Source of the DNA: a virus | IMG/VR virus record: IMGVR_UViG_3300047200_000362 | Span: 1 to 40,056 of that record | DNA length: 40,056 bases | Strand: one strand, 5' to 3' | Shown: piece by piece, positions 1-40,056 of the stretch | How the letters are laid out: every line of letters starts with the position of its first letter | Position numbering within the stretch: the stretch's first letter is position 1 | The notes under the pieces: model-generated | Database searches by the model: none | What the model saw: the letters and a program-made list of their open reading frames with translations, nothing else | What the model was told of the DNA's origin: nothing | Translations under genes and position numbers: made by a program

Positions 1-172
1 ATTCAACATTATTTAATACACAATAAAATCTTGTTGTTAATGATGGAACTATTTTATTTAAAAACGATGTTGATTCGATTAAATTATTAACAAAAATGTT
101 GTGATTTTTACCTTTACAAACCATTTGCGGTGATAATTTATAACATTGGTCTATTAATTCTTGATTATACAT
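1..172 (-). CDS. Hypothetical protein, 5' part only
   Basis: The coding frame starts at 172 and runs off the left edge, so only the first 57 codons are visible (it begins MYNQELIDQCYK). GGAG lies 8 nt before the ATG. It follows an early promoter and a TATAAATA late promoter with the three-way-junction leader at 210-261, so it is probably expressed late. No domain is recognisable in the visible part. Confidence 0.7.
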   Translation of the reverse strand, partial: MYNQELIDQCYKLSPQMVCKGKNHNIFVNNLIESTSFLNKIVPSLTTRFYCVLNNVE

Positions 173-209
173 ACGTTTAACTCCAGTAAAGCTATTCAGT
201 AATTGGGTT

Positions 210-261
210 ATGTGGCAGGTACTTACTGAAGGTACTTTTCGACCGCTAAATCTATCCACAC
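210..261 (-). ncRNA. Structured late-leader element, copy 3 (three-way junction)
   Basis: On the minus strand it starts 3 nt after TATAAATA. The closing stem is GUGUGG with CCACAU, followed by AUA, a short hairpin GAU/GUC, GAAAA, a hairpin GUAC/GUAC with loop CUUCAGUAA, then the closing strand. Length and order match the copies at 1823-1873 and 12634-12685 although the stem sequences differ. Fold inferred by eye. Confidence 0.5.
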
Positions 262-264
262 TTT

Positions 265-272
265 TATTTATA
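265..272 (-). promoter_or_regulatory. T4-type late promoter octamer TATAAATA
   Basis: Exact TATAAATA on the minus strand just downstream of the early -10 box, upstream of the partial gene at 1-172. A gp55-like late sigma factor is encoded at 15169-15783, which makes late use credible. Confidence 0.6.
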
Positions 273-277
273 CATAT

Positions 278-305
278 ATTATAGCAGGTATTTAAATAAA
301 GTCAA
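278..305 (-). promoter_or_regulatory. Class A early promoter
   Basis: TTGACT (305-300) and TATAAT (283-278), preceded by ACCTGC. The TGA stop of the homing endonuclease gene lies inside the -35 box. Reads toward the partial gene at the left edge. Confidence 0.8.
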
Positions 306-1786
306 GATTTATTCCATATCAATCTATACTTACCACTATCATAAATCCTATAAAGCTTGTTCATTGATGCCATTTCCTTCTCAGTTTTGTTTACATCGTA
401 TATTAAAGATGGATCATTTTTAAATTTAGACTTACGATAATTAAATTTATGTACTCTCTTACCATTAACAATATATTTATAATCTGGCTTCAAATATTTG
501 TCAATAATAAATCCAGTTTTTAAATAAGTTTCACCACTAAATGTATCCAAATCAATAAATGTTACAATTTCATCAAATCCACTTGCTTTTAATAATTTAC
601 CAAATCCACCAATTACTTTCTTAGAAGTTGCATAACGTGTTAGCACATTCCCTTTAAATAACATAACAGCAACCGTTTCTGAATTATATTCTAACGTCAA
701 TGCTTTATTTTGCGATGCATATCCTTGAATGTGAAAGGTATTTAATAAAGTTTCACAATCTCTTATGTTTGGTTCACTGTTTATTGTACATTTTCTCGCA
801 AATACTCTTTCATCATCAGTTTTACCAAGTGCATTCAACAAAAAGCGTTTAATTAATTCCCATTTGTCATTAATATCATCTTCATATAATTGAATTAACC
901 TAATTCCAATTTCGGTACATCTAATTCTTTTATTTTCGTGATATTTGCTATCTTTATATATTTCACAATGCCAATATAGCCCATTAACTTCAATTGCAAT
1001 ATTACATGATGGTATGTAAATATCCAATTCTAATGGCTTAATTAAAGTTCTATCTGATGTTCTATATTCTATATTATATTCATCTAAGAAATTTTGTATT
1101 TTGTGCTCATGAGATGATACTGTATGTCCTAAATTTATTTCAATATCGTGATTATTTAAATATCTAGCCACTGTGGTAGAATGACATCCAAGTTCATTAG
1201 CTATTTTATATGTTGTGGAATTATTATATTTTTTAGACAATGTGTTTTTATCATTAAGTATAACTAGTGCATTTGTATTTTTAATACAAGCTTCAGTTAC
1301 ACCCCTTCTTTCAATACCATGTAAATCCAAATATTTTACCAATACCGTTGAGCTACATCCTAAGTCTTTCGTTATATTTTCTAGTGTTTTTTTATTGGTT
1401 ACATACTGGTCAAACAACCAGTCATAATTCTGCAATAACGGTAAAGAATCGCCTAATTTTGCTTCTGATACATTGCGAGAAGTAATGTTGAATTTTTCAA
1501 TGTATCGCATAACTGTAGTACGACCACAACCCAATTCTTCGCCTATTTGTGTTGGTGTTTTGTGTTGATTTATATAATGCTCTATTAACCAATCTTTATC
1601 TCTTAATAAAGTCAATTTATCATTTTTGCAAGTTCTTGCGTCAAGCAATGTTCTAGCAGGTATGTTATATAATTTCAAATATCTAAAAACAGTAGTTTTA
1701 CCACAATTTAATGTTTTTATTATTGTATCGACTGATAAGTGTTGTGTTATGTATTGGTCATATAACCAATCTCTATCTATTTTCAT
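302..1786 (-). CDS. EDxHD (Vsr-like) homing endonuclease with N-terminal HTH repeats
   Basis: A 494-residue protein. Residues 1-220 hold four helix-turn-helix repeats of about 55 residues, each with a pattern like DWLxxxYxxxxxxxxxIxxxLGCxxTTVxRYL and likely to bind DNA. A Vsr/very-short-patch-repair nuclease fold follows (HEHKIQNFLDEY, ELDIYIPSCNIAIEVNG, YWHCE), as in the I-Bth0305I family, then the C-terminal domain often attached to it (VFARKCTI, FHIQGYASQ, HKFNYRKS). It probably cuts a phage locus and promotes its own spread. It has its own class A promoter and late octamer, with AAGGTGG before the ATG, so it looks like a self-contained inserted cassette. The target site is unknown. Confidence 0.85.
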   Translation of the reverse strand: MKIDRDWLYDQYITQHLSVDTIIKTLNCGKTTVFRYLKLYNIPARTLLDARTCKNDKLTLLRDKDWLIEHYINQHKTPTQIGEELGCGRTTVMRYIEKFNITSRNVSEAKLGDSLPLLQNYDWLFDQYVTNKKTLENITKDLGCSSTVLVKYLDLHGIERRGVTEACIKNTNALVILNDKNTLSKKYNNSTTYKIANELGCHSTTVARYLNNHDIEINLGHTVSSHEHKIQNFLDEYNIEYRTSDRTLIKPLELDIYIPSCNIAIEVNGLYWHCEIYKDSKYHENKRIRCTEIGIRLIQLYEDDINDKWELIKRFLLNALGKTDDERVFARKCTINSEPNIRDCETLLNTFHIQGYASQNKALTLEYNSETVAVMLFKGNVLTRYATSKKVIGGFGKLLKASGFDEIVTFIDLDTFSGETYLKTGFIIDKYLKPDYKYIVNGKRVHKFNYRKSKFKNDPSLIYDVNKTEKEMASMNKLYRIYDSGKYRLIWNKS

Positions 1787-1822
1787 TTTGAACCACCTTT
1801 TGAGTAAGGTTGAGAAGAAAGA

Positions 1823-1873
1823 ATATGGCGGCTGTTTCTCACGCAGTTTTCGGGTTGCATTTCCTAGCCATAT
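1823..1873 (-). ncRNA. Structured late-leader element, copy 2 (three-way junction)
   Basis: Begins 3 nt after TATAAATA in the 5' leader of the homing endonuclease gene. Closing stem AUAUGGC/GCCAUAU, a GG/CC hairpin, CGAAAA, then a CUG/CAG hairpin with a 9-nt loop. Same length and order as the copies at 210-261 and 12634-12685. Fold inferred by eye. Confidence 0.5.
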
Positions 1874-1876
1874 TTC

Positions 1877-1884
1877 TATTTATA
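1877..1884 (-). promoter_or_regulatory. T4-type late promoter octamer TATAAATA
   Basis: Exact TATAAATA immediately downstream of the class A -10 box, giving the endonuclease gene stacked early and late start signals. Confidence 0.6.
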
Positions 1885-1889
1885 CATAT

Positions 1890-1917
1890 ATTATAGCAGG
1901 TATTCATTGGAAGTCAA
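1890..1917 (-). promoter_or_regulatory. Class A early promoter for the homing endonuclease
   Basis: TTGACT (1917-1912), 16-nt spacer ending CCTGC, TATAAT (1895-1890). The preceding gene reads through it and ends at the TAA inside the -10 box. Confidence 0.85.
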
Positions 1918-2118
1918 GTCTTCTTTAACCCAATTTGTAGGATAAGCAAAACTATTACCTTCAATTCCAATACCATTTACATTTATTCTTTTATTAGTAA
2001 TTCCACACACAACATATTCTATATTATTCGCATCAAGCTTACCTGAATAGTTTTCATGAGGTTCATCGCACCTACCACATTTTACCGTAGACCATTTATT
2101 TTCAGTTTTCTTAGTCAT
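1891..2118 (-). CDS. Small protein with a CxxC motif
   Basis: A 75-residue product of unknown function. CGRC near residues 14-17 and a later single Cys suggest metal binding, but the site is incomplete. Its last codons are the class A promoter read in frame (LTSNEYLL, stop TAA in the -10 box), so the real C-terminus may once have been different. It closes an operon that includes ppk2. Confidence 0.65.
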   Translation of the reverse strand: MTKKTENKWSTVKCGRCDEPHENYSGKLDANNIEYVVCGITNKRINVNGIGIEGNSFAYPTNWVKEDLTSNEYLL

Positions 2119-2124
2119 TATAAA

Positions 2125-2304
2125 TTACAATCCAATTTCCAAATCTTCTACTAGAAGAAAATGTGTAATATCAACACAAAGTTTTACAAAATGAGCATCA
2201 ATAATACGAATTCTCATAAGATGATTTAATGGGTACGTTGGATCAAGTACTAAGACACGACCTAACATAGTATCTGGATTAAATTCTGCTATTGGTATCA
2301 TCAT
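2125..2304 (-). CDS. Hypothetical 59-residue protein
   Basis: Starts with an ATGA overlap on the ppk2 stop codon, so it is probably translationally coupled. Begins MMIPIAEFNPDTMLGRV. Mixed hydrophobic and acidic, with no clear membrane segment. Unknown function. Confidence 0.65.
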   Translation of the reverse strand: MMIPIAEFNPDTMLGRVLVLDPTYPLNHLMRIRIIDAHFVKLCVDITHFLLVEDLEIGL

Positions 2305-3065
2305 TTGCTTTTACTCATATTCTTTTCCATGTGCTTAATTTCATCTGTTCCGCTAAATACTATTTCATTATCAATCTCCAACCAAAGTTTATCTGAATAA
2401 TCTATACTATTTAAGATGTGTTTAATACAATTTAATCTTGCCAATTTCTTATTATCGCTTTTGATAACAGCCCAAGGAGCTTGCTTAGTATTACTTGAAA
2501 GCAACATAGAATATTTGCAAATAGTATACTTATCCCAACGTATTTGTGCTTCTAAATCTACTGGAGATATTTTAAATTGCTTTAGATGGTCAGTCTTTCT
2601 TTCTTTAAAACGTTTTGCCTGAACTTTCTTTGATACCGAGAAGTAAAATTTCAAAAGTATTATACCTGAATTTACAATCATCTTCTCAAATAATGGCACT
2701 TCTCTTAAGAATTGCTTATGTTCTTCTTCAGTACAAAAATTCATAACAGGCTCTACACCTGCTCTATTATAATATGATCTATCAAATAACACTATTTGCC
2801 CTGATGATGGGAGATATTGTACATATCTTTGATAATACCACTGTGTTGCTTCAGTTTCTGAAGGTTTCTCAAGTGCAATTATTTTGCATCCTCTTGGGTT
2901 TAAATGTTCAGTAATGCGTTTTATTGTGCCACCCTTGCCACTAGCATCTCTTCCTTCTAATATTATTACAACTTTTAATCCATTAATCTTTACATAATCT
3001 TGCATCTTTAGAAGTTCAATTTGCAGACTTCTAAGTTCTTTTTCATATTCTTCATTGTTCATCAT
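2301..3065 (-). CDS. ppk2: Polyphosphate kinase 2 family protein
   Basis: A 254-residue protein covering one complete PPK2 domain. Walker A GRDASGKGG is at residues 38-46 and the family's Walker B region IVLFDRSYYNR at 91-101; NPRGC and QWYYQRY are also typical. PPK2 enzymes move phosphate between polyphosphate and nucleotides, usually making NTP or NDP from polyP. In a phage this could feed host polyphosphate into nucleotide pools for DNA synthesis; that role is inference. The start overlaps the upstream stop by ATGA (a second ATG follows directly), so it is coupled to the DUF6378-like gene. Confidence 0.93.
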   Translation of the reverse strand: MMNNEEYEKELRSLQIELLKMQDYVKINGLKVVIILEGRDASGKGGTIKRITEHLNPRGCKIIALEKPSETEATQWYYQRYVQYLPSSGQIVLFDRSYYNRAGVEPVMNFCTEEEHKQFLREVPLFEKMIVNSGIILLKFYFSVSKKVQAKRFKERKTDHLKQFKISPVDLEAQIRWDKYTICKYSMLLSSNTKQAPWAVIKSDNKKLARLNCIKHILNSIDYSDKLWLEIDNEIVFSGTDEIKHMEKNMSKSK

Positions 3066-3499
3066 TTCTCTCCATTATATTGTAAAAACAGTAATTCTGC
3101 TTTCAATGATGCATACGAAATGCAGTCAACAACACTATCATGATGATAATTATCTTTTGAAAACATACGCACATCCTTCAAAATCTGCAAAATAAGGGCA
3201 ATATGGGCTGCTGACAGGTCTTTTCCTGTTGTGGCATTGAATGATATGGCTACCTTACCAAAAGACCTTTCACCACCTTCTACTTCATATTCTGAACCAC
3301 GCTCTTCTTGTATTCTTTTACAAGCATTTAGAAAATCAACTGAAGTCATTTTAACTTTGTTATTAATTGGAATTTGTATTTTATCTTCATCTAATAACCA
3401 ATTGCGTAGGTCTTCTGAAAAATTAATATATTCTCCACTTATAGCAAACTCTCTATTATCTAAATTTAAAAAGTCTGATGTTAATTCTGAATCGCTCAT
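3062..3499 (-). CDS. DUF6378-like phage protein
   Basis: A 145-residue protein. The C-terminal part, with ERSFGKVAISFNATTGKDLS followed by an acidic DxxxDxxxYA-like end, matches my memory of the phage family DUF6378 (function unknown). The first 45 residues are extra and unrecognised. Overlaps both neighbours by ATGA. Confidence 0.75.
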   Translation of the reverse strand: MSDSELTSDFLNLDNREFAISGEYINFSEDLRNWLLDEDKIQIPINNKVKMTSVDFLNACKRIQEERGSEYEVEGGERSFGKVAISFNATTGKDLSAAHIALILQILKDVRMFSKDNYHHDSVVDCISYASLKAELLFLQYNGEK

Positions 3500-3657
3500 T
3501 TCTCAAACCTCTTGTAATATCCTGGGATGCAATCCACTAATTCTTCCAATAATATCACAATACACTTAAGTAATGCCGCAGCAATAGCTAAAGTTAATCT
3601 AATTAATGTCTGTGGCGTAACTAATGCATTACGTAAAAATATTTTTAAATTTTTCAT
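3496..3657 (-). CDS. Small membrane protein (53 aa)
   Basis: Starts MKNLKIFLRNAL and carries one hydrophobic segment (roughly residues 16-38, rich in L, A and I), so a single membrane span is likely. Its stop overlaps the next start (ATGA). Second gene of the operon from the promoter at 3862-3889. Function unknown. Confidence 0.7.
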   Translation of the reverse strand: MKNLKIFLRNALVTPQTLIRLTLAIAAALLKCIVILLEELVDCIPGYYKRFEK

Positions 3658-3658
3658 T

Positions 3659-3832
3659 TTATTCCTCTTCAAATTCTACTGCATCAATAGCTTTGCAATA
3701 TGTAGTAGCTGCAAGTTCTTTGTTTTCTAGTGCCTTTACATATTCTGGAGAACTTTTAAATGTAATCATAAGCCCTTCTGCAATATCTAAAGCATCCATG
3801 TATTCTTCTAATAATTGTTCAACTGTTTTCAT
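3659..3832 (-). CDS. Small helical protein (57 aa), paralogue of the gene at 19885
   Basis: First gene of the ppk2 operon; AAAGAGG precedes the ATG. It starts MKTVEQLLEEYMDAL and shares the frame MK-TV-QLLEEY ... EYVKA ... YxxAIDA with the 60-residue protein at 19885-20067 on the other strand. Predicted all-helical and acidic. Function unknown. Confidence 0.75.
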   Translation of the reverse strand: MKTVEQLLEEYMDALDIAEGLMITFKSSPEYVKALENKELAATTYCKAIDAVEFEEE

Positions 3833-3861
3833 TTCTTACCTCTTTATTAAGTATATGTAAT

Positions 3862-3889
3862 ATTATAGCAGGTTTTTTGTAAATGTCAA
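3862..3889 (-). promoter_or_regulatory. Class A early promoter of the ppk2 operon
   Basis: TTGACA (3889-3884), spacer ending ACCTGC, TATAAT (3867-3862), then AAAGAGG and the ATG at 3832. The TGA of the upstream gene lies within the -35 box. Confidence 0.88.
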
Positions 3890-4503
3890 TACATTTTAAA
3901 TCCCTGTCTTTCATACTGAGTTGCTTTTATTGATGCATAGGCTTTATTATCTGCAACTTGATTCTTTAGAAATAAATCAATGTTTGTATAACACTCTTCT
4001 GTTGAAAGAAATGTTGTCAGCCCAAGTTCACTTAAATTTGGTTCCCTTATAATAATTAAAGAATCTGCTTCATACATCAAAAAATTGACACATTTAAATT
4101 GACATTGGGAGTAGTGTTTAAATAAACCACTTTCAAATAGTTTAAAATTTCCTTCAATAAGGTTAGAAGAATATACTGTTTTTAATGATTTATAGTCATG
4201 GAAATTTTTATCCATATTTAAGAGCGTATTTTTGTAATGGACGAAGAAATAAAGGTTTCCAGCTATTCCAAGAATTTTTGGTGTCATTATAACTGAAGTT
4301 AGCCTCGATATGTTATTAACATCTCTGGTTAAATAAATATCAGCCTTTGCATTAACTCCAAAGCCAATTGATGCTCTTAGCAAAGCTGAATGATATTTGT
4401 CGAAAATATCAGTTTCTATTGTAGTATTTCTTTTGTAGACTAATGATTTATTCTTTTGAGGGAGATTATCGTAATAATCTTGAAAATCTGATATTATTTT
4501 CAA
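3886..4503 (-). CDS. Conserved phage hypothetical protein (205 aa)
   Basis: Starts MKIISDFQDYYD, an N-terminus I associate with a hypothetical family of large tailed phages, without known function. It contains a hydrophobic patch (KILGIAGNLYFFVHY) and a late segment SLIIIREPNLSELGLTTF. No catalytic motif seen. Overlaps the upstream stop by ATGA and ends inside the next promoter. Confidence 0.75.
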   Translation of the reverse strand: MKIISDFQDYYDNLPQKNKSLVYKRNTTIETDIFDKYHSALLRASIGFGVNAKADIYLTRDVNNISRLTSVIMTPKILGIAGNLYFFVHYKNTLLNMDKNFHDYKSLKTVYSSNLIEGNFKLFESGLFKHYSQCQFKCVNFLMYEADSLIIIREPNLSELGLTTFLSTEECYTNIDLFLKNQVADNKAYASIKATQYERQGFKMY

Positions 4504-4721
4504 AGTGGTTTCCAGCCTTTAACAAATTGAGTTACATCATCACCCTCTAGTGTAGTAAAACTACCAGTTACATTACCATAATAGTTAGATAATTGAGTGT
4601 ATTCAACTACAGTCTCTTCTCCAGTGCTGTATTTGATTGTAACTAGTTTTGATTGGTTATTTTTTAGTCTTGGTAGATCTGATATTGTTGAGTGCCAATT
4701 ATGTGTGTATATAAGTTTCAT
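4500..4721 (-). CDS. Hypothetical 73-residue protein
   Basis: First gene after the promoter at 4753-4781; begins MKLIYTHNWHSTISDLPRL. Predicted mostly beta-strand, with an acidic end (GDDVTQFVKGWKPL). A good ribosome site lies in AGAGGAACAACA before the ATG. Function unknown. Confidence 0.7.
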   Translation of the reverse strand: MKLIYTHNWHSTISDLPRLKNNQSKLVTIKYSTGEETVVEYTQLSNYYGNVTGSFTTLEGDDVTQFVKGWKPL

Positions 4722-4752
4722 TGTTGTTCCTCTTTAATTAAGTGTTGGTAAT

Positions 4753-4781
4753 ATTATATCAGGTATTTTTATATATGTCAA
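4753..4781 (-). promoter_or_regulatory. Class A early promoter, variant
   Basis: TTGACA (4781-4776), 17-nt spacer ending ACCTGA instead of ACCTGC, TATAAT (4758-4753). Confidence 0.8.
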
Positions 4782-4789
4782 TATATATT

Positions 4790-5210
4790 TTAAAGATAGT
4801 GCTTCGCACTCTGCTTCTTTGTATGATTAAAGGAATGTTAAATCTTGCCAGCTAAAGAAAGCTAAAGAATATTAAAGGCAGCTAAGAAAGGCATGGAGGC
4901 TTCGCGTTTACTAGATAAGCAGCCATGAAGAACCCTTCCTACAGATACATTAAAAAATGCATGACCGCAGGTTAAGTTTCTTCTGGCCGTATAGTTGAAA
5001 GAATATAAAATATTCTAAGCAGCACCTTACGGTAAATCGGCTATACAATAAGGTAGCTTCCACCTTATTGTCCCTTCATCCTTCCGATTTAAAGACTGGA
5101 CTCCCGATTTTTTAGAATCGCACTTATGGTTAAGAGACTTTCACTCACAGGTTCTACTGCCATATACGGGATAGCTGGGCGTTATAGCAACGCTAATGTT
5201 CGCAGCATAG
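4790..5210 (-). ncRNA. Candidate large structured RNA, about 400 nt
   Basis: A strong class A promoter at 5216-5244 fires into about 420 nt with no substantial reading frame. The stretch is visibly richer in G+C than its surroundings and full of stems (minus-strand view): GCGUU/AACGC near 5190; CGAUU/AAUCG near 5110; AAAUCGG/CCGAUUU enclosing CAAUAAGGU/ACCUUAUUG at 5035-5089; AGAAUAU/AUAUUCU near 5005; GUGCgaaGCAC at the far end. I found no tRNA, tmRNA, RNase P or group I/II intron signature. The only start with a ribosome site would encode about 14 residues. The exact 3' end is unknown. Confidence 0.6.
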
Positions 5211-5215
5211 GTAAT

Positions 5216-5244
5216 ATTATAGCAGGAATAATTTAACTTGTCAA
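5216..5244 (-). promoter_or_regulatory. Class A promoter for the large structured RNA
   Basis: TTGACA (5244-5239), 17-nt spacer ending CCTGC, TATAAT (5221-5216). No ribosome site or long gene follows. Confidence 0.85.
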
Positions 5245-5342
5245 TCTTTATTTTAAATTAATTATAAAACCCGACAAGTCTTCCTGCTATAACTATATAG
5301 ACAACAACGTTTAAATAAAGTTCAAAAAATAAATATTTATTT

Positions 5343-7136
5343 TTAATTTTGATTTACTCTATGTGGATTTGGTTCTCTAGGAGTTGCTGGTGGTGTAAAT
5401 GTACCAGCATTCATCTTTTTCAATTTTGCACTTGCTAAAGTCCTAATTAATCCATTTTCATCATTTACCGCCATTTCTAAATTTTCTTTACTGACATTTG
5501 GATGTGATATTGCCTCGCGTTTTATGTGAGTATCGTTATTTCTATTGCTTAAGACCTTTTTTATATGTTCCGGTGTTAAATTTGGATTAGAAACCGCGTC
5601 TTCGCGATGATATTCATCATTACTATCTAAAGCATGTGAAATTTGCTCAGAAGAAGCACTAGGATGCTGTATGGCAGCGTTTTTGACAGTAGGTTTATCA
5701 TCCATCAATGCTGTAGCAACGTGCGCTGTAGTGGCCTTTGGATGCTTAATTGCAGCCAACCTAACTTGTAAATTTGAATCTTGTAATGCCTGAGTAATAT
5801 GGTCAGGTGTTGCTTTTGGATTTCTCATTGCAGATGTTCTAATACCAGAACTTGGGTCTTTTAATGCAGTATCAATATGAGCAGTAGTTGCTTTTGGATT
5901 TAATATTGCCATACTTCTCACATCTGGTTCTGCATCTTTTAATGCCTCAGTTATATGTGTTGCATTTGCATTTGGGTGACGGATTGCAGCCCTTCTAACA
6001 TCAGCATCTGTGTCATTTAATGCCTTACTTATATGTGTTGCATTTGCATTATTATTATGCATAGCCATAAGTCTAACTCTGCTATCAGGATCATCTAGTG
6101 CTTTATCTATATGATGTGCTGTAGCATTATGGTGTGTAATGACTTGACTTTTAAGCATAGCGTTATCATCATCATATTCATTATTACTAGGCGTATTCAT
6201 TATTTTTGTAATATGTTCTGGTGTTAAATTAGGATGTTGTAATGCTGCCTTCTTAACTTGATAATTAGGGTCGGCCAAAGCCTTATCAAGATGTTTGGAT
6301 GTTAATTTAGGATGTCCCAAAACAGCAACTCTTTCACTTACTGTTGGACTATCTTGTGTTTTTTCTATATCACTTGCTGTTGATTTTGGATGTATTGCAG
6401 TTGATGGTTTAGCATTATTATATACACCTGATTTAATTCTATAAATTGGGGAACCACCTTTATGTTCACCAGAAAGTGCAGCTTCGGTTTCATCATTATG
6501 TTTCATAAATCCTGAATGCCTAACACCATAATAACTGTTTTTTTGATACATGGTATGACCAGCATCATTCGTAAAGGGTTGGAATGTTGCTCTTGCTAAC
6601 TCTTTACCACCTTTATCATGTAGATAAGATACTACTGTACCATGCTCTACCTCGGCTGGAAGATAGTGTCGATTGCAACCACTTTTAATATTCTTACAAC
6701 TTTCTTCTTCCCAAGACTGCTTTCCAGATGTTTGTCCTGCAATACCAGTGGCAGAACGAGTAGTTCTTACTGATAGCCCAGATTCACCTTTTGCTTGCCG
6801 TGTTGCATCATTTTCAAAACCACGCGATAATTCGGCTGGAGCTTTAGTTTTACCTAAGACTGCACCTATACGAACTTGTCTGCCAAAAGTATCAGTCATC
6901 TTCCCAGTTTTATATTCTTCTGGCGCAATTGTTTTGCCAAGATGTTTCTCAATAGCCTTGTGAGTGGATGATTTTTCTTGAGTATCGGATAATGGTTCGT
7001 GTTTATCTTCAACGCCTTTGCCAAAAAATGGGTCAGTGGCAGTTGTTGCCATTGGAGTTCTTTTAGGCCAAGTTTCTACCTTTCTGGCTTGGGCAGGTGT
7101 CAATACCTCATTTATATAGTGTTTAAAACTTTTCAT
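5343..7136 (-). CDS. Repeat-rich putative virion protein (HEAT/LRV-like repeats)
   Basis: A 597-residue protein. The N-terminus MKSFKHYINEVLTPAQ resembles that of phage head or injected proteins; inferring a virion location from this is tentative. Residues 30-240 have no recognised fold. From about 260 to 575 there are some twelve to thirteen repeats of ~24 residues with the pattern HPNAxxxHIxxALxDxDxxVRxxAI, like HEAT or variant leucine-rich repeats that form a curved helical scaffold. No early promoter; a TATAAATA octamer at 7181-7188 and GGAA before the ATG favour late expression. It is divergent from the tail tube gene. Confidence 0.85.
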   Translation of the reverse strand: MKSFKHYINEVLTPAQARKVETWPKRTPMATTATDPFFGKGVEDKHEPLSDTQEKSSTHKAIEKHLGKTIAPEEYKTGKMTDTFGRQVRIGAVLGKTKAPAELSRGFENDATRQAKGESGLSVRTTRSATGIAGQTSGKQSWEEESCKNIKSGCNRHYLPAEVEHGTVVSYLHDKGGKELARATFQPFTNDAGHTMYQKNSYYGVRHSGFMKHNDETEAALSGEHKGGSPIYRIKSGVYNNAKPSTAIHPKSTASDIEKTQDSPTVSERVAVLGHPKLTSKHLDKALADPNYQVKKAALQHPNLTPEHITKIMNTPSNNEYDDDNAMLKSQVITHHNATAHHIDKALDDPDSRVRLMAMHNNNANATHISKALNDTDADVRRAAIRHPNANATHITEALKDAEPDVRSMAILNPKATTAHIDTALKDPSSGIRTSAMRNPKATPDHITQALQDSNLQVRLAAIKHPKATTAHVATALMDDKPTVKNAAIQHPSASSEQISHALDSNDEYHREDAVSNPNLTPEHIKKVLSNRNNDTHIKREAISHPNVSKENLEMAVNDENGLIRTLASAKLKKMNAGTFTPPATPREPNPHRVNQN

Positions 7137-7180
7137 TTATTGTTCCTTGGTTGGTGGGTATAATATTATTTAGATAAATA

Positions 7181-7188
7181 TATTTATA
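7181..7188 (-). promoter_or_regulatory. Late promoter octamer TATAAATA
   Basis: Exact octamer on the minus strand, about 45 nt before the start of the repeat protein. On the plus strand GATAAATA (7173-7180) lies 30 nt before the tail tube gene and may be its late promoter. Confidence 0.55.
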
Positions 7189-7209
7189 TACTAAATTATA
7201 GGAATTAAT

Positions 7210-7743
7210 ATGAGCAGCATACCAGCCAATAGCAACTTTTTAAGCCCAACAGGATTTAAACTCCAGATTGAGAAGCTTCCAACTGTTACATTTTTTGCCC
7301 AAGATGTTATTCTACCCGGATTAACTGGTGGAGTTGCTATTCAGTCAACTCCAGTAATTGATGCGCATGTACCTGGAGATAAACTTATATATTCAGATTT
7401 ACAATTAACATTTCTCATAGATGAAGATCTCGCTAATTATAATGAGATTTTTTCGTGGTGCCAAGGACTTTACCATCCAGAATCATTAGACCAATATGCT
7501 GCTTATCATCAAGCAGAATCTACCCGCTTAATTGGACGTTATAGCCCTAGAAATCATCACACAATGGTATCAGATGCTGCACTTGAGATTTTAACTAATA
7601 ATAATACATCAAATAAAACTATTAGATTTGTTGACCTATTCCCAATATCTTTAGGAAGTATGCATTTTTCTACAACGGTTACAGATATTATCTATCTGCA
7701 ATGCGAAGCAACATTTAAATACACTGGATTTAGCTTTGATTAA
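7210..7743 (+). CDS. Tail tube-type protein (T4 gp19-like fold)
   Basis: A 177-residue protein. FKLQIEKLPTVTFFAQDVILPG, the VPGDKLIYSDLQLTFLIDED stretch and a C-terminal ECEATFKYTGF-like strand are the pattern of small gp19/gp54-type tail tube or tube-initiator proteins in T4-related phages; length fits gp19. Such proteins stack as hexamers inside the contractile sheath. I cannot decide between main tube and a baseplate tube-cap paralogue. AGGAATTAAT precedes the ATG. Confidence 0.8.
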   Translation: MSSIPANSNFLSPTGFKLQIEKLPTVTFFAQDVILPGLTGGVAIQSTPVIDAHVPGDKLIYSDLQLTFLIDEDLANYNEIFSWCQGLYHPESLDQYAAYHQAESTRLIGRYSPRNHHTMVSDAALEILTNNNTSNKTIRFVDLFPISLGSMHFSTTVTDIIYLQCEATFKYTGFSFD

Positions 7744-7798
7744 TTGTTTTAGCTAAATAGTAATATAAAGACAAATATAACATAATAGGATTTCTGAC

Positions 7799-8122
7799 AT
7801 GGCTGATATATACATAGATAGGATTAATAATTTAGACACGCGGGTAATTGTCTTGGAAATTCTTCAAAAAGACACTTCAAAATCAATTGACCACCACGAA
7901 ATTTTAATTGATAAACTTTCTGGGCAGAATAATGAAATGACATTAGCACTGCACGATATTTCTGCCAAATTTGATCGGTTAATCGCACAAATTTCCACAG
8001 GATCGAAAATAGTTGCTGCAACATTCGTTCTTATAACGACTTTGGTAGCTGCTGCGTGGACTTATCAGACACACATAGAGACAAGGATTTCCCAAGCCAC
8101 TTCAGTAAGCCAGCAAAGATAA
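7799..8122 (+). CDS. Coiled-coil, tail-anchored membrane protein (XhlA-like layout)
   Basis: A 107-residue protein. Residues 5-70 form a likely coiled coil (RINNLDTRVIVLEILQ); residues 72-93 (VAATFVLITTLVAAAWTY) form one membrane span near the C-terminus. This layout resembles XhlA/haemolysin-like or lysis-accessory phage proteins, but the resemblance is of architecture only. Preceded by AGCTAAATAGTA, shared with the uvsW leader and possibly a late promoter. Confidence 0.7.
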   Translation: MADIYIDRINNLDTRVIVLEILQKDTSKSIDHHEILIDKLSGQNNEMTLALHDISAKFDRLIAQISTGSKIVAATFVLITTLVAAAWTYQTHIETRISQATSVSQQR

Positions 8123-8144
8123 TCTTCATAAATTCAGCTAAATA

Positions 8145-8167
8145 GTAGTATATAATAACTATACTAC
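8145..8167. promoter_or_regulatory. Inverted repeat in the uvsW leader
   Basis: GTAGTATA and TATACTAC separated by 7 nt, ending 9 nt before the uvsW ATG. It could be an operator or an mRNA hairpin covering the start. Just upstream, AGCTAAATAGTA repeats the block found near 7752. Confidence 0.45.
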
Positions 8168-8176
8168 GGGAATACT

Positions 8177-10723
8177 ATGTCTGAAATAACCTTAATAAAA
8201 CACAATGATGTGTACTTAAAAGTACTTGCTGAAAAATCCATCATGCAAGAAATGGCATCATTCTTTACGTTTATGGTTCCTGGTGCGAGATTTCAAAAAG
8301 CAGTAATTAATAAACTTTGGGATGGCCGGATCAGAATGCTAAACCTGTCAAATCATCTAATCTATTTAGGTCTATATGAAAAAATACTAGACTTTGCAGA
8401 AAAATCTGGGTATACATTTACAGAAGATTCATACAAACCTTTAAATGCCGATATTACATTAGAGTCCATTGAACAATACATTAAAGATGTGGTTAAACCT
8501 GCTTCAAAAGGCAAGGAAATTGCTGTCAGGGACTATCAAAATAATGTAGTACATCATTGCATTACTAATCAAAGAGCAACGATTGTATCCCCCACCAGTT
8601 GCCACAAAAAAGGCGATAAGGTATTAATGTCTGATGGAAAATTTAAAAATATTGAAGATATATTAGTAAATGAATCTGTTATAGGTAATGATGGAAAGCA
8701 TAAAAAGGTATTACGTGTATTTAAAGGCGAAAATGCTGAATTATACGATATAATACCAAAAAACTCAAAAAATAAAAAAATAACCGTAACTGGTGAACAC
8801 ATATTACCATTAAAGTTTTCTGATTATAAAGAAAAAAATGGATATGCTAAAGGAGATAAGGATTATATAGAATATATAACAGTAAGTGATTATTTAAAAA
8901 AATCAAATTATTATAAACATTGCGCTAATATGTTTTATAATAATACTGTATTAAATTTTGATAACGAAAAAGACCCTAATATAAATTTATCTCCATATTT
9001 TATAGGGTGTTATATAGGAGATGGTTCATCTTATAGTTGTGCTATTACAAGTATTGATAAAGAGATTATAGATGAAATTTATACACAAGCAAATAAACTG
9101 TCGTGTGTAGTAAAAACATCCCCATCAAATAAATATGCATATAGAATTATAGGAAGCACAAATAAAGAAAATTTTGTTTTTAAAGAATTTAAAAAAGTTG
9201 GTTTATATTTTTCAGGAAAGAATAGAATAAAATGCGAGGATAGATTCGTACCATTTGAGTTAATTAATTCTAGTGAAAACTTCAGATTAGAACTGCTTGC
9301 TGGCTTAATAGATACGGATGGGTATTATTCAAAAAATTGTAATTATGAATATTCTAGTAAATCTTTAAGATTATGTGAAGATGTCCAACTATTAGCAATA
9401 TCTCTTGGATTTAAGACAACAGTTTCATCTAAATTAAATAAAACATACAATAGACTATATTACACAACAAGAATTTCTGGAGATCTTTCAAAAATTCCAG
9501 TTAGATTACCTAGAAAAAAACACGTTGAACAGACTAGACAAGTATATAGAAGCACATATAAGAAAAAATTCGATATTATTTTTCATGGTATTGATGATTT
9601 TTATGGTATTGAAGTAGAAGATCATTTATATATTACTAATGATGGATTAATAACACATAATTCAGGCAAAAGTCTAATGATTTATTCTTTAGTGCGATAT
9701 TTGCTTGGTGCAAAACTGGCTTGCAGAGTGTTATTTATATTTCCAACAGTTGGCCTTGTGTCCCAAATGCACAAAGACTTCATTGACTATTCAACAATAA
9801 ATAATTGGGATGTTGGAGGTAGAAGCCATTTAATATTTGCTGGGCGGGAAAAAATAACCGAGCACCCATTAGTTTTTTCAACATATCAATCATTAACCAG
9901 TATGCCAGCCAAATACTTTAATAGTTTTGATTGTATTATTTGTGATGAAGTGCATCTTGCATCGGCCAAGTCAATAAAAGATATAATGGAGAAGAGCACC
10001 GAAGTTCCATATAAGTTTGGCTTTACCGGAACACTTAACGATTCTAAAGCACACAGTCTGGTGGTGCAAGGACTATTTGGTAATGCTTATATTGCCACAA
10101 CAACCAATGAATTAATGAAGAAGAATGAAATAAGCCAACTAAAAATTACTTGCCTATTATTGAAATATAAACCAGAAACTTGCAAATTATTTGTTGATAC
10201 GAACTACGCAGATGAAATAGAATATGTAGTAAGTAACACAAAACGCATAACATTCGTTAAAAATCTAGTTACGTCATTAAAGGGCAATAGTTTGGTACTC
10301 TTTACCAGAATTTCGCAGGGCAAAATGATTATGGAGTCTTTGAAAGGAAGAGAAAATGTTCATTATGTAGATGGCAAAACTTGCATAGAGAATAGAGAAA
10401 AGGTTAGAACCATTGCAGAAAGTACACACGATTGTATAATTGTGGCAAGTTACGGAGTTTTCAGTACTGGAATTAACATTAAACGATTAAATAATGTAAT
10501 ATTTGCATCACCATATAAGAGTACTATAAAGGTGAGGCAGTCACTTGGTAGGGCCTTACGGCTTTGTGAAGGTAAATCTGGAGCGCAATTGTTTGACATA
10601 GCAGACGATTTGCATCATAAGAGTCATAAGAATTTCGGATTGAAACATTTAGAAGAACGAGTAAGAATTTATTGTGAAGATAGATTAAGTTATAAGATTG
10701 TTGAATATCAATTAGAAAAATGA
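8177..10723 (+). CDS. uvsW: UvsW-type DExH helicase interrupted by an intein
   Basis: An 848-residue precursor. The exteins (residues 1-141 and 496-848; 494 in total) match T4 UvsW (about 500). UvsW is a superfamily 2 helicase that unwinds branched DNA and R-loops in recombination-dependent replication. The Walker A loop is rebuilt by splicing: SPTS joins SGKS. Motif II is DEVH near 590-593, and the C-terminal RecA domain ends with motif VI-like RQSLGRALR. The intein occupies residues 142-495 and must be excised for the ATPase to work. The gene ends just before the ligA promoter. Confidence 0.93.
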   Translation: MSEITLIKHNDVYLKVLAEKSIMQEMASFFTFMVPGARFQKAVINKLWDGRIRMLNLSNHLIYLGLYEKILDFAEKSGYTFTEDSYKPLNADITLESIEQYIKDVVKPASKGKEIAVRDYQNNVVHHCITNQRATIVSPTSCHKKGDKVLMSDGKFKNIEDILVNESVIGNDGKHKKVLRVFKGENAELYDIIPKNSKNKKITVTGEHILPLKFSDYKEKNGYAKGDKDYIEYITVSDYLKKSNYYKHCANMFYNNTVLNFDNEKDPNINLSPYFIGCYIGDGSSYSCAITSIDKEIIDEIYTQANKLSCVVKTSPSNKYAYRIIGSTNKENFVFKEFKKVGLYFSGKNRIKCEDRFVPFELINSSENFRLELLAGLIDTDGYYSKNCNYEYSSKSLRLCEDVQLLAISLGFKTTVSSKLNKTYNRLYYTTRISGDLSKIPVRLPRKKHVEQTRQVYRSTYKKKFDIIFHGIDDFYGIEVEDHLYITNDGLITHNSGKSLMIYSLVRYLLGAKLACRVLFIFPTVGLVSQMHKDFIDYSTINNWDVGGRSHLIFAGREKITEHPLVFSTYQSLTSMPAKYFNSFDCIICDEVHLASAKSIKDIMEKSTEVPYKFGFTGTLNDSKAHSLVVQGLFGNAYIATTTNELMKKNEISQLKITCLLLKYKPETCKLFVDTNYADEIEYVVSNTKRITFVKNLVTSLKGNSLVLFTRISQGKMIMESLKGRENVHYVDGKTCIENREKVRTIAESTHDCIIVASYGVFSTGINIKRLNNVIFASPYKSTIKVRQSLGRALRLCEGKSGAQLFDIADDLHHKSHKNFGLKHLEERVRIYCEDRLSYKIVEYQLEK
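8600..9661 (+). mobile_element. Intein with LAGLIDADG (DOD) homing endonuclease, in the UvsW P-loop
   Basis: 354 residues from Cys1 (TSCHKKGDKV) to the terminal His-Asn (LITHN), followed by Ser as +1. Splicing block A is CHKKGDKVLMSDG, block B TVTGEHILPL, block F/G FYGIEVEDHLYITNDG plus HN. The endonuclease motifs are YFIGCYIGDGS and LLAGLIDTDGYY, each with an acidic residue, so it may be active. Insertion in Walker A is a common intein site. Its codons are richer in A and T than the exteins, which suggests separate acquisition. Confidence 0.93.
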
Positions 10724-10724
10724 T

Positions 10725-10752
10725 TTGACTTCTGCTAAATACCTGCTATAAT
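10725..10752 (+). promoter_or_regulatory. Class A early promoter of ligA
   Basis: TTGACT, 16-nt spacer ending ACCTGC, TATAAT. The core ACCTGCTATA (10741-10750) has a perfect inverse copy, TATAGCAGGT, at 10770-10779 in the leader, where it includes the ribosome site of ligA. Confidence 0.85.
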
Positions 10753-10785
10753 ATTACACATACTTTAACTATAGCAGGTAATGAA

Positions 10786-12621
10786 ATGACCCAAGAAATA
10801 AATGCACAGAAAATGATGGAAAACTACAATACAGAATATAGGGCTGGCAATCCAACAATTAGTGACGCAGAATATGATAATTTATTAGCGCATTTTGCAT
10901 TACAATTTCCAAACAATTCTTACTTCAACCAACAAGCAGTTGAAGAAGATGCTCCAATTGGCAAAACTTGCAAACTCCCACAAAAGATGCTATCAACCCA
11001 GAAGTTATATTCGCACAAAGAAATTGAAAAATTCTTAAATGATTGCGAGGATGTTGGCACTCGTCTTGGTGTAACTGATATGTTATTTCGCATAACTCCC
11101 AAGCTGGATGGGTATGCTGCATTTAGACAGGACAAACAGTTATTTACCAGAGGTAATGGTATAGAAGGTTCAAATATTAGTCACGCTTTAACTAATGGAT
11201 TACAGTCACCAAGATTTAACTGGGCAATAGACAATAATGGGGCGGGTGAAGTGGTATGTAACAAAGAATATTTTGCAGAACATTTGGCAGATTCTTATGA
11301 AAACACTAGAAATATTATAGCTGGAGCTATAAAAAGTGGAACTTTAGATCCAAAAATACACGAAGCAATTAGATTGGGTAAAATTGTATTCTATCCATTT
11401 AATAATTTGGGTGGTTGGATGAAAAAGAAAGACGAAGTGTTAAGAGATATTGAGACTATATGGGATGAAATTATAGATACATGTTTATATAATACCGATG
11501 GAATCGTTTTAGAATGTAATTCGGAAGTTGTTAAAAAGGAGATGGGATCAACTAAACATCATTGGTCTTGGATGGCGGCTTATAAGAAAAATGAATTAAA
11601 AGATAGTCATGTTGTTAAAGTTTTAGGTGTTGTTCCTCAGTGCGGTAAAATTGGGCGAATCACTCCGGTTGTAAGAATAGTACCAACTCAGATTAGTGGT
11701 GTTTGTGTATCAAAAGTAACAGCACATAACTGGGGCAATCTCATAGCTAAAGGTATAGATATTGGTGCAGAAATTCGCGTAATACGCAGCGGATTGGTAA
11801 TACCATTCATTCAGGAAGTCCTTACGCCAGTCGATGAAGTATATGTTCCAGATGCTTGCCCTTCTTGTGGTTCATCTACTAAATTAGTCGGAGATCATTT
11901 ATTATGTACTAATAAAATTGATTGCCCAGCTCAGATAAATGGCGAAACTGAAGATTTTTTTAAGACACTTTCTATTGATGGTTTTGGTGAAAAAATTATA
12001 GAACAGTTAGCAGATGGTGGATTAGATAATTTTACAGATATTTGTAATCTATCAAAAGACGAATTTGGTTTATATATTGGTGGTAAGACTGGTGAAAATT
12101 TATTTAACTCCATTGGTAATGCAAAATTAAAACATACGGAAGATTGGAGATTTTTAGCCGCTTTCAGTCTTAATGGATTAGGTGAGGGAATGTGTTCCAA
12201 ATTATTAGAAGTATATCCATTAACTGATATATTTAATCTAACTGTAGCAAATGTAATCAAAATTTCGGGATTTGGCGATATTAATAGTGTTAATCTCGTT
12301 ACATCATTGGCGAGAATTAAAGAAAATTTTGATAATTTAAGACCACAATTTAATTTAGTTGCTAGTATTATAGGTGGTGTTAAATCAACTAATCTTATTG
12401 CTGGAAAAACTGTTGTATTCACAGGTACTATGGTACAAGGTTCAAGATCGGATATGACGAAGCAAGCAAAATCTTTAGGTGCTAATGTTGGTAGTGGAGT
12501 AACATCATCAACTCACATATTAGTATGTGGGCAGAAAGTTGGGGCAGCAAAGACTAATGCGGCTAAAGCTAATGGTACTTTAATATTAACTGAAACAGAG
12601 TATTTAGACCTTATAAAATAA
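10786..12621 (+). CDS. ligA: NAD-dependent DNA ligase
   Basis: A 611-residue protein with the full bacterial-type order: Ia-like N-terminus (SDAEYDNLL), nucleotidyltransferase with the KxDG lysine at K106 (TPKLDGY), OB region, four-cysteine zinc finger (CPSC ... CTNKIDC), helix-hairpin-helix region (near IDGFGEKI) and a C-terminal BRCT domain from about 532 (AGKTVVFTGTM). It seals nicks using NAD. T4 itself uses an ATP ligase, so this is a different solution in a T4-like genome. It is slightly shorter than typical LigA (about 670). Confidence 0.95.
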   Translation: MTQEINAQKMMENYNTEYRAGNPTISDAEYDNLLAHFALQFPNNSYFNQQAVEEDAPIGKTCKLPQKMLSTQKLYSHKEIEKFLNDCEDVGTRLGVTDMLFRITPKLDGYAAFRQDKQLFTRGNGIEGSNISHALTNGLQSPRFNWAIDNNGAGEVVCNKEYFAEHLADSYENTRNIIAGAIKSGTLDPKIHEAIRLGKIVFYPFNNLGGWMKKKDEVLRDIETIWDEIIDTCLYNTDGIVLECNSEVVKKEMGSTKHHWSWMAAYKKNELKDSHVVKVLGVVPQCGKIGRITPVVRIVPTQISGVCVSKVTAHNWGNLIAKGIDIGAEIRVIRSGLVIPFIQEVLTPVDEVYVPDACPSCGSSTKLVGDHLLCTNKIDCPAQINGETEDFFKTLSIDGFGEKIIEQLADGGLDNFTDICNLSKDEFGLYIGGKTGENLFNSIGNAKLKHTEDWRFLAAFSLNGLGEGMCSKLLEVYPLTDIFNLTVANVIKISGFGDINSVNLVTSLARIKENFDNLRPQFNLVASIIGGVKSTNLIAGKTVVFTGTMVQGSRSDMTKQAKSLGANVGSGVTSSTHILVCGQKVGAAKTNAAKANGTLILTETEYLDLIK

Positions 12622-12622
12622 A

Positions 12623-12630
12623 TATAAATA
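12623..12630 (+). promoter_or_regulatory. Late promoter octamer TATAAATA
   Basis: Exact octamer directly after the ligA stop codon, 3 nt before the structured element at 12634. Confidence 0.6.
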
Positions 12631-12633
12631 GAA

Positions 12634-12685
12634 GTATGGATAGGTGTCAGCTACCGATAAGTCCCTTTAGTAAGGATTTCCATAC
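12634..12685 (+). ncRNA. Structured late-leader element, copy 1 (three-way junction)
   Basis: Closing stem GUAUGG/CCAUAC, then AUA, hairpin GGU/ACC, GAUAA, hairpin GUCC/GGAU with loop CUUUAGUAA. Same spacing from TATAAATA (3 nt) and same size (52 nt) as the minus-strand copies at 210-261 and 1823-1873. The middle resembles a degenerate hammerhead, but the required CUGAUGA and GAAA are absent. Confidence 0.55.
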
Positions 12686-12868
12686 AACCAACAACAACTT
12701 TATTTCGATAATGGTACTGACGCACTTGCCCTCGAAACACTACATAAACAAACTTTCAAAGAATTCCAGTATACTGGTGAACCAATAATGCAAAATGGCA
12801 ATACAGAACTTTTCATCAAAAATATTCTCGAAGTAAAAGAATATCCACTTCAAGCATTTTTCTGTTGA
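12674..12868 (+). pseudogene. Start-less open frame after the late leader
   Basis: The frame is open for 64 codons, from just after TAA at 12671 to TGA at 12866, and reads like a real protein (LYFDNGTDALALETLHKQ, EFQYTGEPI), yet it has no ATG/GTG/TTG near its beginning; the first ATG is about 30 codons in. Probably the 3' part of a gene whose start was lost, or one initiated at a rare codon after the structured leader. The stop lies in the next -35 box. Confidence 0.45.
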
Positions 12869-12892
12869 CTTCTGCCAAATACCTGTTATAAT
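12865..12892 (+). promoter_or_regulatory. Class A early promoter
   Basis: TTGACT, 16-nt spacer ending ACCTGT, TATAAT; drives the operon from 12924 through the RNA ligase. Confidence 0.87.
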
Positions 12893-12923
12893 ATTACACA
12901 TACTTAATTAAAAGAGAGAAAAA

Positions 12924-13172
12924 ATGGTACACCAATACATTTTTACAGAAGAAAATATAAAATCGCTTTATGAAAAGGCATTGGAATTTTCGATGCCACC
13001 AGTTACAATAAACGAAGGAACTAAATCAGAATCACTTTACTATCCAAATAAACCAATGCATGATTGGGCTATGGATAATTATTCATTTGAAGAAATAATA
13101 TTCTACATTTGTAATAGAGATCCCAATCTTTGCAATGCGGTTTATGATTATGCACATCGAGGCAATATATGA
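12924..13172 (+). CDS. Hypothetical 82-residue protein
   Basis: First gene of the operon, with AAAGAGAGAAAAA before the ATG. Begins MVHQYIFTEENIKSLYEKAL; ends in a helical stretch (LCNAVYDYAHRGNI). No domain recognised. Overlaps the next gene by ATGA. Confidence 0.72.
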   Translation: MVHQYIFTEENIKSLYEKALEFSMPPVTINEGTKSESLYYPNKPMHDWAMDNYSFEEIIFYICNRDPNLCNAVYDYAHRGNI

Positions 13173-13405
13173 AATATGACTTATTACCATGCCCATTTTG
13201 TGGATTTGTGTTGGATATAAATGATTCTGATTGCATTTATCCAGCAACAAGACCAATCTATAACCCAGTATCAAAAGCTATGGAATATCCACTATATGAA
13301 GTAAATTGTTATGAAAGTGGTGGTGGCTGTGGGGCAAATTTACTTGGAGAGACTGTAGAAGATTGCATAAGATTGTGGAACACAAGAAGAGGTATAGAAG
13401 AATGA
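13169..13405 (+). CDS. Lar-like zinc-finger protein
   Basis: A 78-residue protein with LPCPFCG at the start, a second pair in GGGCGA and the ending ETVEDCIRLWNTRR. This is the layout of the Lar restriction-alleviation-like family common in phages and prophages. Rac prophage Lar modulates type I restriction; most relatives are untested. Overlaps both neighbours. Confidence 0.8.
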   Translation: MKYDLLPCPFCGFVLDINDSDCIYPATRPIYNPVSKAMEYPLYEVNCYESGGGCGANLLGETVEDCIRLWNTRRGIEE

Positions 13406-13572
13406 GAGGTTTAACAACTGAAAGACTGATGATGTTACTGCGAGAGATTCCAGCAGGAGCAATTTTAAGCACAAATGCCCAAGGAAATTTTAAAATAATC
13501 TACAAAGGCAGTTTTTATGGTTATATTGATATTACTGACAAAACAATACACTTAGCAGGAGAAACAAAATGA
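13402..13572 (+). CDS. Hypothetical 56-residue protein
   Basis: Starts MRGLTTERLMMLLREI by ATGA overlap, with AAGAGG 9 nt upstream. The second half is predicted beta-strand (FKIIYKGSFYGYIDI). Unknown function. Confidence 0.68.
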   Translation: MRGLTTERLMMLLREIPAGAILSTNAQGNFKIIYKGSFYGYIDITDKTIHLAGETK

Positions 13573-13721
13573 GTAAAGCAACACCAGCCTTTCTTCAAGG
13601 GCAGACCGCATTTGATAGACTAAAAGGGATTTCACAAAATCCTTATCAACAAAACACAGTGCAAAATAAAGACTGGGCAAATGGTTATAAATTTCAGCAA
13701 GCAATTATGAGGAACAAATAA
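13569..13721 (+). CDS. Hypothetical 50-residue protein
   Basis: ATGA overlap at the start; its stop abuts the RNA ligase ATG directly (TAAATG), so the two are probably coupled. Polar, rich in Q and N (ISQNPYQQNTVQNKDWANGY). Unknown function. Confidence 0.68.
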   Translation: MSKATPAFLQGQTAFDRLKGISQNPYQQNTVQNKDWANGYKFQQAIMRNK

Positions 13722-14738
13722 ATGAGTGAAATAGTTAGAAAATTGGCGACAGTTGAACGAATTATAGAAATTACACCAATAGAAGGTGCAGATTTAATAT
13801 GTGCCTACAAGGTGAGAGGATGGAAGGTAGTTGATACTGTCAATAAGTATAAAGTTGGCGATCTTGTAATATTTTGCGAAATCGACTCATTTATCCCCCA
13901 TGAACTTGCGCCATTTCTTTCCAAGGGAAAAGAACCAAAAGAATACTTGGGAGTGAGAGGTGAAAGACTTCGCACAGTAAAACTTCGTGGCTGTATTTCG
14001 CAGGGACTATTGTTGCCTATTGGTGTAATTAATCATATGGATGGGCTAGAAGGATGGGATGTAACTGAAATTTTAAATATCAACAAATGGGAGGCTCCCG
14101 TAAATGCACAGTTAGCTGGAATGGCAAAGGGTAATTTTCCACATTGGGCTAGAAAAACTAATCAACAACGATGCCAAAATATTAAAAGTTATATTCAAAC
14201 GTGGTATGAAAATGATGTTTTGTGGGAAGTGACCATAAAATTAGATGGCAGTTCAATGAGTATTGGTCATAATAATGGAGAAATTGTGGTGTGTTCTCAT
14301 AATATTGAGTTAAAATTAGATCAAGAAGGAAATGCATTTGTAGATGCTGCAAATAAACTTAATATTTTAGACAAATTATCAAAATATGGTAATATTGTAA
14401 TTAGCGGTGAATTAATTGGGAATGGAATACAAAAAAATAGAGAACATTTACAATCCCATGAATTTTATGTATTTGATATTTTTGATGTCGATGAACAAAA
14501 ATATATTGGATGTAAAGATAGATTAAAAATAGTTGAAGAACTTGGTTTACACCATGTGCCAATTTTATATAAATCAATTACTTTAAAGGAGTTAGATTTA
14601 GATACTATAGATAAAATTTTAGAGTTTGCTGAAGGCCCATCAATGAACAATAACAAACGAGAAGGTTTAGTGTTTAAACTCATTGATGGTTGCGATTCGT
14701 TTAAGGCAGTTGCTAATAGTTATATTTTGGAGAAATAA
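13722..14738 (+). CDS. RNA ligase, Rnl5 (DraRnl)-like, with N-terminal OB domain
   Basis: A 338-residue protein. Residues 1-110 resemble the N-terminal OB domain of Deinococcus RNA ligase-like enzymes (ERIIEITPIEGAD, VRGWKVV). The nucleotidyltransferase part has motif I TIKLDGSS (K173), a motif III-like FYVFDIFD, motif IV REGLVFK and motif V SFKAVANSYIL. It would adenylylate and seal nicked RNA, possibly repairing tRNA or anticodon cuts made by host defence; the substrate is inference. Confidence 0.88.
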   Translation: MSEIVRKLATVERIIEITPIEGADLICAYKVRGWKVVDTVNKYKVGDLVIFCEIDSFIPHELAPFLSKGKEPKEYLGVRGERLRTVKLRGCISQGLLLPIGVINHMDGLEGWDVTEILNINKWEAPVNAQLAGMAKGNFPHWARKTNQQRCQNIKSYIQTWYENDVLWEVTIKLDGSSMSIGHNNGEIVVCSHNIELKLDQEGNAFVDAANKLNILDKLSKYGNIVISGELIGNGIQKNREHLQSHEFYVFDIFDVDEQKYIGCKDRLKIVEELGLHHVPILYKSITLKELDLDTIDKILEFAEGPSMNNNKREGLVFKLIDGCDSFKAVANSYILEK

Positions 14739-14742
14739 ATGC

Positions 14743-14771
14743 TTGACTTTATTAAAAATACCTGCTATAAT
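14743..14771 (+). promoter_or_regulatory. Class A early promoter
   Basis: TTGACT, 17-nt spacer ending ACCTGC, TATAAT; then AAAGGAGAG and the ATG at 14803. Confidence 0.88.
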
Positions 14772-14802
14772 ATTACCATACAATTGAATAAAGGAGAGAT
14801 AA

Positions 14803-14991
14803 ATGAGTAATTACGAAATACGAGATCAGGGCAATTTTAAATTTGCAATTGAAACGAGCAGCGGAGAGACGATTGTAAAAGGTTTGTATTTCTGTCAAGC
14901 AGTAAATGTAAAGTCTGAATTGGAGTACCTAGCAAGTATCATTAATATACTTGGCGAAGATGTTAGTGTAATGGGAGAGTGTTATGAGTAA
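14803..14991 (+). CDS. Hypothetical 62-residue protein
   Basis: Begins MSNYEIRDQGNFKFAIETSS, predicted beta-rich and then helical. Excellent ribosome site AAAGGAGAG. First gene of the gp55 operon; overlaps the next gene by 8 nt. Unknown function. Confidence 0.75.
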   Translation: MSNYEIRDQGNFKFAIETSSGETIVKGLYFCQAVNVKSELEYLASIINILGEDVSVMGECYE

Positions 14992-15172
14992 GATAGTGGA
15001 GTGGGATCAGGAAGACTATTTTCTTGCTTTCAATAGATACAATTTTCTTAAAACATTGAACACTGATCAGATATTAAATATAATTGCATCGGCAGATAGC
15101 GGATACGGGCGAGACTATGATAGCAATTTTGATTACTTTTTAGATGCTATGATGAAGGGTGATGGGCTATGA
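14984..15172 (+). CDS. Hypothetical acidic 62-residue protein
   Basis: Starts inside the previous gene behind GGGAGAGTGTT. Acidic, aromatic-rich (WDQEDYFLAFNRYNFL; YDSNFDYFLDAMMKGD). ATGA overlap with the sigma factor gene, so expressed with it; a partner role is possible but unproven. Confidence 0.72.
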   Translation: MSKIVEWDQEDYFLAFNRYNFLKTLNTDQILNIIASADSGYGRDYDSNFDYFLDAMMKGDGL

Positions 15173-15783
15173 GTAATCCATCTAAGAAAAATTACATAGA
15201 CAATGTTCGATTTAGTAAAGAAGCTGCAAAACACGCAGAACTATTTCGATATAATAGAGCTAATGGGCTGGCACCACCAAAGATGAATGATTATCTTGGG
15301 AAGTGCATATTGCTGTTGGCAACCAAAATATCTAGTATGCCTTGCTTTTCAGGATATTCCTTTCGTGATGAATTTGTATCGGATGGTATTGAAATAGCAA
15401 TAAGATATTTTTACAATTACAACCCGGAAGTAATATCCGAAAGGACTGGCAAACCTAGCGCGGGAGCCTATGCATTTTTTAGTCAAATCATGATTCGGAG
15501 ATTCTTCAAAACGAGGCAGGAGAACAAGCTTCAAATGTTTATCCGCGAAAAATATATTGCATCATCGGATGACTCATTTGCTGATATGCAAGGGCAAGAT
15601 GCTGAAGAGCATTCTGAGGCGTTAAAGGAAGTTTTGGGTGAGATGAGTGGTCACGGCTATATAGAGCACGATACCAAAGTTGCTATAAAAAAGGCAGAAT
15701 TAAAAGCGAAGCAATTAACCAAAAAAGAATTGAATATGGTAGCGAAATTGGATACTGTATTGCCAATGGCTGCATTTTTTTGA
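15169..15783 (+). CDS. gp55-like late transcription sigma factor
   Basis: A 204-residue protein with the T4 gp55 layout: KNYIDNVRF near the start, MNDYLGKCILLLATKIS, the diagnostic FSGYSFRDEFVSDGIEIAIRY, then AYAFFSQIMIRRFFKTRQE. T4 gp55 (185 aa) replaces sigma70 on RNA polymerase at TATAAATA promoters and uses the sliding clamp through its C-terminus. TATAAATA occurs in this window at 265, 1877, 7181 and 12623. The gene ends in a run of seven T (TTTTTTTGA). Confidence 0.88.
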   Translation: MSNPSKKNYIDNVRFSKEAAKHAELFRYNRANGLAPPKMNDYLGKCILLLATKISSMPCFSGYSFRDEFVSDGIEIAIRYFYNYNPEVISERTGKPSAGAYAFFSQIMIRRFFKTRQENKLQMFIREKYIASSDDSFADMQGQDAEEHSEALKEVLGEMSGHGYIEHDTKVAIKKAELKAKQLTKKELNMVAKLDTVLPMAAFF

Positions 15784-15953
15784 ATAGTACAATAATAACA
15801 CTACATCAGTTTTTTGTAGATGAACCAATAGAATCTTTAAAACTTCCATTGGTTCCCTCCAAAGTCTGCTCAAAGTGCGGTGTTGAGAAGCCTTTGGAAG
15901 AGTATTATAAAGCAATAGAAAATCACTTGACTTCTGCCAAAAACCTGCTATAA
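15780..15953 (+). CDS. Small CxxC zinc-motif ORF overlapping the gp55 stop
   Basis: Possible start TTG at 15780, inside the T run that ends the sigma gene; 57 codons. It contains KVCSKCGVEKPLEEYYKA, the first half of a zinc motif common in HNH-linked phage proteins, then is cut short by reading into the next promoter (HLTSAKNLL, stop TAA in the -10 box). It may be a truncated remnant, or a C-terminal extension of gp55 reached by slippage on the T run. Confidence 0.5.
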   Translation: MNSTIITLHQFFVDEPIESLKLPLVPSKVCSKCGVEKPLEEYYKAIENHLTSAKNLL

Positions 15954-15954
15954 T
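15927..15954 (+). promoter_or_regulatory. Class A early promoter
   Basis: TTGACT, 16-nt spacer ending ACCTGC, TATAAT. Lies wholly inside the zinc-motif ORF. Confidence 0.87.
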
Positions 15955-15988
15955 ATTACACATACTTTAAAACAAAGAGGAAATAAAA

Positions 15989-16189
15989 ATGATAACTGAA
16001 ACAACCCACTTTATATCACGTAACCACGCAATCACATTCTACAAAACTCTTAATATCAAAAAGGATAAAGTTAAACTGATGATTGAAAGCAAAATAATCA
16101 ACATTGGTGCGCCAAATATAACTAAACACGAAATACTAACCGTAGATATAAATGGTCGTTACCAAATTGTTACAACCACCGGAGAATAA
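15989..16189 (+). CDS. Hypothetical 66-residue protein
   Basis: Begins MITETTHFISRNHAITFYKT; AAAGAGGAAATAAAA precedes the ATG. Predicted helix, then beta hairpins (KHEILTVDINGRYQIVTTTG). Unknown function. Confidence 0.72.
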   Translation: MITETTHFISRNHAITFYKTLNIKKDKVKLMIESKIINIGAPNITKHEILTVDINGRYQIVTTTGE

Positions 16190-16190
16190 C

Positions 16191-16397
16191 ATGTCAAAAC
16201 ATCAACACAAGCACCGATTTTTAAACACGCATGAAACTACACCATTGGCATTAGGAACGGTATATTATACGCCCAGTTTACATCCAAGTAAACATACTTG
16301 GAAGGATAGCAAGAAAGATTTTTCATTCTTAGAATTAAATTTAGTATTTCTTCATAAAAAAGATGCAATGCATGTTTTTGCATATCGGTTCGTATGA
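16191..16397 (+). CDS. Hypothetical basic 68-residue protein
   Basis: Start chosen at the ATG after CCGGAGAATAAC. The N-terminus is His/Lys-rich (MSKHQHKHRFLNTH). A longer frame exists upstream but has no ribosome site. Unknown function. Confidence 0.68.
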   Translation: MSKHQHKHRFLNTHETTPLALGTVYYTPSLHPSKHTWKDSKKDFSFLELNLVFLHKKDAMHVFAYRFV

Positions 16398-16753
16398 TGA
16401 GTTACACATACATTGCACAGGATACTACAATGAATTTTGAAAAATTTGCAAACCTTTTCACCGAGATTTATACTCAAACGAAAACTAGTGAAAAATTTCT
16501 CGATTCGGTTCCAAGCAGTATAAGAGGAGTATTTGCGTATAATCAGCACGTTAATGCATATTATGCCATACAAAATCTTCTCATTAAAGAAGTTTTTCCA
16601 GAAAAAATGCTGTATGATATTGAGTATTTTTTATTTGACTTTGATTTCGGCTTCCAAATCTTCGACAGCAATGGCAACGAATACTTCATTTGCGATTTAA
16701 ATGGCATACTTGAGTACTTCTACATGGAACACTTCAGAGTATCAACCCAATGA
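16394..16753 (+). CDS. Hypothetical 119-residue protein
   Basis: Opens with two ATG codons overlapping the previous stop. Aromatic-rich, with an acidic C-terminal half (YDIEYFLFDFDFGFQIFDS, ICDLNGILEYFYM). No domain recognised. Confidence 0.72.
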   Translation: MMSYTYIAQDTTMNFEKFANLFTEIYTQTKTSEKFLDSVPSSIRGVFAYNQHVNAYYAIQNLLIKEVFPEKMLYDIEYFLFDFDFGFQIFDSNGNEYFICDLNGILEYFYMEHFRVSTQ

Positions 16754-16992
16754 CAACACATTACACGCAATTAGAAGTTGAAATATACTTTGACGATGCA
16801 AACAACCAAACTTGTGCCTTGCATTTCCCTGACAAGGTTTGCAAATTTTATATGACCATCGGTATGAGGGCCATTGAGACATGTTATTTCGCAGATCACG
16901 AAAATGGTGAAACATTGGTTAGGCGAGGCCATTGCGAAAATGGCACTTTGATTCCTTGCAAGAATTGCCCACTTTGGGGGAATGGCAAATGA
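16750..16992 (+). CDS. Small Cys/His protein (80 aa)
   Basis: Begins MTTHYTQLEVEIYFDDANNQ; carries CYFADHENG, GHCENG and CKNCPLW, possibly one metal site. Overlaps both neighbours. Unknown function. Confidence 0.7.
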   Translation: MTTHYTQLEVEIYFDDANNQTCALHFPDKVCKFYMTIGMRAIETCYFADHENGETLVRRGHCENGTLIPCKNCPLWGNGK

Positions 16993-17147
16993 CTAAAGAA
17001 GAGATTCTAAAGGACATCAAAAGTCTTTGCGAAGAATTTGATATTAAACTTTACCCAAATGATGTAATAATTCCGCAGTATCTTGACTTTGAAAGGGCAG
17101 AATATATCAACAATTTATACTTAGCTCTGCCAACAACTTTAAATTAA
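16989..17147 (+). CDS. Hypothetical 52-residue protein
   Basis: Start by ATGA overlap (MTKEEILKDIKSLCEEF) after GGGGGAATGGCAA. Helical N-terminal half. Last gene before the next promoter. Unknown function. Confidence 0.68.
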   Translation: MTKEEILKDIKSLCEEFDIKLYPNDVIIPQYLDFERAEYINNLYLALPTTLN

Positions 17148-17149
17148 AC

Positions 17150-17177
17150 TTGACTTCTGCCAAATACCTGCTATAAT
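17150..17177 (+). promoter_or_regulatory. Class A early promoter
   Basis: TTGACT, 16-nt spacer ending ACCTGC, TATAAT; drives 17208-17909. Confidence 0.88.
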
Positions 17178-17207
17178 ATTACACATACTTAAAAAAGAGG
17201 AAACAAA

Positions 17208-17342
17208 ATGAAAACATTAAATGATATTATAGCAGAAGCGGTTGATTTGGACAATGAAATTAAAAACACAACAGATTTGGACAAAGTTGCTGAATTATTA
17301 GTGCAACTTGCCAATTGCAAAGAGGAATTTTGGAGAGTATGA
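17208..17342 (+). CDS. Hypothetical acidic 44-residue protein
   Basis: Behind AAAGAGGAAACAAA. Begins MKTLNDIIAEAVDLDNEIKN; all-helical and acidic. Unknown function. Confidence 0.7.
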   Translation: MKTLNDIIAEAVDLDNEIKNTTDLDKVAELLVQLANCKEEFWRV

Positions 17343-17344
17343 AA

Positions 17345-17527
17345 ATGTATAAATTAATGCCATTAAAAAGAGAAGTAATAAATGCAGTTGCAGATGTAAT
17401 TGCCAATTCAAACACAGAAATGGAATTTAAAAGAGAACGCATAACTTATATAAGTGATTTAATAGCAAATTGTGATGACATGAGAATACTGGAAGAAGTA
17501 TTAAATATAGTAGGAGTAGTAAAATGA
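17345..17527 (+). CDS. Hypothetical 60-residue helical protein
   Basis: Start placed at MYKLMPLKREVINAV, 9 nt after GGAG; an ATG two codons earlier overlaps the previous stop and is also possible. Helical (EEVLNIVGVVK end). Overlaps the next gene. Confidence 0.68.
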   Translation: MYKLMPLKREVINAVADVIANSNTEMEFKRERITYISDLIANCDDMRILEEVLNIVGVVK

Positions 17528-17619
17528 AAACAGCGTATAAATTATTTGTAATAACAACAATAGGTATCATTGGATTATTTCAGATGGTAGTTGAAATTAT
17601 TAAATTGAGATTGAAATGA
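17524..17619 (+). CDS. 31-residue single-span membrane peptide
   Basis: MKTAYKLFVITTIGIIGLFQ then a basic tail (KLRLK). One hydrophobic span. ATGA overlaps on both sides support it as a real gene. Tiny membrane proteins recur in this genome. Confidence 0.65.
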   Translation: MKTAYKLFVITTIGIIGLFQMVVEIIKLRLK

Positions 17620-17909
17620 ATGGAGGAACTAATACAGTAAATCCAACCCATCTATTAATGATCGACTATATAGCAAAACTTGAAAAGAAAGTTGCTAATC
17701 TTGAATTTATAAATACCAAATGGAATGAATATACGCATAAAGTTGAGTGTAGAAATGATTTTCTTGAAGTGGAAATTACTAGACTTGAGGATAAAGTTGA
17801 AGAGTATCAGCATGATGTTATAGAACTTCAACATGGAATTGATAGACTCTCGAGTTACAATGCTGGACTTAAAGTAAAGATGAGAATGATAGCCGGATTA
17901 ATCCCTTGA
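17616..17909 (+). CDS. Coiled-coil protein (97 aa)
   Basis: Residues 20-85 show heptad spacing (KLEKKVANLEFINTKW; ITRLEDKVEEYQHDVIELQ), so it probably forms a coiled coil. Unknown function. Confidence 0.72.
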   Translation: MNGGTNTVNPTHLLMIDYIAKLEKKVANLEFINTKWNEYTHKVECRNDFLEVEITRLEDKVEEYQHDVIELQHGIDRLSSYNAGLKVKMRMIAGLIP

Positions 17910-17933
17910 CATTTACCAAAAACCTGCTATAAT
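17906..17933 (+). promoter_or_regulatory. Class A early promoter
   Basis: TTGACA, 16-nt spacer ending ACCTGC, TATAAT. The TGA of the coiled-coil gene lies in the -35 box. Confidence 0.88.
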
Positions 17934-17963
17934 ATTACACATACTTAAAAAAAGAGGTGAAAC

Positions 17964-18230
17964 ATGAATAATAAACCAACATTAAGTCAAATAGACTTAG
18001 CAGGAAAATATGCATTGGATAACAATTACAATATTGTTTATAATGGAGAATTTGATGGTGACGATGAATTTGCGCCAACTAGGATTGCTAAGACTGGTGA
18101 TGTATTTGTGATGATTGATGGTTTTGAATATTACAACCATCAGGCTATTGCAGAGCTTTATACACAGCTACACCACCCATTACCGATTGCTGAAGATACA
18201 AGAATAATTGATGATTTTGACTTTGAATAG
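17964..18230 (+). CDS. Hypothetical acidic 88-residue protein
   Basis: Behind AAAGAGGTGAAAC. Begins MNNKPTLSQIDLAGKYAL; strongly acidic middle and end (GEFDGDDEFAP; IIDDFDFE). Acidic early phage proteins sometimes mimic DNA, but nothing here proves that. Confidence 0.7.
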   Translation: MNNKPTLSQIDLAGKYALDNNYNIVYNGEFDGDDEFAPTRIAKTGDVFVMIDGFEYYNHQAIAELYTQLHHPLPIAEDTRIIDDFDFE

Positions 18231-18239
18231 GAGAATATG

Positions 18240-18413
18240 ATGGGAAAGGTACGAGATTTGATAATGAGAGTTTTTTTGGTAAACCAAGTTGGCTGGACAG
18301 TTGAGATAAAACACTGTGATACCAAGAAAATATTGGTATTTCAACCTGAATTCGCAACTAGAGACTTGGCACTGGAATTTTTGCAAACTGCACTTAATGA
18401 TTTGGAGGATTGA
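18240..18413 (+). CDS. Hypothetical 57-residue protein
   Basis: Second of two adjacent ATGs chosen (6 nt after AGGAG). MGKVRDLIMRVFLVNQVGW, then a helical end. Unknown function. Confidence 0.65.
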   Translation: MGKVRDLIMRVFLVNQVGWTVEIKHCDTKKILVFQPEFATRDLALEFLQTALNDLED

Positions 18414-18414
18414 G

Positions 18415-18576
18415 ATGACAGAAACAATAGAAACAAAGGTAGATGCATACCAAAAACACTATTTGGCTGCATTTGAGATTGAGATAGAAGGTACTTATAT
18501 TTCTTCAGATGGATATGCTGCATATTTTGCATATATAAAAGCCAAAAATGAAGCAAAGGCATTGGAGGCAGAATGA
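18415..18576 (+). CDS. Small helical protein (53 aa), paralogue of the gene at 27244
   Basis: Start at MTETIETKVDAYQKHY after GGAGG. It shares KVDAYxxHYxAA, then EGTYISSDxxAAYxxYxKA, with the 58-residue protein at 27244-27420 on the opposite strand under the other promoter class. Unknown function. Confidence 0.72.
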   Translation: MTETIETKVDAYQKHYLAAFEIEIEGTYISSDGYAAYFAYIKAKNEAKALEAE

Positions 18577-18755
18577 AGTTTACTGGGAAAGTATCGGGCA
18601 ATAGGCAAGTAGGATTTAAATTTGAAGTATTTTATGGAAGTTATGGTTTAGATTTAGGAGAACCTGTAAAGAGTGAAGATGGTTTTAAGATGTCAAGCGA
18701 AGCTTATGAAGCGATGCATAATTATATAACAACAATTGGAGAAGACAATGAATAG
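18573..18755 (+). CDS. Hypothetical 60-residue protein
   Basis: ATGA overlap at the start; MKFTGKVSGNRQVGFKFEVF. Beta-rich N-terminal half, helical end. Unknown function. Confidence 0.68.
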   Translation: MKFTGKVSGNRQVGFKFEVFYGSYGLDLGEPVKSEDGFKMSSEAYEAMHNYITTIGEDNE

Positions 18756-18909
18756 AATTTTTGAATATTTGCTAAACAGGCATTTTATGCTAACAATATT
18801 TACATTGGTATTATTGATTAGCTTTGTATTAAGCTTAATTACTGTTGCCACATGGAACTTTTTAGTTTGTGTTGTAGTATCGGCTACATTGGTTTATATC
18901 TCTTTATAG
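18748..18909 (+). CDS. Two-span membrane protein (53 aa)
   Basis: MNRIFEYLLNRHFM, then two hydrophobic segments (about residues 14-33 and 36-53). Overlaps the previous gene by 8 nt. Unknown function. Confidence 0.68.
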   Translation: MNRIFEYLLNRHFMLTIFTLVLLISFVLSLITVATWNFLVCVVVSATLVYISL

Positions 18910-18950
18910 AGGTGATTTTTTAGAAGAGTGTAATATTAATATTATTTAGC

Positions 18951-18978
18951 TTGACTTCTGCCAAAAACCTGCTATAAT
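18951..18978 (+). promoter_or_regulatory. Class A early promoter
   Basis: TTGACT, 16-nt spacer ending ACCTGC, TATAAT; drives 19012-20210. Confidence 0.88.
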
Positions 18979-19011
18979 ATTACACATCACTTAAAATAAA
19001 GAGGAAACAAT

Positions 19012-19224
19012 ATGCAAAATGGTTTAATAGATCTACCCAACCCCATCGCCAGACAGATTCTTTCAGAAGACTTTGCTCGTTCTTACAAAGCGTATCGTAA
19101 AGCTGAAAATTCTGTAAGGACATGTCCTAATGACCAAACTATATTAGAGGAATTTCGAATGGCGCAAAGTGAGTTCTTTACAGTGCGAGACATCTACAAT
19201 AACACCACCACAGAGGAAATTTAA
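19012..19224 (+). CDS. Hypothetical helical 70-residue protein
   Basis: Behind AAAGAGGAAACAAT. MQNGLIDLPNPIARQILSED; helical with conserved-looking aromatic spacing (SYKAYRKAE). Unknown function. Confidence 0.7.
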   Translation: MQNGLIDLPNPIARQILSEDFARSYKAYRKAENSVRTCPNDQTILEEFRMAQSEFFTVRDIYNNTTTEEI

Positions 19225-19491
19225 ATGACAACAATCGTAATAGATGATCAAGATGGCAACCCAATAGAAATTGACTTAGAGTTATGCAAGCTAATTGCCT
19301 TAAAAGCTGTTAGAGATCTTTCAAACATCGAAACTGAAAAATATGATTTTTCAACGTGTATTGCAATGCTTCAATCAGTTTGCATTTCAATTTTATTAGA
19401 CGCTGGCTGGGAAAAAGAAGAATTGATTGGAGAAATTTCAGCCCACATCGACCAACTTACAAAAAAATCCAAACAACGTGTATTACATTAA
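19225..19491 (+). CDS. Hypothetical 88-residue protein
   Basis: Its ATG abuts the previous TAA. MTTIVIDDQDGNPIEIDLEL, then helices. Unknown function. Confidence 0.7.
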   Translation: MTTIVIDDQDGNPIEIDLELCKLIALKAVRDLSNIETEKYDFSTCIAMLQSVCISILLDAGWEKEELIGEISAHIDQLTKKSKQRVLH

Positions 19492-19499
19492 GGAATAAA

Positions 19500-19685
19500 A
19501 TGAATAATATCAAAGTGCAACACGATTACTTAATCGCCCAGCTAAAGGATTATGCAAGTAGATTAAAAGACCTTAGAGACTCTTGCCCACATACAGATGC
19601 AATAGAAACTACAGAAGGTGCTAATTATGAATATATAGTATATCATTGCCCAGATTGTGGCATAAGATGGAGTGAAGATACATGA
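19500..19685 (+). CDS. Small zinc-motif protein (61 aa)
   Basis: MNNIKVQHDYLIAQLKDYAS; then CPHTD and YHCPDCGIRW, giving a plausible CxH...CxxC zinc knuckle at the C-terminus. AAGGAATAAA precedes the start; the frame extends further upstream without a ribosome site. Unknown function. Confidence 0.7.
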   Translation: MNNIKVQHDYLIAQLKDYASRLKDLRDSCPHTDAIETTEGANYEYIVYHCPDCGIRWSEDT

Positions 19686-19888
19686 AACAGAGTGACCTAT
19701 TTAGACTTTATGCGAATTGTATTGATTTATGTGAAGGCACTAATATAAAACCGTACAAGTGCATCAAAAACAAAGCAGGACAAACATATCAAAACACACC
19801 AAATTTCCTTGGTAATCCAGAAGACTACAAATTCGCAGTTGCGATTGTAGATAATAGACCAGTATTTACGATAGAGGTATCAAAATGA
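19682..19888 (+). CDS. Hypothetical 68-residue protein
   Basis: ATGA overlaps on both sides. MKQSDLFRLYANCIDLCEG; beta-rich second half. Unknown function. Confidence 0.68.
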   Translation: MKQSDLFRLYANCIDLCEGTNIKPYKCIKNKAGQTYQNTPNFLGNPEDYKFAVAIVDNRPVFTIEVSK

Positions 19889-20067
19889 AAAAAACAGTAG
19901 ACCAATTATTAGAAGAATATCAAATAGCCGCAAAATATTCGGGTGGGTTATATGTAAAGTTAATGCAAGACTTGGAATACGTGAAAGCCAACGATATTAC
20001 CAATAAAGCATACCACGCATATATAGAGGCATTTGACGCACAACCTTGGCTGGATGAGTCAGCATGA
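19885..20067 (+). CDS. Small helical protein (60 aa), paralogue of the gene at 3659
   Basis: MKKTVDQLLEEYQIAAKYSG; matches the start and middle (EYVKA, YxxAIxAFDA-like) of the 57-residue protein at 3659-3832. Unknown function. Confidence 0.72.
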   Translation: MKKTVDQLLEEYQIAAKYSGGLYVKLMQDLEYVKANDITNKAYHAYIEAFDAQPWLDESA

Positions 20068-20210
20068 TTAAAGTAATACATTTATTAATGAACTCTTTAC
20101 TACTAATTGCCTTAGTGGTATTTGCTGCTCTTAACTACCATGACCGAATAACCGCAGAACCAACAGTGCAACAATGTGAAATAGTTAAAATAACACTTGA
20201 TGAAAAATAA
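20064..20210 (+). CDS. Single-span membrane protein (48 aa)
   Basis: MIKVIHLLMNSLLLIALVVF: one N-terminal hydrophobic segment, possibly a signal anchor, then a polar tail with one Cys. Its stop lies in the next promoter's spacer. Confidence 0.66.
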   Translation: MIKVIHLLMNSLLLIALVVFAALNYHDRITAEPTVQQCEIVKITLDEK

Positions 20211-20224
20211 ATACCTGCTATAAT
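20197..20224 (+). promoter_or_regulatory. Class A early promoter, weak -35
   Basis: TTGATG, 16-nt spacer ending ACCTGC, TATAAT, located inside the end of the membrane protein gene. Confidence 0.8.
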
Positions 20225-20262
20225 ATTACACATACTTTAAAAACAACAACCGGAGATATACA

Positions 20263-20433
20263 ATGCAAGAATCATTAAAAGAATTTGGCATAACAGAAAG
20301 TGCATATATAGAATCACTAGAAAAAGAAATTTCAAAACTGAAAAAACTCAATTCTTTGTGGGAAGACCGATACAACAATATGGTAATATTAAAAGATAGT
20401 TATAAACTTGGTGTAGCAGTTAATTTAAAATAA
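20263..20433 (+). CDS. Hypothetical coiled-coil-like protein (56 aa)
   Basis: Behind CCGGAGATATACA. MQESLKEFGITESAYIESLE; the central LEKEISKLKKLNSLW is a short coiled coil. Unknown function. Confidence 0.68.
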   Translation: MQESLKEFGITESAYIESLEKEISKLKKLNSLWEDRYNNMVILKDSYKLGVAVNLK

Positions 20434-20436
20434 CAC

Positions 20437-20463
20437 TTACCAAAAATAAATACCTGCTATAAT
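20437..20463 (+). promoter_or_regulatory. Class A early promoter of rnhA, weak -35
   Basis: TATAAT at 20458-20463 with the conserved ACCTGC; only TTACCA at the -35 position with a 15-nt spacer. Confidence 0.68.
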
Positions 20464-20494
20464 ATTACCATACTTTAAAAACAAAGAGAAATAC

Positions 20495-20992
20495 ATGATC
20501 GATAAAATAATAATCTTTACAGATGGTTCTTGCTTAGGTAATCCGGGTAAAGGTGGTTGGGGCGCAATATTAACCTATAAAGATAACGTAAAAGAAATAT
20601 GGGGTGGGGAACAAAAAACTACAAATAATCGTCAAGAGCTAACTGCTGTCATCAAAGCACTCGAATGTATTAAGAAACCATTCAATATAGAAATAAACAG
20701 TGACTCCAGATATGTTATAGATGGAGTCACAAAATTCCTGTCAAATTGGATAAAAAATAACTGGAAGACTGCCAATAAAAAATCAGATGTAAAAAACATC
20801 GACCTTTGGCAGAAACTAGTAATTGCAATACAAATTCATACAATAGAATGGAATTGGGTAAAAGGTCATGCGGGAAATATTGGCAACGAAAAAGCTGACA
20901 AATTAGCCAATAAAGGTGCTGCATCATTAACACAATATTCTAAAGTAGATGAACAATTTGAAAGAACATATAAATTAGGAGAACAACAATGA
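20495..20992 (+). CDS. rnhA: Ribonuclease HI
   Basis: A 165-residue protein with every catalytic residue of bacterial RNase HI: D10 (FTDGSCLGNPG), E48 (NNRQELTAV), D70 (NSDSRYV), H125 (VKGHAGN) and D135 (NEKADKLA). It removes RNA from RNA-DNA hybrids such as lagging-strand primers. This is the cellular RnhA family rather than the T4 Rnh (FEN-like) type. About 12 extra residues at the C-terminus. Confidence 0.95.
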   Translation: MIDKIIIFTDGSCLGNPGKGGWGAILTYKDNVKEIWGGEQKTTNNRQELTAVIKALECIKKPFNIEINSDSRYVIDGVTKFLSNWIKNNWKTANKKSDVKNIDLWQKLVIAIQIHTIEWNWVKGHAGNIGNEKADKLANKGAASLTQYSKVDEQFERTYKLGEQQ

Positions 20993-21162
20993 AACCAATA
21001 ACAGAATTATATCAAGACTATCAAAATGCTTTAGACCATCTCAATGAAGTATATGTGCTAAGACGTATTGCAATGATGCAGATAGAAGAAAGAACCAAAA
21101 CAGCAGAAGCAAAATACGAAGCTGCAAACATCACATATTTCAAAGCACTAGGGGTAGAATGA
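20989..21162 (+). CDS. Small helical protein (57 aa)
   Basis: ATGA overlap with rnhA. MKPITELYQDYQNALDHLNE; ends KYEAANITYFKALGVE. It belongs in style to the short helical A/Y-rich family seen throughout the window. Unknown function. Confidence 0.68.
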   Translation: MKPITELYQDYQNALDHLNEVYVLRRIAMMQIEERTKTAEAKYEAANITYFKALGVE

Positions 21163-21345
21163 ATGCTAAACTTACATAATAGACTACAACACCTTATAAA
21201 TCTTTGGGGTGCTGGTTATCATCCAGCACTGTGTGAAGATTATATAAAGACAACCACCGAACACTTCAGAGAAAAGGATGCATATATCAAATTATTAGAA
21301 AAAGAAAATAAACGATTAAAGAATTTGGAAGAGACTGAGTACTAA
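21163..21345 (+). CDS. Hypothetical 60-residue protein
   Basis: Its ATG directly follows the previous TGA. MLNLHNRLQHLINLWGAGYH, ending in a charged helix (LLEKENKRLKNLEETE). Last gene of the rightward tract. Confidence 0.7.
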   Translation: MLNLHNRLQHLINLWGAGYHPALCEDYIKTTTEHFREKDAYIKLLEKENKRLKNLEETEY

Positions 21346-21369
21346 ATAAACACCACTGCCAAGCCATCA

Positions 21370-21407
21370 AAAAGCCTTACCATTGAATCTTTTCTGGTAG
21401 GGCTTTT
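21370..21407. terminator. Strong hairpin terminator after the plus-strand tract
   Basis: AAAAGCCTTACCA and TGGTAGGGCTTTT pair over 13 positions (one G-U), with a 12-nt loop. The A/T ends let it work in both directions, so it closes the rightward gene tract. Confidence 0.85.
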
Positions 21408-21448
21408 GCATATGTGGGACAAGGGCTTTGATGGGCTTCTACGGTGCC

Positions 21449-21456
21449 TATTTATA
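21449..21456 (-). promoter_or_regulatory. Possible antisense late promoter (TATAAATA)
   Basis: Exact TATAAATA on the minus strand pointing at the terminator and the end of the rightward tract. May be chance in AT-rich DNA. Confidence 0.3.
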
Positions 21457-21705
21457 CGAAAAAATTGCTGGCGAAAAAATTTCAGAAGGGGGTAATTTTG
21501 AAGTCCTTTTGAAGAGCGGTTGAATTACTTTTGAAAAAATTTTGAAGTCCCTTGGCAGAACAGTAAAATTTGCTGGTGAAAAATTTTTTGGCGAAATTTT
21601 GAAGAAAGCCGAAGGAGGGTGGCATGTTTTTCTGCCGCGTACCCTGCCAAATCTGCCATTATACTATAATCCGCGCTATTTGTCAAGTCTTTTCTTTACT
21701 TCAAA

Positions 21706-21859
21706 TGAAAATAAATGTCTTGACAATGCTCTATATTGCAATAATTGAATTGAAAATAAATGTCTTGACAATACACAATACTAAAAAACTTGCAACTAAT
21801 AATAAACCTTGACTTACTTCAATATTACAATAATTGAACTGAAAATAAACCTTGACAAA
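21706..21859 (+). repeat. Iteron-like direct repeats
   Basis: TGAAAATAAATGTCTTGACA at 21706 and 21751 (45 bp apart), a related TGAAAATAAACCTTGACAA at 21840 (89 bp further) and a partial AATAAACCTTGAC at 21800. CAATAATTGAA precedes two of them; its inverse TTCAATTATTG lies near 21970. Confidence 0.6.
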
Positions 21860-22078
21860 CAACATTGCTTTGTAATCAAGGCATTCAAATAAACCTTTCA
21901 AACAGCATCTAAAATATACTCTAATATATATACACGATTTAAAGGCATTGTAAAGCATTATATTTTTGCTTCAATTATTGCAGTTGTTGTATTTGTCAAG
22001 CTATTGATGGCTATTCAGTATATTTAATTATTCGATATAGATTCAACTATTCTATTGCAATTTCTGCAATTGTGACAA

Positions 22079-22120
22079 GCTAATGCTAGTCGTTCGCAAA
22101 TAAGAATGACTAAGATTAGC
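22079..22120. repeat. Long imperfect inverted repeat
   Basis: GCTAAT-GC-TAGTC-G-TTC against GAA-T-GACTA-AG-ATTAGC with an 8-nt loop: 14 pairs with small mismatches. Lies 80 bp left of the first DnaA box. Confidence 0.6.
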
Positions 22121-22200
22121 GACTGCGCTCCCACTGCGACAATTATGTAGTATTTGCAGTTATTATGTCTGTCAAGGTCTTTTGAAGGACTTTTGTTGAG

Positions 22201-22364
22201 TTATCCACAAGCAGCTAAAATATTTTAGTGTTTTAGCCTAGTCAATAGTGATTAATCGAAAGTTTTACACCACGATATATTTTTTAAATTTAGCATAAGT
22301 CTTTGATTAATATACAATGTGTAGTTATCCACAAGCAATGTCTAATTATGTTGAGTTATCCACA
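22201..22364 (+). other. Cluster of three DnaA boxes (putative origin)
   Basis: TTATCCACA, a perfect match to the bacterial DnaA-box consensus, occurs at 22201-22209, 22325-22333 and 22356-22364, all in the same orientation. The first and last share TTGAGTTATCCACAAGCA. Surroundings are very AT-rich. Confidence 0.6.
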
Positions 22365-22689
22365 AGCAATCAATATCTCTCTCACAAGCCAATAGAATAA
22401 GGCTTTATGTCTAAAAGCTTGGGTAAATTGCTTGACAATACTTTGGAAGTATGCTTGGCTGGATGTGTTTTTACCTAGGGATAAGTAACAAAATTGCAAT
22501 GGCATGTGATGTGCTGGCATTGGCTGGTTGTTGAATGCCATGTTATTTAAAAGACTTGACATTGGCTGGATAGTGTGCCATAGGCATGTAAAATATTGAT
22601 TGACTTTTAGTGTGATGTGTGCTATTGCTGGGCTGGCATTGGGCTGTTGATGTGAAAGCATAGCTCCCTATATAAATTCTGCTAAAAAC

Positions 22690-22710
22690 AGGCATACATT
22701 TTTAATGCCT
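22690..22710. terminator. Hairpin terminator
   Basis: AGGCAT/ATGCCT with a 9-nt loop; T runs follow on both strands, so it could stop transcription from either side. Confidence 0.55.
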
Positions 22711-22864
22711 TTTTATATGAATTTTCTAATATGGTTTTATATGGTATGTGTATTTAATGCCATGTTATAACTGCCCTGCCTAGGTCTGCTTATGCCATTA
22801 AAGCCTTTAAAATTGATGCTTATTGATTGTTAATGTATCATGCTATATGGTTGTATTGTCCAGA

Positions 22865-22894
22865 CATTAAAAATCCCTACAATAGATTTTTAGT
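22865..22894 (-). terminator. Terminator of the leftmost class B operon
   Basis: On the minus strand ACTAAAAATC and GATTTTTAAT pair around 9 nt, just after the stop of the gene at 22917-23060; the 3' arm is T-rich. Confidence 0.55.
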
Positions 22895-22916
22895 GCCATT
22901 ATAGGTTATTTATTCT

Positions 22917-23060
22917 TCATGTGTTCTTTGTTATTGAATGCGTTATTATCATATTGTATATTTTCTTTATATCTGCTATGTATCTATAAGCATCATATTC
23001 TTCAAATATCTCAAATTGCAGTTGTTTTGCCAGTTCTTCAAATAAGTCTAATTGTTCCAT
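22917..23060 (-). CDS. Hypothetical 47-residue protein
   Basis: Behind AAGAGGTAGAAAAAGATA. MEQLDLFEELAKQLQFEIFE; acidic and helical. Last gene of the operon. Unknown function. Confidence 0.66.
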   Translation of the reverse strand: MEQLDLFEELAKQLQFEIFEEYDAYRYIADIKKIYNMIITHSITKNT

Positions 23061-23177
23061 TATCTTTTTCTACCTCTTAAGATTCTATTGTACATTTGTT
23101 GCCTCTTTTTATGCTTGTGGTGATTGGTGTGAATGGTTGTATTGCCAATGCTGTTATCATGCAGCCAGTGCAATTTT

Positions 23178-23354
23178 TTATCCTATGGCGTCCTCTATCA
23201 ATGAGAAATTATAAGGTGATATGTCAATTATTTCATTTTCTGATAATGTCTTAAACCAGTTTTCTATTTCTTCATTTGTTGCTTGGTTTAATTTGCATGT
23301 TAAAATTCCATTCTTTGCTGCTATGCCTAAGCAATTTAAAATTTGATTGTTCAT
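23178..23354 (-). CDS. Hypothetical 58-residue protein
   Basis: MNNQILNCLGIAAKNGILTC, then an acidic helical end. Starts 7 nt after the stop of the preceding small frame. Unknown function. Confidence 0.66.
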   Translation of the reverse strand: MNNQILNCLGIAAKNGILTCKLNQATNEEIENWFKTLSENEIIDISPYNFSLIEDAIG

Positions 23355-23360
23355 TTGATG

Positions 23361-23462
23361 TTATCCTGTTACATGAAATATTGTACATAACATAATTCTT
23401 AGATATTCCATTGAATTATGTACATTATCATCCAAGAATTGTATCATATCATCCGTTAACAT
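23361..23462 (-). pseudogene. Small frame that lost its start (33 codons from first ATG)
   Basis: The frame is open from a good ribosome site (AAAGAGG near 23493) and reads NYQTDLFPLMLTDDMIQFLD, but no start codon lies at the proper distance: GGTAATTAT stands where ATGAATTAT would be expected. The first ATG has no ribosome site. Probably a decayed gene. Confidence 0.4.
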
Positions 23463-23526
23463 TAATGGGAATAAATCTGTTTGATAATTACCCTCTTTTT
23501 ATGCTTGCTATTGAATTTTAATGGTT

Positions 23527-23545
23527 AATGCTATATGGTAGCATT
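23527..23545. repeat. Small hairpin in the operon spacer
   Basis: AATGCTA/TAGCATT around 5 nt, in the roughly 100-bp gap after the 53-codon gene; possible attenuator. Confidence 0.35.
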
Positions 23546-23564
23546 GGTTTGTTTTTATCATGCA

Positions 23565-23726
23565 TTACCAGTCAAAAATATTCATTTTTTGTTGGTCAGT
23601 CAGGTTGTTAATATAGTTTTCTGCTTGTTCTTTTGTTGAGAAGACAATTTGAAATAACTGTTGTTTTCGATTATTGACTATTTCGAAAGCTCTTTGTTTG
23701 TTGAAGGTTGTTTGCTGGATCTTCAT
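23565..23726 (-). CDS. Hypothetical 53-residue protein
   Basis: MKIQQTTFNKQRAFEIVNNR; Q/N-rich, with the pattern 'F-STKEQAENYINNLTDQQ', likely alpha/beta. Starts 9 nt after the upstream stop. Unknown function. Confidence 0.64.
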   Translation of the reverse strand: MKIQQTTFNKQRAFEIVNNRKQQLFQIVFSTKEQAENYINNLTDQQKMNIFDW

Positions 23727-23735
23727 TTGTTTTGC

Positions 23736-23984
23736 CTATTGGGTATCTAATGCAATTAAATATTCTTTTATTGCCTTTTGTACATTGGCATATAATATTA
23801 AATTATCTGTTTTTATTGCATTATGGAAGTTGTTATCGAATGCCGTGTTGTATTTTCTTATGGCTATTGTTAGCCTGTTTGCTTTATACTCAATTGTTGA
23901 TACTGCTTTGTTGTATTGTTCTATTCCATTATCAACTATTAGTAAATCAAGGCATCCATAATCATCGTCATTATATGCGTTCAT
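23736..23984 (-). CDS. Hypothetical 82-residue helical protein
   Basis: Behind AAAAGAGAATAAA. Begins MNAYNDDDYGCLDLLIVDNG, then a long helix and KAIKEYLIALDTQ at the end. First gene after the structured RNA at 24025-24188, whose promoter it shares. Confidence 0.7.
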   Translation of the reverse strand: MNAYNDDDYGCLDLLIVDNGIEQYNKAVSTIEYKANRLTIAIRKYNTAFDNNFHNAIKTDNLILYANVQKAIKEYLIALDTQ

Positions 23985-24024
23985 TTTATTCTCTTTTGTT
24001 TGTTATTATTTTAATAAGTTCTTT

Positions 24025-24188
24025 AAAGGTTTTTATCAGTTTATAGCCGACTTAAAAACCTTTTCAAAAAATGGCTGTATTCGTATTGCTTCTTAATCTT
24101 GCATTATAAGCCACTAAGATTAAGAGAATGGCTTGGTTTTAAATCTTGTTATTTCTTTTCCCTATTGTGTTGCTTCCTTCAGAAAGTA
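24025..24188 (-). ncRNA. Twin structured RNA, copy B (or long structured leader)
   Basis: Transcribed from the class B promoter at 24182-24223. Main stem CUUAAUCUU/AAGAUUAAG (24116-24124 with 24092-24100). The loop contains UGGCUU, which can pair with AAGCCA (24134-24129) just before the stem, as in an H-type pseudoknot. It ends in hairpin AAAGGUUUUU/AAAAACCUUU (24025-24063). Aligns along its length with 26298-26460. No second promoter follows, so here it may be the leader of the 23984 gene. Confidence 0.6.
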
Positions 24189-24223
24189 TGATGTATTATT
24201 TCATACTTTTTGGTGATTGTTAA
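24182..24223 (-). promoter_or_regulatory. Class B promoter-operator 1
   Basis: GAAAGTATGA-N9-TCATACTTTT around -10 AATAAT; -35 is TTAACA. Drives RNA copy B and the 23984 operon. Confidence 0.85.
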
Positions 24224-24402
24224 GCAGTTATTATTCTGCTATTAAATAATGCGTTTTGAGCCTTTTTTTTGTCGCCAGCATGTAATGATAACAGTTTAAA
24301 CATATCGTTTGACCATGACGACATAGGACTGGAAAAATCAACACTTTTTGACCATCTGCTTGCTAATTGTTTTGATTCCAATTGTGTTTTATACTTTTTC
24401 AT
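24220..24402 (-). CDS. Hypothetical 60-residue protein
   Basis: MKKYKTQLESKQLASRWSKS; basic N-terminus, Ser-rich middle. Overlaps the upstream gene by 14 nt. Third gene of its operon. Unknown function. Confidence 0.66.
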   Translation of the reverse strand: MKKYKTQLESKQLASRWSKSVDFSSPMSSWSNDMFKLLSLHAGDKKKAQNALFNSRIITA

Positions 24403-24580
24403 TTTTGTTTAAATGTTCTATAGTTTTTTTAATGGAATCACACTTGGTTATTGTGATTCCTGCTACACCACTTTGAAGCAATGCTGTTATTATTGCATGG
24501 CTTGTTAGTTGTTCTTCGTCTATTATTTTAGACTTGGATAGGCTACCATTCCAATAGTCTAGCGTTAGCATAATTTTCAT
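24389..24580 (-). CDS. Hypothetical 63-residue protein
   Basis: ATGA overlap at the start. MKIMLTLDYWNGSLSKSKII; predicted alpha/beta (VAGITITKCDSIKKTIEHL). Unknown function. Confidence 0.68.
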   Translation of the reverse strand: MKIMLTLDYWNGSLSKSKIIDEEQLTSHAIITALLQSGVAGITITKCDSIKKTIEHLNKNEKV

Positions 24581-24855
24581 GCTGGAAGTCTGTATTTTGG
24601 TGCTGTTGGGTATTGTGATAATAATGAAAAGCCATATTCTAACATTGGCTCTTCTCTATCCTCTGTTATGCCTGTATATGCATTGGTTATCTTAGTGGAC
24701 CATGTAGGATCTGCAAACGATTCCCATTTTGACCAAGCATTACCAAAACCATTCCAGCCATAGCTTCTTTGATACCAGTGGCCTGTTGCGCTTTCTGCAA
24801 CTTCTACTGTTACACCATAACTATTGAACCCGGTAAACGCTCTTTTGGTTTTCAT
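24577..24855 (-). CDS. Hypothetical 92-residue protein
   Basis: Behind AAAGAGAATATC. Aromatic-rich (HWYQRSYGWNGFGNAWSKW), which suggests a beta fold that may bind sugars or peptides. First gene of a three-gene operon. Unknown function. Confidence 0.7.
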   Translation of the reverse strand: MKTKRAFTGFNSYGVTVEVAESATGHWYQRSYGWNGFGNAWSKWESFADPTWSTKITNAYTGITEDREEPMLEYGFSLLSQYPTAPKYRLPA

Positions 24856-24876
24856 GATATTCTCTTTGGTTGTTTT

Positions 24877-24918
24877 GAAAGTATGGTATATTATTTCATA
24901 CTTTTAGATGATTGTCAA
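24877..24918 (-). promoter_or_regulatory. Class B promoter-operator 2
   Basis: Inverted repeat with one changed position (GAAAGTATGG); -35 TTGACA, -10 AATAAT. Drives 24855-24220. Confidence 0.88.
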
Positions 24919-25113
24919 GCTGTTAATTAAATCATCTGGATTAATTTTAACAGGCTTGCCATTGACCATCAATTGTTCTGTTCTAAGAAAATATACTGCT
25001 AGCTTACCATTGGGTAATTTGAAGGAATAGTTTAGATTGTCTTCAACAAACAAAATATTATTTTCTATCGATAAATCAATGAAGGCTAAGTGGGATTCAA
25101 TTTCATTTTTCAT
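24904..25113 (-). CDS. Hypothetical 69-residue protein
   Basis: ATGA overlap with the gene upstream. MKNEIESHLAFIDLSIENNI; beta-rich. Its stop falls inside the next operator. Unknown function. Confidence 0.68.
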   Translation of the reverse strand: MKNEIESHLAFIDLSIENNILFVEDNLNYSFKLPNGKLAVYFLRTEQLMVNGKPVKINPDDLINSLTII

Positions 25114-25280
25114 GGTCTGCTCTTTAACTCTGTTATGTATGCATTAACAGCATTTTCATACAATACCCTTAGTGGTATGATTGAAAGGTTCATTGATAGT
25201 GCAAGATGATAATTATTTTGAGCCTGTTTTGCTTCTCTTAATAGAGTTGTGAGTTTTTCACTTTTGATATAATTGTACAT
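25110..25280 (-). CDS. Small helical protein (56 aa), paralogue of 25500
   Basis: MYNYIKSEKLTTLLREAKQA; ends ENAVNAYITELKSRP, matching SKNAVNAYLKELKGK of the neighbour at 25500-25673. Probably a tandem duplicate. No clear ribosome site. Unknown function. Confidence 0.68.
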   Translation of the reverse strand: MYNYIKSEKLTTLLREAKQAQNNYHLALSMNLSIIPLRVLYENAVNAYITELKSRP

Positions 25281-25299
25281 AATGTTTGTTGGTTTGATT

Positions 25300-25341
25300 G
25301 AAAGTATGATATATTATTTCATACTTTCAAGGGATTGTCAA
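25300..25341 (-). promoter_or_regulatory. Class B promoter-operator 3
   Basis: Perfect GAAAGTATGA-N9-TCATACTTTC; TTGACA / AATAAT with 17-nt spacer. Drives 25280-24904. Confidence 0.9.
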
Positions 25342-25344
25342 GCG

Positions 25345-25503
25345 TTATTGCAGGTTTTCTAATGCTTGCTTGGCAGCTATTTCAATTTTTAAAGCTTCAT
25401 AATATTCTGGATAGCTTTCTGTATCCAGCCGGTATTGCAATTGTAGCCTATTTCTAATTGCAGCTCCATAGGCGTTTTGGATGTCTTTTAGTGGATTACT
25501 CAT
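25345..25503 (-). CDS. Small helical protein (52 aa)
   Basis: MSNPLKDIQNAYGAAIRNRL; helical, A/Y/Q-rich like many neighbours. ATGA overlap with 25500. Last gene of a five-gene operon. Confidence 0.67.
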   Translation of the reverse strand: MSNPLKDIQNAYGAAIRNRLQLQYRLDTESYPEYYEALKIEIAAKQALENLQ

Positions 25504-25673
25504 TTGCCTTTAAGCTCCTTTAAATATGCATTAACAGCATTTTTGGATTCCTGAAAAAATTGTGCCTTGTTTATATCATTAGTTTGTATTGCTATCTTTA
25601 AAAATGCTTGCGCTCTTGTTGCGCTATTATAAAGACTTTTTAATTTTTGGCTGTTTTTGTTATAACTGTTCAT
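25500..25673 (-). CDS. Small helical protein (57 aa), paralogue of 25110
   Basis: MNSYNKNSQKLKSLYNSATR; C-terminus KNAVNAYLKELKGK is shared with the gene at 25110-25280. ATGA overlaps on both sides. Unknown function. Confidence 0.68.
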   Translation of the reverse strand: MNSYNKNSQKLKSLYNSATRAQAFLKIAIQTNDINKAQFFQESKNAVNAYLKELKGK

Positions 25674-25858
25674 TTTATTCTCTTTGTTGTTGATTCGCCA
25701 GGATACTCAATAAATATTTTTTGTTGCACATGATGAAAATAGTTGTTAAACAGGATTTTTTCAAGCCTTACAAGGATCTTACAAGCCATTGGATTATTAA
25801 ATTCCGCTTCCAACTCTTCTTTTAATTCCATTAAATCGTTTAAAATTTCATTGTTCAT
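25670..25858 (-). CDS. Hypothetical 62-residue helical protein
   Basis: MNNEILNDLMELKEELEAEF; acidic helix, then a basic end. Unknown function. Confidence 0.68.
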   Translation of the reverse strand: MNNEILNDLMELKEELEAEFNNPMACKILVRLEKILFNNYFHHVQQKIFIEYPGESTTKRIK

Positions 25859-26032
25859 TTAATGCACCACGTTGTTTAAATCTTGTTTGGCTTGCAATTC
25901 TGCAACAATAGAACTAATGTATTTTTGATGCAATGAAGCATTGTATGTATGACTGTTTTGAATCTGGTTGTGTATGTTTAATCTTGTTTTTTGTGCTTTG
26001 ACATAAGACTGTTTTAAATATTCGTATTTCAT
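25859..26032 (-). CDS. Small helical protein (57 aa)
   Basis: MKYEYLKQSYVKAQKTRLNI; Q/N/H-rich helices. Its TAA abuts the next start. Unknown function. Confidence 0.67.
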   Translation of the reverse strand: MKYEYLKQSYVKAQKTRLNIHNQIQNSHTYNASLHQKYISSIVAELQAKQDLNNVVH

Positions 26033-26046
26033 TTTATTGCCTTTTA

Positions 26047-26217
26047 TTATGAATTAAATACTATATTGGCAATTACTGTAATTGCAGCCGACGAAAAAAG
26101 AGTTGTCGCTATTGCTACACTAACAGGTAATACTACCCAAGCATTAATAACCATTACTAGCAATAATATACTAATAATTGTTCCTATTGATAAATCATAT
26201 AAATCTATATTTTTCAT
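26047..26217 (-). CDS. Two-span membrane protein (56 aa)
   Basis: MKNIDLYDLSIGTIISILLL; two hydrophobic segments (about 12-32 and 36-54). Behind AAAAGAGAACAAA. First gene of the operon. Confidence 0.7.
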   Translation of the reverse strand: MKNIDLYDLSIGTIISILLLVMVINAWVVLPVSVAIATTLFSSAAITVIANIVFNS

Positions 26218-26239
26218 TTTGTTCTCTTTTGGTTTGATT

Positions 26240-26281
26240 GAAAGTATGATATATTATTTCATACTTTTGTTTTATTGCCAA
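26240..26281 (-). promoter_or_regulatory. Class B promoter-operator 4
   Basis: Inverted repeat GAAAGTATGA / TCATACTTTT; -35 TTGGCA, -10 AATAAT. Drives the five genes 26217-25345. Confidence 0.87.
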
Positions 26282-26297
26282 GCTTTAAATTCTTTGA

Positions 26298-26460
26298 AGA
26301 CTTTTTTCTTTTTACGTCATACTAAAAAATCTATTGAAAAATGACGGTATTCGATATTGCTTTTAAGTTTTTCTTTTATAGCCACTTAAACTTAAAAATT
26401 GGCTGTTTGTATATCCTGTTATTTCTTTTCCCTTTTATTAATGCTTCCTTCCAGAAAGTA
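26298..26460 (-). ncRNA. Twin structured RNA, copy A
   Basis: Lies between two class B promoters with no reading frame, so it is probably an independent RNA. Main stem UUUUAAGUUU/AAACUUAAAA (26397-26388 with 26370-26361); loop UGGCU (26384-26380) pairs with AGCCA (26404-26400). The terminal hairpin AGAUUUUUU/AAAAAAGUCU sits at 26298-26332. Shares GGGAAAAGAAAUAACA, AGUGGCU, GCAAUA and CGAAUAC with copy B, while the stems differ but stay paired. Confidence 0.65.
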
Positions 26461-26495
26461 TGATATATTATTTCATACTTTTGTTTAATTGTCAA
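26454..26495 (-). promoter_or_regulatory. Class B promoter-operator 5
   Basis: Inverted repeat with TTGACA / AATAAT; drives structured RNA copy A. Confidence 0.88.
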
Positions 26496-26501
26496 GCTGT
26501 T

Positions 26502-26744
26502 TTATTTAATATTGTGAAATTCTTCAACTAAGAGCAAATAACCATTACCATTTTCAGCTACACCTACTACGGTAAAACCTTGATTTAATAGATATTTTTC
26601 TGCCTGCTCGTATGAATAACCATTACTGCCATCAAAAGATATAAAAACACTTGTATTATGCCTTAAACTATGTATTTTTAACCTATCTGACTTAATTCCT
26701 GTACATGGCATATAATTTACTGTTACGGCATGTATATTTTTCAT
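26502..26744 (-). CDS. Conserved small phage/plasmid hypothetical protein (80 aa)
   Basis: MKNIHAVTVNYMPCTGIKSD, then VFISFD and a C-terminal YLLNQGFTVVGVAENGNGYL. This pattern (short strands, then a helix ending 'G-vvG-AE') matches a widespread small hypothetical family of phages and plasmids as I remember it; function unknown. Confidence 0.75.
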   Translation of the reverse strand: MKNIHAVTVNYMPCTGIKSDRLKIHSLRHNTSVFISFDGSNGYSYEQAEKYLLNQGFTVVGVAENGNGYLLLVEEFHNIK

Positions 26745-26767
26745 TTAATTCTCTTTGGTAGTTGTTT

Positions 26768-26809
26768 TAAAGTATGATGTATTATTTCATACTTTCAAGG
26801 GATTGTCAA
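26768..26809 (-). promoter_or_regulatory. Class B promoter-operator 6
   Basis: Repeat with one changed end base (TAAAGTATGA); TTGACA / AATAAT. Drives 26744. Confidence 0.88.
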
Positions 26810-26817
26810 GCAGTTAA

Positions 26818-27171
26818 TTATCTTTGCTTAGAGTTTTTTACTGCTTTACTTGCAATCAATTCAATCTGATTTATTATACTATCAGTTAATTGCAAGTTAT
26901 TATTAATTATAAATGTACGTATTTCTTCAGTTATACCATAAACTTCAGCATAAGAGCCTTTAAGGAATATGTTTTTTAATGTCCCTTCAATACCATAAAA
27001 ATATTTCTCATCTTCAGGTTTGAATCCTTTTATATTTAATATAATATCTGGTCGTAGATAACCAGCTTCAGGGATTTTTTCACCATGTTTAATTATATTA
27101 TAAAATGGTTTATTTTCTATATTATATGATATATAAAAATCATAACCATTAACTGTATTAATTAGGTTCAT
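26818..27171 (-). CDS. Hypothetical 117-residue protein
   Basis: MNLINTVNGYDFYISYNIEN; beta-rich first half, then helical (ITEEIRTFIINNNLQLTDS). Single-gene unit behind AAAGAGAATTAA. Unknown function. Confidence 0.72.
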   Translation of the reverse strand: MNLINTVNGYDFYISYNIENKPFYNIIKHGEKIPEAGYLRPDIILNIKGFKPEDEKYFYGIEGTLKNIFLKGSYAEVYGITEEIRTFIINNNLQLTDSIINQIELIASKAVKNSKQR

Positions 27172-27195
27172 TTAATTCTCTTTGGTGATTTGATT

Positions 27196-27237
27196 GAAAG
27201 TATGGCGTATTATTTCATACTTTCAAGGGATTGTCAA
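27196..27237 (-). promoter_or_regulatory. Class B promoter-operator 7
   Basis: GAAAGTATGG variant with TCATACTTTC; TTGACA / AATAAT. Drives 27171. Confidence 0.88.
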
Positions 27238-27243
27238 GCGGTT

Positions 27244-27420
27244 TTAATTAAAATAATAAGCCAATTCATTGTCGTTTTCAAGATCCGTGAATGCTTTGGA
27301 ATAGTGTATATATGCAGCTATCGCATCGCTTGGAATATACATTCCTTCGGTTTCGTTATGCAATGCAGCGTTATAATGCTGGCAGTAAGCTTGTAATTTT
27401 ACTTCTAATGGATTGTTCAT
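27244..27420 (-). CDS. Small helical protein (58 aa), paralogue of 18415
   Basis: MNNPLEVKLQAYCQHYNAAL; shares the AYxxHYxAA ... EGxYIxSDxxAAYxxYxKA frame with the plus-strand gene at 18415-18576. Unknown function. Confidence 0.72.
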   Translation of the reverse strand: MNNPLEVKLQAYCQHYNAALHNETEGMYIPSDAIAAYIHYSKAFTDLENDNELAYYFN

Positions 27421-27444
27421 TTTATTCTCTTTGGTGGTTGTTTT

Positions 27445-27486
27445 GAAAGTATGATGTATTATTTCATACTTTCAAGGGATTGTCAA
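27445..27486 (-). promoter_or_regulatory. Class B promoter-operator 8
   Basis: Perfect inverted repeat; TTGACA / AATAAT. Drives 27420. Confidence 0.9.
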
Positions 27487-27488
27487 GG

Positions 27489-27689
27489 TTATTTAATTGG
27501 TTCAACTTCGTATTTATTATAGGCATCGACATAAATTTGATGCGCTTCTTTGTGGCTAATGGCTTTAAATACTTGATTGTATGCGATGTCGGCAGCTTTT
27601 TGTGCTTCCTCTTCAGCATCCTTGACCTGATTCATATAAACATAGTAGGCAGCTAAATATCTTTGTTTCAAACTTTCTTTAATATTCAT
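27489..27689 (-). CDS. Small helical protein (66 aa)
   Basis: MNIKESLKQRYLAAYYVYMN; alanine- and tyrosine-rich helices (EAHQIYVDAYNKYEVEPIK). Second gene after promoter 9. Unknown function. Confidence 0.69.
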   Translation of the reverse strand: MNIKESLKQRYLAAYYVYMNQVKDAEEEAQKAADIAYNQVFKAISHKEAHQIYVDAYNKYEVEPIK

Positions 27690-27699
27690 TTGATTTGCC

Positions 27700-27828
27700 T
27701 TAAATCTTGGTTACTTTGAAGACGTGATTATAAAAAAGCTCTATTTTCATTATGTCAATATCCGACATTAAAAAATACTGTACAAAATACTCATCCATAC
27801 TATTGATTGATTCAATTTTGCAATACAT
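27700..27828 (-). CDS. Hypothetical 42-residue protein
   Basis: Behind AAAAGAGAAATCAA. MYCKIESINSMDEYFVQYFL; amphipathic. Unknown function. Confidence 0.64.
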   Translation of the reverse strand: MYCKIESINSMDEYFVQYFLMSDIDIMKIELFYNHVFKVTKI

Positions 27829-27855
27829 TTGATTTCTCTTTTGGTTGGTTGTTTT

Positions 27856-27897
27856 GAAAGTATGATGTATTATTTCATACTTTTAATCAAATTGCAA
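27856..27897 (-). promoter_or_regulatory. Class B promoter-operator 9
   Basis: Inverted repeat intact; -35 weakened to TTGCAA, -10 AATAAT. Drives 27828 and 27689. Confidence 0.85.
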
Positions 27898-28063
27898 GCT
27901 TTATCTTTTCATAACAAGTATTAAATTCGCTTTCAAAATCATCTAATGCCTTGAGCATTACATTCCCTGTACGTTTATAATATTTTTTGCTTTTGTCCTT
28001 TTTTGCATAATCCTCTAATGCCAAGTGATAGGCTTGCTTTTTTGTATCTAATAGTGTCTTCAT
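27887..28063 (-). CDS. Small basic helical protein (58 aa)
   Basis: Start at MKTLLDTKKQAYHLALEDYA, behind AAAGAGAAATC; a longer frame upstream runs through a hairpin and is unlikely. Ends in the next promoter region. Unknown function. Confidence 0.68.
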   Translation of the reverse strand: MKTLLDTKKQAYHLALEDYAKKDKSKKYYKRTGNVMLKALDDFESEFNTCYEKIKLAI

Positions 28064-28085
28064 GATTTCTCTTTTGGTTTGGTTT

Positions 28086-28113
28086 ATCATCCCTGCAAAG
28101 TAACAAGGATGAT
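28086..28113. terminator. Hairpin, possible terminator or operator
   Basis: ATCATCC/GGATGAT around 14 nt, in the gap after the small-membrane-protein cluster. No strong T run follows. Confidence 0.4.
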
Positions 28114-28172
28114 GTTTTAAGGTGTTAAAATTGATGCTGGTAAGCTTTTAATGGTTTATTGAGCTGGTTGTA

Positions 28173-28313
28173 TCAGTTTACTTTTTTAATGCGCTCCACG
28201 ATGTAATTTAAGAAGCTAAAGGATAATACAATGAATAGGCTAATTGAAGTAATCGTTATAATGCCTAGCATCACCCAACTTATAACATCGAATAATAACC
28301 TTAATGCTTCCAT
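28173..28313 (-). CDS. Small membrane protein (46 aa)
   Basis: MEALRLLFDVISWVMLGIIT, one long hydrophobic segment, then a basic end (ERIKKVN). Overlaps its upstream neighbour by 13 nt. Confidence 0.66.
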   Translation of the reverse strand: MEALRLLFDVISWVMLGIITITSISLFIVLSFSFLNYIVERIKKVN

Positions 28314-28435
28314 AATACTTTAACTCCGTAAACGATTATTAAAATAACTGCAATGGCAAGGGATAAGACAAATATAATATAAAAGATATAAAGCCAATCT
28401 AAAAAATTCCATAAGATAACGAATAACTCAAACAT
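28301..28435 (-). CDS. Small membrane protein (44 aa)
   Basis: MFELFVILWNFLDWLYIFYI, then LSLAIAVILIIVYG: one or two spans, short basic end (KVLWKH). Middle of a three-gene membrane cluster. Confidence 0.66.
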   Translation of the reverse strand: MFELFVILWNFLDWLYIFYIIFVLSLAIAVILIIVYGVKVLWKH

Positions 28436-28438
28436 GGT

Positions 28439-28525
28439 TTAATCATCCCTTTCGATATGATGTTCTAAAATTGTTGCTATTATTAACATAACAAATAATA
28501 AAACTGTGAATAATATGCCTAACAT
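28439..28525 (-). CDS. 28-residue membrane peptide
   Basis: MLGILFTVLLFVMLIIATIL then a charged tail (EHHIERDD). AGGAATCGTC before the ATG. Short but well placed in the operon. Confidence 0.6.
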   Translation of the reverse strand: MLGILFTVLLFVMLIIATILEHHIERDD

Positions 28526-28533
28526 GACGATTC

Positions 28534-28716
28534 CTAGTGTTTAATGAAAGCTGTTGATTTTATATCTGAATGGTTCTTTTTATCATCAACTTCTGCAATA
28601 GTATAATACAAATAACAACCTTGATAAGCTGGAATCAATCTTGGTGCAATTGATTCATTTTTAGTATAATATTGGAATTGACCATCTTGTGTTGTATGAC
28701 TGGTAAAGTTTTTCAT
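28534..28716 (-). CDS. Hypothetical 60-residue protein
   Basis: MKNFTSHTTQDGQFQYYTKN; beta-rich and aromatic. First gene after promoter 10. Unknown function. Confidence 0.67.
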   Translation of the reverse strand: MKNFTSHTTQDGQFQYYTKNESIAPRLIPAYQGCYLYYTIAEVDDKKNHSDIKSTAFIKH

Positions 28717-28745
28717 TTGATATTCTCTTTTGGTTGGTTGTTTTT

Positions 28746-28787
28746 GAAAGTATTATGTATTATTTCATACTTTCAGGGGATTGTCAA
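28746..28787 (-). promoter_or_regulatory. Class B promoter-operator 10
   Basis: One arm changed (GAAAGTATTA); TTGACA / AATAAT. Drives the 28716 operon. Confidence 0.86.
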
Positions 28788-28791
28788 GCAG

Positions 28792-28986
28792 TTATTTTGT
28801 GGCTTGATATTTTGTAAAACCTAATGCATTATTAATCAATTCAATTTTAGCATCTCTTAACGCATCATAAGCAGCTTTGTAAATGTCCTGAGATTCTTTA
28901 ATCATATCATGCGCTTTTTCTTCTATTAAAAAGGCTTGTATACCTGCTTTTTCGCAAGCAATTTCCAATTCTCTAATATTGTTCAT
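28792..28986 (-). CDS. Small helical protein (64 aa)
   Basis: MNNIRELEIACEKAGIQAFL; A/E/K-rich helices with IYKAAYDALRDAK. Same style as other short helical paralogues. Unknown function. Confidence 0.7.
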   Translation of the reverse strand: MNNIRELEIACEKAGIQAFLIEEKAHDMIKESQDIYKAAYDALRDAKIELINNALGFTKYQATK

Positions 28987-29014
28987 TTTATTCTCTTTGT
29001 TGGTTGGTTGTTTT

Positions 29015-29056
29015 GAAAGTATGATGTATTATTTCATACTTTCTTTTGATTGTCAA
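29015..29056 (-). promoter_or_regulatory. Class B promoter-operator 11
   Basis: Perfect inverted repeat; TTGACA / AATAAT. It lies inside the 3' end of the gene at 29034, whose TGA is part of the operator. Confidence 0.9.
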
Positions 29057-29189
29057 GCTGGTTTTCAAGCTTTTTAAAAATTTCTTTTAATTCTTCACAT
29101 TCTTCTGAAGTTGAATCTTTTAAACATGCATTAAAATAATTTACCCAAGATATATCTCTTTCTTTTCTCAATTCTTTTAAAGTCTTCAT
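29034..29189 (-). CDS. Hypothetical charged helical protein (51 aa)
   Basis: MKTLKELRKERDISWVNYFN; E/K-rich. The final residues (LDNQKKV) are the promoter read in frame. It has no promoter of its own and follows a terminator hairpin. Unknown function. Confidence 0.62.
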   Translation of the reverse strand: MKTLKELRKERDISWVNYFNACLKDSTSEECEELKEIFKKLENQLDNQKKV

Positions 29190-29210
29190 AATTTTCTTTT
29201 GGTTTGGTGG

Positions 29211-29245
29211 TTAAAATAGCCTTTAAAGGGATTCTAAAGGCTATT
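29211..29245 (-). terminator. Terminator after the 401-residue gene
   Basis: On the minus strand AATAGCCTTT pairs with AAAGGCTATT (11-nt loop), followed by TTTT. Confidence 0.65.
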
Positions 29246-29285
29246 GGTGACGTGTTAAAGTTTGCTTGGCTGGATTGTATTAACT

Positions 29286-30491
29286 TTAATCTATTAAGCC
29301 CCTAATGTATTCTAATTCTTCTACTAGCTTTGCCTCATTGTCTGGTTCAAAACAATCAAATTGAATATTTGCAATTTCAATTTCAATGCTTGATATAAAA
29401 TTTTCCAATTGTTCTTTAATATAATATCCTTCTGAAATAAAATAATATTCTTTGTCGCTTTCTATGCAGTTTTCACTCAATGCGTAATTATCACCGTTTT
29501 CTTTTTTTATTGTCAATTCTGTACAATCTTCTAGCAATTCTATATCATCATCAATCGTAACAGTATCATCTATTAAATAATACTTGTTTACACTTTCGAC
29601 ATATATTATATCATCGTCTTCGATATGATAATATTCATCATCACTTTCGCATCTTACTATATTGTCATTATGGACATATTCACCAATGGAATCTAAATAT
29701 GTATAATTATCATCCACACATCTTGAACATATTGTTTCATCGTTAATATAATTGCAATCATCTTCGTGTGTTGAGCATCCGCAATTATCACAATAACAGG
29801 TATTATTATCTGCATAACCACTTGTAGTATTACATTCTATATCACCATGGCATGAAACTTCTAAATATTCATCATCTATAATACGAACGTTTTGTTCGTA
29901 TCCATCAAGGTAGGGTGCAACAAAACCTCTATCACATTCTATATATTTTAATTTTATTCCACTTAAATTGCCACAAGTATTAAATCCTGCCTTACGTATA
30001 ATCGCGTGTATTATAGGTGATTTAATCTGATTATGGTCAATATAGATTCTAACAAATGTTTTATTATCATGCCTAACAAGTGATCGCGCAACAAGTTGAC
30101 TGTTTTTATAAACTGTTAATAGAGCCAAGTTTGGATCATAGTCATAAATTCGTACGCAGTCCATTCCAGTCATACAGCTGCAACTTGTTGAATCAATTGC
30201 ATAAAGTGGCGTCTTATATGCTTGGACATAATCTTGGGTATATTTAACCTTATATTGGCTTATATCACCATTAATTTCTTTGAACTCTTCTACATATTCT
30301 TTAATTGCATCATCATCCATTGATGTATTACCTTTTAGCAATTTGCCTAACTTAACTTGACTAGTATGGCGACCTTTTGTAATTTGTACCATTGGTGGTT
30401 CAAGTGGTTCAATGGCTGTTATCTGGTTTGTTGAATCTTGAATGATTCTATTTAAAGTTGGTTGGAGACTTGAATCAAATAAATATTTCAT
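29286..30491 (-). CDS. Acidic Cys-rich putative zinc protein (401 aa)
   Basis: Largest gene of the right tract. The middle (about residues 210-265) has paired cysteines and histidines (CHGDIECN; CYCDNCGCSTHEDDC; ICSRC) that could form one or two zinc fingers. The C-terminal 150 residues repeat short acidic, tyrosine-rich units such as YVHNDNIVRCESDDEYY and YVESVNKYYLIDD. The N-terminal half is not recognised. Single gene from promoter 12, with a poor ribosome site. Probably a host-interaction protein, but that is a guess. Confidence 0.78.
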   Translation of the reverse strand: MKYLFDSSLQPTLNRIIQDSTNQITAIEPLEPPMVQITKGRHTSQVKLGKLLKGNTSMDDDAIKEYVEEFKEINGDISQYKVKYTQDYVQAYKTPLYAIDSTSCSCMTGMDCVRIYDYDPNLALLTVYKNSQLVARSLVRHDNKTFVRIYIDHNQIKSPIIHAIIRKAGFNTCGNLSGIKLKYIECDRGFVAPYLDGYEQNVRIIDDEYLEVSCHGDIECNTTSGYADNNTCYCDNCGCSTHEDDCNYINDETICSRCVDDNYTYLDSIGEYVHNDNIVRCESDDEYYHIEDDDIIYVESVNKYYLIDDTVTIDDDIELLEDCTELTIKKENGDNYALSENCIESDKEYYFISEGYYIKEQLENFISSIEIEIANIQFDCFEPDNEAKLVEELEYIRGLID

Positions 30492-30514
30492 TTTAGTAAA
30501 AATTGGTCTGGATT

Positions 30515-30556
30515 GAAAGTATGATGTATTATTTCATACTTTTAAGGGATTGTCAA
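30515..30556 (-). promoter_or_regulatory. Class B promoter-operator 12
   Basis: Inverted repeat with TTGACA / AATAAT. Drives the 401-residue gene. Confidence 0.88.
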
Positions 30557-30600
30557 GCTGGATTTTTAATTTCTTTTCAAAAAATCCAGCTCTTCAGGTT
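30557..30600 (-). ncRNA. Candidate minimal hairpin RNA
   Basis: A promoter variant at 30594-30635 would start a transcript of about 40 nt that consists almost wholly of GCUGGAUUUUU/AAAAAUCCAGC (11 pairs, 12-nt loop). It ends just before the -35 of promoter 12. It may simply be a terminator; a nine-codon frame (MHNLKSWIF) also fits inside. Confidence 0.4.
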
Positions 30601-30635
30601 GTGCATATTATTTCATAGTTTTTGGTTGTTGTCAA
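30594..30635 (-). promoter_or_regulatory. Class B promoter 13, divergent operator
   Basis: TTGACA and AATAAT are kept, but only one operator half (AAAACTATGA) survives. Confidence 0.65.
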
Positions 30636-30640
30636 ACAAT

Positions 30641-30718
30641 TTATAATATTTTATCCAATATGAATGGAAGTATAGCTAACACTATTATGGTTAAGATTAT
30701 AACTAATTGGAAAGTCAT
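30641..30718 (-). CDS. 25-residue hydrophobic peptide, toxin-like
   Basis: MTFQLVIILTIIVLAILPFI then LDKIL: one membrane span of the size and character of type I toxin peptides (Ibs, TisB-like). Its ribosome site AAAGGCU can be hidden in AGCCaaaaGGCU, and a highly structured leader (30749-30876) precedes it. Toxicity is inference. Confidence 0.55.
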   Translation of the reverse strand: MTFQLVIILTIIVLAILPFILDKIL

Positions 30719-30748
30719 TTTAAAGCCTTTTGGCTGGTTGTTGAAGTG

Positions 30749-30876
30749 GTTAAAAAACAATTCAGTAAGAGCATAGGAATGCCATTAAAATTATCGTAAG
30801 CCTATTCTATACTGCCAGTTTTCACAATTCCCACCATTAAAATTATCGTAAGTGGCAAGCTGAATTGTTTTTTAAC
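30749..30876 (-). ncRNA. Double-hairpin structured RNA with a repeated 19-nt loop
   Basis: Closed by a perfect 17-bp stem, GUUAAAAAACAAUUCAG with CUGAAUUGUUUUUUAAC. Inside are two hairpins, CCAC/GUGG and AUAGG/CCUAU, that display the same 19-nt CUUACGAUAAUUUUAAUGG (30834-30852 and 30782-30800). Transcribed from promoter 14. Could be a sponge or antisense RNA, or a regulatory leader of the 25-residue peptide. Confidence 0.7.
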
Positions 30877-30884
30877 TACTTTTT

Positions 30885-30926
30885 GAAAGTATGATGTATT
30901 ATTTCATACTTTCAAGGGATTGTCAA
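30885..30926 (-). promoter_or_regulatory. Class B promoter-operator 14
   Basis: Perfect inverted repeat; TTGACA / AATAAT. Drives the double-hairpin RNA. Confidence 0.9.
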
Positions 30927-30934
30927 TCTTTATT

Positions 30935-31276
30935 TTACCACCGGCCATGATGTCCATAATAGCCATGATTGCCTGTAATACCGTATAAAATGCCACCGAT
31001 TATAGGTGTAATAATTTGATATTGTTGTTGTTGTTGATACTGGTATTGATACTGCTGTTGCTGTTGATAATATTGTTGTTGTTGTCTATAAACCTGTTCA
31101 TTTTGTCGGTTATATTGTCTTTGTTGCTCCAATTGCTGTTGTTGCGCTTGTTGCTCCTGCAATTGCTGGATCTGTTGTTGTTGTTGGTATATTTGATAAT
31201 CTCTTTGGTCTGCATTCACATTCCCTGCCAAGGCACTCAAAAGCACTGCCAAGCCTATTGTTATTTTCGTTTTCAT
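30935..31276 (-). CDS. Exported glutamine-rich protein (113 aa)
   Basis: A Sec signal peptide (residues 1-22, MKTKITIGLAVLLSALAG; likely cut after VNA) is followed by about 60 residues dominated by Gln, Tyr and Arg (runs such as IYQQQQQIQQLQEQ), then a Gly/His/Tyr C-terminus (GILYGITGNHGYYGHHGRW). Low complexity; it may self-associate in the periplasm or at the surface. Behind AAAGAGAATAAA. Confidence 0.78.
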   Translation of the reverse strand: MKTKITIGLAVLLSALAGNVNADQRDYQIYQQQQQIQQLQEQQAQQQQLEQQRQYNRQNEQVYRQQQQYYQQQQQYQYQYQQQQQYQIITPIIGGILYGITGNHGYYGHHGRW

Positions 31277-31300
31277 TTTATTCTCTTTGGTGGTTGTTTT

Positions 31301-31342
31301 GAAAGTATGATGTATTATTTCATACTTTCAAGTGATTGTCAA
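31301..31342 (-). promoter_or_regulatory. Class B promoter-operator 15
   Basis: Perfect inverted repeat; TTGACA / AATAAT. Drives the Q-rich gene. Confidence 0.9.
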
Positions 31343-31346
31343 GCGA

Positions 31347-31667
31347 TTAGTTAAAGTCTTCTAAATTATTTAAAAATTCTTTGTGATGATTAATTATAAT
31401 ATCTTTTATTTCCAAGTCAACTTCTAAGTCAAAATTGGCATTTTCAAGATTGTTAATAATATTCTCTTGTTCTAACACCTGCGCTTCAAGATTACAATTA
31501 TCATCTTTTAAGTGGCTTATATATTCTAACGCACCTTCATAAGCATCTTGAATTAACTCAACTTGGCATTCAAGGTCTATGTAATCGTCAACGAAAAGAT
31601 AAAGTATATCGAATAATTCTGGATCAATTTTATTTGCAGCAAGGTAGTTCAGTAATTTAATGCTCAT
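31347..31667 (-). CDS. Acidic coiled-coil protein (106 aa)
   Basis: MSIKLLNYLAANKIDPELFD; residues 40-95 have heptads rich in L, I, N and E (LEAQVLEQENIINNLENANF). Strongly acidic. Unknown function. Confidence 0.74.
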   Translation of the reverse strand: MSIKLLNYLAANKIDPELFDILYLFVDDYIDLECQVELIQDAYEGALEYISHLKDDNCNLEAQVLEQENIINNLENANFDLEVDLEIKDIIINHHKEFLNNLEDFN

Positions 31668-31694
31668 TTTTATATTTCTCTTTAAGGTTGTTTT

Positions 31695-31736
31695 GAAAGT
31701 ATGATGTATTATTTCATACTTTCATTTGATTGTCAA
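31695..31736 (-). promoter_or_regulatory. Class B promoter-operator 16
   Basis: Perfect inverted repeat; TTGACA / AATAAT. Drives 31667. Confidence 0.9.
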
Positions 31737-31740
31737 GCGA

Positions 31741-31965
31741 TTATTTATTATTTCTTACCCAAGATTTTCTGGTATCATTTGAAAGTATTGCATATAAACC
31801 GCACAATACCCAGCCTATAACACACCAACCAGTCAAAAAATTTGCAAGGAATATCAATCCTAATTTTCGATGATTCCTGAAAATTGCAATTATAAATGGT
31901 AAAAAATAGCAAATTGATGCTAGTATAATGTAAATTAAGCCAAACGCAACTAGTGTTTCTAACAT
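31741..31965 (-). CDS. imm: Superinfection immunity protein, T4 Imm-like
   Basis: A 74-residue protein with two membrane segments in the order of the Imm_superinfect family: YFLPFIIAIFRNHRKLG, a short cytoplasmic loop, then FLTGWCVIGWVLCGLYAI. T4 Imm sits in the inner membrane and blocks DNA entry of superinfecting related phages. The family assignment is from pattern memory, but the motif order is distinctive. Confidence 0.85.
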   Translation of the reverse strand: MLETLVAFGLIYIILASICYFLPFIIAIFRNHRKLGLIFLANFLTGWCVIGWVLCGLYAILSNDTRKSWVRNNK

Positions 31966-31981
31966 TTTTTAATCCTCTTTT

Positions 31982-32023
31982 TAAAGTATGGTGTATTATT
32001 TCATACTATTGGTTATTTGTCAA
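31982..32023 (-). promoter_or_regulatory. Class B promoter-operator 17
   Basis: Repeat changed at both ends (TAAAGTATGG / TCATACTATT); TTGACA / AATAAT. Drives imm. Confidence 0.85.
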
Positions 32024-32028
32024 GCAGT

Positions 32029-32256
32029 TTATAATTCCTGATATGTAATTGATACACTATTGGGGATGTGCTTTGGTCTATCCTGTTGAAAATATTGAGT
32101 AATTGAAGAAACAAATACATCATTCCTTAAATCATTTAAAAATTTGTCAGTGTTTACCTTGTCTTTGTCATATATCCATACACTGCCTGACCACACATTT
32201 ATCCTTTCGATTGATATATCATACCTTTTTGCATATTTCTCAATTTTGTCCTTCAT
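32029..32256 (-). CDS. Hypothetical 75-residue protein
   Basis: Start at MKDKIEKYAKRYDISIERIN (ATGA overlap; AAGG upstream). Alpha/beta, with WSGSVWIYDKDKVNTDKFL. Last gene of a seven-gene operon. Unknown function. Confidence 0.68.
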   Translation of the reverse strand: MKDKIEKYAKRYDISIERINVWSGSVWIYDKDKVNTDKFLNDLRNDVFVSSITQYFQQDRPKHIPNSVSITYQEL

Positions 32257-32378
32257 ATTAAAACCTTCGCAAGTCCAGCGATTATAGCACAACCCGCAAT
32301 TATTAGCAAGGTGAATAAAAATCCTGCCAATGCGTCATGATCATAAGTTGCCTTTAGTTCTTCTAGTAGCCTATTCAT
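32253..32378 (-). CDS. Small membrane protein (41 aa)
   Basis: MNRLLEELKATYDHDALAGF then one span (LFTLLIIAGCAIIAGLA). ATGA overlaps on both sides. Confidence 0.67.
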   Translation of the reverse strand: MNRLLEELKATYDHDALAGFLFTLLIIAGCAIIAGLAKVLI

Positions 32379-32725
32379 TTGATTTTGCACACATAATTGA
32401 TGCTTAAGTCTTCAAAAGGTAGGGTACTATCAGTTTGAGTAAATGAATATATGTCTGGCTTGCAATTTGTGCAATTTCCGCTCCCAAGTCCATAATAATA
32501 TTGCTTTGTTTTGCAGTTTATCCATAAGTCATTATTAATACCACCATTGATCTCGTTAGCGTAGACTAACTGAAAGCCTTTAACTGTTTTATCAGTGGTT
32601 GTTAGTGTAATCGTGGGCGACAATTTTACAATTTTTGGTGATGCTTCTGCCTTTATATTTACACCATAAAGCAATATTGCAGCCAGCGATAAAAGGGTAA
32701 TGCTTAATTTGTTTTGAAAGGTCAT
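32375..32725 (-). CDS. Exported protein with four cysteines (116 aa)
   Basis: Signal peptide at residues 1-26 (SITLLSLAAILLYGVNIKA), then a beta-rich mature part with Cys in NCKTK, GNCTNCKP and YVCKIK, able to form two disulphides in the periplasm. Unknown function. Confidence 0.74.
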   Translation of the reverse strand: MTFQNKLSITLLSLAAILLYGVNIKAEASPKIVKLSPTITLTTTDKTVKGFQLVYANEINGGINNDLWINCKTKQYYYGLGSGNCTNCKPDIYSFTQTDSTLPFEDLSINYVCKIK

Positions 32726-32889
32726 TTTGTTACCTTTTTAGTTTTAATAAACAATGAAAGGGCAGCGGTAAATAAAATGTAATCTACCCAACCAATTTCA
32801 AGTCCAGTTAAATTAAGTAGTAAACACACAATAAAAGCTAATACTAAACTTTTAATAATTTTTTCTACGTTAATGCATGATGTGTTCAT
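32722..32889 (-). CDS. Two-span membrane protein (55 aa)
   Basis: MNTSCINVEKIIKSLVLAFI, hydrophobic segments at about 13-30 and 35-49, basic end (KTKKVTK). ATGA overlap with the exported protein gene. Confidence 0.68.
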   Translation of the reverse strand: MNTSCINVEKIIKSLVLAFIVCLLLNLTGLEIGWVDYILFTAALSLFIKTKKVTK

Positions 32890-32901
32890 TTGTTGATTCC
32901 T

Positions 32902-33060
32902 TTAAGTTATTTTTAAAGATTCGTTATAAGATTTCCTGGCAGCTATCAATCTTTGTTCTGCAATATCTGCCAATTTCAGGCTAACATGCCAGTTATGTGC
33001 AAATTGTACATGTGCCAATGCCTTTACATATTCTTTTAATATTTCTTCTGTTGTTTGCAT
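32902..33060 (-). CDS. Small helical protein (52 aa)
   Basis: MQTTEEILKEYVKALAHVQF; A/H/K-rich helices ending ARKSYNESLKIT, similar in style to 3659 and 19885 (EEYxxAL). Start overlaps the upstream TAA. Confidence 0.68.
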   Translation of the reverse strand: MQTTEEILKEYVKALAHVQFAHNWHVSLKLADIAEQRLIAARKSYNESLKIT

Positions 33061-33281
33061 TAAAATTTACCCAGTTCAAACATAATATGATCATACATTA
33101 TTTCTTGATAGTCGATGATATTAAAACTGTTATCATAATCGTATAACTTTAACAGCCTTTTCAAATATTGCTTATACAAGCCATTCCATTCTTTAGGCTT
33201 TACATCGACATTACTAAGCATTAAAAATTCTTCTACGATGCCTTTAGCTTGCTTTAAAACTATCCTTTCGACATTGTTCAT
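33060..33281 (-). CDS. Hypothetical 73-residue helical protein
   Basis: MNNVERIVLKQAKGIVEEFL; helical, aromatic (YKQYLKRLLKLYDYDN). Its ATG lies in the end of the frameshifted gene. Unknown function. Confidence 0.7.
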   Translation of the reverse strand: MNNVERIVLKQAKGIVEEFLMLSNVDVKPKEWNGLYKQYLKRLLKLYDYDNSFNIIDYQEIMYDHIMFELGKF

Positions 33282-33456
33282 AGTCCGATCACTTCGCTAT
33301 TCTTTGCGGTCAATTCGTCAAAATTTTTACACCATGTTTTATAATATATTTGATAAACTATGTGTGTAATCTCATCATTTAAGTAGCACTGTAACGCTAA
33401 ATTTACATTTTTCAGTGATTTTAAATAAATTGCATTCAATTCTGCTAAATTTTTCA
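33278..33456 (-). pseudogene. Frameshifted duplicate of the MKNLAEL gene
   Basis: Starts MKNLAELNAIYL, then stops at codon 15. Adding one A at about 33420 would restore an open frame of 59 codons to the TGA at 33278 (SLKNVNLALQCYLND ... NSEVIGL). The start and about 80 nt of upstream DNA duplicate those of the intact gene at 33530. A one-base deletion or a sequencing slip. Confidence 0.65.
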
Positions 33457-33480
33457 TTTTAAATTCTCTTTTTGGTTTTT

Positions 33481-33522
33481 GAAAGTATGATGTATTATTT
33501 CATACTTTCAAGGGATTGTCAA
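33481..33522 (-). promoter_or_regulatory. Class B promoter-operator 18, duplicated -35
   Basis: Perfect inverted repeat; TTGACA / AATAAT. An 11-bp tandem duplication gives a second TTGACA 11 bp further upstream (33528-33533), too far to pair with the same -10. Confidence 0.9.
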
Positions 33523-33529
33523 GGGATTG

Positions 33530-33721
33530 TCAAGCTACATCATCAATTATTTTAGTTAATATCTTATCAATGGCAATATCTAATCCGTTAATAACGGCAT
33601 CATCAAAATATGTATTTTTTTTTGTATTGTTTACATTAGCTTTGGAAAATTTATCATAAGCATCAATATAAACCTCGGCAGCTTGATTTTTTAATTGTTC
33701 TAATTCTGCTAAATTTTTCAT
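33530..33721 (-). CDS. Small helical protein (63 aa)
   Basis: MKNLAELEQLKNQAAEVYID; A/Y/D-rich helices (AYDKFSKANV). Intact paralogue of the frameshifted gene at 33278, with the same leader. Its stop touches promoter 18. Confidence 0.7.
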   Translation of the reverse strand: MKNLAELEQLKNQAAEVYIDAYDKFSKANVNNTKKNTYFDDAVINGLDIAIDKILTKIIDDVA

Positions 33722-33744
33722 TTTAAATTCTCTTTTTGGTTTTT

Positions 33745-33786
33745 GAAAGTATGATGTATTATTTCATACTTTCAATGGATTGTCAA
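33745..33786 (-). promoter_or_regulatory. Class B promoter-operator 19
   Basis: Perfect inverted repeat; TTGACA / AATAAT. Drives 33721. Confidence 0.9.
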
Positions 33787-33790
33787 GCTG

Positions 33791-33946
33791 TTATTTGATT
33801 GGTTCTTCAGGATCTAATACACGTTCGATAAATTTCTCAATGCACCATTCAATCCACATTAATTTTGTATCCTCATTCCAATATTCTGTGGATAATGATT
33901 CCTCATTATCCCGTATCCATTGACCTGTTGTTGGTATTGTACCCAT
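33791..33946 (-). CDS. Hypothetical acidic 51-residue protein
   Basis: MGTIPTTGQWIRDNEESLST; tryptophan-rich (LMWIEWCIEKFIERV). Single-gene unit. Contains an isolated DnaA-box-like TGTGGATAA, probably coincidental. Confidence 0.66.
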   Translation of the reverse strand: MGTIPTTGQWIRDNEESLSTEYWNEDTKLMWIEWCIEKFIERVLDPEEPIK

Positions 33947-33971
33947 TTTATTATTCTCTTTTGGTTTGATT

Positions 33972-34013
33972 GAAAGTATGATGTATTATTTCATACTTTC
34001 AAGGGATTGTCAA
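33972..34013 (-). promoter_or_regulatory. Class B promoter-operator 20
   Basis: Perfect inverted repeat; TTGACA / AATAAT. Drives 33946. Confidence 0.9.
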
Positions 34014-34016
34014 GCT

Positions 34017-34184
34017 TTATTGTGAATGCTTCCATTTTCTATAATACTTTACAGCATCCAATTCAGTGTAGAATCCTGCGCTATCCAGCAAAATATTGTT
34101 AAATTGATCTGTTACAATTACACACCAATTAACCATGTTAGATTTATAAATCCTGACTTTGTTTGTTGGTTTTCGTTTACTCAT
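34017..34184 (-). CDS. Hypothetical basic 55-residue protein
   Basis: MSKRKPTNKVRIYKSNMVNW; basic N-terminus, then beta-alpha (DAVKYYRKWKH). ATGA overlap at the start. Unknown function. Confidence 0.67.
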   Translation of the reverse strand: MSKRKPTNKVRIYKSNMVNWCVIVTDQFNNILLDSAGFYTELDAVKYYRKWKHSQ

Positions 34185-34429
34185 TGTTCTAATTCCTGCT
34201 TAATTGCCTTAACTTGCGAATGATAAAAATCATAAGCGATTTCTCTGGAATTTATAACGGCAGTGGTTGGATCAAACAAACGTGAAAATATTGCTATATT
34301 TTCGCTAAACTCATGAAAATTGTATTTTGCTTCTTTTTCAGTTTTTGCGATTGTTGCTTTATAGGCAATTAAAAATCTTTGGCATTCTAATGCGATTTTT
34401 TTCTTGGTTGTGGTCCTGAATCTGCTCAT
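34181..34429 (-). CDS. Hypothetical 82-residue helical protein
   Basis: MSRFRTTTKKKIALECQRFL; basic start, long helices, ending SQVKAIKQELEQ. AAGAGAATACC before the ATG. Unknown function. Confidence 0.7.
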   Translation of the reverse strand: MSRFRTTTKKKIALECQRFLIAYKATIAKTEKEAKYNFHEFSENIAIFSRLFDPTTAVINSREIAYDFYHSQVKAIKQELEQ

Positions 34430-34456
34430 GGTATTCTCTTTTTTGTTGGTTGTTTT

Positions 34457-34498
34457 GAAAGTATGATGTATTATTTCATACTTTTAGGTGATTGTCAA
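34457..34498 (-). promoter_or_regulatory. Class B promoter-operator 21
   Basis: GAAAGTATGA / TCATACTTTT; TTGACA / AATAAT. Drives 34429 and 34184. Confidence 0.88.
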
Positions 34499-34559
34499 AC
34501 ATAATTTATTAAATAATCGTCCAAGTTTTCTTGCTCAATAATTACTATAGTTTGTTTCT

Positions 34560-34796
34560 TTATTTTTTTTTTTCACATATTTTAACATTCTTAACCAATT
34601 GATTAAATAATGCTTGGGTAATTGTTTTTTGGTTATCATAAAGACAAGATAAAACATAATGTATTATTTTCAAGTCCTTAGTTTGTCTATTAGTTAATCC
34701 ATTAAATTCATAATATGACTTTAATAAACTTTCATGTTCTTTTATGCTTTCTATTAATATACGGCCATTTTCAAACCTTAAATATTCGTGTAACAC
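34560..34796 (-). CDS. Hypothetical 78-residue protein ending in an A11 run
   Basis: Likely GTG start (MLHEYLRFENGR), with AGGA 12 nt before it; this start is unsure. The gene ends at a run of eleven A (EKKK, then TAA). One extra A would add 22 residues (IKKQTIVIIEQENLDDYLIN, then YV) and place the stop inside the next TTGACA, as at several other units. Either a slippage site, a recent deletion, or a sequencing error. Confidence 0.6.
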   Translation of the reverse strand: MLHEYLRFENGRILIESIKEHESLLKSYYEFNGLTNRQTKDLKIIHYVLSCLYDNQKTITQALFNQLVKNVKICEKKK

Positions 34797-34817
34797 TGTT
34801 TTTATGTTTCCTATACG

Positions 34818-34855
34818 ATTGCCATGATTAAATATTATCGTCCAATCATGGCAAT
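34818..34855. repeat. Perfect 12-bp inverted repeat
   Basis: ATTGCCATGATT/AATCATGGCAAT around 14 nt, between two genes of one operon and just upstream of the GTG-start gene. No T run on the minus strand, so more likely an operator or mRNA processing hairpin than a terminator. Confidence 0.55.
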
Positions 34856-34861
34856 ATTTTG

Positions 34862-35023
34862 TTATTGAAAATTAAAATCTATTTCTGGGAATGCTTGCCT
34901 TAAATCGTCCAATTGCTTTATTATGATCTCTTTGTCCTCTTCTGATAATGCCTCTATGCAATGCTTAAGAGTCCAATAAGAATCCAATAGGCAGTTAGTT
35001 TGTTTATATGTAAGCACTGGCAT
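34862..35023 (-). CDS. Hypothetical 53-residue protein, paralogue of 35004
   Basis: MPVLTYKQTNCLLDSYWTLK; the end LRQAFPEIDFNFQ resembles ELETAFPDIDFYEL of the neighbouring gene, so the two are probably tandem duplicates. They overlap by 20 nt. Confidence 0.67.
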   Translation of the reverse strand: MPVLTYKQTNCLLDSYWTLKHCIEALSEEDKEIIIKQLDDLRQAFPEIDFNFQ

Positions 35024-35174
35024 TTAACTCATAAAAATCAATATCAGGGAATGCAGTTTCGAGCTCCTTACAAGTTAAGTCATTATCCTGCGTTTTGAGC
35101 ACCTTTAAATCCTGATACGCCTGTATTATAGCATTCAATTGTTTTTGTGTCAAGCAATTAATTCTAAACTTCAT
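35004..35174 (-). CDS. Hypothetical 56-residue protein, paralogue of 34862
   Basis: Start taken at MKFRINCLTQKQLNAIIQAY; an ATG five codons earlier is possible. Overlaps the upstream stop by 11 nt. Unknown function. Confidence 0.65.
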   Translation of the reverse strand: MKFRINCLTQKQLNAIIQAYQDLKVLKTQDNDLTCKELETAFPDIDFYELNASAYI

Positions 35175-35343
35175 AGCTATAGCCAGCATTAACCACTTTG
35201 ACTTCCTTAACTGTTTGTTTCAAAAGACTAATCGCCAAGTTTTCATTAAACATTGTTTCATTGCTGATATAATCAGTGTAAAATACTTGATATTTGTTGG
35301 AATAACCTGATATTGTTTCGACTTTATATGTTTTTGTATTCAT
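35164..35343 (-). CDS. Hypothetical 59-residue protein
   Basis: Start at MNTKTYKVETISGYSNKYQV, behind AAAAGAGGCAATACA. The frame runs further upstream only because the operator happens to be open. Beta-rich. Unknown function. Confidence 0.7.
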   Translation of the reverse strand: MNTKTYKVETISGYSNKYQVFYTDYISNETMFNENLAISLLKQTVKEVKVVNAGYSYEV

Positions 35344-35373
35344 TGTATTGCCTCTTTTGTTTTTGGTTGTTTT

Positions 35374-35415
35374 GAAAGTATGGTGTATTATTTCATACTT
35401 TTGGGTTATTGTCAA
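35374..35415 (-). promoter_or_regulatory. Class B promoter-operator 22
   Basis: GAAAGTATGG / TCATACTTTT; TTGACA / AATAAT. Drives 35343-34560. Confidence 0.87.
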
Positions 35416-35621
35416 GATAAAAATTTTGAATATTCTACACTGTATTTTATGTGAGCTTCTGCATATACTAAATCAGTCTCAAAAACCGATTTTAAGGCAT
35501 CACTTGAGCCTGTTTTTTCATACTCAATACAAGCAGCCAAGTAATTATTTTTAGCATCCTGTAGGGCATCCTCTAAAATATCCAATTGTGAAGACTTAAA
35601 AAATCTTTTGAAGAAATTCAT
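35412..35621 (-). CDS. Small helical protein (69 aa)
   Basis: MNFFKRFFKSSQLDILEDAL; amphipathic aromatic N-terminus, A/Y/E-rich helices (NNYLAACIEYEKTG). Its stop touches promoter 22. Confidence 0.69.
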   Translation of the reverse strand: MNFFKRFFKSSQLDILEDALQDAKNNYLAACIEYEKTGSSDALKSVFETDLVYAEAHIKYSVEYSKFLS

Positions 35622-35631
35622 TTTGTTACCG

Positions 35632-35796
35632 TTAAAATAATTTTGAAATAATCAACATACTTATAGTAAAAAGGAATGTATAATAACCTAGTTTATCGTA
35701 ATAAGAGCAATGTATAGGCATTTTAAGCTGTTTTACTTCTAATGATATGTAATCATATTGATTGTAATGTCTTAGTGATTTGTGGATTGTTTTCAT
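35632..35796 (-). CDS. Hypothetical protein with C-terminal membrane span (54 aa)
   Basis: MKTIHKSLRHYNQYDYISLE; ends YYTFLFTISMLIISKLF. TAATG overlap with the upstream gene. Confidence 0.65.
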   Translation of the reverse strand: MKTIHKSLRHYNQYDYISLEVKQLKMPIHCSYYDKLGYYTFLFTISMLIISKLF

Positions 35797-35999
35797 TACA
35801 AATACTCTTCATTGTGAAGTTGACCACCTAAATTAATAAAATCGCTTAAATTAGCTGTATGTACAATAAATGAATCGGTTTTACTATCTTTTTGTGCCAT
35901 TTTCGTAATTTTATAATGATTCAAGCTTCCAATATAGCCAGTATAAGCTTTGAAGTAAAAATGCACAATTGCTTGATTTCTATCAATATTGTTTCTCAT
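35796..35999 (-). CDS. Hypothetical 67-residue protein
   Basis: MRNNIDRNQAIVHFYFKAYT; aromatic and basic, beta-rich. First gene after promoter 23. Unknown function. Confidence 0.69.
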   Translation of the reverse strand: MRNNIDRNQAIVHFYFKAYTGYIGSLNHYKITKMAQKDSKTDSFIVHTANLSDFINLGGQLHNEEYL

Positions 36000-36017
36000 T
36001 TGATTTTCTCTTTGTTT

Positions 36018-36059
36018 GAAAGTATGATGTATTATTTCATACTTTTAGGTTATTGTCAA
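36018..36059 (-). promoter_or_regulatory. Class B promoter-operator 23
   Basis: GAAAGTATGA / TCATACTTTT; TTGACA / AATAAT. Drives 35999-35412. Confidence 0.88.
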
Positions 36060-36065
36060 GTCTTT

Positions 36066-36251
36066 TCAAATATAATCAATTGAAAATTTTTCTTGATCTT
36101 GGTAAGCATAGTCTTTTAATAGTTCATCCTGCAATAATTGAAAAGCAGTGGTATCCCTTTCAATTGTTAATGCGTCCTGCTCAATACCATCATCCTCAAG
36201 ACTGTTATAATAGCAGTTGGCCCATACTCTTACATCATTGTTTGTTTCCAT
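36066..36251 (-). CDS. Hypothetical acidic 61-residue protein
   Basis: Start at METNNDVRVWANCYYNSLED, 9 nt after GAGG. Acidic (LEDDGIEQDALTIERD). Start follows the upstream TAA. Unknown function. Confidence 0.67.
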   Translation of the reverse strand: METNNDVRVWANCYYNSLEDDGIEQDALTIERDTTAFQLLQDELLKDYAYQDQEKFSIDYI

Positions 36252-36252
36252 T

Positions 36253-36387
36253 TTAAAATTCCTCAATTACATCAATAAGCCTATCAACAATAGCAAAATA
36301 ACCATTAACATCTGTTGATACCATCACAACTTTGTCGGTTTCTAATACTTCGTATAGCTTTATATAAATTGTGGTTAAAGTCTTCAT
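36253..36387 (-). CDS. Hypothetical 44-residue protein
   Basis: MKTLTTIYIKLYEVLETDKV; beta-alpha, ending IDVIEEF. First gene after promoter 24. Unknown function. Confidence 0.65.
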   Translation of the reverse strand: MKTLTTIYIKLYEVLETDKVVMVSTDVNGYFAIVDRLIDVIEEF

Positions 36388-36410
36388 TTTTTATTCTCTT
36401 TGTGGTTTTT

Positions 36411-36452
36411 GAAAGTATGATGTATTATTTCATACTTTCAGTGGATTGTCAA
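36411..36452 (-). promoter_or_regulatory. Class B promoter-operator 24
   Basis: Perfect inverted repeat; TTGACA / AATAAT. Drives 36387 and 36251. Confidence 0.9.
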
Positions 36453-36458
36453 GCAGTT

Positions 36459-36671
36459 TTAAAATTGTTTTTGGTTTGGTGCGGTTTTACGAATAAATTC
36501 AAATTGAACTACTAAGGTAAAAATGTAAAATCTGGCGTTAAAATAATCACCATTTAACGGTTTAAGGTCAAGCATAATAGTAGGTATAAGGTAAAATAAA
36601 TCTTTATGTAAAAAATATGCAGTGATGTGTAGCCATTGGTTCTTTTTGATTTTGCGCTCTAATGGAATCAT
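36459..36671 (-). CDS. Hypothetical basic, partly hydrophobic protein (70 aa)
   Basis: Start at MIPLERKIKKNQWLHITAYF, behind AAAAGAGAATAAC; the open frame through the operator upstream is not coding. Hydrophobic stretches LFYLIPTIML and FYIFTLVVQF may associate with membrane. Confidence 0.67.
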   Translation of the reverse strand: MIPLERKIKKNQWLHITAYFLHKDLFYLIPTIMLDLKPLNGDYFNARFYIFTLVVQFEFIRKTAPNQKQF

Positions 36672-36692
36672 GTTATTCTCTTTTGTGGTTTT

Positions 36693-36734
36693 GAAAGTAT
36701 GATGTATTATTTCATACTTTCGAGGGATTGTCAA
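36693..36734 (-). promoter_or_regulatory. Class B promoter-operator 25
   Basis: Perfect inverted repeat; TTGACA / AATAAT. Drives 36671. Confidence 0.9.
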
Positions 36735-36738
36735 GCAG

Positions 36739-36945
36739 TTATTTTAATTCTACAGGTGAATATTTTGTAAGCCAATGGTATCCTATTACATAACCAACTT
36801 TTGACACTGTACCATTTTTATTATCGCAGTACATTAACTGGACTTTGCCTGGTATTTGATCATGCAATTCTTTTCGTGTTCTGGCATAAAAGACGTTGTT
36901 GTGTTGATCAATGTATGCATCTTTAAATTTTTTCTCTTTTTTCAT
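36739..36945 (-). CDS. Conserved small phage hypothetical protein (68 aa)
   Basis: MKKEKKFKDAYIDQHNNVFY, then ARTRKELHDQIPGKV and GYVIGYHWLTKYSPVE. I associate this pattern with a small conserved phage family without known function. Basic and beta-rich. Confidence 0.72.
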   Translation of the reverse strand: MKKEKKFKDAYIDQHNNVFYARTRKELHDQIPGKVQLMYCDNKNGTVSKVGYVIGYHWLTKYSPVELK

Positions 36946-36965
36946 TTTTTTATTCTCTTTAATTA

Positions 36966-37103
36966 TTAAAATTGTTCAAATAGGCACTGTGCCGTCAATG
37001 CCCTGCCATAGCTATCAAACCATTTTTGCCAACATTCTTCAAGAGAACTTGCAAAAATGAAATAAATTTTGCCTTCGGTGGTAATGATTTTAAATCTTTT
37101 CAT
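36966..37103 (-). CDS. Hypothetical 45-residue protein
   Basis: MKRFKIITTEGKIYFIFASS, then LEECWQKWFDSYG; beta-alpha fold resembling small phage 'modifier' proteins in length only. Weak ribosome site. Unknown function. Confidence 0.65.
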   Translation of the reverse strand: MKRFKIITTEGKIYFIFASSLEECWQKWFDSYGRALTAQCLFEQF

Positions 37104-37121
37104 AATTTTATTGGTTGTTTT

Positions 37122-37163
37122 GAAAGTATGATGTATTATTTCATACTTTCAAGTGATTGTCAA
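37122..37163 (-). promoter_or_regulatory. Class B promoter-operator 26
   Basis: Perfect inverted repeat; TTGACA / AATAAT. Drives 37103 and 36945. Confidence 0.9.
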
Positions 37164-37169
37164 GCTAAA

Positions 37170-38051
37170 TTATTTACCAGTTAAAATTAGGGCAGCTCCA
37201 TAAAATCCGGTTTCTCCCGTAAATTTGTAAATTTGCCCCAATTTAACGACAAGCCTTAAAGACAATTCTCTTAGGCATAGGTAATTGGCATTGATAAAAT
37301 TGTTAATCAAATATTGCCCTGTAGCATCAATATTCTCATTCTGATATATACTATCCTTCAAATAATTTATCCTTACCATATAGTCATTAGGTGTCTTAAA
37401 TAGGGCAAAAAAGTCTATGTATAGGCATCGACTAATTAGTGCCTCAATATGCACACTTAATTTAGTCTTTTTTCTAACAATACCACTTAAATCAAGATTA
37501 CTTAAAAATATAATATTGGCCCAAAAAATAAAACTATTATCCATAATATTACCTAATGAATCTTTTATTACAGTATTACTTGACCAGCTTATTAACCTGC
37601 TTGGCTTGCTATCTAATGCATGTTTTAATATACCCAATGATGCTTCGTTATGCAATATACTATCTGAGTCATCAAAAATTATGGTATATTCCTTTTGTTT
37701 ATATTCATAAAGTATCTTATATAGTCCTAAAGGTGAAACATTGCCATGAACATAAAAAGTAGTTTTTGGATCTAATGTCGATTCAATACCATGACTTTTG
37801 CCAATTCCTGCGCTACCAGCAATAATAAGACTTTTGCTAATGCCTTGACTTACAGCAATTGCCGTAAGTCTGGCAGTTTCAAAGAATTGCAATTGTTTGA
37901 ATAATTTCTCCTCTTCTGTGTCTTCTAAATCATCATTTAAAGGTCGATTTTCGCTTACCGGCAAGCTTTTTATATTAAGCTTGCCTGATATTATATGATC
38001 AAGTGTATAACCTTCCCGTAGTAGTTTTTTGCGATTCTCCGTCATCCGCAT
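37170..38051 (-). CDS. AAA+ type ATPase (293 aa)
   Basis: Walker A GSAGIGKS at residues 79-86, Walker B YTIIFDDSDSIL around 122-133, and a sensor 1-like IIFLSN near 181-185. The layout (a nucleotide-gated loader with a short C-terminal helical part) recalls small phage AAA proteins found near replication genes. No DNA-binding domain is visible. The partner is unknown. It follows an acidic 45-residue protein in the same unit, perhaps a partner. The start has no clear ribosome site, so coupling is likely. Confidence 0.82.
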   Translation of the reverse strand: MRMTENRKKLLREGYTLDHIISGKLNIKSLPVSENRPLNDDLEDTEEEKLFKQLQFFETARLTAIAVSQGISKSLIIAGSAGIGKSHGIESTLDPKTTFYVHGNVSPLGLYKILYEYKQKEYTIIFDDSDSILHNEASLGILKHALDSKPSRLISWSSNTVIKDSLGNIMDNSFIFWANIIFLSNLDLSGIVRKKTKLSVHIEALISRCLYIDFFALFKTPNDYMVRINYLKDSIYQNENIDATGQYLINNFINANYLCLRELSLRLVVKLGQIYKFTGETGFYGAALILTGK

Positions 38052-38059
38052 AGGGCAGT

Positions 38060-38197
38060 TTACTCATCGTCTGCAATAATATCATTGTCTTTTTTGCTAT
38101 AACTGAAAAATTCTGGCAGGTCATCCCTTATGTCAAAGAAATTGTCTGCATTGTTTAATACGCGGTCAAAATCATATAAATCTGTATCAAAGTTCAT
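38060..38197 (-). CDS. Very acidic 45-residue protein
   Basis: MNFDTDLYDFDRVLNNADNF; roughly a third Asp/Glu. AAGAGGCAATACA before the ATG. Encoded just before the AAA+ ATPase with an 8-nt gap. Unknown function. Confidence 0.68.
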   Translation of the reverse strand: MNFDTDLYDFDRVLNNADNFFDIRDDLPEFFSYSKKDNDIIADDE

Positions 38198-38236
38198 TGT
38201 ATTGCCTCTTTTATGGTTTGGTTGGTTGGTTGTTTT

Positions 38237-38278
38237 GAAAGTATGATGTATTATTTCATACTTTCTTCAAGTTGTCAA
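38237..38278 (-). promoter_or_regulatory. Class B promoter-operator 27
   Basis: Perfect inverted repeat; TTGACA / AATAAT. Drives the ATPase unit. Confidence 0.9.
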
Positions 38279-38282
38279 GCAG

Positions 38283-38555
38283 TTATTTTGTAATCCTTTC
38301 TAATAAATCGCCACAAGCAATCCATAATAGCCTTAACTTGTTGGTTTCATGGTCTTCTAACTCATCATAATCCCATGCACCATAGCCTATTAAAATGTCT
38401 ATATATTTTTGTTTAGATATTTTATTTAATTGTCTTTTAATGGTTGGTTGGTTGGATAGTTCAAGTATTTCAACATCTTGGCTACCATATACTGGCAATT
38501 GGTATAATTGCTGTTTGGTAATATCAATGGTTACATCATCAAAATAGGTTTTCAT
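38283..38555 (-). CDS. Conserved-looking hypothetical protein (90 aa)
   Basis: MKTYFDDVTIDITKQQLYQL, then QPTIKRQLNKISKQKYI and ELEDHETNKLRLLWIACGD. Well-ordered alpha/beta protein. No function known to me. Confidence 0.74.
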   Translation of the reverse strand: MKTYFDDVTIDITKQQLYQLPVYGSQDVEILELSNQPTIKRQLNKISKQKYIDILIGYGAWDYDELEDHETNKLRLLWIACGDLLERITK

Positions 38556-38572
38556 GTGTTTCTCGTTTGGTT

Positions 38573-38614
38573 TAAAATTGTTGCTATTGTTTCATGTTTT
38601 GCGGCCAATGTCAA
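38573..38614 (-). promoter_or_regulatory. Class B promoter 28, divergent operator
   Basis: TTGACA, 17-nt spacer beginning TTGGCCGCAAA, -10 AACAAT. The repeat halves are AAAACATGA and a degraded partner. Confidence 0.7.
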
Positions 38615-38808
38615 TCAATAATATCTTGTATTTCAAAAATAAAGCCAGTTCGATCTACGCGATATTCTTTGGTAGAATAATTCCAGCGTATAAGCCTTGC
38701 CCTGCCTGATATTTGTTGATCTGCCATTATACTAACTATTGTTTCATTCGCTGGGTATTCGTGATGCCAAACACGATTATCACTATACAGTTTATATTTT
38801 ATGCTCAT
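38611..38808 (-). CDS. Hypothetical 65-residue protein
   Basis: Start at MSIKYKLYSDNRVWHHEYPA, behind AAAGAGAATAATCAA; the frame continues upstream through the operator without a start signal. Beta-rich (RLIRWNYSTKEYRVDRTGF). Unknown function. Confidence 0.7.
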   Translation of the reverse strand: MSIKYKLYSDNRVWHHEYPANETIVSIMADQQISGRARLIRWNYSTKEYRVDRTGFIFEIQDIID

Positions 38809-38826
38809 TTGATTATTCTCTTTATT

Positions 38827-38868
38827 TAAAGTGTGGCTTATTATTTCATGGTTTGCGGCCAATGTCAA
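38827..38868 (-). promoter_or_regulatory. Class B promoter 29, divergent operator
   Basis: TTGACA and AATAAT kept, with the same TTGGCCGCAAA spacer start as promoter 28; halves AAACCATGA and GCCACACTTT no longer match well. Confidence 0.7.
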
Positions 38869-39362
38869 ATTATTTCTTATTTATTTTCAAAATCCTCTAT
38901 TTTGGATTAAGAAAGTCGCATAAGTCCTTGATTATATTAACAATTCAGTCTTATTTTCTCATTTTTGCATAACCCCTGCCTCAATTGCCTCGCCTTTTCA
39001 AAAACTTGCCCTGCCTTCCAACAACCAGCCAAGTCAAGCAGAATGCAGCTTCCAGACCATTGCCTTTGAAATTTGCTCGGCCAATGGCTTGAAATTTGGG
39101 GCAAAAGCCTTGATTTCCGTGGCTTCCAGCGGTTTTGGGGGTTTTTTGGGGGTTTTTTGAATTAAATCAAGGACTTGGGCTAATTTGGAGTAATTTGGGT
39201 TATTTATCAAGAACTTATCGAAAACTTATTTGGGTTTTTTATCAAGGATTTATTGAAAACTTATTTGGGTTATTCAAACTTATTTGGGTTTTTTGATATT
39301 TGGTTGAAAACTTATTTGGGTTATTCAAACTTATTTGGGTTTTTTGATATTTGGTTGAAAAC
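38869..39362. other. Noncoding region at the end of the class B tract
   Basis: About 490 bp without a credible gene. The plus strand changes from C/A-rich (38990-39060) to G/T-rich (39095-39150, with GGGGGTTTTTT twice), followed by tandem repeats. It separates the class B tract from three other minus-strand genes. Confidence 0.6.
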
Positions 39363-39372
39363 TTATTTGGCT
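39223..39372 (+). repeat. 51-bp tandem repeats with AACTTATTTGGG iterons
   Basis: AACTTATTTGGG (the last ending GGC) starts at 39223, 39258, 39277, 39309, 39328 and 39360. The unit 39258-39308 is repeated exactly at 39309-39359. Candidate iterons or a recombination/packaging site. Confidence 0.8.
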
Positions 39373-39527
39373 GGAAACCCGCGTAACCGTTCAATTTCTT
39401 GGGCAGCTAATACCAATAGTTCGCCTATATCTCCAACATTCCCTGAATCGGCATGTAGAAGATCTACAATATCACAACCTTCTAATATTAATTCTTCATA
39501 TCTACCTAAATCATCATAATAAATCAT
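39363..39527 (-). CDS. Hypothetical acidic 54-residue protein
   Basis: Start at MIYYDDLGRYEELILEGCDI, 8 nt after AGAGGA. Acidic helices ending ERLRGFPAK. Its 3' end abuts the tandem repeats. No class B promoter. Unknown function. Confidence 0.66.
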   Translation of the reverse strand: MIYYDDLGRYEELILEGCDIVDLLHADSGNVGDIGELLVLAAQEIERLRGFPAK

Positions 39528-39561
39528 TTGTAAATCCTCTATAAAGTTATTTGGTGTTATT

Positions 39562-39588
39562 GCCAAGGTACTTTAGAGGCACCTTGGC
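39562..39588. terminator. Hairpin GCCAAGGT/ACCTTGGC
   Basis: Eight perfect pairs around an 11-nt loop, upstream of the 54-residue gene. No clear T run, so its role as a terminator is uncertain. Confidence 0.45.
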
Positions 39589-39635
39589 TGGTTGTTGGTT
39601 GGGTAATGTGATATATGCAATCTTTTGATGATGTG

Positions 39636-39775
39636 TCACATTTTTTTTATATGACATGGATGACACATTTTTGTGAGGTGTCATCCTTTTACTTTTGGTG
39701 AGGTGTCATATCTAACATATCATGTCAGTGTCATCTGAGGTGTCATATTTTTTGAAGTGTCATCAAAAGTTCAAT
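39636..39775 (+). repeat. GTGTCAT iteron cluster
   Basis: At least eight copies of TGTCA/TGACA in about 140 bp, three of them GAGGTGTCAT, in both orientations. No gene in the middle; the right end overlaps the 3' end of the gene at 39743. Confidence 0.65.
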
Positions 39776-39904
39776 AGACTCATTTCTATATCGAATCAAA
39801 GTTTTTATCTCGGTGTCACTTTCAGCATTGTGTATCATGTCATCAATTTGTCGGATGTTACTTTCTATACCATCAATTTGCAGTTGTAAGTGTTCATGTG
39901 TCAT
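39743..39904 (-). CDS. Hypothetical helical protein (53 aa)
   Basis: GAGGAAATATA precedes MTHEHLQLQIDGIESNIRQI. Coiled-coil-like, acidic. Its last codons overlap the GTGTCAT cluster. Unknown function. Confidence 0.66.
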   Translation of the reverse strand: MTHEHLQLQIDGIESNIRQIDDMIHNAESDTEIKTLIRYRNESIELLMTLQKI

Positions 39905-39905
39905 A

Positions 39906-40056
39906 TTATATTTCCTCAAAAATTAGAAAACCAGTTTCTGTTAATTGTATTATTAAGTCACCATCCTCATCTACAAATTCTTCCAGCCATCCCATTCTTA
40001 TCAATGCTTTAGCAACCACTCTATCTAATGGCGATTCAATTACATAATCTTTATAG
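39906..40056 (-). CDS. Partial hypothetical protein, 3' end (about 50 codons seen)
   Basis: The frame enters from the right edge and ends at TAA 39906, one base before the next ATG. Reads DRVVAKALIRMGWLEEFVDE, then DLIIQLTETGFLIFEEI, which looks like a small winged-helix end, but this is weak. Confidence 0.6.
   Translation of the reverse strand, partial: YKDYVIESPLDRVVAKALIRMGWLEEFVDEDGDLIIQLTETGFLIFEEI

Follow-up and report, generated by a model that had tools for sequence, protein, structure and literature searches.

A stretch at 4790-5244 of a viral genome, which has a strong promoter and no gene, raises the question of what is transcribed from it. The DNA studied here is the 40,056-base virus record IMGVR_UViG_3300047200_000362, positions 1-40,056 (hereafter the window). 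The initial annotation had taken the stretch for a large structured RNA of ~400 nt, without giving a strand. That proposal is upheld here, with comparative structure evidence covering the 5′ ~180 nt: judged by its sequence, the ~420-nt element is well supported as a noncoding structured RNA, predicted to run on the minus strand from ~5209 to ~4790, so that the range first proposed also included the promoter. The RNA family is undescribed and unnamed and has no catalogued match. The reading we favour, at somewhat better than even probability, is a structured noncoding RNA that stands alone, belongs to an undescribed family and is served by its own sigma-70 promoter, in an uncultured T4-like phage.

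The window phage is a distant member of the T4-like group and is known from environmental DNA alone. The T4-type proteins encoded in the window are a UvsW-type helicase, an RNA ligase, a late sigma factor and an RNase H. A protein of the gp3/tail-tube family (phrog_45, 7210-7743) has matches mainly in cyanophage T4-like phages at up to ~44% identity, and no close relative of the window phage was found in the phage collection. The direction of the genes switches from minus to plus at ~7.2 kb, near the RNA region. The genome had been called packed with overlapping genes, which is mostly so; other long gaps occur at 21.3-24.2 kb, where coding density is low (21346-24219, with ORF-free gaps of 397, 221, 210 and 173 nt) while the rest of the genome is dense. 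Two further observations concern individual genes. The UvsW-type helicase (8177-10723, plus strand) contains a ~350-residue insert of intein-like appearance, and its residues 148-505 match a PHROG named terminase large subunit. A complete polyphosphate kinase 2 (PPK2) gene lies at 2301-3065 on the minus strand (Pfam E 1.8e-94); its best match in the phage collection, from Moraxella phage Mcat6, is 56% identical.

The locus is made up of the following features.

5343-7136, minus strand: gene of a 597-aa HEAT-like-repeat protein; the RNA lies downstream and codirectional
5245-5300, strand unassigned: inverted repeat of the promoter (TATAGCAGGAA..ACTTGTC / GACAAGTTAAATTATTCCTGCTATA), from the sequence
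5216-5244, minus strand: promoter of the RNA, TTGACA-17-TATAAT with extended -10 (TGc), 12 of 12 consensus matches
~5209 to ~4790, minus strand: putative noncoding RNA of ~420 nt, one sequence for the full length
4799-4809, minus strand: hairpin GUGC-GAA-GCAC with a poor run of U after it, close to where the RNA presumably ends, by sequence
4753-4781, minus strand: consensus promoter of the 73-aa gene, separating this gene from the RNA
4500-4721, minus strand: 73-aa gene, the next gene after the RNA

The promoter had been described as strong and early. It matches the consensus perfectly, and its timing is read from the promoter type: as a sigma-70-type (host-type) promoter it would probably drive expression early in infection. 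The start of the RNA at ~5209 is placed from the position of the -10 element. Exact TTGACA/TATAAT sites number 6 in the window where 0.24 are expected, and the promoter family with the extended element TGCTATAATATTAC is represented 14 times when up to two mismatches are allowed (expected 1.3). At 11 of the 12 family sites examined (those left out, with two mismatches each, are 11309-11322 and 17221-17234, minus strand) an ORF of at least 40 aa begins 25-34 nt downstream. The RNA promoter is the exception: the next ORF of at least 40 aa follows only after 490 nt, behind a promoter of its own. The inverted repeat at 5245-5300 is possibly an operator or a divergent promoter, and the segment 5201-5360 (minus strand) folds with a z-score of -3.98. 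Genes at 24.2-27.9 kb have another repeated element upstream, an inverted repeat of roughly the form GAAAGTATGATGTATTATTTCATACTTTC, apparently a second promoter or operator class separate from the TTGACA/TATAAT family.

That the stretch holds no reading frame, as first stated, was confirmed: the longest ORFs overlapping 4790-5209 have 36-37 aa, and no other part of the window runs as long as 4738-5342 (605 nt) with no ORF reaching 45 aa. The elevated G+C content was likewise real, with 39.8% for 4790-5209 against a window mean of 31.7% (sd 3.4), a value reached by 1.0% of windows of the same size.

A search of IMG/VR with a 16-nt core pattern (GGAAGGATGAAGGGAC) returned seven stretches, six of them in unrelated contexts and one a homologue, here called L097. 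The contig to which L097 belongs has 18,418 bases and breaks off within the RNA, so that the comparison covers the 5′ ~180 nt only. Identity to the window RNA is 90% over 149 nt. The promoter is kept in position (TTGACA-17-TAATAT, then ATTACC), and the promoter family is also common to the relative's contig. Conservation rises along the transcript, with 16 of 37 identical positions in alignment columns 1-37, 55 of 72 in columns 38-109 and 75 of 76 in columns 110-185, on the 3′ side in the core. Insertions and deletions between the two RNAs measure 1 or 2 nt and stops occur in all six frames; it is therefore not a protein that is conserved. The N-terminal part of the HEAT-repeat gene, shared by both phages, shows 76% DNA identity over 486 nt and 72% amino acid identity (alignment A3), so that at the sequence level the RNA core is more conserved than this gene. 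In the relative, only about the N-terminal 160 residues of the HEAT protein are present in similar form, the protein being divergent beyond them. The gene order also differs: the RNA lies upstream of the HEAT gene and divergent from it in the relative, downstream and codirectional in the window. In the relative phage, ORFs at L144 20-598 and 2972-3490 are possibly homing-endonuclease-like, their translations having been judged by eye.

Further searches added no homologue to L097. Among 32 loci for the pattern AGTAGAACCTGTGAG, L097 was the sole homologue, and none of 9 loci found with an 18-nt pattern in genome contigs was homologous by nhmmer. In 50,697 phage records, blastn matched the RNA by chance or in the promoter region only, and plasmids gave no match. 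No relative emerged when viral sequences were scanned with the DNA ligase, PPK2 or the HEAT protein by itself; scans of gp3 type found distant T4-like contigs only, and a scan with the two-sequence HEAT alignment recovered the record of L097 and nothing else. A covariance model (R1) run against 87 sources matched only its two training sequences and, weakly (E 0.35), the complementary strand of the hairpin in the window itself; in the whole records of T4-like contigs it matched 0 of 23, a set that corresponds to 23 of the 83 viral loci from the gp3 scans, mostly the longer ones.

The following elements are modelled in the 5′ half.

5179-5193, minus strand: 5′ hairpin GCGUU-GCUAU-AACGC, one change on both sides (MAFFT alignment)
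5102-5171, minus strand: domain I, P1 enclosing P2, P3 and P4 (RNAalifold and pair counts, alignment A4)
5171-5167/5106-5102, minus strand: P1, UCCCG/CGGGA; UCACG/CGUGA in L097
5164-5160/5129-5125, minus strand: P2, UAUGG/CCAUA; UGCAG/CUGCA in L097
5159-5157/5150-5148, minus strand: P3
5146-5144/5136-5134, minus strand: P4, with the 7-nt loop UGAAAGU
5114-5124, minus strand: P5, AG-UGCGAUU-CU (alignment A4; absent from the RNAalifold structure)
5029-5101, minus strand: near-invariant core, including hairpin AAUAAGGUGGAAGCUACCUUAUU (5069-5047)
5052-5064, minus strand: hairpin motif GGUGNNAGCUACC, also present in a small RNA at 12643-12655
5024-5033, minus strand: hairpin ACC-GUAA-GGU with a GNRA-type tetraloop, pair probability 0.76-0.78

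RNAalifold predicted 39 pairs for the alignment; in five both partners have changed, and none is disrupted. Four pairs with both partners changed lie in P1 and P2, and these modelled helices contain no uncompensated change. When alignment columns of the domain I block were shuffled, 1 of 1000 controls reached at least four compensatory pairs and 24 of 1000 an equally low energy; a second, weaker control with two rows only gave 11 of 500. Sliding the helix partners by 1-3 columns left no pair changed on both sides. Paired insertions point in the same direction: by eye, P4 gains a paired G and C in the relative (GAG-UGAAAGU-CUC to GAGG-UGGAAGU-CCUC) and P5 is likewise lengthened there to AGG-UGCAAUU-CCU. 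At the position of the 5′ hairpin the sequence of L097 is different, but a hairpin can form. By eye, the 7-nt loops of P4 and P5 resemble tRNA T-loops, and the loop of the core hairpin is similar. Comparison with a related phage for covariation, suggested at the outset as a check, thus showed base changes that compensate each other, insertions that come in pairs and a promoter that is kept.

Within the core, hairpin AAUAAGGUGGAAGCUACCUUAUU has pair probabilities of 0.93-0.99, and AAAUCGG (5090-5084) is complementary to CCGAUUU (5040-5034). A pseudoknot of these two segments, together with the pairings GUCUUU/AAGGAU and GUAUAG/CUAUAC, is possible on paper; as far as L097 allows a comparison, its segments are the same in both phages. 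Two unpseudoknotted alternatives were modelled at -101.0 and -99.5 kcal/mol (~1.5 kcal/mol apart), 5.9-7.4 kcal/mol above the unconstrained fold at -106.9.

The many nested stems of the initial annotation found mixed support in folding energies. The fold of the whole 427 nt does not stand out from shuffled sequence (z -0.93, 18 of 100 shuffles equally good), and the conserved 5′ 181 nt scored -0.08 in the window and +0.15 in L097, P1 and P2 having pair probabilities of just 0.04-0.11 in the single-sequence ensemble of the window. A strong signal was obtained for 4901-5060 on the minus strand (z -4.72, 100 shuffles), below all of 200 minus-strand background windows (25 shuffles each, lowest z -4.61), and the 231-nt piece 4890-5120 scored -3.31. 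The stems claimed are therefore backed by this segment and by the compensatory changes in the helices of the 5′ half, not by the energy of the whole. Two further hairpins are predicted in this part.

5000-5016, minus strand: hairpin AGAAUAU-UUU-AUAUUCU, pair probability 0.76-0.99
4922-4987, minus strand: long interrupted hairpin GCCAGAAGAA...UUCUUCAUGGC with inner stems, pair probability mostly 0.76-1.00

The long interrupted hairpin, in which the innermost pair of the second segment reaches 0.37, falls within the segment of z -4.72 and beyond the end of L097. Since the part with strong folding energy lies mostly past that end, comparative and energetic evidence cover largely different halves of the RNA; its length, 3′ end and 3′-half fold are predicted from the single window copy. 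Thermodynamics alone would have missed this RNA.

No catalogued RNA family matches the element, in agreement with the initial annotation, which had recognised none by eye and had named a match to a known class, a translated protein or a tRNA cluster as outcomes that would speak against it; none of these appeared. Searching the window with cmscan against 4227 Rfam families gave no match at the gathering score, and at E <=10 the segment 4720-5345 matched only miRNA and FasX models at chance level, around the promoter. For the L097 copy nothing credible was returned either, the best model being RUF1 (E 0.024, 22 bits against a gathering score of 70), in a match that falls mostly across the AT-rich promoter. 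ARAGORN detected 0 tRNA genes and no tmRNA in the 40-kb window. The literature, represented mainly by titles and abstract openings, held no description of the ~420-nt RNA. Two other readings were dropped, namely an anti-Shine-Dalgarno function of CCUCC near the 3′ end, a single short motif, and a CsrA sponge, as GGA motifs showed no clear excess (estimated by eye).

Outside the promoters and the HEAT gene, blastn between the two phages produced one further match only, window 12623-12689 (plus) against L097 86-152 (minus), with 97% identity over 67 nt. It contains a second conserved element.

12635-12686, plus strand: candidate small RNA of ~52-58 nt, directly after TATAAATA (12623-12630)

In both phages the candidate is preceded by TATAAATA, which we take to be the T4 late-promoter word, but it lies between different genes: after the DNA ligase gene in the window, and in the relative between ORFs of 224 and 314 aa that are presumably the sliding clamp and the clamp loader. 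As TATAAATA is not enriched in the window (8 occurrences against 11 expected), the evidence for a late promoter is positional only. The small RNA is predicted to fold as a three-way junction (z -1.6 and -1.8); it has no match in Rfam and no homologue among phages. It was also considered as a hammerhead-type ribozyme and rejected, its core letters not fitting the consensus and Rfam giving no match.

What connects the two RNAs is the hairpin motif GGUGNNAGCUACC; even when one mismatch is allowed, the window has no third site besides those in the large and the small RNA (0.05 expected). Motif GGTGNNAGCTACC occurs exactly twice in the window and twice in the relative (contig 4776-18418); it is absent from 136 of 143 loci, and the other seven are pieces of these two phages. 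Both RNAs are conserved beyond a neighbouring protein-coding gene. We tentatively consider a temporal switch, a possibility of limited probability, in which the ~420-nt early RNA and the ~55-nt RNA behind the late-type TATAAATA would bind the same protein, or each other, through GGUGNNAGCUACC at different stages of infection.

With respect to function, the RNA would be transcribed from the host-type (sigma-70) promoter on the minus strand, probably early in infection, and would act in trans as a folded molecule. Trans action is suggested because the RNA and the gene after it each have a promoter to themselves and because the genes are ordered differently in L097. On its near-invariant core and hairpin GGUGNNAGCUACC the RNA would hold a partner, most likely a protein of host or phage. 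Partner binding carries less weight than trans action; it is the most economical reading because the core is invariant and the hairpin is reused in a second RNA.

Of the alternatives to a stand-alone RNA, the one that survives best, unlikely as we judge it, is a leader acting in cis: the transcript of the 73-aa gene (4721-4500) and the genes that follow would begin with this RNA as its 5′ untranslated region, and the RNA would exert riboswitch- or antitermination-like control. No clear minus-strand terminator was detected after the RNA, so that read-through into the 73-aa gene is possible, and the downstream genes are codirectional with it. T-loops and GNRA loops, moreover, also occur in riboswitches, and AdoCbl and FMN riboswitches have junctions with T-loop motifs, as given in PMC2258182. 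The T-loop-like loops of P4, P5 and the core hairpin are a likeness to the latter, from which the window RNA differs in matching no Rfam riboswitch model and in being followed by a gene with its own consensus promoter, 27 nt before the start codon; the same two points argue against a leader in general.

Rather unlikely, too, is that the RNA regulates transcripts of phage or host as an antisense or base-pairing RNA, possibly by pairing with the small RNA (GUCCCUUUA against UGAAGGGAC). The predicted duplex of the two RNAs reaches -37.0 kcal/mol against a shuffle mean of -28.9 and is better than 295 of 300 shuffles, but this energy is inflated because both carry the same near-palindromic hairpin. 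No long complement exists elsewhere in the window, and a base-pairing RNA would not need so elaborate a junction.

We give still less credence to an element that works at the DNA level, a replication origin or other cis site, at which the promoter transcript would prime replication and the hairpins would act in DNA. R-loops prime replication at T4 origins, and a promoter without a gene, inverted repeats at that promoter and the nearby switch of gene direction would all suit an origin; a junction of several helices that has 7-nt loops and compensatory changes is nevertheless typical of RNA, and conservation is spread over the transcript instead of being placed at the promoter. Least probable by our estimate is that the RNA is a ribozyme or resembles an intron, in a class that is known or derived from a known one (group I or II intron, RNase P, self-cleaving ribozyme). 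For this the size, the junction-rich fold and the frequency of introns in T4-like phages would speak, whereas the group I, group II and RNase P models of Rfam do not match the RNA, matches at E <=10 to the window and L097 copies are confined to miRNA, sRNA and lncRNA models at chance level, the flanks are separate intact reading frames and not two halves of one gene, and the RNA starts at its own promoter.

The stand-alone RNA that we favour shares with ROOL RNAs that it is large, noncoding and phage-encoded; ROOL RNAs are longer than ~420 nt, and the RNA described here matches no Rfam model and has no tRNA in its window. Many GOLLD RNAs exceed 800 nt, while ROOL, an ornate noncoding RNA of phages and prophages with a complex pseudoknotted fold and no known function, is often located near tRNA islands and is represented by a model in Rfam 15, all according to PMC12286853. 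As in GOLLD, conservation of the window RNA rises from the 5′ end to the core; it differs in having no Rfam match, no tRNA island and at most ~605 nt free of ORFs. By Rfam, length and tRNA islands it is thus a member of neither family, and it may work in a similar mode.

GOLLD and ROOL are large phage RNAs that are known yet unexplained. The element described here would add to them an unrelated and shorter RNA family in the T4-like lineage that has a promoter to itself, possibly a partner RNA, and a core constrained more strongly than a neighbouring protein gene. T4-type biology is among the best understood of all phages, and a functional RNA in this lineage would be comparatively easy to place given a cultured relative.

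Follow-up and report, generated by a model that had tools for sequence, protein, structure and literature searches.

Three related elements in a fragment of a T4-like phage

The window (the whole stretch of DNA analyzed, 40,056 nt, positions 1 to 40,056 of virus record IMGVR_UViG_3300047200_000362) derives from a T4-like phage, of which it is a 40-kb fragment. Homologues in cyanophages and pelagiphages match its gp19-like tail tube protein and the major capsid protein of a sister contig at about 44-64%, and genes for UvsW, an NAD-dependent DNA ligase, and an RNA ligase are present. Near relatives were found only in contigs from one metagenome (L125/L138, L137/L235, and L127/L243). Two other features of the window were noted in passing: a phage-borne gene for polyphosphate kinase 2 (PPK2; 2301-3065), which is also retained in L125, and an intein-like insert with Hint and LAGLIDADG domains (8177-10723), which interrupts the UvsW-like helicase gene.

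An earlier note had described three copies of a short RNA element at 12634-12685 (plus strand), 1823-1873 (minus strand), and 210-261 (minus strand). All three were found at these positions, and the octamer TATAAATA ends 3 nt before the closing stem in each. The sister contig L125 contains two copies in the same gene order as the window (PPK2, element, Hef, element, Hef, capsid); one of them has the same 52-nt sequence as copy 3, and in the other, most differences from copy 2 fall in the P2 loop. L137 holds a near-copy of copy 1 after a sliding-clamp gene.

The elements consist of a closing stem P1 (5-8 bp), the junction bases UA (or AUA), hairpin P2, a five-base joint (J), hairpin P3 with its loop L3 (7-12 nt), a short joint, and the 3’-strand of P1 (P1’). 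Further 3’ lie the segment S4, just behind P1, and P4, a hairpin at the Shine-Dalgarno (SD) motif downstream of S4, the loop of which usually holds a further segment, S5. The features of the window are as follows.

12623-12630, plus strand: putative late-promoter octamer TATAAATA of copy 1, exactly 10 nt before the UA junction
12634-12685, plus strand: element, copy 1; S4 lost
12634-12639/12680-12685 and 12643-12645/12653-12655, plus strand: P1 and P2 of copy 1, segmented by hand
12656-12660, plus strand: joint GAUAA of copy 1, followed by P3 (12661-12664/12674-12677) and L3 (12665-12673)
12674-12868, plus strand: open frame without start codon after copy 1
1912-1917, minus strand: sigma70-type -35 motif TTGACT, copy 2
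1890-1895, minus strand: sigma70-type -10 motif TATAAT, copy 2
1877-1884, minus strand: putative late-promoter octamer TATAAATA, copy 2
1823-1873, minus strand: element, copy 2, with P1 AUAUGGC/GCCAUAU, P2 GG/CC, joint GAAAA, P3 CUG/CAG, and L3 CGUGAGAAA (1835-1843)
1811-1816, minus strand: S4 of copy 2 (UUCUCA), pairing with UGAGAA of L3
1795-1810, minus strand: SD hairpin P4 of copy 2 (stem ACCUU/AAGGU, loop ACUCAA), with S5 (CUCA) in its loop; also present in the minimum free energy (MFE) fold
302-1786, minus strand: Hef-like homing endonuclease gene led by copy 2
278-305, minus strand: sigma70-type promoter, copy 3 (TTGACT 300-305, TATAAT 278-283)
265-272, minus strand: putative late-promoter octamer TATAAATA, copy 3
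210-261, minus strand: element, copy 3, with P1 GUGUGG/CCACAU, P2 GAUU/GGUC, joint GAAAA, P3 GUAC/GUAC, and L3 CUUCAGUAA (223-231)
195-202, minus strand: S4 of copy 3 (UUACUGAA), pairing with UUCAGUAA of L3
178-194, minus strand: SD hairpin P4 of copy 3 (stem UAGCUU/GAGUUA, loop UACUG), with S5 (UUACUG) overlapping its loop
2-172, minus strand: start of a second Hef-like homing endonuclease gene, led by copy 3, which runs off the window

The promoter motifs were called from the sequence, in the case of the -35 motif of copy 2 also from its promoter family, and in the case of the octamers of copies 2 and 3 also from their spacing.

The common fold is supported by comparison

Single-sequence folding was unremarkable (z of -0.7 to -1.5), the MFE structures of copies 2 and 3 differed from the proposed fold, and TATAAATA by itself was not enriched in the window (8 seen versus 11 expected). 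The case for a structure is therefore comparative. Additional copies were gathered by Rfam scans and BLAST. When copy 3 was compared with named phages by blastn, intergenic matches were found in Vibrio phage PVA8 (E 4e-4) and Aeromonas phage 4_4512 (E 0.01), each directly before an endonuclease gene. Most matches of a first pattern scan were start codons of marine T4-like genes, and a pattern scan of the genome contigs yielded only matches that lacked the closing stem or the core.

Two covariance models were built. Model R1, based on five elements (the window copies and the copies of L125 and L137), found a new member at L235:15368-15447 (E 2.4e-9) and also matched unrelated phages (E 1.8e-5 to 8e-3), while 149 Enterobacterales genomes searched under strict filters yielded no match. 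Model R2 was based on 14 elements from foreign phages and included no sequence of the window clade. The top three matches of R2 in an unfiltered search of the window were 209-262 (E 1.8e-9), 1822-1874 (E 6.4e-5), and 12633-12686 (E 0.013), that is, copies 3, 2, and 1. R2 also matched the sister copies L137 and L235b (16.2 and 11.8 bits, searched in small stretches), and its best match in 383 kb of marine T4-like and related contigs had an E value of 0.22. The search for further members, which the earlier note had suggested as its own check, was thus passed by both models.

Of 23 copies, 22-23 keep the base pairs of P1, P2, and P3, each of which occurs as 2-6 standard pair types; the sixth pair of P1 is kept in 19 of 20. 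These copies are related by descent and were segmented into P1-P3 by hand, with L3 boundaries set by hand from P3. UA was found in all copies, and the five-base joint was GAAAA in 17 of 23. The closing stem with two hairpins that had been proposed was thereby confirmed as P1, P2, and P3, together with the junction motifs UA and GAWAA. The loops CUUUAGUAA and CUUCAGUAA had been read correctly, and CGUGAGAAA occupies the same 9-nt place in the remaining copy, copy 2. The 3’-parts, S4 and the SD hairpin, had been missed. A self-cleaving ribozyme was rejected, as no Rfam ribozyme matched and the sequence offered no support.

Relation to int-alpA RNA

Judged by sequence comparison, the window elements are divergent relatives, or a variant, of the int-alpA RNA (Rfam RF02996). 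Copy 3 matched the Rfam model with 28.0 bits (E 0.012), below the curated cut-off of 35.8 bits, and copies 1, 2, L137, L235b, and L125a had no match at E<=10. The copy of PVA8 scored 31.0 bits, and scores above the cut-off were obtained for X14 (45.0 bits), Tbat2_3 (47.6 bits), GF-2 (44.4 bits), Tyrion (44.0 bits), and 4_4512 (39.8 bits). Because the window copies miss the curated score, they are not formal members of the family, yet they are judged to fold and work like members, and intermediate phage copies bridge the gap in score. The architecture P1-UA-P2-GAAAA-P3-CU-P1’ with covariation and the start of an ORF close downstream are common to both, and the 3’-tail of the Rfam model (uaAgGG) fits S4. 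Pairing between the P3 loop and this tail was found in copies 2, 3, L125a, L125b, and L235b; it comprises 4 bp in L137 and is lost in copy 1. Unlike int-alpA, the window copies are AU-rich and have a T4-like late promoter, and in contrast to the int/alpA location, copies of the window clade are followed by homing endonuclease genes or preceded by genes for ligase, clamp, and UvsX.

Rfam types int-alpA as ‘Gene; sRNA’. The only mention found in the literature searched was a presence/absence entry in STEC genomes (PMC12370729), and RF02996 was not found there by its identifier. No prior description of a link to homing endonuclease genes (HEGs), of the partner S5, or of an alternative between S4 and S5 was found in that literature, the scope of which did not extend to the int-alpA discovery paper; these features may be new.

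Two promoter types with a fixed spacing to the junction

In the T4-like copies (window clade, PVA8, and PVA23), the distance from the end of the octamer to UA is 10 nt in 9 of 10 cases and 11 nt in the tenth; one of these copies has the octamer variant CATAAATA. In the other phages, the corresponding distance for TATAAT or a form with one mismatch is 11 nt in 8 of 17 copies. Immediately upstream, copies 2 and 3 have a second promoter, of the sigma70 type. TATAAATA is a plausible T4-like late promoter, because in sister contigs it is likewise found ahead of genes for the scaffold, portal, tail tube, and terminase. Two promoter types share one spacing, and standard promoter geometry therefore places the expected start of transcription at the beginning of P1 or a few nucleotides into it. 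A start of late transcripts downstream of the element, which the earlier note had named as the result that would speak against it, is disfavored by this spacing.

Several other promoter-associated features were observed. In the marine T4-like contigs L005-L124, TATAAATAGAAGTATGG often puts what looks like a start codon 5 nt downstream of the late-promoter octamer, about at the expected transcription start, hinting at leaderless late mRNAs in these contigs. In the window, a promoter-like repeat, CTTGACAATC..GAAAGTATGAAATAATACATCATACTTTC, occurs 27 times ahead of small ORFs (24163-38877, read on the minus strand); a palindrome, GAAAGTATGA/TCATACTTTC, spans the -10 region of this repeat and is read as a shared operator of a small-gene regulon. 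A different recurrent promoter, TTGACTTCTGCCAAATACCTGCTATAATATTACACATACTT, precedes plus-strand genes (10719-20265). Right after a sigma70-type promoter, about 480 nt without ORF (4750-5260, minus strand) look structured (e.g. CGGGAGTCCAGTC, AATAAGGTGGAAGCTACCTTATT); Rfam searches of this region were no better than chance, and BLAST against phages found no match beyond the promoter. It is possibly a new phage RNA.

L3 is complementary to two downstream segments

In 36 copies, L3 was found to be complementary both to S4, just 3’ of P1, and to S5, next to or in the SD motif. S4 starts 2-13 nt (usually 5-13 nt) after P1, and the L3-S4 pairing usually has 5-7 bp. S5 typically ends 6-11 nt before the start codon and overlaps the P4 loop by at least 3 nt in 28 of the 36 copies. 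The score of L3 with its own S4 was 14.7, versus 7.9 for loops matched with the flanks of other copies; for S5 the values were 12.5 versus 9.0 (0 of 20,000 permutations in both cases). Both signals persisted in the 31 unique L3s and in the 17 L3s that contain no SD-complementary CCU, UCC, or CCC. P4 was collectively beyond 2,000 shuffles in 24 copies.

The three loops with the following partners illustrate the double complementarity: CACCAA in X14 (S4 and S5 both UUGGUG), CUCACAUCAC in PVA23 (S4 GUGAUG, S5 GAUGUG), and CUUCAGUAA in copy 3 (S4 and S5 both UUACUG). The L3-S5 pairing has just 4 bp in copy 2 and L235b, and S4 is gone in copy 1 and broken in V1211 and phi8.2. For copy 2 and L137, the case for L3-S4 rests on the larger copy set and not on shuffles of the S4 flanks.

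The leaders precede homing endonuclease genes of several families

A start codon follows closely behind nearly all copies, and 17 intact phage copies directly precede free-standing homing/HNH endonuclease genes of at least 7 families. The gene led by copy 2 matches phrog_3339 (E 9.7e-84) and is related to Hef genes; the product of the second Hef-like gene has 503 aa in L125. The L235b element lies between the UvsX gene and a GIY-YIG homing endonuclease ORF. The HNH family phrog_655 is led in PVA8 (PVA8a) and PVA23, phrog_953 in 4_4512 (both copies), X14, Vibrio 1.198, and Vibrio 1.178, phrog_99 in X14, Vibrio 1.211, Enterobacter BHUENT6, and TW1, phrog_2081 in Vibrio 1.167, phrog_681 in Vibrio phage 1.088.O, and phrog_59 in Tbat2_3. 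Exceptions are PVA8b, which precedes a 180-aa ORF without known function, and D3 and GF-2, which precede short unknown ORFs. Bacterial int-alpA copies mostly lead uncharacterized genes. Because of these bacterial copies and of D3 and GF-2, the function cannot depend on an endonuclease.

No intact gene follows copy 1 or L137. The open frame behind copy 1 matches residues 484-532 of 576 of phrog_681 (E 7.7e-4) and is tentatively regarded as a C-terminal remnant of such an endonuclease, perhaps a decayed HEG. This assignment stays weak, because the remnant showed no similarity, in direct BLASTP, to the Vibrio phage 1.088.O protein of this family. The L137 element lies between the clamp and clamp-loader genes without an ORF behind it. 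It may be a relic, because PVA8 has a leader and an ORF at the same place.

The deposited starts of the HNH genes in Shewanella phage X14 (L255:1491) and Vibrio phage 1.211.A (L290:1196) lie inside or next to the RNA leader, and the likely ATG of both is about 93 nt further on than annotated. Two other readings were tried and rejected. Translational bypassing of the gene 60 type at copy 1 (GGA UAG...GGA) has no start codon before the take-off site, and the pattern is absent from the other copies. A leaderless start at AUGG/GUGG in P1 is at odds with the SD motifs of the real starts downstream, and foreign copies have no AUG there.

A proposed translational switch and its alternatives

We favor the view that the elements are probably a cis-acting translational switch in the mRNA 5’-leader of mobile HEGs. 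The parts of this proposal that come from comparison of copies are P1-P3, L3-S4, L3-S5, P4, the promoter spacing, and the association with genes. The mRNA would begin with the folded three-way junction P1-UA-P2-GAAAA-P3-CU-P1’, and L3 would pair either with S4, forming a pseudoknot 3’ of P1, or with S5 at the SD motif, mostly inside the P4 loop. L3 cannot fully pair with both together, because they use overlapping loop bases; that the two forms exclude each other in the cell is what we infer. In the putative off state, the L3-S5 kissing interaction and P4 would hide the SD motif. In the putative on state, L3-S4 would release it and the ribosome could open P4. The junction probably decides which form wins, via folding order or a bound factor as the presumed trigger. 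The likely use, with respect to timing and benefit, would be to hold a potentially harmful nuclease low or late. Such a purpose is plausible, because several T4-like HEGs are controlled by SD-sequestering RNA structures together with late promoters (PMC2988022). The earlier suggestion of a 5’-leader acting on stability or translation, or as a cis-regulatory RNA, is supported, except that the elements lead HEGs and not late mRNAs generally.

A more specific form of the switch is a riboswitch or protein-binding leader, in which a metabolite, or a protein of the host or phage, is bound at the UA/GAAAA/CU junction and determines whether L3 pairs with S4 or S5. The near-invariant junction amid freely covarying stems, and its use ahead of unrelated gene families, would fit such a leader, but the gene context has no consistent metabolic theme, and we regard this form as a tentative possibility. 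With similar reserve, int-alpA-type RNAs might be seen as portable sensors, the junction near the transcription start reading a cue (metabolite, protein, or infection state) and moving L3 between the decoy S4 and S5 of the SD hairpin; homing endonucleases and satellite genes of unrelated phages would have repeatedly acquired this ready-made control, under host or T4-like late promoters.

The position of P1 at or near the predicted transcription start, with a spacing fixed for both promoter types, and a three-way junction with L3 pairing 3’ of P1 could also indicate a shield of the 5’-end. P1 and the L3-S4 pseudoknot would then block 5’-end-dependent mRNA decay, similar in topology to viral exonuclease-resistant RNAs, and translational control would be secondary. 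However, this leaves the match of L3 to S5 beside the SD motif and P4 unexplained, and we consider it rather unlikely. Less likely still is a trans-acting small RNA, as the Rfam typing of int-alpA implies and as the lack of an intact ORF behind L137 and copy 1 would allow: nearly all copies are found just ahead of a start codon, L3 is a better fit to the S4 and S5 of the same copy than to those elsewhere in the set, and L137 is possibly a relic. That the conserved entity is DNA, i.e. a homing or operator site copied along with each cassette, appears highly improbable. HEGs do copy flanking DNA, and the late promoter of I-TevI in T4 has an operator to which the enzyme itself binds (PMC2988022), but the stems covary with pairing kept, L3, S4, and S5 covary across 31 different loops, and one architecture is common to unrelated nucleases.

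Comparison with known systems

Flaviviral exonuclease-resistant RNAs (xrRNAs) are three-way junctions in which the P3 loop pairs 3’ of P1. The likeness to the present leader is one of topology alone, and no sequence homology is claimed; linker lengths and junction motifs differ, and xrRNAs have no counterpart of S5 or P4. The hairpins of T4-like HEGs (I-TevI, I-TevII, I-TevIII, segB, and Aeh1 mobE) likewise belong to phage HEG leaders that combine a late promoter with a structured RNA at the SD motif. An RNA hairpin at the SD motif directly upstream of a HEG was likewise found for copies 2, 3, and L235b, but not for copy 1 and L137. The known hairpins are single and gene-specific, and the late transcripts of I-TevI are too short to form theirs, whereas the present leader has a conserved junction and two alternative partners, is common to unrelated nucleases, and is predicted to start at the transcription start.

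The proposal gives a concrete function to an orphan Rfam family that is now typed as an sRNA. It suggests that one RNA control device is common to unrelated selfish endonucleases (Hef, GIY-YIG, and several HNH types) and spans phages of Vibrio, Aeromonas, Shewanella, Enterobacter, and Pseudoalteromonas, plus the host of this T4-like phage. Gene-specific hairpins of HEGs are already known; a shared, mobile, and bistable leader would, if true, be new.

Follow-up and report, generated by a model that had tools for sequence, protein, structure and literature searches.

A predicted double-pseudoknot RNA present in two diverged copies in the early-type promoter array of a T4-like phage

The phage fragment and its promoter cassettes

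The window, by which we mean the whole 40,056-base stretch analysed (virus record IMGVR_UViG_3300047200_000362), is a fragment of a T4-like phage. A UvsW-type helicase is encoded by an ORF (8177-10723, plus strand) that is split by an intein-like Hint domain carrying a LAGLIDADG homing endonuclease. Further products are a gp3-type tail completion protein, an NAD-dependent DNA ligase and an RNA ligase. The top named matches of the tail completion protein are cyanophage gp3 proteins. Protein identity to the best named phages is below 60%. Searches of IMG/VR with three window proteins found no close relatives of the phage, and a fourth protein returned distant ones only. A 597-aa ORF (5343-7136, minus strand) carries numerous HEAT-like repeats of the form HPNATxxHIxxAL, and ATTTGGG-rich units are repeated head-to-tail at 39193-39354, where two identical 51-nt copies are included.

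The right part of the window is a minus-strand array of small ORFs, each following a near-identical promoter cassette. In this cassette (AAAGTATGAAATAATAcATCATACTTT), 9-base inverted arms flank the -10 box and TTGACA lies 17 bases away. The array extends over 24183-38264 (minus strand), where 26 sites match exactly or nearly so, and a weaker one lies at 38854. The inverted arms, AAAGTATGA...TCATACTTT, hardly vary and might also serve as an operator or as an RNA hairpin in read-through transcripts. The promoter-leader stretches at 33438-33523 and 33702-33787 are 99% identical over 86 nt and precede ORFs that both begin MKNLAEL; this pair appears to be a recent cassette duplication. Diverged variants of the cassette (e.g. 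TTGACAACAACCAAAAACTATGAAATAATATGCACAACC) occur on the minus strand at 30583-30647 and 38808-38854; they may be decaying copies or belong to a second class of promoter.

In 24 of the 27 cassettes, 23-46 nt separate the predicted transcription start from the ORF start. The three exceptions are the two RNA copies described below, A and B, and a structured stretch at 30.9 kb. This third stretch without an ORF directly after its promoter (30735-30890, minus strand) is predicted to fold into a long stem, GUUAAAAAACAAUUCAG/CUGAAUUGUUUUUUAAC, around two hairpins that each contain CUUACGAUAAUUUUAAUGG. Its folding z-score is -3.37, none of 200 shuffles was equally stable, and a 24-codon hydrophobic ORF begins at 30717. 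We regard it as a candidate second structured RNA.

The promoters of A and B are both members of the 27-member early cassette array, which is of the TTGACA-17-TG-AATAAT type. That of copy A (24183-24223, minus strand) reads TTAACA-17-AATAAT with TG before the -10 box, within the AAAGTATGA...TCATACTTT palindrome cassette. That of copy B (26455-26495, minus strand) reads TTGACA-17-AATAAT and has the same palindrome. Transcription is predicted to start about 7 nt past the -10 box, at ~24188 for A and ~26460 for B. The original prediction had each RNA begin at a promoter, and its 5' ends fall within about a base of these starts.

Two homologous RNAs with tandem pseudoknots

Copy A (24025-24188, minus strand) runs from the predicted transcription start to the end of its second pseudoknot and is homologous to copy B (26298-26460, minus strand), which is followed by no ORF before the next promoter. 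The two stretches had been said to align along their length, and BLASTN bears this out: A finds B with an E value of 1.9e-31 and 76% identity over 196 nt, promoter included. Within the RNA body the copies differ by ~29% substitutions. The homology spans the promoter to just beyond pseudoknot 2 (PK2) and then ends. With these limits, promoter plus RNA behaves like a copied cassette of promoter plus ORF.

Each RNA is predicted to open with a 5'-terminal hairpin, CUUUC-UGAA-GGAAG in A (24173-24186, minus strand) and CUUUCU-GGA-AGGAAG in B (26444-26458, minus strand), closed in both cases with CUUUC from the 3' arm of the promoter. The other 25 listed cassettes continue otherwise, mostly with CAAAAC or CAATC. 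Downstream of the hairpin lies a purine-rich block of 16 nt, GGGAAAAGAAAUAACA (24147-24162 in A and 26417-26432 in B, both minus strand), which is identical in the two copies and predicted to be single-stranded. Perfect conservation of an unpaired block despite the ~29% divergence of the body speaks for a base-pairing small RNA, in which this block would pair with mRNAs and the pseudoknots would merely protect the 3' end. However, no 13-nt complement to the block occurs elsewhere in the window, and of all conserved features the double pseudoknot is the most elaborate. We consider a base-pairing RNA improbable.

The original prediction described a main stem in each RNA, CUUAAUCUU/AAGAUUAAG and UUUUAAGUUU/AAACUUAAAA, with a loop UGGCU pairing with an AGCCA just before the stem. 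Both stems exist, and the crossing pairs are present in both copies. Pseudoknot 1 (PK1) is thus formed by AGCCA/UGGCU with UCUUAAUCUU/AAGAUUAAGA in A (24091-24134, minus strand) and by AGCCA/UGGCU with UUUUUAAGUUU/AAACUUAAAAG in B (26360-26404, minus strand). A conserved linker follows on the minus strand, AGCAAUACGAAUAC in A (24077-24090) and CAAUAUCGAAUAC in B (26347-26359). The element beyond it had been described as a further hairpin. It is indeed present in both copies, but it is actually a second H-type pseudoknot, made by AGCC/GGCU with AAAGGUUUUUA/UAAAAACCUUU in A (24025-24076, minus strand) and by CGUCAU/AUGACG with AGAUUUUUU/AAAAAGUCU in B (26298-26346, minus strand).

In these pseudoknots the first stem has 4-6 pairs and the second 9-11 pairs, with stacking sums between about -9 and -14 kcal/mol for each stem. 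PK1 has short first loops; those of PK2 are longer and U-rich. The third loops are A-rich and ~8-10 nt long (e.g. AUAAAAGAA and UAAAAAGA). In the modelled structures, such third loops, together with first loops that are U-rich at some sites, would suit groove triples.

The claim that the stems covary was well founded. Three helices are in register in the alignment. Their 23 shared pairs are without exception standard in A and in B, this single pair of copies from one genome being the whole basis of the comparison; six of these pairs are changed on both sides and one is changed on one side. When the 3' partners were slid by 1-3 columns as a control, pairing fell to 37-67% with 0-1 double changes. 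The fourth helix, stem 1 of PK2, is one column off in the alignment; once this shift is corrected, two more pairs prove to be changed on both sides (A-U to C-G and C-G to U-A). A G-U pair in the PK2 stem of B and the crossing topology fit a minus-strand RNA better than an inverted repeat in DNA.

Could such pairing arise by chance in an AT-rich duplicated intergenic stretch? A lone pseudoknot is not rare: each shuffled 40-kb strand yields 6-21 matches at a score of at least 18. The nested-only folding energies of the two copies are likewise ordinary (z of -0.78 and +0.47). We place the weight on covariation and repetition, and both tell against chance. Both pseudoknots survive ~29% divergence with paired changes, and the offset controls fail to reproduce this. 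None of 200 shuffles of either stretch matched its best pseudoknot score. When A was diverged in simulation to the observed extent, both pseudoknots were retained in 0 of 1500 copies, a figure that is indicative only, as the simulations used independent substitutions and no indels. Chance is therefore disfavoured, and we judge it very improbable.

The repetition extends within each RNA. PK1 of B and PK2 of A compare with a score of 66.5, against 31.1 +/- 4.5 for shuffles (0 of 1000 as high), and the similarity between PK1 and PK2 of B was equalled by 1 of 1000 shuffles; the remaining two cross-comparisons of PK1 with PK2 were without significance. PK1 and PK2 are related repeats, and their sequences suggest descent from one ancestral unit. 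Taken together, these data lead us to regard the predicted fold of both RNAs as very probably correct. That selection has acted at the RNA level we consider highly likely, again on the evidence of the sequences.

Reading frames, neighbouring ORFs and relatives

Reading frames within the RNAs are trivial only, and none is common to both copies. We considered a small peptide encoded in the RNA and rejected it, since the frames are not shared and show no start or ribosome-site pattern. Copy A lies 204 nt, counted from its transcription start, upstream of an 82-codon ORF (23736-23984, minus strand) that has the usual AAAGAGAAUAAAAUG leader. Copy B meets another promoter (26241-26281, minus strand; TTGGCA-17-AATAAT) before any ORF, and this second promoter is followed by a hydrophobic ORF of 56 aa (26047-26217, minus strand). 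Neither the 82-aa nor the 56-aa ORF had a convincing match in a PHROG search, and the two are unrelated to each other. Unrelated ORFs beside the copies argue against control of one particular gene. Together with the lack of a usable frame in either copy and the pairing that has been kept, they point to a function at the RNA level.

One copy had been placed between two promoters with no gene, which is correct for B; from this the original prediction drew that the RNA must act as RNA. That wording was too strong. No terminator signal was found after copy A or copy B, so the B transcript may run into the 56-aa ORF, while A doubles as a long leader for the ORF of 82 aa. Both copies could be leaders.

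As a cis-acting 5' leader, the RNA would use its pseudoknots and 5' hairpin to stabilise the transcript or to control translation of the next ORF. That A immediately precedes an ORF whose ribosome-binding leader is normal fits this, as does the absence of a visible terminator after either copy, and T4-type phages do use such an element in the gene 32 leader, where an autoregulatory pseudoknot lies upstream in the transcript (PMC3014915). Like the gene 32 leaders of T4, T2 and RB69, the A and B RNAs belong to a T4-type phage, have a pseudoknot in the 5' part of the transcript and are set in A+U-rich sequence. They differ from them in having two tandem pseudoknots, which exceeds what gene 32 uses, in occurring at two loci, and in that B has no ORF before the next promoter. 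The gene 32 pseudoknot precedes the gene for the single-stranded DNA-binding protein that it regulates, whereas the ORFs near A and B (82 and 56 aa) have no convincing counterpart in PHROG. The comparison is in keeping with a leader role for A, but it fits neither the position of B, which a full promoter separates from its ORF, nor the unrelated ORFs downstream. Moreover, 24 other cassettes express their ORFs without any such leader. A leader role is possible, but we think it rather unlikely. We lean slightly towards the RNA working in trans and not as a leader.

Searches for relatives covered several collections. Rfam 15 gave no match in the window at the gathering score, and elsewhere a relaxed threshold gave matches at chance level only. 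Two DNA patterns had no matches in IMG/VR. Matches to two further patterns there were rejected after a pseudoknot filter as terminators, coding sequence or chance, with no true relative among the matches listed for the fourth pattern. One pattern with the pseudoknot filter on GTDB contigs likewise gave no relative among the matches listed. Low-stringency BLASTN against GenBank phages and plasmids produced short matches only. The best of these, to Acinetobacter plasmids (E of 0.04 over PK1), was set aside, as it lacks the UGGCU arm and has no such pseudoknot. A covariance model built from A and B recovered only the two copies in the window and, in 10 other phage records, three weak matches (E of ~0.4), none of them convincing. 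A covariance search in related phages is weak here because no close relative of the phage was found. As far as the searched collections show, the A/B RNA looks like a new phage RNA.

Proposed role and comparison with known systems

Our best reading is an early non-coding RNA cassette that was duplicated and encodes a trans-acting RNA, its two pseudoknots binding a protein of the host or of the phage; we would put this at about an even chance. An RNA gene in two diverged copies would sit in the early-type promoter cassette array, and its product would be transcribed early and be stable. Acting in trans as a decoy or inhibitor, it would offer both pseudoknots to such a protein. That it is specifically a protein decoy or inhibitor is a tentative suggestion, which we hold to be less likely than not. 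More doubtful still is the larger proposal that these RNAs represent a new family of phage RNA inhibitors: stand-alone, duplicated, with two tandem long-stem pseudoknots, and disabling a host protein early in infection. Candidate targets for an inhibitor would be a defence nuclease, an RNA-decay enzyme or a polymerase.

To our knowledge, almost all phage factors for counter-defence and host takeover are proteins. A double pseudoknot that appears to be under strong selection, in two copies within an early-type array, is thus a candidate RNA for counter-defence or host takeover. It also suggests that structured RNA genes can occupy cassette arrays that are usually annotated for ORFs alone.

The RNAs known to consist of tandem pseudoknots are ToxI, CptI and TenpI, which act as antitoxins in type III toxin-antitoxin systems. 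Like them, the A/B RNA consists of tandem H-type pseudoknots with an A-rich third loop. In the literature, the unit is 36 nt long in ToxI-Pa and 45 nt in CptI, the latter with a determined structure (PMC4627078). For ToxN we surveyed loci from 392 genomes of one phylum and examined 25 of these loci. An upstream array of 2.6-3.9 copies of 32-43 nt was present at 15 of the 25 loci. Where the automatic fit gave the expected fold, these repeats had a stem 1 of 4-5 pairs, a loop 1 of 0-2 nt, a stem 2 of 3-6 bp and a loop 3 that was often A-rich; some fits, including that of PK2 in B, chose alternative pairings and were not used. The A/B unit is longer, at ~57 nt versus 32-43 nt, and its stem 2 has 9-11 bp versus 3-6 bp. 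We therefore rejected membership of the A/B RNA in the ToxI family on geometry (unit length and stem 2). ToxI repeats are nearly identical; the A/B units share an origin but are strongly diverged. The ToxI family has the ToxN gene directly downstream; the ORFs next to the A/B RNAs are of 56 and 82 aa.

An RNA could nevertheless imitate the repeats of a type III system (ToxIN, CptIN or TenpIN) and so neutralise a toxin released during infection. Phage PhiTE provides a precedent, as it escapes ToxIN by means of a pseudo-ToxI RNA (PMC5449768). Type III antitoxins follow the plan of pseudoknots repeated in tandem, with A-rich third loops, and a location in the early promoter array fits counter-defence. 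On the other side, the RNA has two diverged units of ~57 nt, with a stem 2 of 9-11 bp and a loop 1 mostly longer than in the ToxN-linked repeats, and a PF13958 search, which was likewise without a match in the control genomes, found no ToxN-type gene in the window. We think an antitoxin mimic quite improbable. The plan is shared but the geometry is not, and the window yielded no ToxN-type gene in that search. We do not file the A/B RNA as a type III antitoxin; binding of a host or phage protein in trans remains our preferred reading.

The surrounding array invites a further comparison, with the promoter early stem-loops (PeSL) of T4-type phages, each an early promoter combined with a transcription-terminating stem-loop. 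Judged against a partial account of PeSL cassettes, the array differs in that its inverted repeat surrounds the -10 box and that no terminator-like signal lies near the A and B RNAs. On the same partial account, it resembles PeSL cassettes in that its small ORFs are interspersed with numerous near-identical promoters of early type that carry an inverted repeat, and its cassettes, like them, are plausible units of shuffling.
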